Assembly (NCBI GenBank): GCA_039962225.1
Contig: JAMPKV010000002.1
Span: 310,001-374,000 of the forward strand
Origin: Microcoleus sp. AS-A8
Lineage (GTDB): Bacteria > Cyanobacteriota > Cyanobacteriia > Cyanobacteriales > Coleofasciculaceae
Direction of reading: 5' to 3'
Length of the DNA stretch: 64,000 bases
Under the pieces are notes generated by a model. The model made no database searches. It saw only the letters and a program-made list of their open reading frames with translations, and was not told the DNA's origin. Both the position numbers and the translations under genes were made by a program. This document shows positions 1 through 64,000 of the stretch, in pieces; position 1 is the stretch's first letter; each line of letters begins with the position of its first letter.

Positions 1-193
1 GGCGATTTTCCACTAACAGGCGAGCATCGGAACGGCTAATGGGTTCAAAGGTCAGCCCTTCGGAAGATGTGGTTACCAAAAAGAATAAGCGTTGGGCATA
101 GAGAGTGGTGAATAATTCCTGGTTCTCTTCAACCATGCAAACTCGATAAAGCAGGCCAAACGTTGGGTGATTCAGGTAAGTTTCGGTGCTCAT
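1..193 (-). CDS. pipX: PipX, NtcA coactivator / PII-binding protein (3' end cut by window edge)
   Basis: Reading the minus strand from the ATG at 193 gives 64 codons that run off the window. The translation begins MSTETYLNHPTFGLLYRVC and continues with EENQELFTTLYAQRLFF and FEPISRSDARLLVENR, which I recognise as the N-terminal Tudor-like domain of PipX. PipX usually has about 90 residues, so roughly 25 C-terminal residues lie outside. In cyanobacteria PipX bridges nitrogen and carbon signalling: it binds the PII protein or the transcription factor NtcA depending on 2-oxoglutarate. It normally heads an operon with pipY (YggS family), which would lie to the left of position 1. The nearby der and ecfT genes fit the neighbourhood I recall for pipX in cyanobacteria. 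Confidence 0.92.
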   Translation of the reverse strand, partial: MSTETYLNHPTFGLLYRVCMVEENQELFTTLYAQRLFFLVTTSSEGLTFEPISRSDARLLVENR

Positions 194-263
194 TAACATC
201 CAAACTAAAAATACCCATCCCTAGTTGGGGGATTGGGAAGAGTCACATAGAGAACAGGCGTAC

Positions 264-400
264 TGACTCCGATGAAAGCTATGCCGATGATAGCTTGATT
301 CGGGGTGGACGGAGAGGCAAGATTTGCCTTGTTAAGAAGATTAGGGTAATTGAGAAGTGCAGAGTCCGATGAAACCTATGCTGATAATCGCTTGATTCGG
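264..400. repeat. Two imperfect 39-nt direct repeats upstream of pipX
   Basis: Copies at 264-303 and 362-400 share the pattern GA(c/g)TCCGATGAAA...TATG...GAT...GCTTGATTCGG with about five mismatches. The first copy also contains an inverted repeat, AAGCTAT at 276-282 and ATAGCTT at 290-296, with a 7-nt loop that the second copy lacks. The 194-521 stretch has no convincing gene. It holds these repeats, presumably the pipX promoter, and the left end of the TnpB element. No function is assigned. Confidence 0.65.
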
Positions 401-429
401 GATTGACCGAAAATAATGGGATACAAGCC

Positions 430-446
430 CCGCCCTTCTAGGGCGG
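430..446 (+). repeat. Left-end hairpin of the TnpB element
   Basis: CCGCCC (430-435), loop TTCTA, GGGCGG (441-446). It pairs in design with the right-end hairpin, keeping the loop while both stem arms differ. It could also act as a terminator-like stem, since a T-rich run follows at 448-455. Confidence 0.5.
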
Positions 447-506
447 CTTTTATTTCTCTAGACACCTGTGATAAAACGCGCTTACGATAGTTCAAGAGTA
501 TTATAG

Positions 507-517
507 TAAGGAGGTGA
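507..517 (+). promoter_or_regulatory. Very strong Shine-Dalgarno that fixes the GTG start of tnpB
   Basis: TAAGGAGGTGA is almost a full complement of the 16S rRNA 3' end and ends 4 nt before the GTG at 522. It supports GTG 522 over downstream starts. Confidence 0.75.
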
Positions 518-521
518 GGAA

Positions 522-1736
522 GTGTTTAATCTAGTCTACGAGTTTAAACTTAAGCCTAAAGCAGCACAGGTAGCCATCCTTGAAGACTGGCTAGAGCAGT
601 GCCGACGTGTTTACAACTATGCACTTGCCGAGCGTAAGGATTGGTTCAAGTCTCGCAGCTGTCCTATAAATGCTTGCTCCCTCCAGTCCGAATACATCAT
701 TCCCGCAGACACCAAAAGACCCACCTACGCCAGCCAGTGCAAAGGGCTAACCGAAGCTAGAGCTAAGATACCTGCACTAAACGCCGTTCAAGTTCACGTT
801 CTACAGCAAACGCTGAAGCGTCTTGAGCAGGCGTTTGTCAGTATGTGGGAGCAAGGGCATGGCTTTCCTCGGTTCAGGAAGGCGGGAACGATGCGATCGT
901 TTGTGTTTCCACAGATGGGCGTTAATCCTATCAAAGGAGGCGCTATCAAGCTACCGAAGATTGGTTGGGTTAAGTTCCGGCAATCCAGGGAAATCCCCGA
1001 TGGTGCAACCTTAAAGCAAGTCCGGATAGTGCGACGGGCTAGCGGATGGTATACCATGCTCACCTTGCAATGGGACGTAAACGTTCCTGATGTAATGCCG
1101 CATGGCGAGGCGATTGGGATTGATGTCGGTATTAGTCATTTTGCTGCGGTTTCTAACGGTAAGTTGTTCCCTAATCCACGACCTTTTAAGAAGCTCGAAC
1201 GCAAGCTTAAATTGCTGCAACGCCAGTGTTCTAGAAAGGTTAAGGGTTCAATCAACCGTCGATTAGCACAAGTCAAAGTCAGTAAACTGCACGAACGAAT
1301 TGCCAACACTCGGAAAAACTACTACTGGTTATTAGCTCACAATCTCTGCGATTGGGCAGGGATGATATTTGTGGAAGACTTAAACCTCAAAGGTCTAGCG
1401 CGTGGCTTTTTAGGGAAGCACTGTTTAGATGCGGGATGGGGTCAGTTCTTCCAAGTATTAGAGCAGTGTTGCCGTAAACGCGGGGTGTTTTTCCTGAAGG
1501 TGGATAGCAAGAAGACGAGTCAGATATGCCCAAATTGCCTTGTAGAGACAGGAAAGAAAGAGCTATCTGAGCGAGTTCATTCGTGCGAATATTGCGGCTA
1601 TACAACACATAGAGATGTTGCAGCCGCTCAAGTAGTTCTCGTTAGGGGACTTGCAGCCGTGGGACACACGGTCAAGATGCTTTGTGAGGGTAAATTCATT
1701 GGAATCCCCGTGACGAAAGAATCCCCGTCCTTCTAG
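522..1736 (+). CDS. tnpB: TnpB, RNA-guided endonuclease of an IS200/IS605-type element
   Basis: A 404-residue protein of normal TnpB length. The N-terminal domain begins with the family-typical YEFKLKPKAAQ. The RuvC-like triad is intact: D201 in GIDVGISHFAAV, E285 in IFVEDLNLKGL and D365 in THRDVAAAQ. The zinc ribbon has C336-x2-C339 and C355-x2-C358. TnpB proteins are programmable nucleases guided by an omega RNA transcribed from the 3' end of the gene and the right end of the element. The stop codon TAG (1734-1736) lies inside the right-end hairpin, as expected if that stem belongs to the omega RNA. The start is GTG with an exceptionally good ribosome-binding site. No TnpA is present, so the gene may persist as a nuclease without its own transposase. 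The family call is secure; activity is inferred from the intact residues. Confidence 0.93.
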   Translation: MFNLVYEFKLKPKAAQVAILEDWLEQCRRVYNYALAERKDWFKSRSCPINACSLQSEYIIPADTKRPTYASQCKGLTEARAKIPALNAVQVHVLQQTLKRLEQAFVSMWEQGHGFPRFRKAGTMRSFVFPQMGVNPIKGGAIKLPKIGWVKFRQSREIPDGATLKQVRIVRRASGWYTMLTLQWDVNVPDVMPHGEAIGIDVGISHFAAVSNGKLFPNPRPFKKLERKLKLLQRQCSRKVKGSINRRLAQVKVSKLHERIANTRKNYYWLLAHNLCDWAGMIFVEDLNLKGLARGFLGKHCLDAGWGQFFQVLEQCCRKRGVFFLKVDSKKTSQICPNCLVETGKKELSERVHSCEYCGYTTHRDVAAAQVVLVRGLAAVGHTVKMLCEGKFIGIPVTKESPSF

Positions 1737-1742
1737 GACGGG
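1724..1742 (+). repeat. Right-end hairpin / probable 3' stem of the omega RNA
   Basis: CCCGTCC (1724-1730), loop TTCTA, GGACGGG (1736-1742). It overlaps the end of tnpB and is followed at 1743-1752 by CGAGTGTCAA. In characterised TnpB systems the guide is the sequence just outside the right end; here that would start near 1753. Confidence 0.55.
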
Positions 1743-1883
1743 CGAGTGTCAAACAGAGCCAGTCATAGGGTCGATATGGCTTGAATGCTGGACTGAGCCG
1801 TCTCTCAGGTCGCCTCCTAGTGGGCAGGGCGGGTGCATCCCGTTTTTGTAAAAATACGGTCTGTGGGGGAGCATTTAGATATA

Positions 1884-1939
1884 ACTCTCCTCACCCTTCT
1901 TTAAATTTACCCATTCGGGGGGTTCCGGACAGGGGTGAG
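1884..1939. repeat. Inverted repeat between convergent tnpB and component I gene
   Basis: CTCACCC at 1890-1896 and GGGTGAG at 1933-1939 can pair across about 36 nt in the gap between the convergent genes. It may be a bidirectional terminator or a dispersed cyanobacterial repeat; there is no clear T-run. Confidence 0.3.
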
Positions 1940-1981
1940 AACTTGCTTGAACTCTCTTCGGAGGGCTTCCCGACGACTCAG

Positions 1982-3418
1982 TTAAAAGTTTAAAATCTTG
2001 AGAGCGGCGATCTGAGCCTGAGCTTTGTGCAGGGACTCATACCATTCTTTTTCTGGGTCACTATCGGCAACAATACCGGCTCCAACTTGACCCGAAACGA
2101 TTTTAAGGGATTTATCCTCCACATTTAAGGCACTATCCGGATTTCTCACTAAAAGAGTGCGAATCAAAATATTCAAGTCCAGGTTACCGCGTTGATCCAT
2201 ATATCCACAGGAGCCATAGAACAGGCTACGACGGACGGGTTCAAGTTCTTCAATAATTTCCATCGCACGGACTTTGGGACAGCCGGTGATTGTCCCACCG
2301 GGAAATAAGGCGCGAATTAGGTCAACCGCATCACGGTCGCTACGCAGGGTACCCGTAATATTGCTAACCAGGTGCATAACGTGACTGTAGCGCTCAATGG
2401 TGAACAATTCGTTCACGGCTACCGATCCCCACTCACACACCCGCCCTAGGTCATTGCGCTCTAAATCGACGAGCATGATATGTTCCGCTCGTTCTTTGGC
2501 ATTCGCTATTAGCTCTTGTGCCAACTGCTGGTCAAGATCGGGTGTTGCTCCGCGCGATCGCGTCCCGGCAATCGGTCGTGTTTGAGCCTGCCGTCCCTGT
2601 AGTTCTACAAGTCTTTCCGGAGAGCAGCTAATCACATCACCCCAAGGCGTTTGCCAATAACTAGCAAAGGGAGAAGGATTAATTTGCTGTAAGGCGCAAT
2701 AAATAGCCCAGCTATTAGCTGTTGTAGCTACCTCAAACCTTAAAGAAAGATTGGCCTGAAAAATATCACCAGCTTGAATGTACTTTTTGGCTTGGATGAC
2801 AGCGGCTTCAAAGTCCGTTTGAGAGCTAAGGAATGAAAAGGTTGAAGATTGAAGGTTGAACGTTGGAAGGTTATGAGCTTGCTCTAGCTGTTGTTGTAAT
2901 AGGTCGAGTTCGGCTTCATTTGTAGCAGCTAACCACAAGGTTTGTTGAGTGTGATCCAGCACAGCAAACGCAACGGGTTCATACCAAAAAGCAACGGGAA
3001 ACGTTAGGGGATCAGGTTTTAATCGAGGTAGCTGCTCAATTTCCCAGGCCAGATCGTAGCCCAGCCAACCGAGCCAACCCCCAGTAAACGGCAGGTGAGG
3101 AGGTAGAAGCGAATTTTCGGGTTCTGTGCTCATGTCTCCCTTGCTTTGAGAGCAAGGCAAATGACGCAGGAACGGTAGGATTTCGCCAACAGGTGGAGTC
3201 CACATTTGGGCGCATCCCTGCTGGATACGGGGCATTCCTGCACAGATAGAGTATCGAGCTAACTGGGGTTGATCGACAGGGGTAGGGTAGGGGCTTTCAA
3301 GAAGGGTGGCAATTTTACCGTTATGGCGAAATAGACGGTCAAATACCTGAGAACCGGTGCGATGTTCTAGGGGTAGCGATCGCCAATACCAGGGCTGCAA
3401 GTCATGCATCTGGGACAT
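1982..3418 (-). CDS. Chorismate-using component I enzyme (anthranilate / aminodeoxychorismate synthase, TrpE/PabB family)
   Basis: A 478-residue protein of the chorismate-binding family. Visible motifs are LLES at 39-42 (the tryptophan-binding motif of TrpE-type enzymes), QANLS at 221-225, SPERL at 266-270, PIAGT at 282-286, DLERNDLGRV at 318-327, GGTITGCPK at 374-382 and ADSDPEKEW at 451-459. It converts chorismate, with ammonia from a glutamine amidotransferase partner, to anthranilate or 4-amino-4-deoxychorismate. PIAGT and LLES favour the anthranilate-synthase type, but cyanobacterial paralogs of this size are often assigned to folate synthesis, so I give no symbol. It lies 179 nt downstream of ecfT on the same strand. 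A heptanucleotide repeat is embedded in the coding sequence at 2838-2865 (residues 185-194, between the N-terminal region and the chorismate-binding domain). Confidence 0.88.
   Translation of the reverse strand: MSQMHDLQPWYWRSLPLEHRTGSQVFDRLFRHNGKIATLLESPYPTPVDQPQLARYSICAGMPRIQQGCAQMWTPPVGEILPFLRHLPCSQSKGDMSTEPENSLLPPHLPFTGGWLGWLGYDLAWEIEQLPRLKPDPLTFPVAFWYEPVAFAVLDHTQQTLWLAATNEAELDLLQQQLEQAHNLPTFNLQSSTFSFLSSQTDFEAAVIQAKKYIQAGDIFQANLSLRFEVATTANSWAIYCALQQINPSPFASYWQTPWGDVISCSPERLVELQGRQAQTRPIAGTRSRGATPDLDQQLAQELIANAKERAEHIMLVDLERNDLGRVCEWGSVAVNELFTIERYSHVMHLVSNITGTLRSDRDAVDLIRALFPGGTITGCPKVRAMEIIEELEPVRRSLFYGSCGYMDQRGNLDLNILIRTLLVRNPDSALNVEDKSLKIVSGQVGAGIVADSDPEKEWYESLHKAQAQIAALKILNF
2838..2865 (-). 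repeat. Heptanucleotide short tandem repeat inside a coding sequence
   Basis: On the plus strand there are four consecutive 7-mers: AAGGTTG, AAGATTG, AAGGTTG, AACGTTG. They lie within the component I gene and encode a Ser/Thr/Phe-rich linker. The repeat class (STRR) is common in intergenic cyanobacterial DNA; a copy in a reading frame is less usual. Confidence 0.7.
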
Positions 3419-3597
3419 TCACTTGGGAAAGAGGGACTGGGGACTATGGATGAGAGCGTCGGTCAACTCTTCGAGCTATCGGTGGAAAACAAGGCCAAAG
3501 GAAGGTCAGAAGATAAATCATGTTCTCTTCACCCTTGACTCCATCCTACTGAGCTCCCTCATCTACTCGTTATACGTGGGGCTTCTTGCGATTCCAG

Positions 3598-4476
3598 CTA
3601 AATCTCTCCACCCCAAACGACTCGTAATCCCCAGAACACCACTAAGCTAAGCAGAGCCAACCAATCGCCCCAGCGTAGACGTAGCTGGTGCCACTGTACC
3701 CGATGCTCATTGGGACTGGTAAATCCCCGCACCAGCATGGCGCTGGCAATTTGCTCAGCTCGTAATAAAAGATTTTCCAGCAGTCGTTCTGCTACCAGTA
3801 ACCACACTTGCAGGCTTTTGCGGATACCCAATTTTTTCCAATTGATGGCACGGGTATATACAGAACGAACCAAATTCTGCACTTCTTCAAGTACTAGGGG
3901 AATGAAGCGCAAAGAAAGGGTTAATGTCAGGGTAATTTCCGTTACGGGTACCCCCATCCGTCGCAAAGGTCGCATCAAGCTTTCTAAACCCGCCGTAATT
4001 TCTTCAGGTGCCGTTGTGAGCAGGAACAGGGTACTGCTGTAGATGACGGTAAAAAGTAGTGTGCTGACGCGAATCGCCAGGTCTAAAGAGCGGCGAGTTA
4101 CGGTAAAAGGGCCAGCCTTCCCAAGCACGTAGTGGTAGTCAGTCGGTTGGGGAAAGGTGAGGGAGCTTGGGGGGAGTCGTGGCTGACTCTCAATGGAATA
4201 GCCGTCGGGAGCGAGCGCCGTTACGATCAGCACAAAAAACGCCAGCATCAGTAGCCAACCCATTTGCTGACGCCACACGCGTAACGGAATCGCTGCCGAG
4301 AGGGTGAGCAAAATTAACAGCGCCACCAGCGCCACACGCCAGTAGGGATTGGCTAACAGAGGAGCCACGAGAAAGCTCATCAGCCAGATAAACTTCACCC
4401 TGGAGTCCAGGTGATGGAGCCAGGTAACGGGTTGTTCTAGGTACAGCCCCAGGGGTAGCGATCGCAGTAAATCCAT
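3598..4476 (-). CDS. ecfT: Energy-coupling factor transporter transmembrane protein EcfT (CbiQ family)
   Basis: A 292-residue membrane protein. It opens with MDLLRSLPLGLYL, then the LDSRVKFIWL motif near residue 24 that is typical of CbiQ/EcfT (usually D-P-R-x-K), followed by hydrophobic segments at about 35-65 and 75-95 and others around 130-150 and 265-285. The cytoplasmic helices near the C-terminus carry the coupling motif SAMLVRGF. EcfT couples two ATPases to a substrate-binding S component in vitamin or metal uptake; neither partner is next to it here. It starts 6 nt after the stop of der on the same strand, so the two are very probably co-transcribed. The substrate cannot be told. Confidence 0.9.
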   Translation of the reverse strand: MDLLRSLPLGLYLEQPVTWLHHLDSRVKFIWLMSFLVAPLLANPYWRVALVALLILLTLSAAIPLRVWRQQMGWLLMLAFFVLIVTALAPDGYSIESQPRLPPSSLTFPQPTDYHYVLGKAGPFTVTRRSLDLAIRVSTLLFTVIYSSTLFLLTTAPEEITAGLESLMRPLRRMGVPVTEITLTLTLSLRFIPLVLEEVQNLVRSVYTRAINWKKLGIRKSLQVWLLVAERLLENLLLRAEQIASAMLVRGFTSPNEHRVQWHQLRLRWGDWLALLSLVVFWGLRVVWGGEI

Positions 4477-4482
4477 TTGGCT

Positions 4483-5877
4483 CTATACCCGTGTGGCGCG
4501 GTTGGCATTGCTCTGGATATTATTCCCAACCTCACGGACTTTCTTACCCCGCCACAGCAAGCGGATTGGTGTCCCTGTAAAGCCCAAATGTTCACGAAAC
4601 TGACGCTCGATGTAGCGGCGGTAGTTGTCGTTAAATCGCTTAGGCTCGTTGACAAACAAAGCAATCGTGGGTGGCTGACTGGCGACCTGGGTGCCATAGT
4701 AAATTTTGCCCTGCCGCCCTTGGCGAGAGGTGGGGGGAGAGTGCCAGCTTACGGCTTCTTCTAGCACTTCATTAATCACCGAAGTGGTCACACGACGACG
4801 ATGTCCCTCAGCGGCGGTGTCTACTAAATCCAAAATCTTTTCCACCCGCTGTCCAGTCTGAGCACTGACAAAAATGATCTCGGCCCAATCCACAAAACTC
4901 AGGCGGTCTTTAACCAGTTTTTCCTGTTCGTAGATTGTGTGGGAATCTTTTTCAACGGCATCCCATTTGTTCACCACAATCACAGCGGCACGTCCTTCTT
5001 CCGCAATTCGCCCTGCTAGTTTTTGGTCTTGCTCAGTCACTCCATCCAGGGCATCAATGACCATTAACACCACATCGGAGCGGCGAATGGCTTTAAACGC
5101 ACGATTAATCCCAAAGAATTCTGGGCCATACTCCACATTCTTCTTTTTGCGAATTCCCGCCGTATCAATCAGGCGATAGGTTTTGCTTTCACCCTCCTTC
5201 TCTGGCTTACCCGGTCGTTCTACGACCATATCAATCGCATCGCGGGTGGTGCCAGAAATAGGGCTAACGATCGCACGATTTTCCCCAGTGAAGGCGTTCA
5301 ATAAGCTGGACTTGCCCACGTTCGGGCGTCCGACAATGGCAACTTTAATCTCAGAGGTTTCTGACGGTATCTCTACCGGTTCCAGGTGCATAATCAGCTC
5401 ATCGAGCAGTTCTCCAAGACCATTGCCATGAATCCCGGAGACAGGGAAAGGTTCGCCTAATCCTAATTCCCAAAACTGAGAGGATTGGATAATGCCCTGC
5501 TGTGGTGATTCGCATTTGTTCACGGCCAGGAAAAAAGGCACGGATTGTTGGCGCAACCATTCCGCGATCGTTTCATCTGCGGGTGTCGGCCCCTCCTGAC
5601 CATCCACGACGAATATGGCTGCACTCGATTCAGCCAGCGCCGCCATGGCCTGTTCTCGGATCAGGGGTAAGAATTCGGTGTCATCATCAAAGACTAAGCC
5701 ACCCGTATCGACAACCAAGAACTCGCGATCTTGCCAGAAGCCGGGGCGATACGTGCGATCGCGCGTTACCCCAGGTTCATCATGCACAATCGCATCGGTC
5801 ACGCCTGCCAAACGATTGACCAGGGTTGATTTGCCCACATTGGGGCGTCCTATCACAGCAACAATTGGCAGAGCCAT
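4483..5877 (-). CDS. der: Der (EngA), tandem GTPase for 50S ribosome assembly
   Basis: 464 residues with two consecutive GTPase domains followed by a KH-like C-terminal domain. The first domain has GRPNVGKS at 10-17, DTGG and NKCE; the second repeats GRPNVGKS near 180, with DTAG and NKWD. The C-terminal part, with LFVNEP and [14 protein letters not shown], is the Der KH domain. I take the ATG at 5877 because [18 protein letters not shown] matches the usual start; a longer reading from 5919 adds 14 atypical residues. Der is essential in most bacteria and assists large-subunit maturation. In cyanobacteria it has been reported to interact with PipX, whose gene lies only a few kilobases downstream here. 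Confidence 0.96.
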
Positions 5878-6087
5878 AACCGCATTCCTTGAGCAAGCAG
5901 AACAAAAATCCAGACACAAATTTTGTGCCGGTACGCTCTCATTGTAGCTAGCGGTTGCCGCAAACTTTATCGCTGCCGGGGCGAGAAGACCGAATCAAGG
6001 ATGAAGGATGAAATTACCCCAATTCCGGAATTCGTTCCCCTGCGCTATCCCCTACTGCTCCACTTAGGGATGAGGGATGAATGGGGA

Positions 6088-6837
6088 TTAACTTTTAAAC
6101 GGTTCTCCAATTAATAAATAAGATTCATTTTCTTGTTGAACAACCTGCTGCTTCCAAATCATTTTTTCCGAAGAGTCTTCAAACAGAAGAAGCAATCTTT
6201 GGGTGGATTTATTTTCAGTTGGTTCACTCATGGCATAGATATTGATGTAGTCAGGTCTTAAAGAATTTTTTGACCGAGCAATTCCTTTAATATCAAAGCT
6301 AGATTTTTGGTCTTCTAAAATTTCTAAAAGAGTAGATTCAATCCCAATTAATTCCGGAAAAGCTAAAGTTACTTCTCGACCAACCACCACATCCAACGGA
6401 TAATCAGAGAAATTTTTGACATCTGGAGAAGCCTCCAAAATAATAAAATTTTTATCCACTATTACATGCTCAATTTCATGTAATGCTAGGAGCTTTATCA
6501 GCATCGGACTCAATGAAGAATCCGATTTTTGGGTCTCTTTCGACAGTGGTTTAAGACGATAGCCCAAACTATGAACGGTTTGAATAACATTTTCAGCCCC
6601 TGCATCTTTGAGTTTACGTCGCAATCCTTTAATATGAGCTCTTACGGCACTTTCACTTGGAATTGAATCAAAAGACCAAAGACGATCCATAATAAAAGAT
6701 GGACTTAATACCCGTTTCGGGTAATCAAAGAATAGTTTCAAAAGTTCATACTCTTTGGGATACAATCGCAGGGTGTTTCCTTGATAGCTGACTTCACAAG
6801 CTTCAGGATCTAAGCGTAAATCCCCCCACTTATACAT
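6088..6837 (-). CDS. Stand-alone winged-helix (OmpR/PhoB-type) regulator with PAS-like C-terminus
   Basis: About 249 residues. The N-terminal 100 residues are an OmpR/PhoB-type winged helix: KEYELLKLFF, the recognition-helix region ESAVRAHIKGLRRKL, and the wing VIQTVHSLGYRLKP. No receiver domain precedes it, so it is not a classical response regulator. Residues from about 120 on (HVIVDKNFIILEASPDV, FSDYPLDVVVGREV, FPELIG) resemble a PAS sensor fold. I chose the ATG at 6837; an upstream TTG at 6852 adds five residues. It is transcribed away from der and toward neither polysaccharide block, with an inverted repeat just upstream. Targets are unknown; proximity suggests, but does not show, a link to the polysaccharide locus. 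Confidence 0.85.
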   Translation of the reverse strand: MYKWGDLRLDPEACEVSYQGNTLRLYPKEYELLKLFFDYPKRVLSPSFIMDRLWSFDSIPSESAVRAHIKGLRRKLKDAGAENVIQTVHSLGYRLKPLSKETQKSDSSLSPMLIKLLALHEIEHVIVDKNFIILEASPDVKNFSDYPLDVVVGREVTLAFPELIGIESTLLEILEDQKSSFDIKGIARSKNSLRPDYINIYAMSEPTENKSTQRLLLLFEDSSEKMIWKQQVVQQENESYLLIGEPFKS

Positions 6838-7371
6838 CGGTGTGTGTCTCAATAAAGTGTAAGTTAGCGTGAGCTAATAGAAGTAGATAGTTTTGGAGAA
6901 AGTTGTTGTTCTCTGTTCTATCGTTATGCCAAAGCTCATAAACCTGGCAGATATTTTTAAGAAAACCAACCTATCTGTCTATCGGATTTTTGGATTTGGC
7001 TGCGAATACTTGAATCCATGTTGAACTTTAGAATAAACCTCCCGTTACACTTGCGTCTTCCTAACTGGCTGGTTACACCCTCAGGATTGGGCGAATTTTT
7101 ACAAAATTATCATATACCTAGTGTAATGTGGCTATCACTTGAGAAAACAACTATATAGATCACCCTCAGATCCGACATTCCATACCTTCGGCTGGAATAA
7201 TGGGTTGTTCGGGAATTGGGAATTAATCACTTTTAATATATTGACAACTTGACACTCCTCGGCCTCAAGGTAGGAGGATTCTTGGCTCAACCAGTCGGCT
7301 TTCTCAATGATTTCACAACCCTTGAGTAGCGGTTGTTCTGTCCCCAAGCGTTCATTTCCCTGTTTGATTTG
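6838..7371. other. Non-coding gap between the regulator and the polysaccharide locus
   Basis: About 530 nt, AT-rich, with no convincing gene. It contains a short inverted repeat at 6864-6877 next to the regulator. A 70-codon TTG-initiated frame at 7135-7347 (minus) has no recognisable features or ribosome-binding site, so I do not call it. Confidence 0.6.
6864..6877. promoter_or_regulatory. Candidate operator: inverted repeat TTAGC-N4-GCTAA
   Basis: TTAGC (6864-6868), GTGA, GCTAA (6873-6877), 27 nt upstream of the chosen ATG of the winged-helix gene. The position would suit autoregulation. It may equally be a chance 5-bp palindrome. Confidence 0.3.
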
Positions 7372-8466
7372 TTACAGGTAGCGTTGAAGAACTTCGACGG
7401 TGGCTTGTGCTGTTTTTGCCCAGCTAAATTGGCTGGCGCGGTTGAGACTCAGGGTGCGTAGACGCGATCGCAAGGCGGAATCGGTTGCTAAGGCTTGCAT
7501 GGCGTCGGTGATTTCATCCGTGTTGTAGGGATTGACAAAGAGGGCGGCATCACCCGCCACTTCGGGTAGGGAGGAGAGGTTAGACGTAATGACGGGGGTG
7601 CCGCAAGCCATGGCTTCTAGAACAGGCAGTCCGAAGCCTTCCCAGAGAGTGGGGAAGACAAGTGCGATCGCTTGGTTAATGATTGTTGGTAGCTGCTTGT
7701 AAGGAAGGTAGTCTAAGAACTTTACCTGATGGCTGAGTTCTAGCTTATTGACTTGTGTTTCTAGGATGGGGGTGTATCGTCGATCTTTTGGCCCTGCTAT
7801 CCACAGTTCGTAGTAACGATGATGGGGTAGGGCGGCAAAAGCGTCAATGAGTCGATGCAAATTTTTGTAGGAGTCATGGCGTCCGACGTAGAGGAAATAA
7901 TTGCTGGTAGGTAAGTCGAGAAAGCGAAAAGTCTTGGCGTCGTGGGCAAGGAGAATGGGGGTAATTTTGTTAGCTGGGATGTGGAAGAAGTCGGTGATGT
8001 CTTTGGCTGTGGCAATGGAGTCACAAATAATATGTTGAGCTTGGGTGAGAACTTGGGGGATGTAGTAGCGGAAATAAGGGGTGAGAGGTGAGAAGGGTTT
8101 GGGAAAACGCAATGGAATGAGGTCGTGAACGGTGACGATGTAGCGGCACTTGGTGAAGAGGGGGGCTTCGGGAATGGGGGAAAAGAGTAATTGAGAGCTT
8201 AACTGTTGATATATCTTAGGTAACTGTAATTGAGTCCATGTCAAACGGCGCAGATGCCCTTTTAAGCCTTGTTCTGGAGTTAGTCCTGCGGGTACTAACT
8301 CACAAGAATAAGTTGATATCTCTTGTGCAGTCAGCAGCGTTGGTTCAACTGAATGTAAGTAAGGAAGAAGATTAAGAATGTAGGTTGTAGTTCCTGTCGG
8401 TTTCGACAGAATATAAGATAGGTTAACGAGCAATTGATGAGAAGAATGGTGATTGGAATTGCTCAT
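7372..8466 (-). CDS. Glycosyltransferase family 4 (GT-B fold)
   Basis: 364 residues. The C-terminal half has the donor-binding signature EGFGLPVLEAMACGTPVITS, then SLPEVAGDAALFVNP, which place it in the GT4 retaining family with WbaZ/WbnK-like mannosyl- and other hexosyltransferases. The N-terminal half begins LLVNLSYILSKPTGTTTYI and contains YIVTVHDLIPLRFPKPF. No membrane segment is seen, so it is probably a cytoplasmic or peripheral enzyme adding a sugar to a lipid-linked chain. Its start overlaps the stop of the upstream GT4 gene by 4 nt (ATGA), indicating translational coupling. It is the last gene of the 10.6-7.4 kb run. Sugar donor and linkage cannot be read from sequence. Confidence 0.93.
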   Translation of the reverse strand: MSNSNHHSSHQLLVNLSYILSKPTGTTTYILNLLPYLHSVEPTLLTAQEISTYSCELVPAGLTPEQGLKGHLRRLTWTQLQLPKIYQQLSSQLLFSPIPEAPLFTKCRYIVTVHDLIPLRFPKPFSPLTPYFRYYIPQVLTQAQHIICDSIATAKDITDFFHIPANKITPILLAHDAKTFRFLDLPTSNYFLYVGRHDSYKNLHRLIDAFAALPHHRYYELWIAGPKDRRYTPILETQVNKLELSHQVKFLDYLPYKQLPTIINQAIALVFPTLWEGFGLPVLEAMACGTPVITSNLSSLPEVAGDAALFVNPYNTDEITDAMQALATDSALRSRLRTLSLNRASQFSWAKTAQATVEVLQRYL

Positions 8467-9623
8467 GTCATAAGAGTTCTATAAGCCTGTAGGGTTGCTT
8501 TTGCCGTGTTCTCCCAGGAATATAGCTTGGCTCGCTCTTTTCCTTTTTCAATTAACACCTTGCGAAGCTGGGAATTAGTAATCACTTGTAGTAGAGCTTC
8601 AGCTAGAGCGATTGGATCATTCGGGTCAATTAAAAGGGCTGCGTCTCCTGCGACTTCCGGTAACGATGAAGTGTTAGACGTAACGACGGGTGCGCCTAAT
8701 GTCATCGCTTCTAGTACAGGAAGCCCAAATCCTTCATAGTGGGACGGATAAGCGAAAACATCCGCTTTTGCATAAAATAGGGCAACTATTTCATCGGACA
8801 AATAGTTGAGATGATGAATTTCGTTTTGCCAGGGTGAATCCTCAATGGCTGCAAATATGGATTGATATTTCCAGCCTTTTTGACCAATGAGGACTAATTG
8901 ATGTTCTATCTTGTATTTTTGCTTGAGTTGATTGAAGGCTGAAATTAAGGCAATAATGTTTTTTCGCGGCTCAATTGTACTAACAAATAAAATATAGGGT
9001 TTAGAAAAATCATAGTTAACTGTCTTTAAGGTTTGCTCCATTAAGCCCGCAGTTAAGCTTATCGAATCATAACGACTGGCTAAGGGAGTCACGCAGATGC
9101 GTTCTGGGTCTACGTTTAAATAGTGAACAATGTCCTGCTTAGAACTTTCTGAGATTGTGAGTATTAAGTCAGTCCATTTGAGGGATTGTTTAACTCGTTG
9201 GGTATAGGTTCTAACGATGGAATTAACATAATTGGGATATTTAATAAAGCTGAGGTCATAAATATTCATGAGCTTCAAGCTTTTTTGACATGGATATACA
9301 GCATAGTTAGTGCCGTGCATGATGTCTGGATAACCCATTTTTTGCTCAAAGTAGTTTAAGAACGGGTTAGGAAAAGTAGCTAAGATATTAGTGAATCTGA
9401 CGGGAAGAGGTAATAGATAAAGATTGGAATATTGGGTTAAAGTTTCTGGAAACGATAATCGACCTTGCATCCAGTTCTTTAGGCTCGGTTGATAAACAAT
9501 TCCTAATTCAAAATTGTCTTGAGCTTGTAAGGTATGTAAGGCACGAATGACGTTATAAACGTAAAAACCAACTCCACTCGGTTTAGGAAGTAAAGGAGTA
9601 GCATCAACAACAACCTTGAGCAT
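8463..9623 (-). CDS. Glycosyltransferase family 4 (GT-B fold)
   Basis: 386 residues. The N-terminus has DATPLLPKPSGVGFYVYN, a glycine-rich acceptor-domain loop seen in many GT4 enzymes. The C-terminal domain has FVSTIEPRKNI, EGFGLPVLEAMTLGAPVVTS and SLPEVAGDAALLIDP. It is a paralog of the gene just downstream (same donor-site motifs). It sits 8 nt downstream of gmd and 4 nt overlaps the next gene, so gmd and the two GT4 genes look like one unit. Because gmd makes a GDP-linked deoxyhexose precursor, either enzyme could be a GDP-mannose, fucose or rhamnose transferase; this is inference from context. Confidence 0.93.
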   Translation of the reverse strand: MLKVVVDATPLLPKPSGVGFYVYNVIRALHTLQAQDNFELGIVYQPSLKNWMQGRLSFPETLTQYSNLYLLPLPVRFTNILATFPNPFLNYFEQKMGYPDIMHGTNYAVYPCQKSLKLMNIYDLSFIKYPNYVNSIVRTYTQRVKQSLKWTDLILTISESSKQDIVHYLNVDPERICVTPLASRYDSISLTAGLMEQTLKTVNYDFSKPYILFVSTIEPRKNIIALISAFNQLKQKYKIEHQLVLIGQKGWKYQSIFAAIEDSPWQNEIHHLNYLSDEIVALFYAKADVFAYPSHYEGFGLPVLEAMTLGAPVVTSNTSSLPEVAGDAALLIDPNDPIALAEALLQVITNSQLRKVLIEKGKERAKLYSWENTAKATLQAYRTLMT

Positions 9624-9631
9624 GAAGATGG

Positions 9632-10606
9632 CTATGCTTTTGTGTGAGTGAGTTCTTTGAGGTCATGATCGACCATAATTTCCACCAATTGCTCAAAGGA
9701 ATGCTGAGGTGTCCAATGAAGTTGGCTTTTAATTTTACCAATGCAGCCAACAAGCTGTACTGATTCGTCGGGTCGGTAAAAGGCTGGGTCTACGGAAACA
9801 TAATTTTGCCAGTTTAGACCCACACAGTTAAAAGCACACTCGACTAACTCTCTAACTGAGTGGGTTTCACCGCTAGCAATGATGTAGTCATCAGGTTTTT
9901 CTTGTTGCAACATCATCCACATCGCATAGACGGCATCCTGGGCATAGCACCAGTCGCGACGCGCATCCAGGTTGCCGAGTTTTAATTCCTGGGCGAGACC
10001 TAGTTTGATCATGGCAGCAGCACGAGTGATTTTGCGAAAGACGAATTCAGTACCGCGCCGGGGAGATTCGTGGGTGTAGGTGATGCCGCAGCAGGCATAG
10101 AGATTGTACTGTTGCCGATAGTTAACGGTCATCCAGTGGGCGTAGGCTTTAGCGACGCCGTAGGGGTTGCGGGGACGGAAGGCGGTACGTTCGGTTTGAG
10201 GGGATTCGTCGGGCTGACCGAAGACTTCACTACTGGAGGCTTGGTAGAATTTGGCATCCGGTTTGCAGCGACGGATGGACTCTAGCAAACGGGAAACTCC
10301 GAGAGCGGTGTATTCGGCGGTGAGGGAGGGTTGTGTCCAGGAAAGGGGAACGTAGCTTTGGGACGCGAGATTATAGATTTCGTCGGGTTGGGATTGGGCG
10401 ATCGCATCCATTAACGAACATTGGTCTAGAAGATCCCCAGAAAGAATCTGGACATTACCCGAAAGGTGACTAATCCGGCTAATGTTGCCGGAACTGGAAC
10501 GGCGGACTAGACCAAAGACTTGGTACCCTTTGTCGATGAGAAGTTCGGCTAGGTAGGATCCGTCTTGCCCAGTCAATCCTGTGATTAAAGCTTTTTTGAC
10601 AGTCAT
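9632..10606 (-). CDS. gmd: GDP-mannose 4,6-dehydratase
   Basis: 324 residues of the extended short-chain dehydrogenase family. The NADP site is G10-x2-G13-x2-G16 in ITGLTGQDGSYLAELL. The catalytic region has SSSEVFG at 124-130 and Y149-x3-K153 in NPYGVAKAYAHW, and the family motif HESPRRGTEFVFRKI follows. It converts GDP-mannose to GDP-4-keto-6-deoxymannose, the precursor of GDP-fucose, GDP-rhamnose and related sugars. A GDP-fucose synthase or reductase partner is not in the window, so the end product is open. The ITYTHESP segment differs from the more usual LFNHESP but the motif is otherwise intact. Confidence 0.95.
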   Translation of the reverse strand: MTVKKALITGLTGQDGSYLAELLIDKGYQVFGLVRRSSSGNISRISHLSGNVQILSGDLLDQCSLMDAIAQSQPDEIYNLASQSYVPLSWTQPSLTAEYTALGVSRLLESIRRCKPDAKFYQASSSEVFGQPDESPQTERTAFRPRNPYGVAKAYAHWMTVNYRQQYNLYACCGITYTHESPRRGTEFVFRKITRAAAMIKLGLAQELKLGNLDARRDWCYAQDAVYAMWMMLQQEKPDDYIIASGETHSVRELVECAFNCVGLNWQNYVSVDPAFYRPDESVQLVGCIGKIKSQLHWTPQHSFEQLVEIMVDHDLKELTHTKA

Positions 10607-10702
10607 GAGGATTTTCTAGCGTTGACAGGCGACGCTGAGGTTTTAACTATATACCCTATACTAAATCCTTGTAAATCAACTCTTTTAGAGGAATTTCTAC
10701 CT

Positions 10703-12508
10703 CTAGGCTTTTGATGGATTCACTTGAATTTCTACTTCATGGACTGAATCTTCGGGTGGTTTAGGAAAAATATAAACTTGATCAGATACTAGGTCAAATT
10801 TTATTTGATAACGTCCTGGTTGCTCCGGAAAAACGATAGATCCGATAGCTTTAGCTTTTTCAGATTTTTTGGGTGTCCCAGAAACATAAAGATATTGTTC
10901 GCTTTTGATTTCGTTTTTACTGTTTAAAAATAAAAGTCTTACCCGTATTTCACCTTTTTTTACAGCAGTTTCATATCCAAACCATTGAGATGATCCTATA
11001 TTTTCAACCTCAGCTTCAAGCAAGGCTTCTGATTGGGCAGGGACGGAAAAATTGGGAGATAGGGGTTGGTTGCCGTTATAGGTAACTTGGTTGATACTTC
11101 CATTGAGACCGTTAATATATTTAGATTTTTTCACAGGAGGATGAAAAAACTTGTGAAATACAGCCTGAGTATGTCTTTCTATTTGATTGTCTTTGATATA
11201 CCAGAGTCTAGACGGATATTTCTCTATCTTCAGAGGAGTGATGCTCCAGTAAAGACCTTTATCCCCAAAGGCACCGACTATCTGAACAAAAAAGGAAAGT
11301 ATCAAAATTAACAAAAACAATAATCTTTTAGATTTATCGATAAATCCCCGATTTTGAAAAGGATTCAATGGGTTCGATAAGTCATCAATATAGTAGTTAA
11401 TGAGATAGCAAGTTACGGGAAGAATATCAGTCATAAATCTAGGGCCATAACAATAACCAGCCCACCAAAATATATAAAAGCAGTAGCTAAAGAATAGACC
11501 TAAAGCCGCCAAGGTCATGCTTCCTATTAGCTTTTCGTCTTTATAAGATCTAAGCTTAAATACTTTGTATGCTCCAAGAAAAGAATATAAGATTATAGGA
11601 GAAAAGATAAAAATACCTCGACTAGGACTAATTAAAGTCCCTAAAGAAGCTTCAACAAAAGTCTTTACGGTAAATGAATACAAGGGGACACTAATACTAG
11701 AATATCCACCAATAAAGTTACCGAAATAGTAAAAATTCCATAAGAAACCTGGTATGGCTGATGCCATACCTAAAATTAAAAAAATAGAAAAAAATCTATA
11801 GACAACTAATGAATACAATAAAGCTGAAACTAAAAATAGGGTACTTGTAGGGCGAATAATTGGAAGGAATCCACAAAAAATACCAGCGATAATTAAAATA
11901 ACAATTTTAGAGTTTCTTCTGCTAGTATAATTGGCTTTAATCAAGCAAAAAATGATAATAGTTACAGAAAGGTTGGATAGTCCGTGCTGCCATAAGCCTT
12001 GCGAACTGGTCATCCACGTGTTTGTAGCAAAAGCAAAGATAAAAGTCGAGACTAAAGCAACGCTTTTCTTAAACTTGAAACTAGAAGCCAAATAGAAGAA
12101 AACTACAGAAATGGCGGTGGTGATTGCTGCTGCTATTTTTTCAAAAAATACTCTGTAAAATTCAAAGCTTTCATGAGTTAAATTTACAGGAATATGAAAT
12201 ATTTTTAAATAAATATAGAAAATCAAATAAAGAGGAGAAGTAAGAACAGCAACTCCAATGGGATAGACAGACGTTAAATGTCCATTTTGTGATTCCACAA
12301 AAGAGTAATAAACTCCGCGTTCTACAAAGTAACTTTCTCTAAAAACGTCTAAATTAATAGTGTGATTTTCAAGTAAGTTAAATATTAAAACAGTATTGGG
12401 AATTGAATCTCCCGAACTAATAGTTTTGCCATTTATTAAATAAATTGTCAGGCAGACAAAAAATACTAATAGAGATATCTTTTTTTGGCTTAGATTAAAT
12501 TTAAGCAT
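10703..12508 (-). CDS. Multi-pass membrane protein, GT-C-like, with C-terminal Ig-like domain
   Basis: 601 residues. There are many hydrophobic segments between about 10 and 430 and an early SSGDS motif with acidic residues in the first loop, as in GT-C (ArnT/PMT-like) lipid-linked sugar transferases. I recognise no diagnostic family motif, so glycosyltransferase function is inferred from topology and context. After the last membrane segment come about 170 soluble residues containing ALLEAEVENIGSSQWF and FPEQPGRYQIKFDLVSDQVY, which resemble an Ig-like beta-sandwich. A related arrangement ends the methyltransferase at 17937-19145. The gene is noticeably AT-rich compared with gmd. It lies 9 nt downstream of the GT2 gene. 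Confidence 0.8.
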   Translation of the reverse strand: MLKFNLSQKKISLLVFFVCLTIYLINGKTISSGDSIPNTVLIFNLLENHTINLDVFRESYFVERGVYYSFVESQNGHLTSVYPIGVAVLTSPLYLIFYIYLKIFHIPVNLTHESFEFYRVFFEKIAAAITTAISVVFFYLASSFKFKKSVALVSTFIFAFATNTWMTSSQGLWQHGLSNLSVTIIIFCLIKANYTSRRNSKIVILIIAGIFCGFLPIIRPTSTLFLVSALLYSLVVYRFFSIFLILGMASAIPGFLWNFYYFGNFIGGYSSISVPLYSFTVKTFVEASLGTLISPSRGIFIFSPIILYSFLGAYKVFKLRSYKDEKLIGSMTLAALGLFFSYCFYIFWWAGYCYGPRFMTDILPVTCYLINYYIDDLSNPLNPFQNRGFIDKSKRLLFLLILILSFFVQIVGAFGDKGLYWSITPLKIEKYPSRLWYIKDNQIERHTQAVFHKFFHPPVKKSKYINGLNGSINQVTYNGNQPLSPNFSVPAQSEALLEAEVENIGSSQWFGYETAVKKGEIRVRLLFLNSKNEIKSEQYLYVSGTPKKSEKAKAIGSIVFPEQPGRYQIKFDLVSDQVYIFPKPPEDSVHEVEIQVNPSKA

Positions 12509-12517
12509 TTGCTTTTA

Positions 12518-13207
12518 TCAGGAGAATAAACCATATTTAAAAATACAAACTATGGCCTGTATGCCATCTTTCCACCCTATTTTTTTGCCCTCCTTATAAG
12601 TTCTACCATAATACGATATTCCCACTTCATAAATTCTACAATTAAGTTTAGCTAGTTTAGCTGTTATCTCAGGTTCAAATCCAAATCTATTTTCCTGAAT
12701 TTTGATGGATTGAATAATTTCCCTACGAAACGCTTTATAGCAAGTTTCCATATCCGTCAGGTTAATATTAGTTAACATATTAGATAGTGTCGTTAAAAGT
12801 TTGTTGCCTACCATGTGCCAGTAATACACAACTCTGTGGGGTCTGCTTCCTTGAAAACGTGAGCCAAAAACAACATCAGCTTGATTATTCAAAATCGGTT
12901 CAATCATGAGAGGATATTCTTGTGGATCGTACTCTAAATCAGCATCTTGAACAATTACAATATCTCCTGTTGCTGCTGCAAACCCAGTCCGTAAAGCCGC
13001 ACCCTTCCCTCTATTTTTGCCATGATAAATAACTTGATGAACTTGCGATTCTATCTTTGACTTGAGAAGCTCTCGCGTACCGTCGATTGAACAGTCATCA
13101 ACGATTATAATTTCACAATCTTTCACAGGAGAAGCTTTGACTGCTTCAACAACTTGACCAATTGTTCCAATTTCATTAAAGCAAGGAATAACGACAGATA
13201 GTTTCAT
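12518..13207 (-). CDS. Glycosyltransferase family 2, dolichyl/polyprenyl-phosphate mannose synthase-like
   Basis: 229 residues. It starts [19 protein letters not shown], with the nucleotide-binding VDDCSIDGT near 37-45 and the metal-binding DADLEYDP near 88-95. This combination is typical of DPM1-like GT2 enzymes that charge polyprenyl phosphate from a nucleotide sugar. Such enzymes commonly feed GT-C transferases, and the gene just downstream (10703-12508) is a GT-C-like membrane protein, so the two could form a donor-transferase pair. No membrane helices are seen after the catalytic domain. The substrate is not determined. Confidence 0.92.
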
Positions 13208-13213
13208 ATTGAC

Positions 13214-13786
13214 CTACTGACTCCTCTTCACCACAGTACAAAAATTATTCATCCCCAACTGAAAGTATTGGTGATGAAATTCCTGAAATCCAGTAATTTC
13301 AACTAAGACTTTTTTAAGCTTTTGCCGATTATAATACCTTTTATGGTCTCGGATCTCTGCTTCGCTTACTATTTTCAACTTGTAAGCAAGGAACTCAAGT
13401 ACAGGCTGAGACCAGACGGAGGGAACCGTGATAATCAGCTTTCCGCCAGGAATGAGAACTCGATAAATTTCCTTTAAAATTTGCCGCTCATTTTCAATGT
13501 GTTCTAACACAGCCAGCATCGTTACAACATCAAAAGTTGAATTTTCAAATGGCAAATGAGTATCTAGTATGACTTGTGTTGTTTGGATATTACTAAATTT
13601 AGCAGTTTCTACCTTAAAGTCTACGCCAATTCCTTGCTTGAGCTGAGGAGCTATGGTTCTCAGAAAGGTAGCCCCTGTTCCACACCCTACATCTAACACA
13701 ACCGAATTTTTGGGTATATGGCGAATGACTCTTTGGAGTCGCATCCATCTCAATGCGGGTTCTAAGAATGGCTCTTTATAGGGCAT
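13214..13786 (-). CDS. Class I SAM-dependent methyltransferase
   Basis: 190 residues, a minimal Rossmann methyltransferase. Motif I is VVLDVGCGTGATF near 29-41, an acidic residue follows in GIGVDFKVET, and FDVVTMLAVLEHIENE marks the post-motif region typical of Methyltransf_11/UbiE-like enzymes. The window ends with GGKLIITVPS. It lies 6 nt upstream of the GT2 gene on the same strand. Probably methylates a sugar or lipid-linked glycan in this locus; the substrate is not visible. Confidence 0.88.
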   Translation of the reverse strand: MPYKEPFLEPALRWMRLQRVIRHIPKNSVVLDVGCGTGATFLRTIAPQLKQGIGVDFKVETAKFSNIQTTQVILDTHLPFENSTFDVVTMLAVLEHIENERQILKEIYRVLIPGGKLIITVPSVWSQPVLEFLAYKLKIVSEAEIRDHKRYYNRQKLKKVLVEITGFQEFHHQYFQLGMNNFCTVVKRSQ

Positions 13787-13822
13787 TTTAAAAAATTAGT
13801 CTTTGTTATGAAGAGATACTGT

Positions 13823-15205
13823 CTATGGCTCAAGCGAGTCTATAAATTTAAAATAGTGTACAGCTACACCTAACTCTCTGTTGTCACCGTTACGCAAAAC
13901 TTTGGCAGGACGCCATGTTTTGCTGGCAATAGTAATTTGGGCATTCCAATCCTGAATTGGTACTTTATAGATACCTTTCACCGAAGATTTTGGCAGACGA
14001 ACAGCCACTGTTGAACTTCCTGCACTCAGTTTGACATCCATAGCAAATGGGGCATAGTTACTCAGACAAAACTCAATAAATTTTGCCTTAGTTTCCTTGG
14101 CACAGGACATTACAGATTTCGCTTGAGTAAAGCGCAATTTTAGGTTTGGATCAGGTACATGGGGTGCCCAAGTCTTACATTCATCAGGTGGAAGTGTAAT
14201 TTCACTCGGTTCGTAATAGTCGTGACTTTTTTTAGCAATAATCACATTTGCTAAGTGACTGATATCTGAACGATATTTTCTAGGTGTCCATCCGAGTCTT
14301 AACAGAGTTCTCATAAAATAAGATGAATCAAACCCCAATTCCAACCAACCAAATTTTCGGATAGACCACACTGACATACCATCTAATCTCAGTCCCCAAG
14401 GATAGGGAACTGCTGGAATTGGGCCTTCTACAATGGGTTCTGCTGCAAAAGCGATCAATCCATTTTCATTCGTTAGTTCATAGAGATTTTTCAGTAATTG
14501 AATATGATTAGCACAATGATGAAAACACTCAAAAAAGACTGCTGCATCATATTTTTCCTTGGAGTCAAACTCCAACATGTCTTTTTTGACCAAGTTAACT
14601 TTATTGGAAAACTTTTCTGCTCTATATTGGATTAAATCAAGATAGGATTGTTCGCAATCTACCGCCGTGACTTGGTAAGCCATTTGGCTAAAGTTTAAAG
14701 TCGTGTTTCCAAATCCAGGCCCAAATTCTACTATTCGAGAATGAGGAGGTAAGCTCATGGTTTTGATTAAAAAGCCTTGAGCGATTAAATGGTCTCCTAC
14801 AGTGGTTGGACTCTTAGTGCAGTAGGGAAAGGGATTATTTTTTAAGGTCTCAAAATCAAACTCTGTATGTTCATTCTCAATACTATATTGATCTCTTTCG
14901 GAAATTTCTAAATAGAGTTTCATCTGAGCGTCATAATAGTCTTGAGAATAAGGGTCTTTAGGGAAGTTGCTGTCCACTACATAATTAAATTCAGATAATG
15001 CTTTTCTGAGTTCATCGTCTGAAATTAAGGCTCTTTCATCAGCTTGTTGAATTTGTAAATCTAAATCGCGAATATTATTGATATATTTCATGTTGATTCC
15101 TATTAATTTTAAAAGTGGATTTAAATAAATAATGTTTTGCGAAAAAAAATCTGGAAAATATTTTATTACTTTTTTTAAGAGAAACTTAATTCTTTCTTTT
15201 TGCAT
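13823..15205 (-). CDS. SAM-dependent methyltransferase with C-terminal beta-rich domain
   Basis: 460 residues. The first 115 or so are helical with no recognised domain. The methyltransferase core begins near 140 with IVEFGPGFGNTTLNF (motif I), then VTAVDCEQ and YDAAVFFECFHHC. The C-terminal 100 residues are beta-rich and end with the pattern WRPAKVLRNGDNRELGVAVHYFKF. The same ending (D/N-x-R-x-L-G) closes the methyltransferase at 16467-17852, suggesting a shared module. The gene is AT-rich and lacks the HIP1 octamer. Context: among glycosyltransferases, so a glycan methyltransferase is likely. Confidence 0.85.
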   Translation of the reverse strand: MQKERIKFLLKKVIKYFPDFFSQNIIYLNPLLKLIGINMKYINNIRDLDLQIQQADERALISDDELRKALSEFNYVVDSNFPKDPYSQDYYDAQMKLYLEISERDQYSIENEHTEFDFETLKNNPFPYCTKSPTTVGDHLIAQGFLIKTMSLPPHSRIVEFGPGFGNTTLNFSQMAYQVTAVDCEQSYLDLIQYRAEKFSNKVNLVKKDMLEFDSKEKYDAAVFFECFHHCANHIQLLKNLYELTNENGLIAFAAEPIVEGPIPAVPYPWGLRLDGMSVWSIRKFGWLELGFDSSYFMRTLLRLGWTPRKYRSDISHLANVIIAKKSHDYYEPSEITLPPDECKTWAPHVPDPNLKLRFTQAKSVMSCAKETKAKFIEFCLSNYAPFAMDVKLSAGSSTVAVRLPKSSVKGIYKVPIQDWNAQITIASKTWRPAKVLRNGDNRELGVAVHYFKFIDSLEP

Positions 15206-15291
15206 GATAATATTTGATTTAAATATTGGAATGTAAAAATAAAAATAAGCTAGTAAAACAATATTTTAAACATCACTTCTCAATATTGAGA

Positions 15292-16458
15292 TTATATATT
15301 ATCTAGTAAAGCTAGATAATATTGTTCTATCCTTGACCATTTATAAGTTTCTTCTACGAATTTATTTCCTTGTAGACCTAGCTGGTATCTCACTTCTTTA
15401 TCCATTTTTTCTAAAGCCACTTGGAACTCGTATTTGTTCGTATACCAAAGCCCACCATTTGCCCTCCGACACTGCCCTACCAACACCTCACATTTGCCGT
15501 TCACTAAGACTGGCTTACTTACTGTCCAAGCTTCTAATACTGCCATTGATAAACTTTCATAAGGTGACGGCATGACTAACAGTTCACAAGCGGCTAAAGC
15601 ATCCCATTTCGTCTGCTCATCCACAAACCCCAGTGCTATAATGTCGGGATGCTTGGGTATTGACATAACTGATCTGCCAAGCAACACCAGTTTTCTGGGA
15701 GCAGATTCACGCGATCGCAACTCCAGAAAATAGCGAAAAAGTTCATCACAGCCCTTAGAGGGATCAACTCTACCAACATACAGCAAAAAGGGTTCGTCAA
15801 CGTTGTATTGCTGCCGGAAACGTTCTGCATCATAGGCTTTTGGTGGTTCTACTGCAACCCCAACAATCGGCCCTTCACAGTTTGCCTTGGGAAAACGCGA
15901 CTGAAGGAAAGTCCGTTCTTCTACTGTGTTAAATATAAAACCCTGAGGTTTTTCAAATAAGGTATCCCATATACTCATGTAGATTGGCCATTCGTTATGA
16001 GCTGTAGGAACTAGATAAGCTTTTTCAGCTACCAAGGGCAAAACAAAGTACGTCGTTCCATATAAATAAGTGAAAAAGATAAAAGCATCATAATCACCTT
16101 TATGCTTTTTAACATAGTTAATCAGATCAGGTGACCGCGAACCCTGAGCTAGCATCCAATTTTCTTGCTCCTTTAAAGATGCTTCTTTGATGCGAGGATA
16201 AATTTTTTCAGAAACGCGATTAAAAGCTCTTATATCTCGCTGCTTTGCCACTCGAAAACGCCGAACTTTGACCCCAGAAACCTCTGTTAATCCTGGTGGA
16301 TAGTGGTTCTTCCAAGTCATGTAGTCCAATGCACAAGTCGTCAGAATTTCTACATCCCAATACTTGGACATCCGCTCGGCAATTTTAAGACAGTGAGATT
16401 CCGAGCCACCATTAACTTCTAAGCCACAGCGTTGAACGACGAAAGCAATTCGCTTCAT
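15292..16458 (-). CDS. Glycosyltransferase family 4
   Basis: 388 residues. The N-terminus MKRIAFVVQRCGLEVNGGSE has the glycine-rich GGSE acceptor loop, followed by VEILTTCALDYMTWKNHYPPG. The donor domain has LLYVGRVDPSKG and SPYESLSMAVLEAWTVSKPVLVNG, a GT4 E-x7-E type region. It is paralogous to the N-terminal unit of the tandem GT4 at 19111-21498, which shares GGAE, EVLTTC and VKIRRFRVA. Its start is 8 nt from the methyltransferase upstream (16467), so they are co-transcribed. Confidence 0.93.
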   Translation of the reverse strand: MKRIAFVVQRCGLEVNGGSESHCLKIAERMSKYWDVEILTTCALDYMTWKNHYPPGLTEVSGVKVRRFRVAKQRDIRAFNRVSEKIYPRIKEASLKEQENWMLAQGSRSPDLINYVKKHKGDYDAFIFFTYLYGTTYFVLPLVAEKAYLVPTAHNEWPIYMSIWDTLFEKPQGFIFNTVEERTFLQSRFPKANCEGPIVGVAVEPPKAYDAERFRQQYNVDEPFLLYVGRVDPSKGCDELFRYFLELRSRESAPRKLVLLGRSVMSIPKHPDIIALGFVDEQTKWDALAACELLVMPSPYESLSMAVLEAWTVSKPVLVNGKCEVLVGQCRRANGGLWYTNKYEFQVALEKMDKEVRYQLGLQGNKFVEETYKWSRIEQYYLALLDNI

Positions 16459-16466
16459 AATTAGTG

Positions 16467-17852
16467 TTATAACAGTTCAAGCGAATGGACTACGATGCCT
16501 AATCGTCTTGAATCTGATGAATTTCCATACTCAGTAGGGCAAAAATTTGGAGAGATAAGGGTAATTCTCCAGCAATCCGACGCTATCTCATCGTCGCTTG
16601 GCTTCAAATCTTGTTTTGATAAGTTTAGATTCATATCAACTATTTTTTCTCTTAAATTAATTTCATGCCACGCAGAAGTAAAATGAGTTTTCCATGTAAA
16701 CTTAAATTCTTTATTTCTGACTAAATTATCCAACGTTATAAGGATGTTCCATTCATGGATGTAGTTTATTTCAGGGGCAGATAAACATATGCGAAGAGTT
16801 CTTTTAAGGAATTCAGTCTCCCAAAAATACACTCTAGCTAATCCATCACTCCACCTTCCTGCAAAATCTTCATATTGATAGTATTTGTGCCAGCCTGTTC
16901 CTAGGGACATTCCAGTTTTTATACAGTTTTTTAAGTCGTTCCCTGCTAAAGTTTTTCCTAGAATATAAGGATTCCAGTTATACAATCTAAACGTGTCGTG
17001 GAAATTATCAAAACACTCGTCTTCTAAATCCCTACTTCTAGACCAGCCATGAAACAAGAAGAACTCAGTCCACCACCGATATGAAGCTAAGGTAATATGA
17101 CCGTGATGGGGAGTTCCATTTTCTAAAACAATATTTTTGAAAGGAATATTGTGCATCATATCCCTTCTCCAGGTGGGATTATCTTCATTGACTTGAATGC
17201 CTAATTTGAAGGTGGCATCAAAACCAAATGATGGGATAGTGAGAAATATCTTTTTATCATAAGACTGATGTAACTGAGTTAAAATCTGCTCTAAGGTTGA
17301 AACAGGTAAATGCTCAAAAACTTCGGTAAATGTAACTAACTCTACATCATTTAAAGAAGCTTTTTGAATCCAATCTTCAGCCGTAGCAACTGTTAAAAAA
17401 CTTTTTGTCGATTGATCGGCTTTAGCAATTAACGATTCACTAAAATCAATTCCATAAGACTTTACTCCCAATTCCCTCATAGCCTTCACGAGTAGTCCTA
17501 GTCCACAGCCTATGTCTATGTGTTGCTTGGGAGAAAAAGTAGAGGAGAGGACTTTAGCCAGTTTTTGGTAGGGAGCAATATTCCAATCTAATCCATAATC
17601 CCCATCATAGAAATTTTGTTTTAATACGACGTTATAATAAAGATTTTCTAGCTCAGATAAGGACATATCCTCGCTTTTGCTATATATCTTTTGGGTTAAT
17701 GGATCTAAGATAGTGTTGGATGGAGTGGAAGTATCTAATGTAAAATTTGTTTGTGATTCAGCTTTATTAACTATTTTTAATGTTTTTTTTACTTTATTTT
17801 TAACTTTCTTGAGAAAGACATTAAACTTACTGTTGCCATTCATCATCCTCAC
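16467..17852 (-). CDS. SAM-dependent methyltransferase with C-terminal beta-rich domain
   Basis: 461 residues. A basic N-terminus (KKVKNKVKKTLKIV) precedes a linker and the methyltransferase fold starting near 105 with HIDIGCGLGLLVKAM, then YGIDFSESL and LVTFTEVFEHLP. Beyond the core the protein continues for about 200 residues, with YRWWTEFFLFHGW and a C-terminus reading SDSRRLGIVVHSLELL. That ending matches the pattern in 13823-15205. Either of the first methionines (residues 1, 3 or 4) could be the start. Strongly AT-rich. The likely substrate is a polysaccharide or its lipid-linked precursor. Confidence 0.85.
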   Translation of the reverse strand: MRMMNGNSKFNVFLKKVKNKVKKTLKIVNKAESQTNFTLDTSTPSNTILDPLTQKIYSKSEDMSLSELENLYYNVVLKQNFYDGDYGLDWNIAPYQKLAKVLSSTFSPKQHIDIGCGLGLLVKAMRELGVKSYGIDFSESLIAKADQSTKSFLTVATAEDWIQKASLNDVELVTFTEVFEHLPVSTLEQILTQLHQSYDKKIFLTIPSFGFDATFKLGIQVNEDNPTWRRDMMHNIPFKNIVLENGTPHHGHITLASYRWWTEFFLFHGWSRSRDLEDECFDNFHDTFRLYNWNPYILGKTLAGNDLKNCIKTGMSLGTGWHKYYQYEDFAGRWSDGLARVYFWETEFLKRTLRICLSAPEINYIHEWNILITLDNLVRNKEFKFTWKTHFTSAWHEINLREKIVDMNLNLSKQDLKPSDDEIASDCWRITLISPNFCPTEYGNSSDSRRLGIVVHSLELL

Positions 17853-17936
17853 TCCACACCTTACTAACTGTTTGGCACTGTCCTGAAACTTTTCCGCTAG
17901 TGAGAATCTTCTTAAAACTAGAGTTATTCTCAGTTA

Positions 17937-19145
17937 TTATTTTGTCACGCAGTAAAGAAAACTGAACCATCCTTGTCCAGCCGAGCCGTCTTGCTGCACA
18001 TCTACAACCTTTCCTCCATTGCTAGTAACTATTTTCAAAACAGTATCCTTGGGAATGCCATACATTTCCATACGGGGTACGAACAAAGAAGAACTCGTTT
18101 TGGCTTCATTAATAGCTCTAAGCTTACGATATAGGCTCAACATCTTACGGCCCATACTTTGCAATTGGCTTATCCCTTCAACTTTTACGGGAATTCTTAG
18201 AGTTTGGGAACCCTTATCTTTAAACCAAGCTATTTGTTCGTGAACCATGTCTAATTCCAGAACATAAGTATCGGATTGAGATGGCACAGTAACGGTTAGT
18301 GAAACCTCTACTTCTTCGTTGGGTTCTAGAGTTTTTGGCAAAGGTTCTCTACCATCATCACTCACGATTGTTCGTCCAGCTTCATTCAACCAGTGGTTCC
18401 CCAAGCTAATATTGTATTTCCCATTGGAATCCTCAAAGGATGGCCAAGTCACGTTGCTAATATTTTTGATTTTGACTCGAACAGTAGTCTTGGTGCCAGC
18501 CTCTACATTTACCAGCGGTTCTAAGAGAGTGATTTGTGCTCTATAAGCATAATCTTCAAGAGCATTAAGTTTCTCCACGGGAGCTAGTTCGCTGGGTGCC
18601 TGAAATACTAGTAAGCCACCAGGAGCGAGAATGCGAACGAATTCTTTGATGTAGTTCTTGCTGTACTCAGGTTTAATGTGTTGAAGAACAATTTTTGAGT
18701 AGATAAAGTTAAAGTAATCGTCTTCAAACAAGCTGAGATTATCAGCATCGTTCACGTAATACTTGCATTTATCCCCATGACGATTGTATTGTTTGGCAAA
18801 GTCAATCATTGATGGGGCAATATCTACCCCATAGCACTCATCGAAATACAAACACAGTGCCTGAGTAAGCCGTCCCACACCACAACCAAAATCAAAGGCT
18901 CTTTGCCGAGATAAGGAAATATTTAAAGAGCTAATATACTCGAAAACAGCGTTTATTTCTTCTTCCCCCGTTTGGAAAAATTCCTCTGGCTTCCAACTGT
19001 TGTTTTTCTTAGTCGGATTAGTTAAGATGGCCCAGAGAGGGTCTTGCTTACCAAATTCATCCCAATTCTTTTTCAGCTCTTGCAGGTTCATACCTTTGAC
19101 TTCTTTATAATTAGAAATTAGTTTTTGCTTGAGGGTTTTTAGCAT
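17937..19145 (-). CDS. SAM-dependent methyltransferase fused to an Ig-like domain
   Basis: 402 residues. The core has RAFDFGCGVGRLTQAL near 83-98, YGVDIAPSMID and FNFIYSKIVLQHI. After about residue 205 comes a beta-sandwich-like insert: VEAGTKTTVRVKIKNISNVT, LPKTLEPNEEVEVSLTV and DTYVLELDMVHEQIAWF, which read as an Ig-like domain of about 125 residues. A short helical C-terminus follows. The ATG at 19145 gives a 35-nt overlap with the tandem GT4 gene; an internal ATG at 19091 (MNLQELKKNWDEFG) would remove the overlap and matches the usual start of this methyltransferase type, so the start is uncertain. Confidence 0.86.
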   Translation of the reverse strand: MLKTLKQKLISNYKEVKGMNLQELKKNWDEFGKQDPLWAILTNPTKKNNSWKPEEFFQTGEEEINAVFEYISSLNISLSRQRAFDFGCGVGRLTQALCLYFDECYGVDIAPSMIDFAKQYNRHGDKCKYYVNDADNLSLFEDDYFNFIYSKIVLQHIKPEYSKNYIKEFVRILAPGGLLVFQAPSELAPVEKLNALEDYAYRAQITLLEPLVNVEAGTKTTVRVKIKNISNVTWPSFEDSNGKYNISLGNHWLNEAGRTIVSDDGREPLPKTLEPNEEVEVSLTVTVPSQSDTYVLELDMVHEQIAWFKDKGSQTLRIPVKVEGISQLQSMGRKMLSLYRKLRAINEAKTSSSLFVPRMEMYGIPKDTVLKIVTSNGGKVVDVQQDGSAGQGWFSFLYCVTK

Positions 19146-21498
19146 TAAATTCAGAAATATTTAGAGAATGAAAATCCTTTCTTTTCATTTTTTCAAAAAA
19201 GTGCATGAGAGTGTTTTGAAATATGCCTGTAGTAAAGGCTTCTCGCCTTAGCTGTTGCGGCTTTATAACTTTGTCTCGCAGTTCTTTGTCTTTAACAAGC
19301 AGTTTTGCCAGAGCTGCAACCTGAACCAAATCATCTTTACTCGTAAACATCAAACCTGCTTTGCCTAAAGTTTCTGGTACAGCACTACTTTTATAAGCAA
19401 GGACAGGAATATCAAACCACATTGCCTCTATCAAAGGGACGCAAAAACCTTCATGCTCGCTCATTGACCAAAACAGGTGAGCAGTGCGATAAAAGGCTAA
19501 TAGTTGGGCATCACTGACTTGCCCCGCCAGCATAACGTGACTGGTTAAACCCCATCTTTGAATCAGGTTAATCAGGTGGCAGTAATAGGCTTCTTTGTCG
19601 TTACCATAGCCAACTAAAATTAATCTTGTTTCCCGATCCATCGTCAGGTAATGTGCAAAAGCTTCTAATAGTTGATCTTGTCGCTTATTCGGCGCTATCC
19701 GTCCGACAAATAGTAAATTCGTTTTCCCATCTTGCAGGTGTTGCATTAAGACTGTATCCGGAGGGATATCCCATTTTTTAGGGTCTACAACAAGCGGTAA
19801 AACTCCCGGATCGTTAAAACCAGCCGCGACAAGTTCAGCGGCATTATAAGTAGAAACTCCAGCGGAAATAGGGAAGTGTTCAGCGAGTTGCTTTAGTTCA
19901 GTTCGACCTTGTTCCAGAATTTTGGCAAACTCCGGTCGATAAGGCAAAAAAAACTCAGCCGGTGTAATGTTGTGATAAATAAGACACTTAGCACCCGGAT
20001 GAGCGATCGCATAATCCGTGACTTCCGAACCTATCGAATGATGGTAGATTAACCCTGCGCGATCGCTAATGCGCCTAGACTGAAAAATTATGGCTTCTTG
20101 AGCCATATGCTCATCCACATACCTAACAAAAATGTCAGATTTATATCCATTACTACGTAGATAATCTCTGATGGCTAACGCGTGATTGGAAATGGCATCT
20201 CCATAAGCGAGATTGGGTAAAAGCTGATGAATTTCTTGAAGCTTTCCACTGGTATGTTTCGTTGGCACTTCTAGGGGTTCTTGAGATAATCCTAAAGCCA
20301 CTTCATAACGTTCTATGACCTTATCCCATACGGCATTATCTTGAGCATAGGCTTGACCGTTAGCACCATAGTTCGCTAGCTGAGCTTCTTCCAGTTGGTC
20401 AAGGTTGGCGAACAATTCTATCCACTCAGATTCTGTCTGTGCTAACCAACCTCCTTGGGAGGATTTTACAGCCATTGCAGTCGCTAAACAACTACGATGA
20501 ACGGCTACAGGTCTTCCATAGAACCAGGCTTCCATCATGACGCGAGAATAGCTTTCGTTTTGGCTCGGTTGTAATAACGCTACGCAATTAGCCAGTAAGG
20601 CTTCCTTCTCTTCCTCTTCAACTAAACCTAAATCCAGTAAACCGGGTGCCGAGCCATTAAATGATGTATTTCCAGGGCCAGCTAGAACTAACCTTAGATT
20701 AGAGTCTGAATAGTTCTGCTTAAAAGCGGTATAAGCTCTGACGATTAAATCTGTATTTTTTGTCGCATCCCGGCGACCTAAGTAAAGCACAAAGCGCTCT
20801 TGTTTGACTGAGAACTCTCTAACTTGGCTAATTGCCTGATCATAGTGCTGTCCAGCCTCTACACCGGCACCAGCTACAATACTTTTAGGAATAATCCCCG
20901 GCCCGTACAACTGTCTCGCTAGTTGAGCTTCCCCTTCACTAATAAACAATAACCCTTGAGCGGCGTGGAAAATCTCAGCAACTTGGGGCAAGTAAGCATA
21001 AACTTCATTATGCAAGCAGGGCTGCAAAAAGGCTCGCTTGGCAACGCTAGGTAATCCCTTTAAAATCGGGCCATAAAGATAGGGTAGGAATAAAAATCCT
21101 TGATAGTGGTTGTGTTGATTTTTTAAATATTTCAGTAGGTCAGGCGAGTTAATATTTTCGGAAGTAAAAATTTCTGAATTCTTTAACGTGACTGGATTAA
21201 CCCCAGGTTTGAGCCTTGAAGGTGGTAAGCTCAACATCAGGCGATTAACCTCAGCAAAGGCGTTGCGATCGCGCTGAGCAACCCGAAAACGCCGAATCTT
21301 TACACCGTGATCCTGACTCAATCCAGCTTTGAGATGATTAACCGCCCAATCCTCATGAAAGGAGCGACAACACGTTGTCAGTACTTCCACTGTATGCCCT
21401 CTGCGGGCAAGGCGTGTGGCAACTTGCCACGCCTGCTGCTCTGCACCTCCTTTTAAATCCCTGCCAAACCAGGGAGTCACGATCGCTATTGGCTTCAT
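19111..21498 (-). CDS. Tandem GT4-GT4 glycosyltransferase
   Basis: 795 residues carrying two complete GT-B glycosyltransferases. Unit 1 (about 1-405) starts MKPIAIVTPWFGRDLKGGAE and has FVLYLGRRDATKNTDL and QPSQNESYSRVMMEAWFYGR. Unit 2 (about 415-760) starts after a linker with IHQLLPNLAYGDAISNHALA, and has LLFVGRIAPNKRQDQLLEAF and SEHEGFCVPLIEAMWFDIPVLAY. Such fusions often add two sugars in turn or build a disaccharide repeat. Unit 1 is closely related to the free-standing GT4 at 15292. The start overlaps the stop of the upstream WbdD-like methyltransferase by 4 nt (ATGA), so production is coupled. Confidence 0.93.
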   Translation of the reverse strand: MKPIAIVTPWFGRDLKGGAEQQAWQVATRLARRGHTVEVLTTCCRSFHEDWAVNHLKAGLSQDHGVKIRRFRVAQRDRNAFAEVNRLMLSLPPSRLKPGVNPVTLKNSEIFTSENINSPDLLKYLKNQHNHYQGFLFLPYLYGPILKGLPSVAKRAFLQPCLHNEVYAYLPQVAEIFHAAQGLLFISEGEAQLARQLYGPGIIPKSIVAGAGVEAGQHYDQAISQVREFSVKQERFVLYLGRRDATKNTDLIVRAYTAFKQNYSDSNLRLVLAGPGNTSFNGSAPGLLDLGLVEEEEKEALLANCVALLQPSQNESYSRVMMEAWFYGRPVAVHRSCLATAMAVKSSQGGWLAQTESEWIELFANLDQLEEAQLANYGANGQAYAQDNAVWDKVIERYEVALGLSQEPLEVPTKHTSGKLQEIHQLLPNLAYGDAISNHALAIRDYLRSNGYKSDIFVRYVDEHMAQEAIIFQSRRISDRAGLIYHHSIGSEVTDYAIAHPGAKCLIYHNITPAEFFLPYRPEFAKILEQGRTELKQLAEHFPISAGVSTYNAAELVAAGFNDPGVLPLVVDPKKWDIPPDTVLMQHLQDGKTNLLFVGRIAPNKRQDQLLEAFAHYLTMDRETRLILVGYGNDKEAYYCHLINLIQRWGLTSHVMLAGQVSDAQLLAFYRTAHLFWSMSEHEGFCVPLIEAMWFDIPVLAYKSSAVPETLGKAGLMFTSKDDLVQVAALAKLLVKDKELRDKVIKPQQLRREAFTTGIFQNTLMHFFEKMKRKDFHSLNISEFNAKNPQAKTNF

Positions 21499-22736
21499 AA
21501 CTTATATCCAACCACCGCGTAATCACGGGCACAAAAGAACCAATTGTGAAGGAGCTGCCAACTAGCATCTTCTTGATTAAAAGGACTCCCCTCAACAGGA
21601 TTTAGATATAGTATCTTAACCTTTGATAATCCTTGAGATTCTAGAATAAATTGAATAGTGTCTGGGAACAAGGGATTTTTATGAGTAGGATCGGCGTAAA
21701 AATTGCAAGCCCCTACAACAATATTTTTAGGGTTGGGTGTTTCAAAAATCGCTAATCCTCCTGGTTTCAGTACCCTTACCACTTCATTGAACAATTTTAT
21801 GAGTATGGGAAACGGCAAGTGTTCGATGATATGAAAGCCTGTCACGGCACCTAAACTTAAATCGGGCAAGGTACGCAAATAAGCAATCACATCTCCTTCT
21901 ACAACCTCAAACTCTCTGGTTCGGCAGTAGTCTACCATGACTCTGTTATGGTCTAATCCAGTTGCTGTATATCCAGATTCCCGCAGTAACTCTAGCCATT
22001 CACCCCGTCCACAACCTACATCGAGAATCGGGAAGTCTGAAGTACCAATATTAGCTTCCTCAAGCAAGGGGAGATAAACTTTTAAGCGATTAAAGATATC
22101 CTCACGTTCCCCTCGAAACTGGTTCTCGAAGGCCGTGTAAAATGCATCGAGCAAGTGTTGTTCTTCATTTTCCACAGCTTGTAGCTGCCCTTGATTCACT
22201 GATTCTGGAGAACGCTGTTGCGCTTCTTCCAAAAACAGAGAGAGCGATCGCTTTTGCTGGGTAAGTTCAGTTTTGAGATAACTATCATTTTTGGTGTAAC
22301 GCTCATCTATAGCTTTCAGTCGTTCGTTTAATTCCTTCACCTGTGATTGCAGATCGATTAATTGAGCGAATACGTGCTCGAACAGCTTTCGATTCAAGTT
22401 CGTAGACTCTCGCTGTGCTTGAATTAGAGAAAAATTAACAATTCGTTGCTTCTTAAAAAGAAATCCATACAGCTTGAGGACAAACTTTTGTAATCCCTGA
22501 CTCAAACTCAAGGGAAAACGATTAAATTTATCAGGCAGTTCAGTAGGTACCTCAGAAAATAACTCAGCCTGACTTAGCAAAGTTTCTATAGGGCTATTTT
22601 TTTCAAAAGCGATTTCGTTAAAATTGTTAAGTTCTGCATTCCCAGGTAAAGACAAATCATGACGCCTTGCTACCTCATCACGCACCTTCTGCATTAATTC
22701 ATCTACATTAATTTCTAAGTTATTGGACTCAATCAT
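21495..22736 (-). CDS. Methyltransferase with N-terminal coiled coil, WbdD-like chain terminator candidate
   Basis: 413 residues. The N-terminus NVDELMQKVRDEVARR is typical of a methyltransferase group found beside Wzt genes. A long helical, charged stretch (about 115-175, with ELNERLKAIDERY) looks like a coiled coil. The catalytic core starts near 230 with ILDVGCGRGEWLELLRESGY, then ATGLDHNRVMVDYC, HIIEHLPF and FETPNPKNIVVGA. In E. coli O8/O9a, WbdD caps the O-polysaccharide end and its coiled coil sets chain length before Wzt-dependent export. Here the gene lies 30 nt downstream of a wzt-like gene. No kinase domain is visible, so if it terminates chains it does so by methylation alone. That role is inference. 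Confidence 0.85.
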   Translation of the reverse strand: MIESNNLEINVDELMQKVRDEVARRHDLSLPGNAELNNFNEIAFEKNSPIETLLSQAELFSEVPTELPDKFNRFPLSLSQGLQKFVLKLYGFLFKKQRIVNFSLIQAQRESTNLNRKLFEHVFAQLIDLQSQVKELNERLKAIDERYTKNDSYLKTELTQQKRSLSLFLEEAQQRSPESVNQGQLQAVENEEQHLLDAFYTAFENQFRGEREDIFNRLKVYLPLLEEANIGTSDFPILDVGCGRGEWLELLRESGYTATGLDHNRVMVDYCRTREFEVVEGDVIAYLRTLPDLSLGAVTGFHIIEHLPFPILIKLFNEVVRVLKPGGLAIFETPNPKNIVVGACNFYADPTHKNPLFPDTIQFILESQGLSKVKILYLNPVEGSPFNQEDASWQLLHNWFFCARDYAVVGYKL

Positions 22737-22766
22737 TTTTAAAAATTTAAATTATATTAATTACAA

Positions 22767-24047
22767 TTAAATACATTCAATGATTTTGGTATTAAATTGT
22801 TGAATCTTCATCTGAGCTTCTAAATCGACAACTCCCTCACATATATTACTAGTTTCCACCTCAAAAACTATTAACTCATCCATCCAATCGTAGCTGATTC
22901 CTTCTTCTGAATGTATTCCTACCGTTACTGTATAAACTCCTTTGTTTAAGTAACAAGGCATTTGAAAACTTGCTGTCATTTGTTGATCCGGTAAAATTTT
23001 AGGCACTCCAATATTCATTAAGTAAGTATTGGTTCCATAAATGACTAATCCTACCAGGTTTCTAATCGAAAATCCTATAACTAAATCGGATAACTCAGCT
23101 TGGGAGCTTATCTCAACAACTACTCTAAAGATTGACCCAGTTTCTACTTTTCCTTTTATCTCATTTTTTTCTAAATCTTCTAACCTAGCGGAATTGATAA
23201 ACGCTAGATTGTTGCCATGCCTATGGATTTTTTTGGGAACGATATCATGACCAGACTCAAGTTTTGTGACAACGGAATTAATGCGGTCGCATTCATTGCC
23301 TTTTGGAGTTTTCTCTGAACTTAAAAGGGCAATATAATGATTAACAACATCTTTGGGATACCCAACTTCTAGAATCCTCCCCTGATTCAGAAGAACTACT
23401 CGCTGGCATAAAGCTTTCACACTGGAGCTATCATGGGACACAAAGAGAATCGTTACTCCTTGTTCTTTTAGCTGGCGAATTCGCTTCATGCAACGCGCCT
23501 GAAATTTGGCATCCCCAACGGCTAATGCCTCGTCCACAATTAAAATTTTGGGCTCTGTGTTAGCAACGACGGCAAATGCCAATCGTACTACCATACCACT
23601 GGAGTAAGTTTTAACAGGCTGATCAATAAAATCACCGATATCAGCAAAAGCCGCGATGCGATCGAACTTGGTTTTTATTTCTTCCCGACTTAACCCTAAA
23701 ATTTGACCATTAAAAAATACATTCTGCCTTCCTGTAAACTCCGGGTTAAACCCACTACCGAGTTCTAGTAAGGCTGAAACTCGACCCTTAACCCATACTT
23801 CGCCTGTTGTTGGTGCCACCGTTCCAGCAATAATCTGCAACAGGGTACTTTTGCCGGAACCATTTTGTCCAATAATTCCCAGCGTCTCTCCTTGGGCAAC
23901 CTCCAGATTGATATCCTGCAAAGCCCAGAACTTCTGAGCATGACTTTTCCCGGGCAGCAAGATTTCCTTTAATCGGTCGATTGGACGGTTATAGCGCTTG
24001 TAGCATTTCGAGATATTTTTCAGAGAAATGGCAATCTCACTCATCAC
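22767..24047 (-). CDS. wzt: Polysaccharide ABC exporter ATPase, Wzt type, with C-terminal glycan-binding-like domain
   Basis: 426 residues. Residues 1-245 are the ATPase: Walker A GQNGSGKST near 59-67, ELGSGFNPEFTGRQN, the signature YSSGM, Walker B ILIVDEAL and switch VSHD. After a linker, residues 280-415 form the Wzt C-terminal beta-sandwich (VVEISSQAELSDLVIGFSIR, LVIYGTNT, NKGVYTVTVGIHSEEG), which in E. coli homologues recognises the modified end of the glycan. No Wzm-like permease lies beside it: the 445 nt upstream hold no membrane gene and downstream is the WbdD-like methyltransferase. The only Wzm in the window is at 40430 with its own Wzt. The start MMSE could be either methionine. 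Confidence 0.93.
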   Translation of the reverse strand: MMSEIAISLKNISKCYKRYNRPIDRLKEILLPGKSHAQKFWALQDINLEVAQGETLGIIGQNGSGKSTLLQIIAGTVAPTTGEVWVKGRVSALLELGSGFNPEFTGRQNVFFNGQILGLSREEIKTKFDRIAAFADIGDFIDQPVKTYSSGMVVRLAFAVVANTEPKILIVDEALAVGDAKFQARCMKRIRQLKEQGVTILFVSHDSSSVKALCQRVVLLNQGRILEVGYPKDVVNHYIALLSSEKTPKGNECDRINSVVTKLESGHDIVPKKIHRHGNNLAFINSARLEDLEKNEIKGKVETGSIFRVVVEISSQAELSDLVIGFSIRNLVGLVIYGTNTYLMNIGVPKILPDQQMTASFQMPCYLNKGVYTVTVGIHSEEGISYDWMDELIVFEVETSNICEGVVDLEAQMKIQQFNTKIIECI

Positions 24048-24492
24048 ACCATTGCTGTTTGAGCAACCTCTAGATTACATCGACTTACGCTAGTTGCAAG
24101 TACCGATACAGTCATACACCACCCTAAAACACTACCAAAGAAACTCCCCATATCACACCCTAGAGCAAGTTGGCAGAAATAATTCACCAGCTTACAAGCG
24201 GTTGAACGTCTTAGACTAAAAGACTTTTGGCTTGGATGGAAGCGGCACGAGTACAACTGGGCACCAGTAATTCACGACTTCCAGGAGAAGAGGCGGTGAG
24301 GAAATGAGGGGGAGATTTTAACGGGTCAGGTATTTGTGCCGCGCTGCACTAGTTTCTCAAGTGATTGACCTCTCCTATTTGTACTAAGTTCCCCTACACT
24401 GGTCTACTGATAGATCTGAGGGTTTATCAGTCTTTCACTTTCATGGGATCGCATCCACTCTGACCTAAGTTTTTACCTGACAACCCATGCCT
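24048..24492. other. Non-coding gap where a Wzm gene might be expected
   Basis: 445 nt with no membrane-protein reading frame. It contains an inverted repeat, ACTGATA at 24406-24412 and TATCAGT at 24425-24431, about 60 nt beyond the stop of the O-antigen ligase-like gene. A 70-codon frame at 24044-24256 has no features and is not called. Confidence 0.55.
24406..24431 (-). terminator. Possible transcription-end hairpin after the O-antigen ligase-like gene
   Basis: Stem of 7 bp (ACTGATA/TATCAGT) with a 12-nt loop, 62 nt downstream of the stop at 24493 on the minus strand. No T-run follows, so intrinsic termination is doubtful. Confidence 0.3.
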
Positions 24493-26496
24493 TTATCGTC
24501 CCTGAACGACTCTCTGATCTTGAGAAACCTTGTTTAGCTGGAGTCCTAAGGGTCTCTTATCCCCATTAACTCCTAGATTGATCGGCGTGAAACACCGTGA
24601 GGTTTTAATCTGTAGCAAGATCTCTGCTCCTGGACTGAGTTGAGAAATATCAACGCTTTCTGCATAAGGTCCTGGCGCGTTAATCGTGCGTTCCTTGCTA
24701 GCCATTATCCGACCTGCCTGCTTGAGACTGAACTCAATTTTCAGAGGACGCCGCTGAGCGTCTGCATGATAAACAATATATTCGAGCTTGAGGTTGTTTC
24801 CGGTCACCTTGTAGGTCTTTTCAAACAGGCCGCTCGTATGGCGATCGCTATATTGTATGGGTTTGTAGCAGACAAAGCGAGGCTCGAAGGGAATCTTGCC
24901 ATAGCTGCTCTTTACTTCAAAAATCGCTCCAATGAATAAAACCGTTGCCACCGCTAGGATGCAATAGCGCCAAGGTTTGGAGAACTTGGTAGGTATAATT
25001 TTTTCCGGGCTAGAGTACTCTTGTCCTCCCATATCTATATTGGATACACCAAGCAAAATAAATAGCAAAACGAGAATGTTGGCGATCAATAGAGAATGAC
25101 CGTAAAGATTGCCCGCAAATATTCCCAAAATTAATACTGTTACTATTTGGGTATTAGGGTTTTTCAGGTAAAAGGCTTGATAGATAAATAGAGCGCAAAA
25201 TAGACTCAACCCTATAATGCCAGTTTCAGCCAAAATTTGTAGGAAGTAATTGTGAGCATTTTCGCCGTTGTAAGTTACAAAAAAACTAGAGTGACTGAAT
25301 TCACCAATTGAACTTTGACGATAAAAAATACCTTTCCCTAAACCGAGGATAGGATAATGGCTGTACATCAACAAAGCAGAACGAAAAATTTGAGGACGCT
25401 CGCTCAGAGCTGAATTCAGTTCTTGAAAGGATTGAATCTTAGGCAACGAAGCTACCTGATGTAACAACCCCCTATCCCCCCAGTAGCCTACAAAAATAAC
25501 TGTTCCCAGAATTGTTAGGCTGATGAAAGTGAGATTCATCAGATGTTTCTGAGGTCTTTGAATTAGTAAAAAACCTACATACCCCAAACAGGCAATAAAC
25601 AGCGTGGCGAGGGAAAAGCGAGAAGCACTGACTACTACCCCAGCCCCTGCCAGAAAAGAGAAGCCCGCGGCTGCCAGTTTGACTAAGGAGTTGTGGGAAC
25701 GCAGGTAATAAAGACCTCCCATAAAAGCAGCAACAGCATACCCACCATAGGCGTGAAGATCTGGGAAAAAGCTATTTACCCCCACCTCAACCCCATCTCT
25801 GTTGTAGCCAAGTCCTGTAAACTTTGACCACAAGGCGTAACTCAGAATAATCACTGTAGCTACAGCAAGAGGGATTAGCACACTCCGTATTAACTGTGAT
25901 GTAGTGCGAACTAGGGTGAGTAGCCTAATGCTGAGAGTGATGACGGCAGTAAAGATAAACAGATCTCTTAAGGGGTAGTAATCATCATGAAAACTTGTGT
26001 AGCGAAGGTTAGCCAGATTGTAGAAAAATCCTTTAACTGAGTAGGGCGAAGCAGATTGATATAAATTGCGGGATATCGCAATGGCGACAGTTATTAAGAT
26101 TAATACGTGAAAACCCATCAATAATAATTTAAGGATGGTTGATTTATCGGGTATGTTTTCTCTATATAAGCTAGATTTTGAATTTAAAAAACTTAAAATT
26201 AGTAATCCTGCTAATAAACCAATTGATGCATCGATACTTAAAAGGTCTAAGGTGAAGATTTCCCAATGAAATACTGCCCTGAGTTGCTCGGAAATTCCGG
26301 CTGTGAAGGGGACAACAAAAACCAGAAATCCAACCGATAGCAGCGGATTACATAGCGTCGTAAAAAATAGAGTCAAACACAAGAGAAAATTCAGCCAAGG
26401 AAAAGCAATATACGACGAAAAAAAAATGTGTAAAACAAAGCAGATTATCAGGAAAAGAGTGGATAATAAAGAATGAAGACGTATCAGTTTATTCAT
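24493..26496 (-). CDS. O-antigen ligase / polymerase family membrane protein (Wzy_C type)
   Basis: 667 residues. About a dozen hydrophobic segments lie between residues 10 and 535. The conserved periplasmic-loop motif of the Wzy_C family is present near 415-430 as NGENAHNYFLQILAETGIIG, with the expected His. The loop before it contains GKGIFYRQ. A soluble tail of about 130 residues (from near 540) is beta-rich and ends close to the stop. Members join a lipid-linked glycan to an acceptor or polymerise repeat units. In an ABC-type locus the ligase reading is slightly favoured, but sequence cannot separate the two. It stands alone between two gaps on the minus strand. Confidence 0.88.
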   Translation of the reverse strand: MNKLIRLHSLLSTLFLIICFVLHIFFSSYIAFPWLNFLLCLTLFFTTLCNPLLSVGFLVFVVPFTAGISEQLRAVFHWEIFTLDLLSIDASIGLLAGLLILSFLNSKSSLYRENIPDKSTILKLLLMGFHVLILITVAIAISRNLYQSASPYSVKGFFYNLANLRYTSFHDDYYPLRDLFIFTAVITLSIRLLTLVRTTSQLIRSVLIPLAVATVIILSYALWSKFTGLGYNRDGVEVGVNSFFPDLHAYGGYAVAAFMGGLYYLRSHNSLVKLAAAGFSFLAGAGVVVSASRFSLATLFIACLGYVGFLLIQRPQKHLMNLTFISLTILGTVIFVGYWGDRGLLHQVASLPKIQSFQELNSALSERPQIFRSALLMYSHYPILGLGKGIFYRQSSIGEFSHSSFFVTYNGENAHNYFLQILAETGIIGLSLFCALFIYQAFYLKNPNTQIVTVLILGIFAGNLYGHSLLIANILVLLFILLGVSNIDMGGQEYSSPEKIIPTKFSKPWRYCILAVATVLFIGAIFEVKSSYGKIPFEPRFVCYKPIQYSDRHTSGLFEKTYKVTGNNLKLEYIVYHADAQRRPLKIEFSLKQAGRIMASKERTINAPGPYAESVDISQLSPGAEILLQIKTSRCFTPINLGVNGDKRPLGLQLNKVSQDQRVVQGR

Positions 26497-26774
26497 GAGA
26501 AGCCAAACCTTGCTTTATGCACATACCTAGTAACTTGAGCATCAGTGAATAGTGAGCAGTGACCAGTAGCCTGTCTACCTTATATCAATTTTCTTTTACG
26601 TTAAAATGAATGAATTTTTAAAAATTAAGGGTTACAGCCTCTGATATGTAGCAATCATTGGCGTAAATGATATTAGCGTTTCGAGAATTAGGACAGATTG
26701 GCAAGCGGGTCACTGATTTAGGCCACCTTGCACTAAGTTGATAGGCTGGATTGCCGATCGCGCTCTGAAAAAAA
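26497..26774. other. Gap with short dispersed repeat, no gene seen
   Basis: 278 nt. Around 26540-26568 there is a run of related short words (GTGAATAGTGAGCAGTGACCAGT) of the kind scattered in cyanobacterial intergenic DNA. A similar TACTGTTTACTGTT run appears near 29162. No gene is supported. Confidence 0.45.
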
Positions 26775-28703
26775 TTACGAGTGAAAAGCCTGGGAGGATT
26801 CCAGAACATCGATACAATGCTGAGCTTTCCTCCAAAGGTTGTCAGGGGGTAAACTAGCCGCGATGGATTCTGAGAGAGTGGCGATCGCATTTGCCAGGTC
26901 TTCAGGGGCTGGAGGGTAGCTGGAAACCGCCAGGATTTTGGGATGCTCTGTGGGAATGACCTTTTCTGTCGCGCTAACCAAAGCCTCGTGCAGTTTTTCC
27001 CCCGGACGCAAGCCCGTAATCTTAATGGGGACATCAACCTCTGGGGTGAGACCGGCTAACTGGATCAGCTGTTCTGCCAAGTCCAATATTTTCACGGGTT
27101 GCCCCATATCCAGGATTAAGGTTTGACCCGATTCACCGACAGCAAGGCTTTGAATCACAAGCTGAGAGGCTTCAGGCGTTGTCATGAAGTAGCGGGTCAT
27201 TAATGGGTCTGTGATCGTGACGGGGCCACCCCTAGCAATTTGGGATTGGAAAATAGGTACAACGCTGCCGCGACTGCCCAAGACGTTGCCAAAGCGCACG
27301 ACTAGAAAGCGGGTGTGGCTTGTGGAAGCACAGGCTTTGACCATCAGTTCTGCTAAGCGCTTGCTCAGACCCATGAAGTTGTTAGGTTCAACGGCTTTAT
27401 CAGTGGAAATGAGAACGAAAGTTTTAACGGCATAAATATTGGCTAGTTTAGCTAAGTGGAAAGAAGCTAAGGCGTTATTTTCTAGAGCTTCCGTAGGATT
27501 ATGCTGCATTAAGGGGACGTGTTTATGAGCAGCGGCGTGGAAGATGATTTCGGGTTTCCAGGTTTTGAATATCTGTTCAATACGAGACTGATGGCGAACA
27601 TCAGCAATCAGGGCAGTCACTTTAAGCTGAGGGAAGTCTCGCTTTAATTCCTGCTCGATATTAAAGATACTATTCTCGCCACGTCCAAGTAGCAGCAGGT
27701 TGTCGGGTTCTAGACGAGCCAGCTGGCGACAGATTTCTGAGCCAATACTGCCACCAGCACCCGTAACGAGGACGGTTCGCTGGTAAATTTGCGATCGCGC
27801 ACTCGGAAATTTTGGATCGAACTCAGCATCGAAGTCTAGTCGGATTTCCGGGCGTCCCAGAATGTCCTGAATTTGAATTTCTCTAGCTTGGGGAGTCAGG
27901 TTGCGATCGCGCAAAATTTCTGTCTGTCCGGGTAGGACTTTGAGTTTGAGTGAAGAACCTCGCGCCAAGTTGACAAGATGGCGAATTTGTGGAGCATTGG
28001 CAGATGGCATGGAAATCAGCACTTCGGCAGCGTTGAGGCGTTGTGCGATCGCAACCATCTGACAGGTTTTCCCGATCACCGCCACTCCCTCAACTTTCCG
28101 CCCTACCTTTGTAGGGTCATCATCCACAAAGCCGACAATTTCTAGATTGAGTTGAGGGTTTTGTCGCACTTCCTGGACAATTTGAGCACCCGTCATACCT
28201 GCTCCCACCAGTAGCACCCGCTGTCGCTGTGTTGGGGAAATCCCTTGCCGATAGGTACGGCGCGAATAGCGTCCTATTTGGTAATGACACAGGGACTGGC
28301 GTCGAGCATAGCGCATCCCGCTCATTGCCATGAGACAAAAGCTCCAATCAATGGCGGAAACGCCTAAGGGAATCCCATGTAAGAACTGAAAGCGGGGAAT
28401 CAATAAGCGGGTGGTGACTAAAACCACCAGGGAATAGAGTGTGACAGCATTGAACAGAGACGTGGCATCTTTGGGCCCGAACAGACGCCAGACTTGCTGG
28501 TAAAGGCCGAAACCCGTCTGAAACAGCAAACGACCAGGAATAGCTAATAAAGGCAGAATCCACGCTAACGCTTGGTGAGTAGCTGGAATATCTCCATCAA
28601 ACCGAATCAAGAAGGCAAGACTGCAAGCAGACCAAGCAACGAATGCATCCAGACCCAGTTGTGCTAGTCGATACACCGAGGGAAAGTGTATTCGCTTGGT
28701 CAT
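26775..28703 (-). CDS. Membrane-bound nucleotide-sugar 4,6-dehydratase, FlaA1/WbpM/CapD family
   Basis: 642 residues from the ATG at 28703 (an upstream GTG at 28718 adds five). Four hydrophobic N-terminal segments (about 10-130) are followed by two Rossmann domains: GAGMTG near 167-172 in a CoA-binding-like fold, and TGAGGSIG at 314-321 in the dehydratase. The catalytic triad is Ser433-Met444-Lys448 in STDKAVEPNNFMGLSKR; Met in place of the usual Tyr is the hallmark of the WbpM/PglF long subgroup. These enzymes act on UDP-GlcNAc to give UDP-4-keto-6-deoxy sugars for QuiNAc, FucNAc, bacillosamine and similar. No aminotransferase or reductase partner is adjacent. Confidence 0.93.
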   Translation of the reverse strand: MTKRIHFPSVYRLAQLGLDAFVAWSACSLAFLIRFDGDIPATHQALAWILPLLAIPGRLLFQTGFGLYQQVWRLFGPKDATSLFNAVTLYSLVVLVTTRLLIPRFQFLHGIPLGVSAIDWSFCLMAMSGMRYARRQSLCHYQIGRYSRRTYRQGISPTQRQRVLLVGAGMTGAQIVQEVRQNPQLNLEIVGFVDDDPTKVGRKVEGVAVIGKTCQMVAIAQRLNAAEVLISMPSANAPQIRHLVNLARGSSLKLKVLPGQTEILRDRNLTPQAREIQIQDILGRPEIRLDFDAEFDPKFPSARSQIYQRTVLVTGAGGSIGSEICRQLARLEPDNLLLLGRGENSIFNIEQELKRDFPQLKVTALIADVRHQSRIEQIFKTWKPEIIFHAAAHKHVPLMQHNPTEALENNALASFHLAKLANIYAVKTFVLISTDKAVEPNNFMGLSKRLAELMVKACASTSHTRFLVVRFGNVLGSRGSVVPIFQSQIARGGPVTITDPLMTRYFMTTPEASQLVIQSLAVGESGQTLILDMGQPVKILDLAEQLIQLAGLTPEVDVPIKITGLRPGEKLHEALVSATEKVIPTEHPKILAVSSYPPAPEDLANAIATLSESIAASLPPDNLWRKAQHCIDVLESSQAFHS

Positions 28704-28802
28704 GAAACTTCTCCCCACAGACAGTTGGCAGCAATTTTTAAGGATACCCTTGCTTAGACGCCTGAGCTAGTGTGAGGTTTCTGCTCCAGATAGTTCATCA
28801 TC

Positions 28803-28948
28803 AGGGCGAGAGCGTTGCGAGTAAAGCGTTCGCCCTAGAGCCCTTCTCTTCTCCTGTCGGAGACGCTCCGCGAACGAGACGCTTTCTCGCCTTCGGCTGC
28901 GACTGCTTCGCAAACGCGAACGGGCATCCTTCGGCAGGCGTTGCCGAA
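28803..28948. repeat. Cluster of short cyanobacterial palindromic repeats
   Basis: Four hairpins lie in tandem: AGGGCGA (28803-28809) with TCGCCCT (28830-28836); GGAG-ACG-CTCC (28859-28869); TTCGC-AAAC-GCGAA (28907-28920); and TTCGGCA-GGCGT-TGCCGAA (28930-28948). The words GGAGACGCTCCGCGAACG and CCTTCGGC recur in many filamentous cyanobacterial genomes as dispersed repeats. Confidence 0.75.
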
Positions 28949-29141
28949 GCGTCGCGCAGAGCGCTGCTTGACCTACCCTTGTCATCAGCATCAACTTACC
29001 GTTACAGCTCAAGAACCAGATAAGATCTACACAAGAATTTTCAGGGAGCAGTGACCCAGGAAAGGCGTTGGGGCTTTTTACTCCAACTTGTGCCAACCCG
29101 ATACACTCTTCTAGGGAACTTTTTCTTGATGGTGAAAACAC

Positions 29142-29148
29142 TATAAAT
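29142..29148 (+). promoter_or_regulatory. Candidate -10 element for the wecC operon
   Basis: TATAAAT at 29142-29148, 64 nt before the ATG at 29212, just right of the repeat cluster. No good -35 box at standard spacing is seen, so this is tentative. Confidence 0.3.
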
Positions 29149-29211
29149 AACGGGTCACGGGTTACTGTTTACTGTTAAAGATTCATTGAGATTTGGCACA
29201 GGAAAATTTGG

Positions 29212-30429
29212 ATGGATAAAGTTTGCGTAGTTGGTTTAGGTTATGTCGGCTTACCAACAGCTAGTTTGCTGGCTAATAAAGGCTTTAAGGTTCACGGAGT
29301 GGATGTTAACAGGCAGGTTGTACAAACCATCAATCGCGGAGCAATACATATTCATGAGCCGGATTTAGATGTCTTGGTCAAGTCCGCTGTAAACAGTGGA
29401 AATCTTACAGCCAGCTTGGAGCCAGCTCCTGCCCATGTGTTTATCCTAGCTGTGCCAACACCGTTTACGGATGGACATGTGCCCAATATATCTTATGTTG
29501 AAGCGGCTACACGAGCGATCGCTTCCTACCTGGAGCCCGGTAATCTGGTCATCCTGGAATCCACCAGTCCAGTGGGAACAACCGAAAAGATTAGCGTCTG
29601 GTTACAGGAACTCCGGCCCGACCTAGACCCTAACTCTATTTATATCGCTCACTGCCCAGAGCGGGTTTTACCGGGTCAAATCCTCAAAGAAATTATTACG
29701 AACGATCGCATTGTGGGTGGAATCGATCCAGCTTCAACGGCTAAGGCTGAGGAATTTTATCAGCAATTTGTCACAGGTGAGATTGTACCCACTCAAGCCC
29801 GCACCGCAGAATTATCCAAGCTGGCGGAAAATGCCTTCCGCGACGTTAACATTGCTTTTGCCAACGAACTGTCTCTAATTTGCGAACGGTTGAATATAGA
29901 TGTTTGGGAACTCAGAGAACTGGCGAACCGACATCCTCGCGTTAACATTCTCAAACCAGGCCCAGGAGTAGGTGGACATTGTATCGCCGTCGATCCCTGG
30001 TTTATCGTTGACTCGGCTCCAGAGCAAGCGCAGCTCATCCGTACCGCAAGGCAAGTCAATGACTCTAAACCCGATTTTGTCGTTAGTCAGGTTAAAGCCG
30101 CAGCTGCCGATGCCGAGCAAGCGGTCATTGCCTGTTTAGGGTTGGCTTACAAGGCGAATATTGATGACTTGCGTGAAAGTCCCTCCGTCGCCATTGTTAG
30201 AAAACTGGCAAGGGAGTCAGTCGGACACATTTTAGTGGTAGAACCTCATATTTCAGCCTTACCTGCTAGTCTCGATAGCTTGGGAAGTGTCCAACTTGTC
30301 GCACTTGATGTTGCACTGGATAAGGCAGATATCTTACTGCTCCTGGTTGACCACCAAGCTTTTAAGCAGGTAGACAGGCAAAAGCTCCAAGGAAAAACGG
30401 TGATTGATACGCGAGGAATTTGGCGGTGA
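29212..30429 (+). CDS. wecC: UDP-N-acetyl-D-mannosaminuronate dehydrogenase-like nucleotide-sugar dehydrogenase
   Basis: 405 residues of the UDP-glucose/GDP-mannose dehydrogenase family. The NAD site is G8-x-G10-x2-G13 in VVGLGYVGLPTAS. The central helix region has LSKLAENAFRDVNIAFANEL, and the catalytic cysteine is C257 in GPGVGGHCIAVDPWF; HCIAVDPWF is characteristic of the WecC branch. It oxidises C6 of a UDP-HexNAc to the uronic acid. The usual 2-epimerase partner WecB is absent here. The start is supported by AGGA at 29200-29203. The stop overlaps a GTG start of the next gene by 4 nt (GTGA), so it heads the plus-strand operon. The exact substrate epimer is inferred. Confidence 0.9.
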   Translation: MDKVCVVGLGYVGLPTASLLANKGFKVHGVDVNRQVVQTINRGAIHIHEPDLDVLVKSAVNSGNLTASLEPAPAHVFILAVPTPFTDGHVPNISYVEAATRAIASYLEPGNLVILESTSPVGTTEKISVWLQELRPDLDPNSIYIAHCPERVLPGQILKEIITNDRIVGGIDPASTAKAEEFYQQFVTGEIVPTQARTAELSKLAENAFRDVNIAFANELSLICERLNIDVWELRELANRHPRVNILKPGPGVGGHCIAVDPWFIVDSAPEQAQLIRTARQVNDSKPDFVVSQVKAAAADAEQAVIACLGLAYKANIDDLRESPSVAIVRKLARESVGHILVVEPHISALPASLDSLGSVQLVALDVALDKADILLLLVDHQAFKQVDRQKLQGKTVIDTRGIWR

Positions 30430-32576
30430 AGCAGGTACTGATTCGGCAGGGTCAGGCCGTGGTTGAAGAGATTCCTGCTCCTCAAGTCGAGCCTGGTACA
30501 GTTCTAGTTCAGGTCGATCATTCCTGCATTTCGATTGGCACGGAAATGAGCGGCATCAAAATGACAAGTCTGCCCTTATGGAAACGGGCACTCAAGCAGC
30601 CGGAAAATGTCAAAAAGGTTGTAGAAATGGCTGTGAGCCAAGGGGTATCCCGCACCGCTAGCGTCGTTCAAGGCAGACTGTCTAGTGGTCAGGCTACGGG
30701 TTACTCGGCTGCCGGTACGGTGTTGGAAGTGGGAGATGGGATTAATGACCTGCAACCAGGCGATCGCGTGGCTTGTGCTGGAGCGCAATGCGCTCATCAT
30801 GCGGAGATTATTCGGGTACCCCGTAATCTGACGGTGCCAATACCCGATCAATTAGACTTTGCGGCGGCAAGTACGGTGACACTGGGTGCGATCGCGCTTC
30901 AAGGTATCCGCCGTGCTCAACCCACGTTGGGTGAAACCTTTGTCGTACTTGGCCTAGGAATTTTGGGTCAGTTAACGGCTCAGATGCTCAAGGCGAATGG
31001 CTGTAAGGTGATTGGTACAGACCTGGATCGCCAACGGATTGCGATCGCCCAACAGTTGGGTATGGATATAGGCATCCACCCGGACGAGGGAAATAACATT
31101 GAACAGGTAATGCGGCTGACGGAGGGTTTGGGTGCTGATGGTGTGATCATCACAGCCGCCACCCCCTCAGATGAGGTCATCTCTACCGCGTTCCGGATGT
31201 GTCGCAAAAAAGGTCGAGTCGTTCTCGTCGGGGATGTAGGCTTAAATCTCAACCGTGCTGACTTTTACCAGAAGGAATTAGACTTCTTTATTTCTACGTC
31301 CTATGGCCCAGGGCGCTACGACAACCACTATGAAGAACAAGGGCTGGACTATCCAGTCGCCTATGTGCGCTGGACGGAAAACCGTAATATGGCAGAGTAC
31401 CTGCGTTTGGTAGCACAGAGCAAAGTTCAGGTAACTCCCCTGATTACTGCCACCTATCCTGTAGAACAAGCAACGCTAGCTTACGAGGCGCTCAAGGATG
31501 GAGAACAGCGACCCTTGATGGCATTACTCTCCTACCCACCGTCTCCGAGCAATGCTCCACTACAGCGCGTGGTTCCTAACCCCACGGCTCAACCAGCAGG
31601 CGCTGAGCAAATTCGGCTTGCTGTCGTCGGAGCAGGGGGTTTTGCCAAGGGTATGCATTTACCGAATTTACAGGCTCTATCCGCTTCCTACCACATACAA
31701 GCGATCATGAGCCGTACTGGTCACAACGCCACGGGGACGGCTCGGCAATTTAGTGCCAACTATGCCACCACGGACTATCAGAAGGTTCTCAGCGATCCGG
31801 AGGTCGATGCGGTACTGATTACGACGCGGCATCACTTGCACGCTTCTATGGTTGTAGAAGCACTGAAGGCGGGTAAGCATGTCTTGGTGGAAAAGCCCCT
31901 TGCCCTAACAGCCCAGGAACTGTCAGAAATTGCAGGGTTTTACTCAGCCCTCGCGGCTTCATCTGCTGCGCCGATCCTGTTAACAGGCTTCAATCGCCGC
32001 TTTTCTCCCCACGCTCGGCGGATTCATGAATTAATCCAGAACCGTAGCAACCCGCTGATTTTCAACTATCGGATGAATGCAGGTTACATTCCCTTAGACC
32101 ACTGGGTTCATACAGAAGAAGGCGGCGGTCGCAACCTGGGTGAAGCCTGCCACATCTATGACCTGTTTACCTACTTGACCAACAGTAAAGTAGTGGAGGT
32201 GAAAACCCAAGCGATAACTCCTACCACAGGCTATTACAGCCGTCGCGACAATTTTGTCGCGATGATGAACTTTGCAGATGGCTCTGTTGCAACGCTTACC
32301 TATACAGCTCTCGGTTCTAAGGATTATCGTAAGGAGCAACTCGAAGCCTTTGTAGATGGGAAGGTCTTGGTGTTAAACGACTACAAGCATCTAACCGTTA
32401 GTGGAACCAAAGCCAAAGGAGTAGAGACCAAGGTGGTAGATAAGGGACACAAAGCCCAGTTGGAAGCCTTCGCCCAGGCGATTCAACAGGGAAGTGACTG
32501 GCCCATTCCGCTCTGGCAGCAGGTGCAGGCAACTGAGATCGCGCTGCGGGTGGAAGCAGAGCTGGCTCAAGTTTAG
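30426..32576 (+). CDS. Fused zinc-type (MDR) dehydrogenase + Gfo/Idh/MocA oxidoreductase
   Basis: About 716 residues in two halves. Residues 1-370 are a medium-chain dehydrogenase: SIGTEMSG, GYSAAGTVLEVGDGI, GDRVACAGAQCAHHAEI, then the Rossmann segment VVLGLGILGQLTAQML. Residues 395-716 are Gfo/Idh/MocA: LAVVGAGGFAKGMHLPNL, then GKHVLVEKPLAL with the catalytic EKP lysine, GGGRNLGEACHIYDLF. This fused architecture is found in exopolysaccharide loci, usually together with heparinase II/III-family proteins, and probably acts on nucleotide-linked or glycan sugars. GTG 30426 overlaps wecC by 4 nt; a TTG at 30420 would add two residues. Substrate unknown. Confidence 0.88.
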   Translation: MKQVLIRQGQAVVEEIPAPQVEPGTVLVQVDHSCISIGTEMSGIKMTSLPLWKRALKQPENVKKVVEMAVSQGVSRTASVVQGRLSSGQATGYSAAGTVLEVGDGINDLQPGDRVACAGAQCAHHAEIIRVPRNLTVPIPDQLDFAAASTVTLGAIALQGIRRAQPTLGETFVVLGLGILGQLTAQMLKANGCKVIGTDLDRQRIAIAQQLGMDIGIHPDEGNNIEQVMRLTEGLGADGVIITAATPSDEVISTAFRMCRKKGRVVLVGDVGLNLNRADFYQKELDFFISTSYGPGRYDNHYEEQGLDYPVAYVRWTENRNMAEYLRLVAQSKVQVTPLITATYPVEQATLAYEALKDGEQRPLMALLSYPPSPSNAPLQRVVPNPTAQPAGAEQIRLAVVGAGGFAKGMHLPNLQALSASYHIQAIMSRTGHNATGTARQFSANYATTDYQKVLSDPEVDAVLITTRHHLHASMVVEALKAGKHVLVEKPLALTAQELSEIAGFYSALAASSAAPILLTGFNRRFSPHARRIHELIQNRSNPLIFNYRMNAGYIPLDHWVHTEEGGGRNLGEACHIYDLFTYLTNSKVVEVKTQAITPTTGYYSRRDNFVAMMNFADGSVATLTYTALGSKDYRKEQLEAFVDGKVLVLNDYKHLTVSGTKAKGVETKVVDKGHKAQLEAFAQAIQQGSDWPIPLWQQVQATEIALRVEAELAQV

Positions 32577-32622
32577 GAGCTGGTTTCGCAGCTTGAGTCA
32601 GTTCCGTGCTGCTAACCTCATC

Positions 32623-32664
32623 CCTTCTGCCTTCCGCCTTCTGCCTTCTGCCCTCTGCCTTGCC
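32623..32664 (+). repeat. Heptanucleotide short tandem repeat (STRR)
   Basis: Six 7-nt units: CCTTCTG, CCTTCCG, CCTTCTG, CCTTCTG, CCCTCTG, CCTTGCC. It lies in the gap between the fused oxidoreductase gene and the antisense Trm112-like gene, where such repeats normally occur in cyanobacteria. Confidence 0.85.
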
Positions 32665-32677
32665 TGGACGACCCCTA

Positions 32678-32953
32678 TTAATGCCGACCTACTTCATTCA
32701 AGGCGATCGCTTCGTCGATGATCAGGATGGGAACACCCTCTTGAATGGGATAGAGGTAGGTGCCATCCTTACAGATGAGTCCAGCATCAATTGGATTTTC
32801 CAGGGGTCTACCACTTCTGTTGGAAACTTTTCCTTGCTGAATGCGGAGGTTGATTTGATCGAGTAGGTTTTGGTCAGCCAGAGAAACGGGTTGTTTCGTT
32901 TCCGGACAGCACAGTATGTTTAAAAGTTCTCCAGAAATCATCATTCCAGACAA
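32678..32953 (-). CDS. Trm112 family small protein
   Basis: 91 residues. LLNILCCPETKQPVSLA and NPIDAGLICKDGTYLYP with IQEGVPILIIDEAI are the conserved elements of the Trm112/YcaR family; CCPETK gives the first Cys pair of a zinc-ribbon-like fold and the second pair is reduced to LIC. Alternative starts MSGMM and MMISGEL differ by up to four residues. Trm112 activates several methyltransferases in eukaryotes and archaea; bacterial members are poorly characterised. It is antisense to the operon, between two fused oxidoreductase genes. Given a dozen methyltransferase domains around it, a partner role is tempting but unproven. Confidence 0.9.
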   Translation of the reverse strand: MSGMMISGELLNILCCPETKQPVSLADQNLLDQINLRIQQGKVSNRSGRPLENPIDAGLICKDGTYLYPIQEGVPILIIDEAIALNEVGRH

Positions 32954-32997
32954 GAAACAAGATTGAAGCTCACTGCTCGAAGGTTACTAATCATTGT

Positions 32998-35634
32998 ATG
33001 CGCCAGATTCTACTAAACAGTAAAGGGGCTCTTGTGGTGCGTATGCCTAAACCAGCCGTGGAAGCTGGCTGTGTTTTGATCCGTGTGCACTATTCTTTTG
33101 TCAGTGTAGGAACCGAGATCGCTTCTTTACGTCCTACCCCGTCTATTGTGAGCCAAGGCGCTTCTGTGGAACAGGCCAAAGCCTATGCCAGTCTTGCCCG
33201 AACTTACCTGGGATTAGCTCTACGCCATCCCGATAAAGCGATTCGACGTGTGACTCAAATGGCGAGAGGGCAGATAGCTACTCTGCTGCCTGCAAGATCG
33301 AGCGTACCGACATTGACCCTGACCAGCGGTCAGCTGGATTGGACTCGTTGTGCCGCTACTGAGGTTGAGGTGCAGGACGGTCAGTTGAAGGTGGTGACCG
33401 ATGATTCAGACGCGGCTTATCAAGTCATGTCACAGGCGATTGAGGTGCCTGTCGGTCAAGTTCCCATTGTGCGGGTTAAGGGTCAGGTTCATGAAGGTGC
33501 GATCGCACTCGGCTGGTTGAATGAGAATCGGGACGCTTGGTTAGGCTCTCGTTCCTATGAGGTAGGACAATTTGAAGACTCCCTCATCTTCGATTTGCAA
33601 GGTTCACAAACCTTCACCCTAGTCCTGACAACAGCAGGAGCCGGTCAGGCATCGCGAGTCACCTTGGAAAGTTTGGAAGTCCTCATGGCTCCTCCCACAG
33701 AAAATGGACTGCCTCACAGCGAATTGGATGACCAAGGCTGGAACGTAGGCTATTCGGCTGTTGGTGAGGTGGTAGAAGTCGGAGAGGGAATTAGCGATTT
33801 AGTCGCGGGAGATCTAGTGGCCTGTGGAGGGGCCGGTCAAGCGAATCATGCCGATTACGTAAGCGTGCGCCGGAACTTGGTTTGCCGCATTCCTCAGGGA
33901 TGTCCAGAGAAGTTAGCCGCCTCTACCACAGTAGGCGCGATCGCATTACAAGGGGTACGCAGGGCAGCACCCCAGTTAGGGGAGAAAATCTGCGTTTTAG
34001 GGTTAGGTTTGATTGGTCAGATTATCGTGCAGCTCCTCCGTGCGAATGGCTGCACCGTCATTGCTTTAGATCTGGATCAACACAGAGTCGAGCGTGCCAA
34101 AAGCTTGGGCATGGAGGCAGGTACAGACAACCCGGAGACACTCAAACAGATCGTGCGGGATATAACAGGGGGCTACGGAGTAGACCGAACCTTAATCGCA
34201 GCAGCGACCAAATCCGATGCCGTGATTAACTTGGCGATGGAGGTAACCCGCGCCAAAGGAACGGTTGTGATTGTCGGGGATGTTGGCCTCAATGTACAAA
34301 GAACTCTGTTTTACCGCAAAGAAATAGACCTGCTGATGAGTACCTCCTATGGCCCAGGTCGATATGACCGGTCTTATGAGGAGGAGGGGCGGGATTATCC
34401 GTTTTCCTATGTCCGGTGGACTCTCAACCGGAACATGCAGGCTTATCTTGAATTAATTGCTTCGGGTCGCATCAATATAGAAGCCCTGATCGACAAAGTA
34501 GTTTCGATTGATGAAGCTCCTGCTGTCTATAAGACTCTGGCGACAGGTAAAGACAGTCTGCCTCTCGGAGTGCTGATTCAATACCCCGACGATACCCGAA
34601 ATTTACCGGAACCGCCTGAAGCGACATACATCACAATTCGGGGGCACAGAAAAGCACCAGGCGAGCTGATTAATTATGCCTTAGTGGGAGCAGGGGCATT
34701 TGGCACGAGTATGCTAGTTCCCCAAATGCAAAAACGCAAAGATCGGTTTTTCTTGCGAGGTGTAGTTAGCCGTGATACCACTCGTGGCGGGAACTTTGCC
34801 CGTGCTAACCAGGTCGAGCTATTCACCACAGAACTCGATCCCGTGTTGCAGAACCCAGCCTTTGATCTGGTTGTGATTAGCACCCGTCACTGCGAACATG
34901 CAGAACAGGTAAGCCAAAGCCTAAAAGCAGGGAAACATGTATTTGTCGAGAAACCGTTAGCGTTGAGCTGGGAAGAACTGGATTTGGTGGTCAAAACCTA
35001 CGAGAGTTTGGAGCAACGACCCCTTGTGATGGTTGGCTTCAATCGGCGTTTTTCTCCAGCCTTGCAGGCGCTCAAACAAGCTTTGCAAGAAAGGCGATCT
35101 CCCCTAATCGTCAATTACCGACTCAACGGCGGCTACATTCCCCTAGATAGTTGGATTCAGACCCAACAGGGTGGCGGACGCAATCTGGGAGAAGCCTGTC
35201 ATATGTATGATGTGTTTCGATTCCTGGCAGATGCACCGGTCACTTCAATCAGTGCCACTTCTATAGACCCCGCTGCGTTACCGTACCAGCGCAATGACAA
35301 CTTCTGCGCCACACTCGCCTACCAAGACGGGAGTGTAGGCAATCTAGTCTATACGGCTTTAGGGCCAAAACAGGGGTTGCCAAAAGAGCGGATTGAGGTG
35401 TACTGTGACGGCGAAGTCTATATCGTCGATGACTATAAAAGTCTGAGCAGAGCCAGTGATAGTACAGTCCTATGGCAAAGTAACGAGGTGGATAAAGGTC
35501 ATTTTGAAGAGTTGAGTCGGTTCGGAGATGCCATTGCGAGTGGCACAGAAGCACCGATTCCATTTGAGCAAATTGTCGAAACGACAGCGGTGGCCTTACA
35601 CGTTGAAGACTTAATTTATCCGCGTGAATCTTGA
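32998..35634 (+). CDS. Fused MDR dehydrogenase + Gfo/Idh/MocA oxidoreductase with an inserted beta-sandwich domain
   Basis: 878 residues. The layout matches the fused enzyme two genes upstream: SVGTEIASLRP at about 36-46, GYSAVGEVVEVGEGI near 251, AVGAIALQGVRR, Rossmann VLGLGLIGQIIVQLL, then the Gfo/Idh/MocA half with ALVGAGAFGTSML, GKHVFVEKPLALS and GGGRNLGEACHMYDVF. It is about 160 residues longer because residues 105-232 are an inserted beta-rich domain (YQVMSQAIEVPVGQVPIVRV, GAIALGWLNENRDAWLG) that interrupts the N-terminal catalytic domain. Similar modules end two other proteins of this locus. Substrate unknown. The start ATG at 32998 has no clear ribosome-binding site. Confidence 0.88.
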   Translation: MRQILLNSKGALVVRMPKPAVEAGCVLIRVHYSFVSVGTEIASLRPTPSIVSQGASVEQAKAYASLARTYLGLALRHPDKAIRRVTQMARGQIATLLPARSSVPTLTLTSGQLDWTRCAATEVEVQDGQLKVVTDDSDAAYQVMSQAIEVPVGQVPIVRVKGQVHEGAIALGWLNENRDAWLGSRSYEVGQFEDSLIFDLQGSQTFTLVLTTAGAGQASRVTLESLEVLMAPPTENGLPHSELDDQGWNVGYSAVGEVVEVGEGISDLVAGDLVACGGAGQANHADYVSVRRNLVCRIPQGCPEKLAASTTVGAIALQGVRRAAPQLGEKICVLGLGLIGQIIVQLLRANGCTVIALDLDQHRVERAKSLGMEAGTDNPETLKQIVRDITGGYGVDRTLIAAATKSDAVINLAMEVTRAKGTVVIVGDVGLNVQRTLFYRKEIDLLMSTSYGPGRYDRSYEEEGRDYPFSYVRWTLNRNMQAYLELIASGRINIEALIDKVVSIDEAPAVYKTLATGKDSLPLGVLIQYPDDTRNLPEPPEATYITIRGHRKAPGELINYALVGAGAFGTSMLVPQMQKRKDRFFLRGVVSRDTTRGGNFARANQVELFTTELDPVLQNPAFDLVVISTRHCEHAEQVSQSLKAGKHVFVEKPLALSWEELDLVVKTYESLEQRPLVMVGFNRRFSPALQALKQALQERRSPLIVNYRLNGGYIPLDSWIQTQQGGGRNLGEACHMYDVFRFLADAPVTSISATSIDPAALPYQRNDNFCATLAYQDGSVGNLVYTALGPKQGLPKERIEVYCDGEVYIVDDYKSLSRASDSTVLWQSNEVDKGHFEELSRFGDAIASGTEAPIPFEQIVETTAVALHVEDLIYPRES

Positions 35635-35649
35635 CAAAAAAAACAAGAT

Positions 35650-38340
35650 ATGCAGAAATACCTCTATCTGGCTCCACCTGTTGAAGGTTGGCTTGTAGGC
35701 GTTTTTGGCGATGACCGCCTGATTCAGTTCACCGAACGCCACAAAATACAATTAGACTTGCCCTCCCTGCAAGGGATTACCGACCCATTTCAAGAGCTGG
35801 AACGTCATGAGAACATTGAAGGCGTTGTGATTGGCTTACAGCGGGGCTGGTTGGGATGGACACATCTGAGGTTAGCCCAAAAGGCTTTAAGGCTGAATCG
35901 GCGGGTGTGGTTGTACTGGCCAAAAGAAGACGCGATCGAACGTGTCGATGAAGAACGCCTACAGAGTCATTGGCGGCATTTATTTGCGATTCAAGGTTAC
36001 AAAGCTCTGCGTCCTCTGCAAGCTGTTTCAAATTCAAAATCGGCGTTGCGCGAACATTATCGGCTGGCACGCAGCATGTATCGTGGGCAGTCTTACACGT
36101 ACTTGGGTCGCCAAGCTGATGAAAAAACAGCAAGTGTAGCGAACATCCTCGCTGAACTTGAAGAGGCGGTAAGAAGCGCTGAACCCATTCCTGTGACTCA
36201 CCTCGATCGCCAACCGGATGCCGAACATCCGCTCACAGGGTGTGGAGTGTATTTACGCACAGACTTCTGGGTACGGATCGATTCAGGCGGTAGCTATGGT
36301 CACACCTGCCATGTAGCCAAGGAACTCGCCAAAGTCACCGAGAAGCTGGTGTGCTTCATGCCCCATCAGTATTCGCTACTAGATGATTTTGGTCTCTCTC
36401 AAGTGGTTCTCGCTCCTGCGGGTGAGGATGGCAGCGAAGGAACGATTTTACAGAGTACCAAGCACTATTACCAACTTTTAAAACCAGCGATCGAAAGCTT
36501 GCGTCCGCTTTATATCTACGAGAGGTTGTGCTTGGGGAATTATGCAGGCGTCCTCTTGAGTCAAAAGCTGAAGATACCCTACATCGTTGAGTACAACGGC
36601 TCAGAAATCTCCATGAAGCGGAGTTTTGATGGTAGTGGGTATCAATATGAGGATATTTATCTGAAAGCAGAAGAAGCGGCGTTTCGACAAGCTACTTTGA
36701 TTTCTGTTGTATCAGAAGCGGTTAAAGAGGATTTGGTCGCACGCGGGGTCGAGCCATCCAAAATTTTAATTAACCCCAATGGCGCTGATATCCAGGCTTA
36801 TGCTCCTTTACCTCCTGACAAAAAAAGCACCTTGCGCCAGGAATTGGGCTTCGACGACTCCCATCGGGTTATTGGATTTATCGGCACCTTCGGTGGTTGG
36901 CACGGAATTGACGTACTAGCGGCGGCGATTCCTAAAATTTGTCAGCAACTGCCCGAATGTCGCTTTCTCCTCATTGGTGATGGCAACTACAAGCATTTAG
37001 TGGACCAACAGATTGCCAAGCATCAACTTTCTCAACAAGTATTAAGTGTTGGTCGCGTTCCCCAGAAAGAAGGTGCTCGTCTCCTAACGGCTTGTGATAT
37101 TTACGTTGCCCCTCACAACAGCCATATGGTCGATCGCCGCTTCTTCGGTTCTCCAACCAAGCTCTTTGAGTATATGGCTCTAGGGGGCGGTATTGTGGCT
37201 AGCGACTTAGAACAGCTTGGCCAGGTTCTTTCCCCCGCTATGCGTCCTGGAAACCTGGGCAACCCAGATCTAACGGTGAGCAACCAACGTGCTGTGCTGT
37301 GTACCCCTGGCGATATCGAAGAATTTGTCAGTGCTGTTGTGGAATTAGCCAAACGACCTGAATTGTGCCAAATTCTGGGTCAGAATGCACGTCAAGCGGT
37401 CGTTGAGCATTATGCCTGGAACCATCATGTCGCCAAACTTTGGCGTTTTCTCAGAGGAGAAATCACCTCAGAGGGGTTTACCGTTGATTCGCCAAACAAC
37501 AATATCGAGCCACTCGATTTACAAAAGCTCGATACTGGCGATGCCTATAAAAATGAAACGCAATCCCAGTGGAACAATAATCCTTGTGGTTCACAATATG
37601 TCAAACAGGCACAGCGTCATACCCTAGATTGGTTCTTGGAAGTAGAAGCATACCGCTATGGTGAATACGCGCCTTGGATGGCAGAGACGATGGAATTTGC
37701 CAAACATAGCGGCAAAAAACTTCTAGAGATTGGCGCTGGAATCGGTACCGATCTGTGCCAATTTGCTCTCAACGGTGCTGATGTTACTGATGTTGACCTT
37801 TCGGCTGGACACTTGGAACTGGCTAAAGAAAACTTTAGATTGCGGGGTTTGACAGGTAACTTTATTCACCAGGATGCGGAAGATTTACCGTTTGATAACA
37901 ACAGTTTTGATGTTGTCTACAGCAATGGGGTGATTCACCATACCCCTAATACAATCCAACTGGTGAAGGAAATTTACCGCGTACTTAAACCCGGTGGAAA
38001 AGTCATTATTATGGTCTACGCTGAGAACTCATTACACTACTGGCGTAGTCTGGTTGGTAACCTTGGACTCATGAAAGGTGAGCTGCTGGATGTCTCAATG
38101 GGTGAAATAATGTCGCGTCACGTTGAGATTTCTGAAAATAATGCTAAACCTCTGGTTAAGGTCTATACCAAAAAAAGACTGAAAAATATGTTCAGAGAAT
38201 TTGTCAATATCGAGATTGTGCAACGACAAATTACAGCACCGGAATTACCAAGCTCACTACGCTGGATACCGTTGGACTTGGTTGGCAAACTGGTAGGCTG
38301 GAACCTGGTAATCAAAGCGAATAAACCGGAGAAGGCGTAA
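35650..38340 (+). CDS. GT4 glycosyltransferase fused to a SAM methyltransferase
   Basis: 896 residues. An N-terminal region (1-190) is related to no family I can name. The GT4 unit runs from about 200 (SGGSYGHTCHVAKELAK) through IGFIGTFGGWHGIDVLA to FFGSPTKLFEYMALGGG near 500 and ends around 600. The methyltransferase starts near 645 with NNPCGSQYVKQ, motif I LLEIGAGIGTDLCQFA near 690, FDVVYSNGVIHHTPNT and VIKANKPEK at the end. The separate genes at 61273 (GT4) and 62972 or 60287 (methyltransferases) match the two halves, so this is a fused version of a split pair. It is 15 nt downstream of the oxidoreductase gene and abuts the heparinase-family gene. Confidence 0.92.
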   Translation: MQKYLYLAPPVEGWLVGVFGDDRLIQFTERHKIQLDLPSLQGITDPFQELERHENIEGVVIGLQRGWLGWTHLRLAQKALRLNRRVWLYWPKEDAIERVDEERLQSHWRHLFAIQGYKALRPLQAVSNSKSALREHYRLARSMYRGQSYTYLGRQADEKTASVANILAELEEAVRSAEPIPVTHLDRQPDAEHPLTGCGVYLRTDFWVRIDSGGSYGHTCHVAKELAKVTEKLVCFMPHQYSLLDDFGLSQVVLAPAGEDGSEGTILQSTKHYYQLLKPAIESLRPLYIYERLCLGNYAGVLLSQKLKIPYIVEYNGSEISMKRSFDGSGYQYEDIYLKAEEAAFRQATLISVVSEAVKEDLVARGVEPSKILINPNGADIQAYAPLPPDKKSTLRQELGFDDSHRVIGFIGTFGGWHGIDVLAAAIPKICQQLPECRFLLIGDGNYKHLVDQQIAKHQLSQQVLSVGRVPQKEGARLLTACDIYVAPHNSHMVDRRFFGSPTKLFEYMALGGGIVASDLEQLGQVLSPAMRPGNLGNPDLTVSNQRAVLCTPGDIEEFVSAVVELAKRPELCQILGQNARQAVVEHYAWNHHVAKLWRFLRGEITSEGFTVDSPNNNIEPLDLQKLDTGDAYKNETQSQWNNNPCGSQYVKQAQRHTLDWFLEVEAYRYGEYAPWMAETMEFAKHSGKKLLEIGAGIGTDLCQFALNGADVTDVDLSAGHLELAKENFRLRGLTGNFIHQDAEDLPFDNNSFDVVYSNGVIHHTPNTIQLVKEIYRVLKPGGKVIIMVYAENSLHYWRSLVGNLGLMKGELLDVSMGEIMSRHVEISENNAKPLVKVYTKKRLKNMFREFVNIEIVQRQITAPELPSSLRWIPLDLVGKLVGWNLVIKANKPEKA

Positions 38341-40416
38341 ATGGTTGTCCGGCTGCCTAATTGGTTAAGGCGTTTAGCCAAACGCGCACCCCAGCAAAAG
38401 GCGAAAGAGCTATCTTTGCCAGATTTGACTTCCGATTTAGCTAGCGCTGGACTGTCCTTCGATCGCTGGTATGCGAGTCTGCAAGGGTTAGGGAGTTTGT
38501 ATGCGGAGTTGTCGGCAGAAACGATAGACCATTTGCGATCGCTGTGCGGCGATCGCATCTCCACTACCATTACCGCAGCCAATCAGATACTTGCCCATCA
38601 GTTCGACTTACTCGGCAGCGGCAAATATACACCCATCGAGCCAGAGCGTGCGATTAGTTCTCAGGGTTATCGTCCCATTGATTGGTATTTAGACCCGGTG
38701 TCTAAACTCCGCTTTCCTCAGGGAATTCCTCATAAAGAATGGAATTTATTCCAGATGCGCCCTAGTCAGGAAGCGGACATCAAGCTTCCCTGGGAACTAG
38801 CCCGGTGCCAGCATTGGGTAACTTTGGGGCAAGCTTATCGGCTAACCAACGATGACCGCTATGCCTGGGAAATTGCCCATCAGTTGCATGACTTTAGGGA
38901 AGCCAATCCAGTGGGTATGGGTATTCACTGGACTTGTACGATGGATGTTGCGCTTCGAGCCTTGAACTGGGCACTCGCTTTTTCCTTAATCGGTCAGTAC
39001 CAAGGATTGCCAGCAGACTTTTGGCGGCAGGCTTATGAAGCTCTATTTGAGCATGGGGTATTTATCTACGGGAACCTGGAAAATAACTACGAGGTAACCA
39101 GCAATCACTTCTTGAGCAATGTAGTTGGTTTATACTACCTAGCCAGTGTCTTCCGGGACTTGCCTCAAGGTCGTATTTGGAACCAATTCTGCCGAGAATC
39201 TCTCGAACAAGAAATCCAGGTTCAGGTACTTGATGATGGGGCAGATTATGAGTCATCTGTCCCCTATCACCGTTTGGTAACAGAATTGTTTCTCGGTGCT
39301 GCCCGACTTGCTGAGTTTCGGGGTGAACCTCTATCCGAGGCTTATTGCGATCGCCTCTACAAAATGGTTGACTTCCTCGTGGGGGTGATGCGTCCCGATG
39401 GCTTGATGCCCCAAATTGGCGATGCTGATGATGGACGATTGCATATTTTCACCGACTACGGAACCTGGCAACCCCAAGATGCACGCCATCTTTTGGCTCC
39501 GGCTGCCTTCTTGCTGAATGAACCCGCTTGGCTGCAACAGGCTGGAGTGACTGGCTGTTGGGAAGCCGCTTGGTGGGGCTTCGATATTGGACAACTTTCT
39601 CCAAAAGATCAGCCTCCACCCGAATTATTCAAACTGTTTCCACAAGCAGGATTGGCTGTGATGCGGGAGGGCGGACATTATCTGTTGGTGAGTAACGGCG
39701 TGGTGGGCACCAAAGGGTTTGGCAACCACAAGCACAACGATCAGCTGAGTTTTGAATATCATGCTGATGGCATCCCACTGTTGGTTGACCCCGGCAGTTA
39801 CGTTTATACGTCAGACTTCGCTGCCAGAAACCTCTTCCGGAGTACTGGCTATCACAATACCTTGTGTATTGATGAGGAAGAACAAAATGAGATGCGCCCA
39901 GAATGGATATTTCGCCTGTTTGAAACAGCTCGTGCAGAAACCTTAGACTTTCGAGTTACCGAGCAGTATGGGGAATACTGGGGCAAACATATTGGGTATC
40001 AGCGCTTAAGCCATCCTGTAACTCACGAACGTCGCTTTCGACTGGAAAAAGAATCAGGAGCCTTATTTATCCTCGACAGACTCAACGGAACGGGCAAGCA
40101 TCAGTTAGTCTGGCATTTTCATTGCGCTCCTGGGGTGGAAGTGACACAAGTGGAAAGGGGAATCTATCAGCTGTCTGCTGGAAATGGGCGTTTTTATTTG
40201 CGTACTCCAGAAACCCTAGAGGGAACAATCCGCGATGCCTGGTATTCTCCATCTTATGGCGTGCGGTTACCGTGCCGAGCAATTGACTTAAGCCTAAATA
40301 CGGAACTGGAACCTGTAGAATCCTGGTTTTTTGCAATGGCTGGTGAAGCGTGTTTTACACAACCCCAATGGGCAGCCCAATTAACATCCATTTTGCAGTC
40401 AATGGCTCTGGGATAA
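38341..40416 (+). CDS. Heparinase II/III family protein
   Basis: 691 residues. The N-terminal half (about 60-400) is an all-alpha toroid with LPWELARCQHWVTLGQAYRL, HWTCTMDVALRALNWA and the conserved NNYEVTSNHFLSN (Asn/His). The C-terminal half is beta-rich with GNHKHNDQLSFEYHADG, DPGSYVYTSDFAARN and RSTGYHNTLCIDE, the family's heparinase II/III signature. The family includes heparin, alginate and other polyuronate lyases. No signal peptide is present; the start ATG follows the previous stop directly. A cytoplasmic protein in a biosynthetic operon argues against simple degradation. A paralog is at 58225. Confidence 0.9.
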   Translation: MVVRLPNWLRRLAKRAPQQKAKELSLPDLTSDLASAGLSFDRWYASLQGLGSLYAELSAETIDHLRSLCGDRISTTITAANQILAHQFDLLGSGKYTPIEPERAISSQGYRPIDWYLDPVSKLRFPQGIPHKEWNLFQMRPSQEADIKLPWELARCQHWVTLGQAYRLTNDDRYAWEIAHQLHDFREANPVGMGIHWTCTMDVALRALNWALAFSLIGQYQGLPADFWRQAYEALFEHGVFIYGNLENNYEVTSNHFLSNVVGLYYLASVFRDLPQGRIWNQFCRESLEQEIQVQVLDDGADYESSVPYHRLVTELFLGAARLAEFRGEPLSEAYCDRLYKMVDFLVGVMRPDGLMPQIGDADDGRLHIFTDYGTWQPQDARHLLAPAAFLLNEPAWLQQAGVTGCWEAAWWGFDIGQLSPKDQPPPELFKLFPQAGLAVMREGGHYLLVSNGVVGTKGFGNHKHNDQLSFEYHADGIPLLVDPGSYVYTSDFAARNLFRSTGYHNTLCIDEEEQNEMRPEWIFRLFETARAETLDFRVTEQYGEYWGKHIGYQRLSHPVTHERRFRLEKESGALFILDRLNGTGKHQLVWHFHCAPGVEVTQVERGIYQLSAGNGRFYLRTPETLEGTIRDAWYSPSYGVRLPCRAIDLSLNTELEPVESWFFAMAGEACFTQPQWAAQLTSILQSMALG

Positions 40417-40429
40417 CAGAAATAATTTT

Positions 40430-41251
40430 ATGCGCTCTCTATTGACTACAATTGCTGGTTCTACATTAGATGCAAGCCGCACAATCCTGCGCTACCGGAA
40501 AATTATCTGGGCTACCACCAGAGTGGAACTTGCCAAACGCTACTCCGGCTCAGCACTTGGATTAGCGTGGGTCTTTTTACATCCGGCTTTATTACTGTCT
40601 ATCTATATATTCGTATATGTCGTAATTTTTAAAGTTCGGTTTCCGGGCTATGGTCAATCCTATTATGTCCTCTATATATTCAGTGGTTTAATTCCTTATT
40701 TAGGCTTTTGGGATGCTATTTCTGGCGGTTCCTTATGCATTAAACAGAATATTCATTTAGTTAAAAATGTCATGCTACCTATTGAGCTGATACCCGTAAG
40801 GGCAGTGGCAGTTGGTATGGTGACACAGGTAGTAAGTACGGGCATTTTGATTTTATTGGTAGGATTCAAAGGTTCCTTAACGTTTCATTTAATTTGGCTA
40901 CCCTTGGTTTTTCTATTACAGGTCATGTTCCTAGTCGGTCTTGTTTGGATACTGGCTGCCTTGGCAGTGGTATTGCCAGATATTTCTTATTTTATAAATT
41001 TGTTTTTGCTGCTTTTAATGTATATATCTCCTATCGGATTTACTCCCGACATGATTCCATCTCATTTAAAATTAATGATATATTTAAACCCAATCTATTA
41101 CATGCTTGAGATGTATCGAGATAGTATACTAAAAGGGCAGTTGCCAGCGATAGATACGCTGGCAATTTATGTGATTATGTGTACAGGATTTTTTGCTCTG
41201 GGTGCAGCATTTTTTAAACGATTCAAAAGTATGCTAGTGGATTATGAATAA
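40430..41251 (+). CDS. wzm: Polysaccharide ABC exporter permease, Wzm/TagG type
   Basis: 273 residues of the ABC-2 membrane family. The N-terminal amphipathic region has TTRVELAKRYSGSALGLAW, the family-typical entrance to the first membrane helix. About six hydrophobic segments follow, and the end reads FFALGAAFFKRFKSMLVDYE. The loop SPIGFTPDMIP and the LNPIYYMLEMYRDSIL motif are typical of O-antigen and teichoic-acid exporters. It moves the completed, lipid-linked glycan across the inner membrane. It overlaps the following wzt by 8 nt, so the two are co-translated, and it is the only such permease in the window. Confidence 0.95.
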   Translation: MRSLLTTIAGSTLDASRTILRYRKIIWATTRVELAKRYSGSALGLAWVFLHPALLLSIYIFVYVVIFKVRFPGYGQSYYVLYIFSGLIPYLGFWDAISGGSLCIKQNIHLVKNVMLPIELIPVRAVAVGMVTQVVSTGILILLVGFKGSLTFHLIWLPLVFLLQVMFLVGLVWILAALAVVLPDISYFINLFLLLLMYISPIGFTPDMIPSHLKLMIYLNPIYYMLEMYRDSILKGQLPAIDTLAIYVIMCTGFFALGAAFFKRFKSMLVDYE

Positions 41252-43061
41252 TGTCATTATCCAGGCTAGGGAGTTGACGAAGGTTTACCGTCTTTACAGC
41301 AAGCCTCAGTACCGCTTCTTGGATATGTTCGGACTACTGGGTAAAAAACGCGGGGCTTTTACGGAACATGCGGCGCTAGACGGGGTCAATCTGGATATCC
41401 GGCGCGGTGAAAAGGTGGCTGTCATAGGGCGCAATGGTGCTGGGAAAAGTACGTTTTTGAAGCTGGTAACCCAGGTCACGCAACCCACTTCAGGTCAGAT
41501 TAAGGTAAGAGGCAAGGTACACGCTCTACTGCAAATTGGGACGGGTTTTCACCCAGATTTTACAGGTCGGGAGAATGTTTACGCTTACTTGGCTCAACTG
41601 GGCGTGACGGGTAGAGAGGCTGACCGCAAGTGTGCTGAGATTATTGAATTTGCTGAATTGGAAGAATATATCGATCAGCCGGTGAAAACCTACTCCACGG
41701 GGATGGGTGCTCGGTTGATGTTTTCCACTTCAACGGCAATTACTCCCAATTTGCTGGTACTTGATGAGGTGCTAGGGGTAGGCGATGCTTATTTTACTCA
41801 GAAAAGTTATGAGCGAATTCGGGAGTTATGCGAAGGGGAAGGGACTACACTGCTATTGGTAACCCATGATATTTACTCAGCCTCAAAAATTTGCGATCGC
41901 GTAATTTGGATTGACCGAGGGCGCGTCTTGATGGATGGCAATGCTCCAACTGTCATCAAGGCTTATGAGGACTCGATCCGGGCGCAAGAAGAACAGCGTT
42001 TGCGCTTGCGTAAACAGGCAAAGTTGCAAGAACTCAAAGCCAATCATCAAAGTCGTGCACTTGATTATATCTTGCTGGAAATACGCAGCCGGGACAACAA
42101 GCCACAGCCCTGTCCTGTCTATTTCAGCGAAATATCTCTCTATAATCAGGGTGTGCCAATTGCCAGCCTGCCTCTGGGCGTCAATGGCTTCGATAATGAA
42201 GACAACTCGCATTTACAGCAGGAAGGTACATCCTGGGGCGACACTGTTTTCTGGGAAGGGCGTCAATCCCGCCCCATGCTTAATTACGGTTCCCCGTTTC
42301 ACAAAGTTGCAGGCGTGTTTGTGACTCCGGGACTATTCACAGATGCCGACAAAACACAGATCGACTTATTGATGGAATATTGGTCGGACGAGCCTTGTGA
42401 CCTTGTCCTGCGTGCTTTCATCAAAGGACGTGAGATAGACTTGGGGCCGCTTCCGCCGACAAAGGGACAATGGATTAAACATAGTGTTCAGTGCTTATAT
42501 GAGGGAAAGCAAGGCGAACACAGGAATTTAGAGCCTTTGTCGGAAATCAATACTAGTGGAGTTTATGGTTCTGGCGTTATTGTTGTGCAGAATGTAAAGA
42601 CTGTTGATGATTGCGGCAAAGATACTCATTTTTTGTCACATGGCAAAGGAATGAGCTTTTTAATCGAATATCAAATTGTGAAGCCAACCTTTAATGAAAG
42701 AGCTCAAGTAATCATTGTTCTGCATAAAGATGGTGTACAAGATGTGTGCCGCTTTATTACACGGGATTTACTTTTTGATGCAACAAAAAATAATAAAGGA
42801 ATAATACGCTTAAATATCCCCAGACTTATGCTAGGTGCTGGCACCTATTCTGTAACCATTATGGTAGTCAAAGAAAAATATTTTGACCAGGAACAAACAA
42901 TATTTTTTTCTATTAATCCGAGTGTTTATGCAGTCATTTCAAAAGTTATTGATATCCAAGTTACTGATGGAGGTTTATTGGGTTCAGGTACTATATTCGT
43001 AGGTCATGGCGAGTGGTCTATGGACTTTAATCACGAATTATTATCACCCTACAATTCCTAA
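41244..43061 (+). CDS. wzt: Polysaccharide ABC exporter ATPase, Wzt type, with enlarged C-terminus
   Basis: 605 residues. The ATPase (1-245) has Walker A GRNGAGKST near 62-70, QIGTGFHPDFTGREN, signature YSTGM and Walker B LLVLDEVLG. A basic coil (RLRLRKQAKLQEL) leads to a first beta-rich domain (about 275-430: YFSEISLYNQGVPIASL, LLMEYWSDEPCDLVLRAF) and a second, Wzt_C-like domain (about 440-600: FLIEYQIVKPTFNERAQVII, LGAGTYSVTIMVVKEKYF). Most Wzt proteins have one C-terminal domain of about 150 residues, so this is longer than usual. The C-terminal domain normally recognises the glycan end. The 3' part becomes AT-rich, like the next gene. Confidence 0.93.
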   Translation: MNNVIIQARELTKVYRLYSKPQYRFLDMFGLLGKKRGAFTEHAALDGVNLDIRRGEKVAVIGRNGAGKSTFLKLVTQVTQPTSGQIKVRGKVHALLQIGTGFHPDFTGRENVYAYLAQLGVTGREADRKCAEIIEFAELEEYIDQPVKTYSTGMGARLMFSTSTAITPNLLVLDEVLGVGDAYFTQKSYERIRELCEGEGTTLLLVTHDIYSASKICDRVIWIDRGRVLMDGNAPTVIKAYEDSIRAQEEQRLRLRKQAKLQELKANHQSRALDYILLEIRSRDNKPQPCPVYFSEISLYNQGVPIASLPLGVNGFDNEDNSHLQQEGTSWGDTVFWEGRQSRPMLNYGSPFHKVAGVFVTPGLFTDADKTQIDLLMEYWSDEPCDLVLRAFIKGREIDLGPLPPTKGQWIKHSVQCLYEGKQGEHRNLEPLSEINTSGVYGSGVIVVQNVKTVDDCGKDTHFLSHGKGMSFLIEYQIVKPTFNERAQVIIVLHKDGVQDVCRFITRDLLFDATKNNKGIIRLNIPRLMLGAGTYSVTIMVVKEKYFDQEQTIFFSINPSVYAVISKVIDIQVTDGGLLGSGTIFVGHGEWSMDFNHELLSPYNS

Positions 43062-43150
43062 AAATACATCTCCTATAGATTGCATTTATCTTTGCAATTA
43101 AATTTATATATGAGCAAAATCATAAGCTCTAATTGTAAATTGTTAAGTAC

Positions 43151-45343
43151 ATGGTCAACAATAGGTTACTGTTGCTAACCCAGCGATTTCCCTCGATAGA
43201 AGTTATAGAATCTAGGCTAAATGCTGAACCAGGCACAGTGTGGATGCTCCCACCTGAAGAGATGCCCACTACTGACGCCGACCTCATATCTTTTGCCCAC
43301 AGAATGGCTAGGTTGAGGTCTACCCTAGTTTATCCACAAAGGATTCTTTGGATTCAACCTTTATCCCCGGAACTAACACTAACCTTGGAAGAGGCTGAAC
43401 AGTTAGTAGGTTTAGTTGCTGGAGTAACATTGCTTGAAAAAGATGCTTGCCTTGATGGTCGAGATTGCTATGTGATCGGCGGTGTTATCCGCAAACAGGC
43501 TATTACATTTGGATTAAAATGGTCTAAAGGATGCTTTGAATCTAGTCAAGTTATAAACAAATACTTGAATCGAATTATAGAATATAGTAACTTGATTAAT
43601 GACGCTATACATTTGATTGAATTACCCGAAAATCATGAAATCAACCAAGAATGGCGTGAAGCCGTTTATATCTTTCTTAAAGAATTAATAGAAAAAAATA
43701 TACAGCCAACTCTAGGAATTAGCTTATCTCGCGTTCCCCGACAAGATGGCACAGATTTATGGGAAGCATTGCAATATCTTCAAAGTATCGAGATTAGAAA
43801 AAATCTATCCATTAAAATTAGTTTTCAAATTATAGATAAAAACTTTGATTTATCAGATTCTCAATCAATTCTTGATTTTGCTAAAACACACGAAATAAAT
43901 TGTGATTTATCCCTCGATATTTATGGAAAAAAGAATGAATTGATTCCTTATTATCAGTATGAGGCTTATACTCCACTTAATTTCGATATACGCACCCCGT
44001 CTTTTCACTTAACTCAAAATGCTGTGATGGAAATACCGCATATAGACGGATTGCAACTAATTCAGGGTGAACATACTAATTTAAAACAACTTTTTACAAG
44101 TTACACTACAGATAGTCTATACAGACTCACCGTCGCTTTAAGCCGAAATCTAAGAAAGACCTATTTAGAACAACTGAATTTGAACTCAGATTTGATCTCA
44201 CTGTGGCATTATTTTCATGTCTATAACTGGAGCGCGCCTCCAAACGATATTTTACAGTTACTGTTATTTGACGTAGAAGATTTTTTGCAAAATTTCTCTG
44301 TTGATGACTATAAGCATTTAGAAAAAGAAAATTGGATATGGAATTCGTTTGATTTTTTAAAAGACCTACGTCAAAAATCCCTAGAAACAGGTTTTTATGA
44401 TATTAATTCCATTCTTAAATCTCAAGTTGATCTCCATCAATACCTTGAAGAGCGCACTACGCTAACGCCTGACGGAGAGAAACTGATTGAACTGTTACCG
44501 GCATCTCTGGGGAAAACGCTAGAAATAGGCTCAGGTTACGGTTTAATTGCCCGTAGGATAATAGAAAGAACGGAAAAATATATTGGAGTAGATTTACGAA
44601 TTAATCAAGCCCATGAAATCAACAAACTAGGAGGTCATGGCATCATTGCAGATATTCATAAGTTACCTTTTTTAGATAATTCGTTTGATACTATTATTGC
44701 TGATAACGTAATTGAACATAGTTATAATCCCGAACATGCGTTCAAAGAAATTAGAAGAATTCTTCATGCTAAAGGACGATTGTATGCGCTAATTCCCCTA
44801 GATTATAAAAGTAGTAGTTATCAGTTAAAAGCACATTTTTGGAAAGCTGATGAAAAGTCGATTCGGATTGTAGCTCAAATAGTTGGGCTAAAAATCCAGT
44901 ATATGGAAGTTTTAGATTTGAGCGAATTAAATTATTTTGGATGTTTTCCAGCTAGCTCTGGGAAAACTTGCCTGGTTATCATGGAACCCAAGGATTCTGA
45001 ATTTTTAGACTTACCAACAAATAATATCACTGAAAAAATAAAAATAAATCACGATATAGATAGAAAAATAACTTTTGATGATTATGATCCGAGACATCAA
45101 AATTATAAGATGATAAAGCTTTGTGAAAATGCTCTATTAAATCTACAATCTGAGGTTAATAGAAGGGATGAAATACTAACCAATCTACAAGCAGAAGTCA
45201 CTAAAAGAGATGAAATGCTAACCAACCTACAAGCTAAAATTAATGATGTGCAAGCAGAAGTCAACGATAATTTTATTATAGCCATAGAAAAAAAGATTAG
45301 AAATACCTACCATCATATTAAGAGTTTCTTGAAATTAGATTAA
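43151..45343 (+). CDS. SAM methyltransferase with unrecognised N-terminal half and C-terminal coiled-coil repeats
   Basis: 730 residues. Residues 1-420 are not recognised; alternating strand-helix character (IHLIELPEN, LGISLSRVPRQ, SIKISFQII, NCDLSLDIYG) hints at a barrel-like fold but no catalytic motif stands out. The methyltransferase core starts near 455 with TLEIGSGYGLIARRII, then YIGVDLRINQA and NVIEHSYNPEHAFKEI. The last 100 residues contain 14-residue repeats (NLQSEVNRRDEILT, NLQAEVTKRDEMLT, NLQAKIND), a probable coiled coil. It is AT-rich in an otherwise balanced operon, suggesting later acquisition. It lies 89 nt after wzt; glycan methylation or chain capping is possible. Confidence 0.83.
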   Translation: MVNNRLLLLTQRFPSIEVIESRLNAEPGTVWMLPPEEMPTTDADLISFAHRMARLRSTLVYPQRILWIQPLSPELTLTLEEAEQLVGLVAGVTLLEKDACLDGRDCYVIGGVIRKQAITFGLKWSKGCFESSQVINKYLNRIIEYSNLINDAIHLIELPENHEINQEWREAVYIFLKELIEKNIQPTLGISLSRVPRQDGTDLWEALQYLQSIEIRKNLSIKISFQIIDKNFDLSDSQSILDFAKTHEINCDLSLDIYGKKNELIPYYQYEAYTPLNFDIRTPSFHLTQNAVMEIPHIDGLQLIQGEHTNLKQLFTSYTTDSLYRLTVALSRNLRKTYLEQLNLNSDLISLWHYFHVYNWSAPPNDILQLLLFDVEDFLQNFSVDDYKHLEKENWIWNSFDFLKDLRQKSLETGFYDINSILKSQVDLHQYLEERTTLTPDGEKLIELLPASLGKTLEIGSGYGLIARRIIERTEKYIGVDLRINQAHEINKLGGHGIIADIHKLPFLDNSFDTIIADNVIEHSYNPEHAFKEIRRILHAKGRLYALIPLDYKSSSYQLKAHFWKADEKSIRIVAQIVGLKIQYMEVLDLSELNYFGCFPASSGKTCLVIMEPKDSEFLDLPTNNITEKIKINHDIDRKITFDDYDPRHQNYKMIKLCENALLNLQSEVNRRDEILTNLQAEVTKRDEMLTNLQAKINDVQAEVNDNFIIAIEKKIRNTYHHIKSFLKLD

Positions 45344-45434
45344 CTGTAAAATATAAATTTACTTAGTTAATCTATAATACAAAACTATTAATATAAAAAC
45401 TCTACAAAATAGTTTCTAGAACACAGGTGTGGCG

Positions 45435-47435
45435 ATGTGTGGAATTGTTGGTACTTATAAACCTACTGGCGAGGTCTGTAGTTCAGAAGTCCTAATCGCC
45501 ATGCGCGATCGCATGACGCATCGAGGGCCAGATGGGGCGGGTTTGTGGCGATCGCAAAATGGGAAGTGTGGTTTGGGACACCGCCGCTTATCCATCATCG
45601 ATTTATCTGATGCCGCCGCTCAACCGATGTTAAACCAGGACGGTACAGTGGTACTAACCTTCAACGGCGAAATTTACAATCACGCTGAAATTCGGCAGGA
45701 GTTGGAGGCATTAGGTAAATATCACTGGAAAAGCGACCACTCTGATACAGAAGTCCTGCTGCACGCTTATGAAGAGTGGGGATTGGATTGCGTCCAGCGC
45801 TTCTACGGCATGTTTGCCTTTGCGATTTATGACGCCCGAAATCCAGACAAGCCAGTTGTTCACTTGGTGCGCGATCGCATCGGGATTAAGCCACTGTACT
45901 TTAGTAAAACGCGATCAGGAGAATGGCTATTTGCCTCCGAAATCCGGGCGCTGTTCGCTCACCCCGATTTAACGCCAGAAATGGATCGCACCGCTTTCTG
46001 GCACTACCTAACCTTTATCGTCACCCCCGCCCCCCTAACTCTGTTTCGGGGGATTTTTAAACTGCCAGCCGGTCACACCATTACGATCGACCATACGGGG
46101 AAAGCTACGGCTCATCAATACTGGAATTGTCAGCCTGATGCCGCTAACACTCTAACCGAACAGGATTTGAGCGAAACAGAAGCCGTAGCGGAGTTAACCG
46201 GGTTGCTCAAGCGATCGATTGCCCGCCGCATGGTTTCGGATGTACCCTTTGGTGTTCTACTCTCCGGTGGTGTAGACTCTTCCCTCAATGTAGCTCTGAT
46301 GAGCGAACTGATGGATCGGCCTGTAACGACCTTCACCATTGGCTACGAGGGTAAAGAAGATTACAACGAATTCCAGTTTGCTCGCCGAATCAGCCAACGC
46401 TATGGCACAGAACACCACGAGGCGCTGATTAATCGGCAACAGATGCAAGAGTTCCTACCTCTGCTAGTTCAACTTCAGGATGAACCCATTGCGGATAATG
46501 TCTGTATACCGCTTTACTTTTTGGCTAACTTAGTCAGAGACAGTGGTACTACAGTCGTGCAGGTAGGGGAAGGGGCGGACGAAAACTTCCTAGGTTACTG
46601 GTGGTGCGAACATTATCGTCATAAGTATGAAACGGTTTACCAGGCGGCTCAGCACAAAGTGAGTTGGTGGCAACGTCTTCTGTCTAGAGGTAAAGCCACT
46701 TTGCCGGGATTGAGTGGAGAAGACTGGGAGATTCAGCGTCGGGCTCAGGCAGGTCAGGAACTTTTCTGGGGTGGGGCCGTTTGCTGGTGGGGAGAGATGC
46801 GCCGCCAACTCACACCAGACGCCGCACCGTTCCAGCAGACTCTTGAATGTCCGGTTGAGGGATTATTGCCAGAGAGTCACCAGCTTATCGATAGCCATTC
46901 AGTGGTCAGCCATTACCTGGGTGGCTTGAATGGTCACTTGGTGGAACCTGAGGTACTGCAAAAGATTCCCTACATGGAAATGAAGCTGCGTTTGCCAGAA
47001 CATTTGCTCATGCGGGTCGATAAATTGACAATGGCTCATGCGATCGAAGCCAGGGTGCCCTTTCTCGATCATGAAGTTGTGGAATTCGCCACGCGACTAC
47101 CGCCTACCTACAAGCTGCGCGATGGGGTAGGTAAGTTAGTTCTCAAGAAGTCTGTTGCACCTTACCTTGACAATGATATGATCTACCGGAAAAAACAAGG
47201 TTTTGGTGCACCGATGGAGGAGTGGTTTAAGGAGGGAGATTTTGGTCAGCGGTGTCTGGCTGCTTTTGAGCGATCGCAGATTAAAAAAGAAGGATTTTTA
47301 GATAATCAATATTTTACGGACTTGCTCAAACATCAGATGCACCAAGGTGGCGGCTACAGCTTTCACCTGTGGACGGTGCTAAATGCTGTACTTTGGTACG
47401 AGTCATGGGTCGTGGGTAACAAGAATTGTTTTTAG
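45435..47435 (+). CDS. asnB: AsnB-type glutamine amidotransferase (paralog 1)
   Basis: 666 residues from the ATG at 45435, which places Cys2 at the mature N-terminus (MCGIVG); a GTG six nt upstream would block that. The class II glutaminase domain covers about 1-210 with HRGPDG, HRRLSIIDLS and NGEIYNH. The synthetase domain has the PP-loop LSGGVDSSLN near 275 and the region QDEPIADNVC. The GEGADE motif is followed by NF rather than the usual LF. In polysaccharide loci AsnB homologues can amidate uronic acids instead of aspartate. It is the first of three copies here and is most like the one at 54414. Confidence 0.92.
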   Translation: MCGIVGTYKPTGEVCSSEVLIAMRDRMTHRGPDGAGLWRSQNGKCGLGHRRLSIIDLSDAAAQPMLNQDGTVVLTFNGEIYNHAEIRQELEALGKYHWKSDHSDTEVLLHAYEEWGLDCVQRFYGMFAFAIYDARNPDKPVVHLVRDRIGIKPLYFSKTRSGEWLFASEIRALFAHPDLTPEMDRTAFWHYLTFIVTPAPLTLFRGIFKLPAGHTITIDHTGKATAHQYWNCQPDAANTLTEQDLSETEAVAELTGLLKRSIARRMVSDVPFGVLLSGGVDSSLNVALMSELMDRPVTTFTIGYEGKEDYNEFQFARRISQRYGTEHHEALINRQQMQEFLPLLVQLQDEPIADNVCIPLYFLANLVRDSGTTVVQVGEGADENFLGYWWCEHYRHKYETVYQAAQHKVSWWQRLLSRGKATLPGLSGEDWEIQRRAQAGQELFWGGAVCWWGEMRRQLTPDAAPFQQTLECPVEGLLPESHQLIDSHSVVSHYLGGLNGHLVEPEVLQKIPYMEMKLRLPEHLLMRVDKLTMAHAIEARVPFLDHEVVEFATRLPPTYKLRDGVGKLVLKKSVAPYLDNDMIYRKKQGFGAPMEEWFKEGDFGQRCLAAFERSQIKKEGFLDNQYFTDLLKHQMHQGGGYSFHLWTVLNAVLWYESWVVGNKNCF

Positions 47436-47710
47436 CCACCGTCTCAAGCCCCAGGAATGTATTCGGGCGTTTGACAGAAACAAAAGTGAAAACGCCAAAA
47501 ATAAAGGATACTCATGCTTTATTTTCTTTCTATATAGCAATTTATTTCGTAGCTTGTGCCAAGCTATTTTGTATTACCAAGACAATAACGGAAGGAACGA
47601 ACGTTCAATAAATGTTATGGTCAAGACTGCATGGAGTTAGAGTTATAACAGCGTCTCCTGATACTGCTAGAATCTTCCCAAAGCCTTGTCCCAATTAAGA
47701 GCAATTTATT
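47436..47710 (+). other. Gap between two asnB paralogs with a possible hairpin
   Basis: 275 nt without a gene. GGCGTTT at 47466-47472 can pair with AAACGCC at 47490-47496 (17-nt loop), about 30 nt past the first asnB stop. No T-run follows. Small frames at 47383-47640 and 47426-47611 have no features. Confidence 0.4.
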
Positions 47711-49663
47711 ATGTGCGGTATTTGTGGTGTGATATTCGCCGAGCATGATAGACCAGTGGACGCCAAGCTCATCGAAAGCATGTCTTCTACCATCGTGCAT
47801 CGTGGCCCTGATGAGCAGGGCATTCATGTGGACGGTAACGTTGGCTTAGGTTCCCGGCGGCTATCGATTATTGACTTGGAAGGTGGGCGACAGCCCATTC
47901 ACAATGAGGATAAGACAATCTGGGTTGTCTTCAATGGCGAACTCTACAACTATCCGGAACTTACTCACTCACTGTCGCGACGCGGACATCACTTTTACAC
48001 CCATACTGATACGGAAATCATTGTCCATGCTTATGAAGAGTTTGGTGATGAGTTTCTACAGCACCTAAATGGGATGTTTGCTCTGGCGTTGTGGGATAGC
48101 CGACGTCAGCGATTGGTGTTGGCTCGCGATCGCATGGGCATTAAACCTTTATATTACGCGCTGCATGATGGTGCACTGATCTTCGGTTCTGAACTGAAAA
48201 CGATTCTGACCTATCCGGGTATACCCCGCACAGTCGATCTAGTAGCGCTCAACGAGTATCTGAGTTTTGAATACGTTCCTACACCGCGAACCATCTTTCA
48301 AGGCATATCCAAGCTACCACCAGGACACGCGCTGTCCTTTTCTGAGGGGCGGATGCGGATTTGGCAGTACTGGGACGTTAATCTCGCTCGTAGTGAGAAT
48401 ATTCAACCTAAGCGGTTGGTTGAGTATGAAAACGAACTCCTAGAAATTCTCAGAGAAGTTGTACGCAAGGAGATGGTTAGCGACGTACCCGTTGGCGTTT
48501 TGCTCAGCGGTGGAATTGATTCCAGTGCTGTGGCGGCACTTATGTCAGAGATAGCACCAGAACGGGTCAAGAGCTTTTCAATTCGATTTGACGATGTATC
48601 TTTCGACGAATCTAACTATGCTCACCAGGTGGCTCAGCACTTGGGCACTGAACACCATGAACTAACGTTGACCCCTAAAATGGCACTGGATTTAGTGCCA
48701 CAGGCTGCCAAGTTTCTTGACGAGCCGTTAGGTGACTCATCTCTCATACCAACCTTTCTGCTCTCACAGTTCACTCGCCATCATGTCAAGGTAGCTTTGG
48801 GGGGTGATGGTGGGGATGAACTTTTTGCAGGCTATTCTACGCTTCAGGCTCATCGACTAGTGGAGTATTACGAGTCGCTCCTGCCTAGCGTTGTTCGTCA
48901 TCGCTTAGTGCCGTGGGTTGTAGACAGAATGCCTGTTTCTTTTGATAACATCAGCTTGGATTTTAAAATTCGACGTTTTATTGCGGGTCGGGGTTTGCCA
49001 TTAGTGATTCGCCATCAGCAGTGGTTGGGTTCCTTTACGTCAGCCCAGAAGCAGCAACTCCTACAGCCTTGGACTCAGTTACGAGAAAAAGATACCTACC
49101 AGGTAGCCTTTGACTATCAACGTAACTCTCAAGCAAAGGAAGCCCTGAATCAGCTTTTGTATAGCGATATGAAGTTATATCTAGAAGGGGATATTTTGCC
49201 CAAGGTAGATCGAGCCAGTATGGCTAACTCGCTAGAAGTGCGCGTACCGTTGCTCAATCATACGCTCGTAGAATACGTGTCTGGTTTACCTCATAGTCTG
49301 AAGTTGCGCGGTCTGACAACCAAATACATCTTAAAGCGGGTGATGCGAGACCGTTTACCTGATGCCATTCTACAGCGAGGCAAGAAGGGGTTTAACATGC
49401 CAGTGGCGAAGTGGTTGGCTGGCCCCTTGCGCCCTCTACTGGAAGATATGCTTTCTAAGGAGCGGTTGGAACGTGAAGGACTCTTCAATGCAGGCTATGT
49501 AAAACAGTTGGTCAATGAACACCTGACAGGTCAGTTTGACCACCGGAAATTGTTATGGACTTTGTTGATGTTTGAACTTTGGTATGACCAATGGGGTTCA
49601 GCTGGTCAAGGGAAGAGAGACCTTGTAAGTCCTATAGCATTGATTGGAAACACTACTCCTTAA
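47711..49663 (+). CDS. asnB: AsnB-type glutamine amidotransferase (paralog 2)
   Basis: 650 residues starting MCGICGVIF, so Cys2 is the glutaminase nucleophile. The glutaminase domain shows HRGPDEQG, SRRLSIIDL and NGELYNY; the synthetase domain has LSGGIDSSAVA near 255 and GGDGGDELFAGY. The GGDGGDELF form separates it from the other two copies, which have GEGADE, and is the form seen in the exopolysaccharide/exosortase-associated amidotransferase group. It may amidate a sugar carboxylate or make asparagine. The gene is the last of the 29-49.7 kb plus-strand run and converges on the GT-C gene. Confidence 0.93.
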   Translation: MCGICGVIFAEHDRPVDAKLIESMSSTIVHRGPDEQGIHVDGNVGLGSRRLSIIDLEGGRQPIHNEDKTIWVVFNGELYNYPELTHSLSRRGHHFYTHTDTEIIVHAYEEFGDEFLQHLNGMFALALWDSRRQRLVLARDRMGIKPLYYALHDGALIFGSELKTILTYPGIPRTVDLVALNEYLSFEYVPTPRTIFQGISKLPPGHALSFSEGRMRIWQYWDVNLARSENIQPKRLVEYENELLEILREVVRKEMVSDVPVGVLLSGGIDSSAVAALMSEIAPERVKSFSIRFDDVSFDESNYAHQVAQHLGTEHHELTLTPKMALDLVPQAAKFLDEPLGDSSLIPTFLLSQFTRHHVKVALGGDGGDELFAGYSTLQAHRLVEYYESLLPSVVRHRLVPWVVDRMPVSFDNISLDFKIRRFIAGRGLPLVIRHQQWLGSFTSAQKQQLLQPWTQLREKDTYQVAFDYQRNSQAKEALNQLLYSDMKLYLEGDILPKVDRASMANSLEVRVPLLNHTLVEYVSGLPHSLKLRGLTTKYILKRVMRDRLPDAILQRGKKGFNMPVAKWLAGPLRPLLEDMLSKERLEREGLFNAGYVKQLVNEHLTGQFDHRKLLWTLLMFELWYDQWGSAGQGKRDLVSPIALIGNTTP

Positions 49664-49728
49664 AAGTTTCAAATCAGTTTTTCAGGAGCTTTTTACTTAG
49701 GGAATAATTGGATGTTGGAAAGCCTCTC

Positions 49729-51549
49729 TCATCGAGCATAAAGGTTGAGTTTTCTAACAACAAAACGGGATTGCCTATCTTCTGATCGCGAATTCAGCAA
49801 CACTAAGGTGACACTTTGTAGATTTTTTAAGGGTACATCCCAAGAGTCAACATAGTCACCAGGCTTGCTTAAAGTCTTCACATCGATAAATCTGCTTCCA
49901 TCGGGCAAAAGTAGCCCCAAAGCCATCCCGCCATCATCTACTCGAACGTCATATTCAACATGCATGACGGAGAAGTTGGAAACAGGAATAGGAGCCATGA
50001 GTTGATAATGGCTCCGACCTGGGCTTGTTGTCACGCGTAGCAGGCTATCTGATTCAGCCTTGAAGGAAACATCAGGTAACGCCTTCGTCCAGTGGAGGTT
50101 TTTTAATGTTGTAATGGGCTTTGTTCGTCCCTCTGCAACCGCTAGACGTATTTCGTTTCCCACTAACACCTTTGTACTCTCCTCATTCAACGCCAGCAGA
50201 TTTATGCTTGCATAGTTGCCGATAACAATTAATGCAAATACTGCTAGTCCCAGTGCAACTACTCTTTTTTTCAATATTGGTGAGAGTGATACGAATTCAC
50301 TGTATAGGAGATTAATCAGAATTGCAGCGGCAAAAATGTAACTAAGAGGTACGTACCTGATATAACGGGATTCATAGTAAACAAGACCCAAGCTACCCAT
50401 TGCGTAAATTAAAGGAATTGAAATGATGTAAGCAGTAGAAAAATTTTTTTTTAAAATAAGCACTATTATAGATAGACAAAATATCCAAAAACCGTATTGA
50501 GTACAGTAATTATTAATCAAATTAAAATAGTCAGGTATACCAAGGTATGATTGATGATCGAATACAATTTTTGAAAATCGCCAGATAATAGTAGTCAAAA
50601 CATACAAAGGATGTTCGCGCCATGCATTTTGGTAAGCGGCTCTCCAGTACTTTTCTGATGCCGCTGAGTGCCACTCGATACCTTGTTGCATAAGTAGTTT
50701 AGCTGCTTTGTCATCATTGACAAAATAGCCGTAATCATTGGGTAACTGTCCAAGTCCACACCAAAGAGCATAGTTTCCTGCATTAGAGGTAAAGATCCAA
50801 TGTCCATTATTAATTTTGTGATAAGCTCCCCAGAAAAACATGAGGGTGCAAAATCCAATAATAATCATTGTCACTGCATGAATTCTTCGCTCAGCAGGAG
50901 CAGTGAATACAGCCCAGAGCAAGAGTGGACAGATAAAGAGAACCAAATCAGGACGAATTAAAGCCGACACAGCTACCAAAAAGCCAGTTACCAGCCAGAG
51001 AAGCATCTTATCGCGACGGCTAACAAAGACTATTAAGGCAATCAACCATGCCATAAGTGGAGGGGAGAGAGCTTCGGCAAGCAGCATAATGCTGCCAAAA
51101 GTCCACAAAGGTGCGACAGTGTAAACACCAGCAGCGAACAGCGAAATTATGGGTCGAACGCCCAGCCGAATTAAAACATAAAAAATAGGAAAAACGGTCA
51201 AGCAATCAATAGCCGCTTGAACTAGGCGAATCGTCTGAAGGTTATTAATTCCAAAAAATTGCCAGATTGCAATAAATAAAGAATAACCTGGAGGATAGAA
51301 GGTGATAGACCAAGGTCGGAGATGTAATATATCGTCAGCACCCTGCACATATTTAATTGTTATGCCACCGAAATAATGAGCTAAGGACCAATCGATATAA
51401 GATTCCGAAAGACCTCCATTGAGCAGAAAGAACTGATACCGAACCCAAAATCCCAGAGGTAAAAAAGCTAAGAGAATCAGTAGCGTTAAACTAGGAAATC
51501 CGAAGACTTTCCATCGTTCAAGTGGCAACAGAAATTCAATTTTTTTCAT
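49729..51549 (-). CDS. GT-C-like membrane glycosyltransferase with C-terminal beta-sandwich module
   Basis: 606 residues. Residues 1-460 contain a dozen or so hydrophobic segments; the first periplasmic loop has acidic and aromatic residues, and FYPPGYSLFIAIW resembles the glycan-binding loop of PMT/ArnT-like (GT39/GT83) enzymes. The C-terminal 125 residues (from about 482) are soluble: RSHYQLMAPIPVSNFSVMHV, DDGGMALGLLLPDG, RFVVRKLNL. This tail resembles the insert in the 32998 oxidoreductase and the tail of the 57081 protein. It is convergent with the asnB gene at 47711 and is the last gene of the 54.2-49.7 kb minus-strand run. Donor would be a polyprenyl-phosphate sugar. Confidence 0.85.
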   Translation of the reverse strand: MKKIEFLLPLERWKVFGFPSLTLLILLAFLPLGFWVRYQFFLLNGGLSESYIDWSLAHYFGGITIKYVQGADDILHLRPWSITFYPPGYSLFIAIWQFFGINNLQTIRLVQAAIDCLTVFPIFYVLIRLGVRPIISLFAAGVYTVAPLWTFGSIMLLAEALSPPLMAWLIALIVFVSRRDKMLLWLVTGFLVAVSALIRPDLVLFICPLLLWAVFTAPAERRIHAVTMIIIGFCTLMFFWGAYHKINNGHWIFTSNAGNYALWCGLGQLPNDYGYFVNDDKAAKLLMQQGIEWHSAASEKYWRAAYQNAWREHPLYVLTTIIWRFSKIVFDHQSYLGIPDYFNLINNYCTQYGFWIFCLSIIVLILKKNFSTAYIISIPLIYAMGSLGLVYYESRYIRYVPLSYIFAAAILINLLYSEFVSLSPILKKRVVALGLAVFALIVIGNYASINLLALNEESTKVLVGNEIRLAVAEGRTKPITTLKNLHWTKALPDVSFKAESDSLLRVTTSPGRSHYQLMAPIPVSNFSVMHVEYDVRVDDGGMALGLLLPDGSRFIDVKTLSKPGDYVDSWDVPLKNLQSVTLVLLNSRSEDRQSRFVVRKLNLYAR

Positions 51550-51595
51550 TAGGCTAGTGGTTGAACAAGAAAGTTTTTAGTTTTTATAGAGGTGC

Positions 51596-52528
51596 CTAAA
51601 CGTGTTTTTGCGCTCGACCAATAACCTGTAATCCAGCCCGTTTAAAGGCAGGTAATCGGACAGCCCAATCATCAAATTGCGTTACAAGTCGTGTCAGACT
51701 TCGAATGCCAGGAATGAAACGTAGCAACCCATTTACAACTAAAACGTCACTGTTCATAAAAAAACAAAAACCGAGAAACCCATAACTACGCCATTGACTT
51801 AATTGGAAGCCAACATCGAGAAGAATAGGTACTGTTTTCTCATACAAGAGAGGGCATTCTGTTTCGTGATCAAGAGCAGGAGAAAGTCTATAAATAATTG
51901 CTCTGAGCCAACGCCAAAGAAAGAAGTCACTTAATGGTTCTCTAAATATAAATTGGCCTCCGGGCTTCAGGATTCTAAAGATTTCTGAAAACAGCTGTTT
52001 GCGATCGCGTACATGATGGATACCACCTAGCATGAACACGCTATCGAAGGCTTCGCTTTGTAGGGGCAATTGCGTCGCATCGCCCTGAACAAAGAAGAGA
52101 TTTTCATTGGGTAGCGTTGTCTGGGCACTTTCCAACATGGATAAAGATATATCTACTCCAACCCCTCGCTCGACACGTTCCCCCAGAAGCAGAAAGGCTT
52201 CACCCCGTCCGCAACAAATTTCTGCCACGGTTCCCAAATGAGCATCCTTAACAGCTGCTAAGAGTACTCGGTCGAGATAGTCCATATACTCTTGGGTATG
52301 GGGATAAGCTAGATTTTGTAAATAGGCTTTGGCGATCGCTTCATAATGCTGCTGTTGTATCCGTGCATCTGGTGAACAAACTTGTTCCCCGAACAGAGGA
52401 ATACCTGAGGTGCTGATTTGATAAGAGTATTGCCCTGAGAGATTGGCTATCTGCCTATCTTTTAGTTGCAGAGTTTCGCCAGACTGAGGACAACGCAATA
52501 AGGTAAGGAATTTGGATACATTCATCAT
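51596..52528 (-). CDS. SAM methyltransferase with N-terminal Trm112-like segment
   Basis: 310 residues. Residues 1-50 (FLTLLRCPQSGETLQLKD, ISTSGIPLFGEQ) read as a Trm112-like domain: LRCP-x2-G corresponds to the first Cys-Pro element and SGIPLF to the terminal EGVPIL strand, with the second cysteine pair lost. The methyltransferase core has VAEICCGRGEAFLLLGERV near 100, VGVDISLSMLESA and FDSVFMLGGIHHVRD, then LKPGGQFIFREPLSD. So a cofactor-like domain is built into this enzyme, while a free Trm112 protein is encoded at 32678. It lies 46 nt upstream of the GT-C gene in a minus-strand run with two more methyltransferases. Confidence 0.87.
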   Translation of the reverse strand: MMNVSKFLTLLRCPQSGETLQLKDRQIANLSGQYSYQISTSGIPLFGEQVCSPDARIQQQHYEAIAKAYLQNLAYPHTQEYMDYLDRVLLAAVKDAHLGTVAEICCGRGEAFLLLGERVERGVGVDISLSMLESAQTTLPNENLFFVQGDATQLPLQSEAFDSVFMLGGIHHVRDRKQLFSEIFRILKPGGQFIFREPLSDFFLWRWLRAIIYRLSPALDHETECPLLYEKTVPILLDVGFQLSQWRSYGFLGFCFFMNSDVLVVNGLLRFIPGIRSLTRLVTQFDDWAVRLPAFKRAGLQVIGRAQKHV

Positions 52529-52558
52529 TTGAATGCTAAAAAATAGTGAACTGATTCT

Positions 52559-53395
52559 TTATGTAGCGGTACTACTTGTCTCTTTATTGATTGGCTTGGT
52601 TCCAACCGCTGTCCAGCTGTATCCGTGTCGGTGATGAACAGCAATATCGACAAAGCCACCTTGCTGCAAGAGGGAGATAACCTCATCACGCCTGTAATAC
52701 TTTGCATAAGCAGGATTGAGTTGGTCGTAGATGATGAGCTGCTGTTTCTCGGGTGACATTCGCCCGATCACATTGGTTACATATTTATGTAGGGGCAAAG
52801 GAAGTATTTTGCACAATTGGATGTAGGCAAATAGAGGAAGATAAAAAATCCAGCTCAAACCTGCCAATAATTGGTGAGGCAGTAAACTCGTAATTTTCCG
52901 CAGGGGTTTAACAAAGAAAAGGTACAGTTCGTTTCCCTCTTGGCCATAAACCCAAATCGCAATTTTCCCCCCCGGCTTTAAAGCTGAGTAAGCCGCTTTG
53001 ACAACTGGTACAGGTTCAGGAATGTGGTGTAAAACCCCTACAGAAAAGACATAATCAAAGTCTTCTGTAGCAGGTAGGCGATCGCCTGTTACATTTAAAC
53101 AGGTTACTTTGTCAGGAATGTTACTAACATTTTTCAACAAAACCGCGAAGGCATCTGAGGCAGGCTCGATCGCTAAAACCTTTGATACCCCATGTTCTAC
53201 GAGCATTTGAACGATTCGACCCGTACCACTTCCGATATCTACCACGCGTTTCTCTCTTATTTCGCCGGGAGTAACTAAGGGAGAAAAACAGTCAGTAAAT
53301 AGTTCAGATGACCCGTAGTATCCTTGGTTATCTTGATAAGTTTTCCACTGCTTACCGAAATCATCAATCGTTTTTTGAGAAATTTGATCGGTCAT
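52559..53395 (-). CDS. Class I SAM-dependent methyltransferase
   Basis: 278 residues. The core has VVDIGSGTGRIVQMLVEHG near 46-64, LAIEPASDAF and FDYVFSVGVLHHIPEP, followed by ALKPGGKIAIWVYGQEG. The VYGQEGN element and the amphipathic segment after it (LFFVKPLRKITSLLP, LSWIFYLPLFAYIQ) occur in membrane-associated sugar methyltransferases. It starts a run of methyltransferases between 54.2 and 51.6 kb, with 30 nt to the next gene. Substrate not determinable. Confidence 0.9.
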   Translation of the reverse strand: MTDQISQKTIDDFGKQWKTYQDNQGYYGSSELFTDCFSPLVTPGEIREKRVVDIGSGTGRIVQMLVEHGVSKVLAIEPASDAFAVLLKNVSNIPDKVTCLNVTGDRLPATEDFDYVFSVGVLHHIPEPVPVVKAAYSALKPGGKIAIWVYGQEGNELYLFFVKPLRKITSLLPHQLLAGLSWIFYLPLFAYIQLCKILPLPLHKYVTNVIGRMSPEKQQLIIYDQLNPAYAKYYRRDEVISLLQQGGFVDIAVHHRHGYSWTAVGTKPINKETSSTAT

Positions 53396-53452
53396 AATAT
53401 CCCTATTTACTACCTAAGTCTAATGATTGAATGACATTAATTTCATTGCAAT

Positions 53453-54196
53453 TTAAGTGCCTTTGTCTGGCTTGTCCAACAGTGCCAATATAGAAACGCC
53501 GAAAGGAGGTGATAAGGTTGGAGATGACATAACGTCAAATGTAAAAATAACCTTGAATAAATTATTTAAAAAATCGTTATTAATTGAATTTTCATTTTTT
53601 ACTCCCAGTTTTAATAACTTAATAACACTCCTAGCCGCCAGAATAGGCAAGAACAAAATATAATTAAAATAAAATATATTTAGGCAATTAAATCCAACAT
53701 TTTTGGCTTTTCCTAAAAGTTCTTTCTTTAAATACCTTCTTTTGTGGTGAGAAACCTCATCTTGGGTTCCCCAAAGAATTTTGAAGGCAGGAACTGTTAC
53801 AATTGCTCGGCCCTCAGAAGCAAGAACGCGGCGAATTTCTGATAGCGCGGCTAAATCATTATCGATATGCTCGATTACATCAGTAGCAAGGACGAGTTGA
53901 AACGTACCATCCGGAAAAGGTAAATTGCCAATATCCCCCAAAGTTACATTCTTAAAACCTTTTTCATGGCAATAATGGATGGCTTCAATACTACTGTCAA
54001 TACCTTTAACAGCAGTGTAACCCAACTCACGCAGCACAGATAGGTTAGAGCCAGTGCCAGTACCAACGTCCAGAATGGAAGCATCTTTGGGAAGCGCTAA
54101 TTGCTTGAGAAGCTTTGATAGCAGGTGACGCCGTCCAACAAACCACCAGTGGTAGGCGGCTACCTTAGCTTCGATCGCATAAGTCTCGAATTCCAT
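53453..54196 (-). CDS. Class I SAM-dependent methyltransferase
   Basis: 247 residues. It begins FETYAIEAKVAAYHWWFVGRRHLL, a signature start for a group of polysaccharide-locus methyltransferases with an HWWF-x-GRR motif. Motif I is ILDVGTGTGSNLSVLRELG near 41-59, then VKGIDSSIEA and FQLVLATDVIEHIDND. The C-terminal 60 residues are hydrophobic and AT-rich in DNA (YFNYILFLPILAARSVI), suggesting membrane attachment. First gene of the minus-strand run; 217 nt separate it from the divergent asnB at 54414. Confidence 0.9.
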   Translation of the reverse strand: MEFETYAIEAKVAAYHWWFVGRRHLLSKLLKQLALPKDASILDVGTGTGSNLSVLRELGYTAVKGIDSSIEAIHYCHEKGFKNVTLGDIGNLPFPDGTFQLVLATDVIEHIDNDLAALSEIRRVLASEGRAIVTVPAFKILWGTQDEVSHHKRRYLKKELLGKAKNVGFNCLNIFYFNYILFLPILAARSVIKLLKLGVKNENSINNDFLNNLFKVIFTFDVMSSPTLSPPFGVSILALLDKPDKGT

Positions 54197-54413
54197 AATC
54201 TACCTCCTACAGGAAACTCGTCTGTGTTTTGAAGCGTCAATAGCTTAGCAGCGAATAGGCATGATTCGCTAACCTTAGCTGTGCATCTAGGGTTGCTCCC
54301 AGTTTGGCTAATTGCATAGTGGTCTATCCTTTCTGCCATTGCTTCAATGAGTTGGCGGTTCAAGCAACTCAGATCGATGCTACTATCTCAAGGATTTACA
54401 AGTAGGTTTCACA
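54197..54413. promoter_or_regulatory. Divergent intergenic region between methyltransferase and asnB
   Basis: 217 nt that must carry promoters for both directions. I see no clear -10/-35 pair or operator, only a weak AGGT near 54403 before the asnB start. Confidence 0.4.
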
Positions 54414-56312
54414 ATGTGCGGGATTGTTGGCGCACTGACGTTTAAACATAGCACCTTCACCGTTACTGAGCCATACCTGACTCGGATGCGGGATACCATG
54501 TTCCACCGGGGGCCAGATGGTGCCGGGATTTGGATTGCTCAAAACGGGCAAGTAGGACTAGGTCATCGTCGTCTATCAATTATCGACCTATCCCAAGCGG
54601 CTGCCCAGCCTATGTGCAATGAGGATGGCACTCTCTGGGTTACTTTCAACGGTGAAATCTACAATCATGCCGAGATTCGCACTGAGTTAGAACAAATCGG
54701 CGGACATCGCTGGAAAACTGACCACTCAGATACTGAGGTGATTCTCCATGCGTTTGAGCAATGGGGGATTGACTGTTTGCACAAATTCCGGGGGATGTTC
54801 GCGATCGCACTGTGGGATACTCAATCACGGGAATTATGGTTGATTCGCGATCGCATCGGTATCAAACCCCTCTATTACAGCATCCATAACGGTCGCATCA
54901 CCTTTGCCTCAGAAATCAAAGCTCTTTTGCAAGACCCCGACCAAAAACGTGCCGTTTGCGAAGAAGCCTTTTACCACTACCTCTCCTTCCTCACCACACC
55001 CGCGCCCCAAACCCTTTTTGAGGGTATCAAAAAATTACCGGGTGGTTGTTGGCTACGAGTCACAGAAGATGGACAAATCCGTGAACATCGCTACTGGGAC
55101 GTCTGGGACTACACCACACCATTGGTAGGTGTTTCTGAAGACGAAATTGCCTCCCGAATTCTCGCCGAACTACGAACAGCCGTGAAACTGCGTAAAGTCA
55201 GCGACGTTCCCGTAGGAGTCTTTCTCTCTGGTGGCATCGACTCCAGCACGAATGCCGCCTTATTTTCCGAAGGCGAAGGGGGAAACGTCAAAACCTTTAC
55301 TATTGGTTACAAGGGCGAGTATCAGACCTACCAAAATGAGTTACATTACGCCCAGACAATGGCCAAGGAAGTTGGAGCAGAATACCACGAGTGTCTGCTC
55401 ACCATCGATGACTTAATCGACTTTCTTCCCCAAATGGTACACCTCCAGGATGAACCCATTGCCGACCCTGTTTGTGTACCGGTTTACTACGTCTCCAAGC
55501 TGGCAAGAGATAATGGCGTCATTGTCTGCCAAGTCGGAGAGGGAGCGGATGAATTATTCTGGGGTTACCCCAGTTGGAAAATTCTCCTTCAGCTTCAACG
55601 CTACAATGCCCTGCCATTGCCCCAAATCTTCAAAAAACTCGGTCTTTTGGGTCTTCAGCTTGCAGGGAAAAGTCAAACACTTTACTACGAACTCCTGCGT
55701 CGGGGAGCTACAAATCAGCCTGTATTCTGGAGTGGAGCAGAAGCGTTTACTGAAGCTCAAAAGCAAGCTATCCTATCGCCCCGCTTGCGCCAAAAATTTG
55801 CTCACCTCACCTCTTGGGAGATACTAAAACCGATTTACCAGCGTTTTGAAACCAAAGCATGGGAAAAATCGCACCTGAATTGGATGACTTATGTCGATCT
55901 CAACCTGCGCCTTCCCGAACTTTTACTAATGCGAGTTGACAAAATGAGCATGGGAGTCAGCTTAGAAGGGCGAGTTCCTTTCCTCGACCACAAAGTTGTC
56001 GAGCTAGCGATGAGCATTCCAGAAGCCATCAAAACTAAAAACGACACATTAAAGTACATTCTTAAAAAATCAGTGCGTGGCTTAATTCCAGATGAGCTCA
56101 TTGACCGCAAAAAACAAGGGTTTGGAGTTCCTGTGTATGAATGGTTCTTCGATAAGTTGGGTGAACAGGCGCGTCAAGAACTGAACGACTTTTGCTCTCA
56201 GACCGATTTTTTAGATAAAGTCGAGGTAAATCGCTTGATTGCTCAGAACCGAGGAGCCCAATTCTGGTACTTGCTGAATTTCGCTCTGTGGTGGAAGCAA
56301 TACATCAGATGA
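54414..56312 (+). CDS. asnB: AsnB-type glutamine amidotransferase (paralog 3)
   Basis: 632 residues starting MCGIVGALTF with nucleophile Cys2. The glutaminase domain has FHRGPDGAGIW, HRRLSIIDLS and NGEIYNH; the synthetase domain has LSGGIDSSTNA near 270 and QVGEGADELFWGY. It is closest to the 45435 paralog (shared QDEPIAD-PVC, FTIGY and KKQGFG-P regions) and heads the second plus-strand module with a heparinase-family gene and methyltransferases, as its relative closes the first. Possible role: amidation of uronate residues. No gene follows for 770 nt. Confidence 0.93.
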   Translation: MCGIVGALTFKHSTFTVTEPYLTRMRDTMFHRGPDGAGIWIAQNGQVGLGHRRLSIIDLSQAAAQPMCNEDGTLWVTFNGEIYNHAEIRTELEQIGGHRWKTDHSDTEVILHAFEQWGIDCLHKFRGMFAIALWDTQSRELWLIRDRIGIKPLYYSIHNGRITFASEIKALLQDPDQKRAVCEEAFYHYLSFLTTPAPQTLFEGIKKLPGGCWLRVTEDGQIREHRYWDVWDYTTPLVGVSEDEIASRILAELRTAVKLRKVSDVPVGVFLSGGIDSSTNAALFSEGEGGNVKTFTIGYKGEYQTYQNELHYAQTMAKEVGAEYHECLLTIDDLIDFLPQMVHLQDEPIADPVCVPVYYVSKLARDNGVIVCQVGEGADELFWGYPSWKILLQLQRYNALPLPQIFKKLGLLGLQLAGKSQTLYYELLRRGATNQPVFWSGAEAFTEAQKQAILSPRLRQKFAHLTSWEILKPIYQRFETKAWEKSHLNWMTYVDLNLRLPELLLMRVDKMSMGVSLEGRVPFLDHKVVELAMSIPEAIKTKNDTLKYILKKSVRGLIPDELIDRKKQGFGVPVYEWFFDKLGEQARQELNDFCSQTDFLDKVEVNRLIAQNRGAQFWYLLNFALWWKQYIR

Positions 56313-57080
56313 GACCGAGGGAGAGTCAGATTGAAATTTTGCTTCCTTGAGAAAGTAATTAGTCTATACAGATTTTAACTTTGCACCTATAAATTGCTGA
56401 TAGCTTATAATAATTTTAGCGAGTGCATTTGATTAAATATTAATTTTTAGTACCTGCTGTTGATCGTGTATTATTCGTTCTTTCCTCAGTAAATGCCTTA
56501 TATCTAAGTCTGCTTTTTCACTTAGGGAAACGAATCTTGCTGCTGTATCAGCTCATAGTAGGAGCGATCGCCACGGGATGCATCTCAAATTTGCAAAAAT
56601 TCACTTGTAGCGACCGGAAAGATCATTAGTTCTCTTCAAGTGGACAAGATTTGCGTATTACAACCTGACATACAGGGGATGCTCTTATCGTAAAGCTTTT
56701 GACGGGAATATCAATAACCTAGACATCTACTATACAGATAAAAACATCCGGATAGCTACCGCCTAGCTGAGTAAATAAAACAACTATCCTTGAACAGAAG
56801 CCAATTCTGAGCTACTGGGATAATTGGCTGTCACTTGTTATAAAACAAATATATTTCCTTGCAGAAAATAATCTATTTTAAACGTCTTTCGATCTGTTTT
56901 GGGTTTTTATTTAGTCGTTCATTCATAGCCCATACAGCCTTCTTTCATCCTCAGAATGAGCTGCAAAAACTTTATAGTTAAAATGAGAGTTTAGCTAATT
57001 TAGCCACTAACGCAGAAGCGTATTACACCCAATCAATTTATTCTAATCTAAGAGCTGCGGTATTAGAAACTGTTCCGGAG
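56313..57080. other. Long gap with an interrupted upstream reading frame
   Basis: 768 nt. The left part (56313-56858) holds nothing I can name besides one HIP1 site near 56562. From 56859 a TTG-initiated frame of 40 codons encodes a basic start (KIIYFKRLS) and a hydrophobic stretch (ICFGFLF) like a signal peptide, then stops at TAA 56979-56981. The same frame stays open for 33 more codons directly into the ATG of the transglutaminase-like gene at 57081. Confidence 0.5.
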
Positions 57081-58202
57081 ATGAAGCAGGCAAAGACAGA
57101 CTGGGAGGGTGCCATTATCCTCCGAGACCACGTCTACTCACGGAATAAAATATTTCTCCCGATCGCAGAAGTACCTGTTCCATTAACGGTTGAAAAGTAC
57201 AAAGCGATCGTTTCCGGTCAATCTCCTCAGATATGTACAGGAATGTCCTTAGCTTACATTGGTTTGCTTCAGGCGTTTGATATTCCAGCACGTTTAGTTA
57301 GCCTTGCCAATAACGAAGCCGTTAACCGCACCCAGTCTCCAAAAAATTCTGCGGCAAAAATTCCAGACACGCATTCGACCGTTGAGGTATTTTTAGACAA
57401 GCGCTGGGTATTGCAAGACCCATCCTTTAACACTCAATGGGAATTGGATGGTAAACCACTGGGGGCTTTGGAGTTACGTCAGGCTTACTTATCCAAGAAA
57501 AACCCAATTTCTACAACTAACGGTCGCCCAGTTTTGCCCCGTCGTTCGCTTCAAGAGTTTTACATTCCCTACCAAGATGTACTGGCTTATGTGGAGATTA
57601 GTGAAATTGAGATATTAAATCCCAAAAATGCCGGTAGCTTTAAAGTTGTTGTGACAATGCCACCCGGCCCGACATGGCGTCATGCCGTCCAATCATCACC
57701 CTTAGCACCCTCTTTAAACAATGAGAAAGAAACTAGAGTGCGTGATTGGGATTTGAGCGAGCATTTACCGATGGGTTGGGAGACTTTACCCAATGCGAAG
57801 GTATGGAATAATTCCCAGGAAAAGGGCATTGGGGTAAAAACAGATGCATCCAATAGTGGTTACCAACTCTGGTCAGTCCCCGAATCTTTACCGGGGGGTG
57901 ACTACCAAGTTAGAGTAAAAGGTGACGTACTCGATGGCGGCTTGTATATTGGTGTATTGGATACAACAACCCAGCAGTTTATTAGTACAGCTTACTACTG
58001 GTCAGGCCAGCGCAATTGCCCAAGGAATGCCGACAAAGACGATTGCTTTAAAAAATCAGATATGATGGCTAAGTTCAGCCTCAAGGAAACAAAGCCAATA
58101 AAAATTATTTTGGCAAATTGGTCGTATGAAATGCAGTCTTCTACCTGGAACGTGAAGAACGTTGCGATCGCCAAAAATCAAACTGTTAGTTCAAAGCCAT
58201 GA
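57081..58202 (+). CDS. Transglutaminase-like protein with C-terminal beta-sandwich module; 5' end may be broken
   Basis: 373 residues from the first ATG. The transglutaminase-like core shows LRDHVYSR, catalytic Cys52 in QICTGMSLAYIGLL, His98 in DTHSTVEVF and Asp113 in VLQDPSF, the C-H-D triad of this fold. The N-terminal helices normally found before the LRD-VYSR element are missing, and the open frame upstream (from 56982) reads sensibly (SLANLATNAEAYYTQS, RAAVLETVPE). The gene is therefore probably a 5'-interrupted copy of a longer, secreted protein. From about 233 to the end is a beta-rich module (YQLWSVPESLPGGDYQVRV, LDGGLYIGVLD) like those in 32998 and 49729. Bacterial members act as peptidases or cross-linkers; role here unknown. 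Confidence 0.75.
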   Translation: MKQAKTDWEGAIILRDHVYSRNKIFLPIAEVPVPLTVEKYKAIVSGQSPQICTGMSLAYIGLLQAFDIPARLVSLANNEAVNRTQSPKNSAAKIPDTHSTVEVFLDKRWVLQDPSFNTQWELDGKPLGALELRQAYLSKKNPISTTNGRPVLPRRSLQEFYIPYQDVLAYVEISEIEILNPKNAGSFKVVVTMPPGPTWRHAVQSSPLAPSLNNEKETRVRDWDLSEHLPMGWETLPNAKVWNNSQEKGIGVKTDASNSGYQLWSVPESLPGGDYQVRVKGDVLDGGLYIGVLDTTTQQFISTAYYWSGQRNCPRNADKDDCFKKSDMMAKFSLKETKPIKIILANWSYEMQSSTWNVKNVAIAKNQTVSSKP

Positions 58203-58224
58203 TGGATGGAATAGAAGGCTGGTC

Positions 58225-60336
58225 ATGAGTCGCGACTGGATCGGGATGTTGAAGCGTGGCTTACAAAAGCCCCCAAAGGTTATCGCGCAGCGTCTATACA
58301 GCGAGTTAACGGCTGAAGCTGACCGATTTCTCTCACCAATTCGTGCTAAACGTTTTAATGGGCGGCTACTGCTTAAGGCTACTGAAGAGGACAACCTGGA
58401 TGCCTATTGGCACTATTTGAGCCAGCGTCCATTTGTTGCTCATACATCTTTCTTGAACGCGGCGGACTATGAGCAGTTGTGTCCTGGCGATTACGATCGC
58501 ATTCTCAACGCCGCTCATTGTGCGTTATTACATCAGGTTGATTTACTGGGTTCTGGGCTGATTGCACTCGGCAGCAAGATTGATTGGCATAAAGACTATA
58601 AAACCGATATATCTTGGTCATCGGCTTATATCCGTAGTATTGAATACGCTAATCTAGACCGCCCCAGCGATGTGAAAATTCCTTGGGAAATTTCGCGTTT
58701 ACAGTGGCTCATACCAGTGGGACAAGCATACCTCCTAACAGGAGATGAGCGCTATGCGGTTGCGGTTCGAGAGGTATTAGAGGATTGGATCACGAGCAAT
58801 CCCTATGCCCATAGTGTGAATTGGGTTTGCACGATGGAAGTGGCGCTGCGTATCCTGAGTTGGACGTGGTTTTTTCATGTCTTTCATCACAGCAATGCGT
58901 GGGCTGATACTGGATTTCGCGATCGCTTTTTACGTACTCTGTTTCTACATGGAGAATTTACCGAGCGTCATCTGGAACGTTCGGACATTAATGGGAATCA
59001 TTACACTGCCGATGCCGCAGGTTTAGTGTTTGCGGGTTTATTTTTTGGTAAGGGTGCTGCCCCAGAGCGTTGGCAAAAGCTGGGTTGGGATATTTTAAGT
59101 GAAGAACTCCCCCGCCAGGTTTTCCCCGATGGTGTTGATTTTGAAGCATCCGTGCCCTATCACCGCTTGGTACTGGAGTTATTTCTGCTTCCGGCACTGT
59201 ATCGGGAAGCCTGTGGTTTAGAGGTCAACAGTGCCTATAAAGAACGAGTGATAGCGATGGCACACTTCACTGAGGCTTATTCTCGACCCGGTGAGAGCGT
59301 TCCTTTGTGGGGTGATGCAGATGATGCTAGAGCGTTGCCGTTTGGCGGACAGCCGATTAACGACCATCGATATTTGCTCGGTTTAGTTGGGCTGGCGTGG
59401 ACTGTTCCCGAATTGTGCCAAGGCTTTGCAGGCTCTTGTAGTGAGATTTTTTGGCTGTTGGGGTCTACTGCTGCTGCTTCGCTCACCCATGTTGAAAAAC
59501 CATTAGCGCCTCGCTCAATCGCCTTTCCCGATGGCGGTTTTTACGTGATGCGGAACGGATGCGATCGCCCAAAGGGCACCGACAAAGGCGATCGCATCTT
59601 TATTGATTGTGGCCCATTAGGGTTGGCAGGGCGAGGCGGGCATGGTCACAATGACTGCTTGGCGTTTGATGCGGTTTTAAACGGCGTGCACCTGATTTCC
59701 GATTGTGGCGCTTACCTCTATACGGCGTCTTACCTAGAGCGCAACAATTTTCGCTCAACCGCTTATCACAACACGCCACAGGTGGATGGCGAGGAAATTA
59801 ATCGTTTTATTCGTCCCGATTATCTGTGGAATCTCCAGAATGATGCCCTACCGGAAGTCCGACGCTGGGAAACCGATGTTCAACAAGACATTTTTTGTGG
59901 CTCCCATAGCGGTTATCAACGATTAGCCCAACCTGTAAGACCCGTGCGGACTATTATCTTAAACCACATCCTCCATGCTTTAGTTGTACAAGATGCGTTT
60001 GAAGGAACGGGGGAGCATCGAATCGATATCCCCTTACACTTAGCTCCTGAGGTGGTGGTGCAGGAAGTGGCAACTGGGCAGCTAAGGTTGCGAGTGTGCG
60101 ACCAAGACTTTATTCTGGTTTGGGGTAAGGCTGAGGACTGGCAACTAGAAGTGGGCATGGGTCGTATCTCCCCCAGCTACGGTGTTGTAAAATCAGCGCC
60201 GCGTTTGGCTTGGCGGCGCAACGGTTCCTTAGAAACTTCGTTGATAATCGGCTTGATACCAGCAGATAACCTGCCCTCAAATTCAATTGAGTGGGTCTAC
60301 AACCTGCTTGACAAAAATGGAATTAAATGCACATAA
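58225..60336 (+). CDS. Heparinase II/III family protein (second copy)
   Basis: 703 residues from the ATG at 58225 (MSRDWIGMLKRGLQ), which is preceded by GAAGG at 58214-58218; a frame from 58162 would overlap the previous gene by 41 nt. The alpha toroid has IPWEISRLQWLIPVGQAYLL, NWVCTMEVALRILSW and the INGNHYTADAAG Asn/His motif. The beta domain has GGHGHNDCLAFDAVLNG, DCGAYLYTASYLERN and RSTAYHNTPQVDGEE. It is a divergent paralog of 38341, with the same order of motifs and likewise no signal peptide. It overlaps the next methyltransferase by 20 nt. Confidence 0.9.
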   Translation: MSRDWIGMLKRGLQKPPKVIAQRLYSELTAEADRFLSPIRAKRFNGRLLLKATEEDNLDAYWHYLSQRPFVAHTSFLNAADYEQLCPGDYDRILNAAHCALLHQVDLLGSGLIALGSKIDWHKDYKTDISWSSAYIRSIEYANLDRPSDVKIPWEISRLQWLIPVGQAYLLTGDERYAVAVREVLEDWITSNPYAHSVNWVCTMEVALRILSWTWFFHVFHHSNAWADTGFRDRFLRTLFLHGEFTERHLERSDINGNHYTADAAGLVFAGLFFGKGAAPERWQKLGWDILSEELPRQVFPDGVDFEASVPYHRLVLELFLLPALYREACGLEVNSAYKERVIAMAHFTEAYSRPGESVPLWGDADDARALPFGGQPINDHRYLLGLVGLAWTVPELCQGFAGSCSEIFWLLGSTAAASLTHVEKPLAPRSIAFPDGGFYVMRNGCDRPKGTDKGDRIFIDCGPLGLAGRGGHGHNDCLAFDAVLNGVHLISDCGAYLYTASYLERNNFRSTAYHNTPQVDGEEINRFIRPDYLWNLQNDALPEVRRWETDVQQDIFCGSHSGYQRLAQPVRPVRTIILNHILHALVVQDAFEGTGEHRIDIPLHLAPEVVVQEVATGQLRLRVCDQDFILVWGKAEDWQLEVGMGRISPSYGVVKSAPRLAWRRNGSLETSLIIGLIPADNLPSNSIEWVYNLLDKNGIKCT

Positions 60337-61129
60337 GTTAGAAATCCAAAAACAGTGGGACAAAGACCCCTGCGGGGCGAGTACAGCGACCGATAAAATT
60401 CCGGAAACCTTGGAATTCTATCAAGCGGTGCGAGAGCATCGCTACAAAGTGTATGCACCTTGGTTTGACTCAGTGGTGCATTTTGAGGAATGGCGGGACA
60501 AGGATATTTTAGAAATTGGTGTGGGGTTGGGTAGCGACCACTTCCGCTTTGCTCAAGGTGGCAACCGCATGACAGCATTAGATTTAAGTCAGGAACACTT
60601 GAGGCAAACAACCCGACATCTGAAACTAGAAGGGCTGAGTACTACTCCAATTTATGGTGATGCTGAGCAGATGCCCTTCGAGGACGAGAGTTTTGATCTA
60701 GTCTATGCGTTTGGGGTACTTCATCATACGCCGAATACAGAGGCGGCTATTCGGGAAATCTACCGGGTGTTACGACCTGAAGGGACTGCAATCATTGGGC
60801 TGTATCATCGGTATTCTTATTTTATGTTGTGGGTACTGATATGGAAAGGCTTAATCTTGGGTGGGTTATGGCGCAAGGGATGGCGGCAACTTTTGTCAGA
60901 AATCGAATATCGCCGTGATTTGGATTCGGCGATGCCTTTGGTCAAGGTTTACAGTCGCAGGCAGGCGAAAACATTATTCTCTCAATTTTCTAGGGTAGAA
61001 GTTACAAGGTGTCATGTAAGCCTGGGACGTTTTCAGGATTTGTCGCCAGTGCCTCGTTCTGTAATAGAGCGTATTTTGGGTTGGTGTGGTTGGTATCTAA
61101 TGATTAAAGCTGATAAAAAATTCTCCTGA
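60317..61129 (+). CDS. SAM methyltransferase of the QW-x3-PCG group
   Basis: 270 residues from the ATG at 60317 (MELNAHKLEIQKQWDKDPCG); a longer reading from 60287 adds ten residues. It opens with QWDKDPCG, matching QWNNNPCG in the fused enzyme at 35650. Motif I is ILEIGVGLGSDHFRFA, then ALDLSQEHLRQT, FDLVYAFGVLHHTPNT and a basic C-terminal part ending WYLMIKADKKFS, as in the other two relatives. It overlaps the heparinase-family gene by 20 nt. The likely substrate is a glycan precursor in this locus. Confidence 0.9.
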   Translation: MELNAHKLEIQKQWDKDPCGASTATDKIPETLEFYQAVREHRYKVYAPWFDSVVHFEEWRDKDILEIGVGLGSDHFRFAQGGNRMTALDLSQEHLRQTTRHLKLEGLSTTPIYGDAEQMPFEDESFDLVYAFGVLHHTPNTEAAIREIYRVLRPEGTAIIGLYHRYSYFMLWVLIWKGLILGGLWRKGWRQLLSEIEYRRDLDSAMPLVKVYSRRQAKTLFSQFSRVEVTRCHVSLGRFQDLSPVPRSVIERILGWCGWYLMIKADKKFS

Positions 61130-61272
61130 AAGGAAAAGATTTAAAACCACCAATAAACACGATAGTGCCACAGATGTAATACCCTTCCACTTTTACTAGG
61201 CTACACATTGACCTCCTCACTAAAGCTCCGGCTAACCCCCTTTATCAAGGGAAGACAAGCGAAAAATTTGAG
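61130..61272 (+). other. Gap with a small hairpin before the GT4 gene
   Basis: 143 nt. CCCTT-TATC-AAGGG at 61238-61251 forms a 5-bp stem 22 nt before the ATG of the next gene; CCCTTTATCAAGGG words are common dispersed repeats in cyanobacteria. Confidence 0.35.
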
Positions 61273-62985
61273 ATGAAAAAGCTAGATTATGCCTTGATAG
61301 TTTATCCATTGTCCCAAGATTTTCGGAATCATTTTGAAAAGTCAGTTGGCTCTACACCGACGTATCTTAATCTACCTGAACTTCGTCGCTTGCCCTTGCC
61401 TGAATTAATTCGTACCCTTCGTTCTTTGAATGCAAACTATCTTTTTCTACCGATTGAGGATGTTAACAGTCGGGTCATTCTTCCTATTTTGGAAGCGATC
61501 GCAGCGGTTTCAGATGCCCGCAGGATCGAGGTGGTTCATCCTGACTTAAAACGCGATCGCATATCTCGTGGCAAAGCGAGTCTCTCGATGCTGGCACTGG
61601 CTGGTGCCTCGGTGGCAACCCAAGTAGCGATGCTTGAGTGTAAGCGTGAATTGGCACAGCTGGTTAAGCAAGCGCGTATCTGTGTATCCCCTCACCCTGT
61701 TCAACATTTACTGTATTTAAATGCCAATCTCTGGTTTGGTGTGAAGGCTGGAGGTTCGGTTGGGCATATTGCAGGTGTGGTTAACGCCCTGATGGAACAA
61801 AATTATACGGTTGATTTTGCTTCAGTGGGGGAGGGTGTGATGCTCAATCCAGGGGTTAACCTTCAGTTACTTCAACCCCCGAAAGCTTTTAGTATGCCCG
61901 CTGAACTCAACTACTACCGCTTTCAGCGTATGGTAGTAGAGCAACTTCGCCGCTTTGCCTCTCAAAAACACTATTCGTTTATTTACCAAAGATTGTCCAT
62001 CGCCAACTATGCCGGGGTGGTGCTGTCGCGTGAAATGAAACTACCTTTAGTTCTGGAATACAACGGTTCTGAAGCTTGGGTGGCGAAAAACTGGGGACGA
62101 CCTTTAAAGTATCATGACCTTGCGGTTCTGGTTGAGGAAGTCTGCCTCAAGCACGCTCATTTGATAGTTACGGTTTCCGACGTATTGCGCGATGAGTTAA
62201 TCCAAAGAGGGGTTGAGCGCGATCGCATTGTCTTCTACCCTAACTGTATCGATCCCAACGTTTTCGATCCGGGGCGTTTCAGCCAGGAGGACTGCGATCG
62301 ATTGCGTCAGGATTATGGGATTGCCAAGGATGCGATAGTCGCCACTTTTATTGGAACATTTGGGCAGTGGCATGGTGTAGAGGTATTAGCTGCCGCTATT
62401 CGCCAAATGATTGACAATAATTCAGAGTGGTTGCGAGAACGAAAACTGCATTTTTTACTCATCGGCGATGGGTTAAAAATGCCTAAGGTACGAGAAATAC
62501 TGACTGGAGAAACTTATGCACCGTTTGTCACTCTCACAGGTTTAGTGAAACAAGAAGAAGCCCCCGCTTATTTAGCGGCATCCGATATTCTCTTATCTCC
62601 CCATTTACCCAATGGTGATGGCAGTCGTTTCTTTGGTTCACCGACGAAATTGTTTGAATATATGGTAATGGGGAAAGCTATTTTAGCGTCAGAGTTGGAA
62701 CAAATTGGTCAAGTTTTGCAAAATAGTCTTCGTGTCGGTCACTTACCTTTTAATGCGCCGAACGGAGATGAAACAGAATTAGCTGTCTTAGCACCACCTG
62801 GAGATAGACAAGCTTTAATTGATGGCATTCTTTTTCTGGTTGAAAATGCCGAATGGAGGGTTTCGCTAGGTCAAAATGCTAGAGCTGAAGCACTATCTCA
62901 TTATACCTGGAGTCATCATGTCAAAACAATTATTGAAGGCTTAAACAACCAATTTCAAGAAACTATAAAAAATGCCAATCATTAA
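61273..62985 (+). CDS. GT4 glycosyltransferase with unusual N-terminal region
   Basis: 570 residues. The first 150 are not recognised and include a region (YLFLPIEDVNSRVILPILEA) also loosely shared in position with the 35650 fusion. The GT4 domains start near 155 (KAGGSVGHIAGVVNAL) and carry LVLEYNGSEAW, TFIGTFGQWHGVEVLAAAI and RFFGSPTKLFEYMVMGKAIL. Identity to the GT half of 35650 is visible by eye across these segments, including the NGSE and FFGSPTKLFEYM motifs. It overlaps the next methyltransferase by 14 nt, recreating as two genes the arrangement fused at 35650. Confidence 0.92.
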   Translation: MKKLDYALIVYPLSQDFRNHFEKSVGSTPTYLNLPELRRLPLPELIRTLRSLNANYLFLPIEDVNSRVILPILEAIAAVSDARRIEVVHPDLKRDRISRGKASLSMLALAGASVATQVAMLECKRELAQLVKQARICVSPHPVQHLLYLNANLWFGVKAGGSVGHIAGVVNALMEQNYTVDFASVGEGVMLNPGVNLQLLQPPKAFSMPAELNYYRFQRMVVEQLRRFASQKHYSFIYQRLSIANYAGVVLSREMKLPLVLEYNGSEAWVAKNWGRPLKYHDLAVLVEEVCLKHAHLIVTVSDVLRDELIQRGVERDRIVFYPNCIDPNVFDPGRFSQEDCDRLRQDYGIAKDAIVATFIGTFGQWHGVEVLAAAIRQMIDNNSEWLRERKLHFLLIGDGLKMPKVREILTGETYAPFVTLTGLVKQEEAPAYLAASDILLSPHLPNGDGSRFFGSPTKLFEYMVMGKAILASELEQIGQVLQNSLRVGHLPFNAPNGDETELAVLAPPGDRQALIDGILFLVENAEWRVSLGQNARAEALSHYTWSHHVKTIIEGLNNQFQETIKNANH

Positions 62986-63787
62986 TTCAGATAAAAAAGC
63001 TGTCCACGAATTTTGGGAAGCAGCGGCTTGTGGTGAAAATCTGTATTTGAAATCCCAGGATAAAGATGATTATCACCAGCAAATTAAACAGCGATATGAA
63101 CTAGAACCTTTTATCTTAAAGTTTGCTGAATTTGACCGATACAAAGGCAAAGATGTTTTGGAAATAGGGATAGGCTTAGGGGCTGACCATCAAAAGTTGG
63201 CTGAAGCGGGTGCCATTCTCTACGGAATTGATTTGACTCAACGGGCGATCGCACATACTCGTCGCAGGTTTGACCTACTGGGGTTGACATCAACATTACA
63301 GGTAGCCGATGCAGAGAACCTACCTTTTGAGGATGGAATGTTTGATTTAGTTTATTCCTGGGGCGTCCTGCATCACACGCCTGATACAGTCAAAGCTATA
63401 GATGAAGTGCTTAGAGTTTTAAAACCTGGAGGGGTGGCAAAACTCATGATTTACCATAAATACAGTTTTGTGGGTTACATGCTGTGGCTTAGATATGCGC
63501 TTTTGGGGTTCAAGCCCTTGACCTCTTTGAACGAAATTTATGGAAAATATTTAGAGAGTCCGGGAACGAAAGCTTATTCTGTGAGTGAAGCTCATCAACT
63601 GCTGAGCAAGTTTCAGTCGGTGGAGATTCAAACAATTCTTACTCACGGTGACCTTTTGACCTCATCAGCAGGTCAACGTCATCAGGGTTGGATGCTCACG
63701 GTGGCGCGATCGCTATGGCCAAGGTGGATCATCCGCACTTTTTTTCCCAATCAGGGGCTGTTTATGCTAATTAAAGCGACAAAGTAA
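62972..63787 (+). CDS. SAM methyltransferase paired with the GT4 at 61273
   Basis: 271 residues. The core begins near 60 with VLEIGIGLGADHQKLAEAG, then YGIDLTQRAIAHTRRRFDLL, ADAENLPFEDGMFDLVYSW, GVLHHTPDT and LKPGGVAKLMIYHKYSF. The C-terminal end FPNQGLFMLIKATK matches the endings of its two relatives. The N-terminus EFWEAAACGENL keeps the W-x-x-x-x-CG pattern in altered form. It starts inside the GT4 gene (14-nt overlap) and is followed after 4 nt by the third fused oxidoreductase. Confidence 0.9.
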   Translation: MPIINSDKKAVHEFWEAAACGENLYLKSQDKDDYHQQIKQRYELEPFILKFAEFDRYKGKDVLEIGIGLGADHQKLAEAGAILYGIDLTQRAIAHTRRRFDLLGLTSTLQVADAENLPFEDGMFDLVYSWGVLHHTPDTVKAIDEVLRVLKPGGVAKLMIYHKYSFVGYMLWLRYALLGFKPLTSLNEIYGKYLESPGTKAYSVSEAHQLLSKFQSVEIQTILTHGDLLTSSAGQRHQGWMLTVARSLWPRWIIRTFFPNQGLFMLIKATK

Positions 63788-63791
63788 GGTT

Positions 63792-64000
63792 GTGAAACAG
63801 ATTCTTCAGTCACTTAGCACGGGTAGTACCGAGGTTGTAGATGTTCCCTGTCCGAAGGTGAAATTCGGTCATCTACTCATCGGTACCCGAACTAGCTTAG
63901 TCTCGGCGGGAACCGAACGGATGCTGGTGGAATTCGGCAAAGCGAATCTCCTCGATAAAGCCCGCCAACAACCGGAAAAAGTCCGTATGGTGTTGGACAA
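63792..64000 (+). CDS. Third fused MDR + Gfo/Idh/MocA oxidoreductase (5' part only)
   Basis: A GTG at 63792, 4 nt after the preceding stop and with AAGG just upstream, opens a frame that runs to the window edge. The translation begins with VKQILQSLSTG and has TRTSLVSAGTERMLVEFGKA and QQPEKVRMVLD. It aligns with the N-terminus of the fused enzyme at 30426 (VKQVLIRQG, SIGTEMSG, KQPENVKKVVEM), so this is a third copy. The Gfo/Idh/MocA half, if present, is outside the window. Confidence 0.85.
   Translation, partial: MKQILQSLSTGSTEVVDVPCPKVKFGHLLIGTRTSLVSAGTERMLVEFGKANLLDKARQQPEKVRMVLD

Follow-up and report, generated by a model that had tools for sequence, protein, structure and literature searches.

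How a bacterium keeps its tailoring enzymes on the right glycan, when several polymers are made in the same cytosol, is in our view largely unanswered, and the best-known recognition step is the carbohydrate-binding domain of the transporter that checks chain ends (PMC9445017, PMC11231755). Here, a sugar-polymer locus of Microcoleus sp. AS-A8 raises this question. In a 64,000-nucleotide stretch of this genome (hereafter the window), the first-pass annotation had noticed that a segment interrupting the MDR domain of a bi-domain oxidoreductase shares a residue pattern with the C-terminal tails of a GT-C protein and a transglutaminase-like protein. It was proposed that the three segments are copies of one mobile beta-sandwich module in unrelated enzymes, and that they might bind a common ligand such as the locus glycan. 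We therefore examined whether the three segments are homologous, what fold they are predicted to have, where else they occur and what they might do.

Homology of the three segments

The features examined are shown in Table 1. The three segments were found where they had been described, with slightly different edges. Pairwise BLOSUM62 local scores were 82 for copies A and B, 82 for A and C and 48 for B and C, against shuffle means of 26-28 (s.d. 4.3-4.5), and the score was reached by 0, 0 and 1 of 1000 shuffles, respectively. Thus, B and C are linked only weakly without the wider family. The motif columns pointed out previously are real: a W, the YQ pair, P, V, G, G and L columns are invariant in the three-row alignment.

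Table 1. Positions of the module copies, their hosts and neighboring genes in the window
Feature	Coordinates	Strand	Profile core	Remarks
Module copy A	33310-33693	+	33325-33681	Residues about 100-235 of its host, inserted in the MDR half
Host of copy A, bi-domain oxidoreductase (MDR + Gfo/Idh/MocA)	32998-35634	+		Pfam ADH_zinc_N + GFO_IDH_MocA; 878 aa; 26 of the 32 related loci carry such a protein with the module, locus L043 in a longer form
Module copy B	49732-50139	-	49741-50106	C-terminal tail, last ~120 residues of its host
Host of copy B, GT-C protein	49729-51549	-		PMT_2 type; 606 aa; no homolog covering half of it in the 32 related loci (BLASTP)
Module copy C	57765-58169	+	57765-58169	C-terminal tail, ~130 residues
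Host of copy C, transglutaminase-like protein	57081-58202	+		Transglut_core; 373 aa from the first ATG; same frame upstream cut by a TAA at 56979-56981; no homolog covering half of it in the 32 related loci (BLASTP)
Paralogous bi-domain oxidoreductase	30420-32576	+		Lacks the insert
GT4 + methyltransferase fusion	35650-38340	+		BLASTP hit in 23 of 32 related loci
Heparinase II/III-type protein	38341-40416	+		BLASTP hit in 26 of 32 related loci
ABC-2 membrane protein and ABC ATPase with Wzt_C (export pair)	40430-43061	+		BLASTP hits in 22 and 14 of 32 related loci
UDP-glucose dehydrogenase family gene	29212

Background-level profile scores among the three segments had been named in advance as an outcome that would count against a common module. 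First, a profile of 39 rows that contained no window sequence found A, B and C at E-values of 8.5e-42, 3.2e-18 and 4.5e-14, whereas the next of the 227 window ORFs scored 0.29. Second, a profile made only from 16 rows of other hosts found them at 3.5e-18, 4.3e-14 and 5.9e-13. Profiles from either host group alone, without window rows, found all three at whole-ORF E-values of 5.3e-11 or better, and the next ORF scored 0.18 or worse. One reversed and one shuffled copy of the 5094 ORFs searched gave nothing better than E 0.33. Thus, the observation is confirmed, including the absence of the insert from the paralogous oxidoreductase. A search of the genome for further copies had also been suggested, and the 42-row profile found no others in the 7.75-Mb genome, the three copies lying within 25 kb. 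A single-sequence match in the same genome (C30, E 0.088) was not found by this profile at E≤10. The three copies do not appear to be recent local duplicates: copies in one genome are no more alike (median 20.9% identity, 19 pairs) than copies in different hosts of different genomes (20.5%, 544 pairs), so they look like old, separately kept copies.

Predicted fold and distribution of the module

Structure prediction was the other test proposed beforehand, with differing folds as the adverse outcome. AlphaFold2 gave a confident beta sandwich of nine strands for copy B (pLDDT 94.5, pTM 0.87). These nine strands match the last nine strands of the insert in the model of the full oxidoreductase by order and similar length, on our reading of the two strand lists without superposition; copy C was not folded. 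Many of the best PDB fold matches of copy B were carbohydrate-binding modules (CBMs): the porphyran CBM 8xmz (Foldseek rank 1, E 1.3e-5; VIA Z 12.2, rmsd 2.6, 123 aligned), CBM29 (Z 12.2), CBM86 (Z 12.1), CBM4, CBM22 and CBM16, the CBM matches lying at VIA Z 11-12. It should be noted that this fold is common. The two highest VIA rows were Vip3 insecticidal-protein domains (Z 12.4 and 12.3), Cry domains reached about 11, and ephrin-receptor ligand-binding domains, which bind proteins, also about 11, so fold alone does not prove sugar binding; we read the toxin domains only as evidence that the fold is widespread. A fold search with the whole oxidoreductase model returned only MDR, Gfo/Idh/MocA and synthase chains in the best 50 rows and was uninformative about the insert. 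At the sequence level, the only PDB hit of one module profile (A3) at E≤10 was again the porphyran CBM, at a non-significant 0.69. No significant Pfam match, CBMs included, was found for the 42 of 53 module sequences scanned, the best hit being E 0.011 in one row.

An iterated profile search of the 5094 ORFs gave 52 domains at E≤1e-11 (a duplicate contig not counted) plus one weaker repeat in a multi-copy protein, and the next protein scored 0.26. Related loci in at least eight phyla carry the module in the same oxidoreductase and in radical SAM/SPASM proteins (some with multiple copies), GT4 and GT-C glycosyltransferases, methyltransferases, a sulfotransferase, an AlgX-like protein and an MBOAT protein. 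The nine Pfam-assigned host families are enzyme families common in glycan loci, and the module is fused to them as an accessory domain, although that their substrates are glycans is inferred from the loci. No Pfam-scanned host was an ABC ATPase; nine host ORFs were not scanned. In 26 genomes with the insert-bearing oxidoreductase, 37 of 45 further matches lay within 100 kb of its gene. In four genomes every further copy was on another contig, and those contigs were not checked for glycan genes. In 1378 sampled genomes of four phyla, the module was found in only five, all already known to have the insert-bearing oxidoreductase. Plasmid and phage collections, searched with copy A alone, gave no match at E≤1e-3. 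A census over all public proteins for copies outside such loci was not made. Weak matches of the first three-row profile in relatives (genomes G019, E 0.0046; G046, 0.046; G009, 0.094) were taken as chance, as the iterated profile scored locus L013 of G046 at 0.26 and did not list loci L012 or L014 at E≤10.

In the tree of 42 modules, 13 of 39 inner branches were open and some branches were long, and we used it only for two points: modules of one genome (those of L027 and of L030) fall in separate parts, and copy B joins a methyltransferase tail of a planctomycete and a sulfotransferase tail of a Xanthobacteraceae genome (support 98/97). Three related oxidoreductases (in loci L034, L039 and L045) lack the module, so it is dispensable in some lineages. 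The insert-less L034 protein nests inside insert-bearing Acidobacteria (99/98), which indicates loss there, whereas L039 and L045 are not resolved well enough to say.

A possible glycan handle and its alternatives

On the basis of these results, the proposal of a mobile beta-sandwich module in enzymes of different fold is supported. We consider the segment as one family of ~115-residue CBM-like jelly-roll domains (conserved W...YQ...G...G-x-L...W-L-G) that belongs to one type of ABC-exported glycan locus. It is fused inside the MDR catalytic domain, between the radical SAM and SPASM domains, or at the N- or C-terminus of enzymes that probably build and decorate that glycan. Most likely, it binds a sugar feature of the growing or finished lipid-linked chain, and would act as a shared handle that holds each tailoring enzyme on its polymeric substrate and keeps the enzymes off other glycans of the cell. 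What our data demonstrate is the homology, the predicted fold, the host range and the strong clustering in these loci, whereas it is by inference that the glycan is the ligand and that the module raises effective substrate concentration or specificity. A common ligand such as the locus glycan, as suggested in the first-pass annotation, fits the CBM-like fold and the clustering, but binding of carbohydrate was not assayed and conserved residues were not mapped onto the surface of the model. The absence of counterparts of the GT-C and transglutaminase hosts from the 32 related loci by BLASTP also speaks against this reading, as do the related oxidoreductases that lack the module, the four genomes with every further copy on another contig and the ambiguous topology of the GT-C protein; we assign to it a probability of roughly 0.6.

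The further claim that the hosts sit on different sides of the membrane was not settled by our analysis. Simple hydropathy of the GT-C protein gave 12 segments with very tight spacing, which taken literally with N-in would put the tail in the cytosol, against the GT-C family precedent; the scan is coarse, as it also calls segments in soluble proteins and one inside the module region of the AlgX-like protein, and the side of the tail is left undecided. The best case for an extracytoplasmic host is this AlgX-like protein of another genome, by family analogy. A more far-reaching version, which we regard as tentative, is a locus-wide address tag: one family of CBM-like domains, shared by otherwise unrelated enzymes probably on both sides of the membrane, would recognize one polymer and so define which enzymes may act on it, as a biosynthetic counterpart to the shared CBMs of polysaccharide-degrading systems, and would be transferred and reshuffled with this glycan locus across phyla. 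A domain shared by enzymes of one locus type gives a directly testable answer to the question of enzyme targeting, a sequence marker for this locus type and a handle for glycan engineering.

The main alternative, which appears unlikely but not negligible, is a protein-docking module: the jelly-rolls might bind each other or a common scaffold (for example, the exporter or the GT4-methyltransferase protein) and assemble the enzymes into one complex without touching sugar. A locus-restricted module shared by many enzymes is also what an assembly tag would look like, the protein-binding ephrin receptor domains match the fold nearly as well, and multiple copies in radical SAM proteins could multiply contacts. 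On the other hand, we recognized no complementary partner domain in the window, although no dedicated search for one was run and protein interactions were not measured, and many of the best fold matches are CBMs. In addition, the AlgX-like host is probably outside the cytosol, while radical SAM, GT4 and methyltransferase hosts are cytosolic by family, so one protein partner would have to be on both sides. A still less likely possibility is that the module binds a small shared ligand other than the polymer, such as the lipid carrier head group or a nucleotide sugar. This would explain why both polymer-modifying and other enzymes carry it, and a UDP-glucose dehydrogenase family gene sits in the locus. 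However, carriers and nucleotide sugars are used by glycan loci in general, yet the module was found only in genomes with this locus type in the samples, and sulfotransferase and AlgX-type hosts, by family, use no nucleotide sugar. Convergence of generic beta-sandwich tails, for which only the weak alignment of B and C speaks, is already contradicted by the profile searches without window rows and their empty reversed and shuffled controls.

Comparison with known systems

In the literature searched, which did not include subscription journals and is thus no proof of absence, we saw no description of this domain. The C-terminal domain of Wzt, the O-antigen ABC transporter, is also a jelly-roll attached to a cytosolic component of an ABC-dependent glycan pathway, and recognizes the glycan, there its terminal cap (PMC9445017). 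A Wzt_C domain is present in this same locus, but no sequence relation was seen: hhalign of the 42-row module profile with the two Wzt_C regions of the window gave probabilities of 0.4% and 2.0%, and Wzt_C (PF14524) was not among the 12 families listed for any module row at E≤1. Wzt_C sits on the transporter, whereas this module sits on many enzymes. A CBM-like domain has also been predicted on a tailoring enzyme of an ABC-dependent pathway, the Klebsiella pneumoniae O7 chain terminator ORF6-O7. It was described in one enzyme as an immunoglobulin-like fold whose function was not pursued there, whereas here one family recurs in many enzymes of one locus type; its sequence was not compared with ours.

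The GlfT2 galactofuranosyltransferase, a polymerizing, cytosolic enzyme whose matched part is an N-terminal beta-sandwich, was among the best Foldseek matches (9dtp, 9nj1 and 4fix; E 1.3e-5 to 3.2e-5, TMq 0.55-0.59) but not among the 50 rows shown by VIA, so the two comparisons leave a shared fold undecided. No GlfT2 was listed in the profile search of PDB sequences at E≤10, and the GlfT2 domain belongs to a single enzyme. The CBMs of degradative enzymes (porphyran CBM 8xmz, CBM29, CBM86, CBM4 and CBM22) agree in fold, size and add-on architecture. Sequence identity in the VIA alignments is only 6-11%, and they serve mostly secreted polysaccharide-degrading enzymes, whereas the hosts here look biosynthetic. 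Finally, a related pairing of an MDR + Gfo/Idh/MocA protein with a heparinase-type protein is found in the zbdP-hepP operon of Pseudomonas aeruginosa (PMC5732420). ZbdP was not aligned here, but the domain positions reported for it (Rossmann domain from residue 402, last domain ending at 714) suggest that it is as short as the insert-less paralog.

Homology of the three segments

The first-pass annotation had proposed that an insert of the 32998 oxidoreductase, the tail of the GT-C protein and the tail of a transglutaminase-like protein are one module (coordinates of all features are shown in the table below). This observation was confirmed by our analysis. Pairwise local alignments of the three segments scored 82, 82 and 48 against shuffle means of 26-28, and these scores were reached by 0, 0 and 1 of 1000 shuffles, respectively. 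Better evidence came from profile comparison, which had been named in advance as a test of the grouping. A profile built from 39 module sequences of other genomes, with no row from the window, found the three segments at E 8.5e-42, 3.2e-18 and 4.5e-14 among 227 six-frame window ORFs, the next being 0.29. A profile built only from 16 rows of hosts other than the oxidoreductase found them at 3.5e-18, 4.3e-14 and 5.9e-13 (next 0.35), whereas one built from 23 oxidoreductase rows found them at 2.6e-47, 1.7e-11 and 5.3e-11 (next 0.18). It should be noted that these rows were gathered by iteration from an alignment that began with the window segments, so the test leaves the window rows out but is not independent of how the family was found. 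One reversed and one shuffled version of the 5094 ORFs used for the iterated search gave nothing better than 0.33. The paralogue of the oxidoreductase in the window lacks the insert.

A search for further copies in the genome had also been suggested beforehand. The 42-row profile found exactly three copies at E<=10 in the 7,749,038-base genome, all of which were within 25 kb of one contig. G003, a genome of the same family, carries the orthologous oxidoreductase with the insert. In the genome behind locus L015 (a contig of Symploca sp. SIO2C1), a second copy is the tail of a PMT_2 protein, as in the window.

Coordinates of the module segments and of other features discussed in the text
Feature	Sequence	Position	Strand
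Oxidoreductase insert, as first proposed	window	residues 105-232 of the 32998 oxidoreductase	
GT-C protein tail, as first proposed	window	49729-50106	
Transglutaminase-like protein tail, as first proposed	window	57777-58190	
Paralogous oxidoreductase	window	30420-32576	
Frame upstream of the transglutaminase-like gene	window	56862-57081	
TAA in that frame	window	56979-56981	
ABC ATPase	window	41244-43061	
Asparagine-synthase-like protein (Pfam)	window	45429	
Asparagine-synthase-like protein (our reading)	window	47711	
Asparagine-synthase-like protein (our reading)	window	54414	
Methyltransferase, 730 aa	window	43151-45343	
Second glycan-type cluster	window	7372-24047	minus
Wzt_C ATPase of the second cluster	window	22767-24047	
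Methyltransferase of the second cluster	window	17937-19145	
601-aa protein of the second cluster	window	10703-12508	minus
Radical SAM/SPASM protein, multi-copy	L027	3780-7502	
Radical SAM/SPASM protein, multi-copy	L030	18913-21657	
Radical SAM/SPASM protein, multi-copy	L035	18415-21162	
Host with hydrophobic segments	L042	16632-18659	minus
Host with hydrophobic segments	L081	7923-11183	minus
Host with hydrophobic segments	L084	38-2431	
Host with hydrophobic segments	L080	15632-17545	minus
Host assigned by cysteine motifs	L085	6835	
Host assigned by cysteine motifs	L094	2193	

Host proteins and distribution of the module

A search of genome contigs with the oxidoreductase gave 32 related loci (two of them, L033 and L042, are neighbouring pieces of one contig). 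Iterated profile searching of the ORFs of the window and of sequences L011-L046 gave 52 domains at E<=1e-11, not counting a duplicate contig, plus one weaker repeat (E 0.051) inside a multi-copy protein, and the next protein scored 0.26. In 26 of the 32 loci the module is in the bi-domain oxidoreductase. The other hosts assigned by Pfam were radical SAM/SPASM proteins with modules mostly between the two domains, a radical SAM protein with a C-terminal module (L045), GT4 glycosyltransferases (N-terminal module), methyltransferases, a sulfotransferase and a PMT_2 protein. The radical SAM/SPASM proteins of L027, L030 and L035, whose chemistry is unknown, carry three or more module copies (three strong copies in L030 and L035), at least two of them between the radical SAM and SPASM domains.

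Whole-genome searches added an AlgX-like protein with two C-terminal copies, PMT_2 proteins (above the curated cut-off in sequence L092, below it in L088, L091 and L096), further methyltransferases, a nucleotidyltransferase-methyltransferase fusion, an MBOAT protein (module E 1.4e-8), a second oxidoreductase of the same type (L090) and an FkbM methyltransferase (weak, 1.4e-4). Since the host tallies come from loci selected by the oxidoreductase, occurrences elsewhere may be under-counted. Nine further host ORFs from these searches were not scanned against Pfam, two of which (in L085 and L094) we assign to radical SAM/SPASM by cysteine motifs alone. Ten distinct scanned hosts had no Pfam match at E<=0.01, and nine of these ten had 9 or more hydrophobic segments in a simple scan. 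Proteins of L042, L081, L084 and L080 that have 9-11 hydrophobic segments and no Pfam match carry the module near the C-terminus.

We then examined whether the module is restricted to these loci. Among 31 whole genomes behind the loci, 28 had matches at E<=0.001, 74 in all. In the 26 genomes with an insert-bearing oxidoreductase there were 45 further matches (copies, not proteins), of which 37 were on the same contig as the oxidoreductase, all within 100 kb, and 8 were on other contigs. In four genomes all further copies were on other contigs, which were not examined for glycan genes. Two genomes with one match each and without an insert-bearing oxidoreductase (G439 and G449) were set aside from that count. 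In evenly drawn samples of 386, 297, 398 and 297 genomes from four phyla (cut-offs 1e-6, 1e-6, 1e-5 and 1e-5, respectively), the module was found in 1, 2, 1 and 1 genomes. These searches score only the best 11-15 first-look candidates per genome, so weak copies can be missed, and the draw did not include G003. All five genomes were already known to carry the insert-bearing oxidoreductase, and four are the centres of the samples; the searches recovered every copy that passes the cut-off in the whole-genome searches of the loci (or in that of the genome containing the window).

BLASTP at E<=1e-10 covering half the query gave hits in the 32 loci for the GT4-methyltransferase protein (23), the heparinase II/III-type protein (26), the ABC-2 membrane protein (22), the ABC ATPase (14) and an asparagine-synthase-like protein (22), whereas none was obtained for the GT-C protein, the transglutaminase-like protein and several methyltransferases. 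In this comparison flanks are at most 10 kb, several are cut by contig ends, and paralogues in one locus can answer several of these queries. The window itself has the ABC-2 and ABC ATPase/Wzt_C pair, a UDP-glucose dehydrogenase family protein, two heparinase-type proteins, three asparagine-synthase-like proteins and many methyltransferases.

Predicted fold, position and history

Structure prediction had likewise been put forward as a test of the proposed module, and it was carried out for two of the three copies; the transglutaminase-like tail was not folded. AlphaFold2 on the GT-C tail gave pLDDT 94.5, pTM 0.87 and nine strands. In the 878-residue oxidoreductase model (mean pLDDT 85.4; blocks of residues 111-230 at 85-91), the insert has strands at 105-109, 115-117, 122-126, 129-133, 141-145, 155-166, 169-174, 181-187, 190-196, 205-211 and 220-231. 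By our reading, and without superposition of the two models, the last nine match the nine strands of the GT-C tail in order and similar length. Foldseek and VIA placed the GT-C tail model with carbohydrate-binding modules (CBMs; 8xmz porphyran CBM, CBM29, CBM86, CBM4 and CBM22), and equally with Vip3 and Cry domains and ephrin receptors, the top two VIA rows being Vip3. GlfT2 was also matched, by Foldseek only, and whether the module shares the fold of the GlfT2 domain was left undecided. The fold is compatible with sugar binding but does not prove it.

In the oxidoreductase, the Pfam ADH_N match (below the curated cut-off) begins only after the insert, at profile position 34 of 104. The insert thus lies between the first strands of the MDR catalytic domain and the GYSxxGEV segment. 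In MDR proteins this is between the positions of the two classic zinc-site motifs, near the catalytic cleft; the classic cysteine motif reads SVGTE here. In the five insert-less proteins aligned, 9-17 residues stand in place of the ~140 columns around the insert.

Modules of one genome are as different from each other (median 20.9%, 19 pairs) as modules of different hosts in different genomes (20.5%, 544 pairs), whereas the oxidoreductase inserts of different genomes have a median of 31.6% (276 pairs). Hence, the three copies of the window look old and separately kept. One insert-less oxidoreductase (L034) nests among insert-bearing ones with good support, indicating loss.

Possible role of the module and other features of the window

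The initial interpretation of the three segments as a single module was supported. The best explanation at present (probability about 0.6) appears to be a CBM-like domain that binds a feature of one ABC-exported glycan and holds its tailoring enzymes on it. The homology of the segments is shown by the profile searches, whereas the glycan as ligand is an inference for which no binding evidence was obtained. Precedents exist for a CBM on the transporter, where a jelly-roll domain recognises the capped chain end (PMC9445017), and for one CBM-like domain on a chain terminator (PMC11231755). What differs here is one family spread over many enzymes. The main rival, a protein-docking tag, seems unlikely. 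The module is found on an AlgX-like protein, probably periplasmic by family analogy, as well as on enzymes that are cytosolic by family; although membrane sides were not settled in this analysis, this argues mildly for a ligand present on both sides, such as the glycan.

The frame of the transglutaminase-like gene continues upstream through a TAA into a stretch that we read as signal-peptide-like, so the gene may be interrupted or start internally. The ABC ATPase has a long stretch without a Pfam match between its ATPase domain and Wzt_C, and hhalign of a 193-residue part of it found no relation to the module. The 730-aa methyltransferase ends in a coiled-coil-like tail with repeated NLQAEV-like units. 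The window also contains a second glycan-type cluster with its own Wzt_C ATPase. This cluster includes a protein without any Pfam match at E<=0.001, and one of its methyltransferases matches an NBR1-type Ig-like domain (E 1.4e-4, below the curated cut-off).
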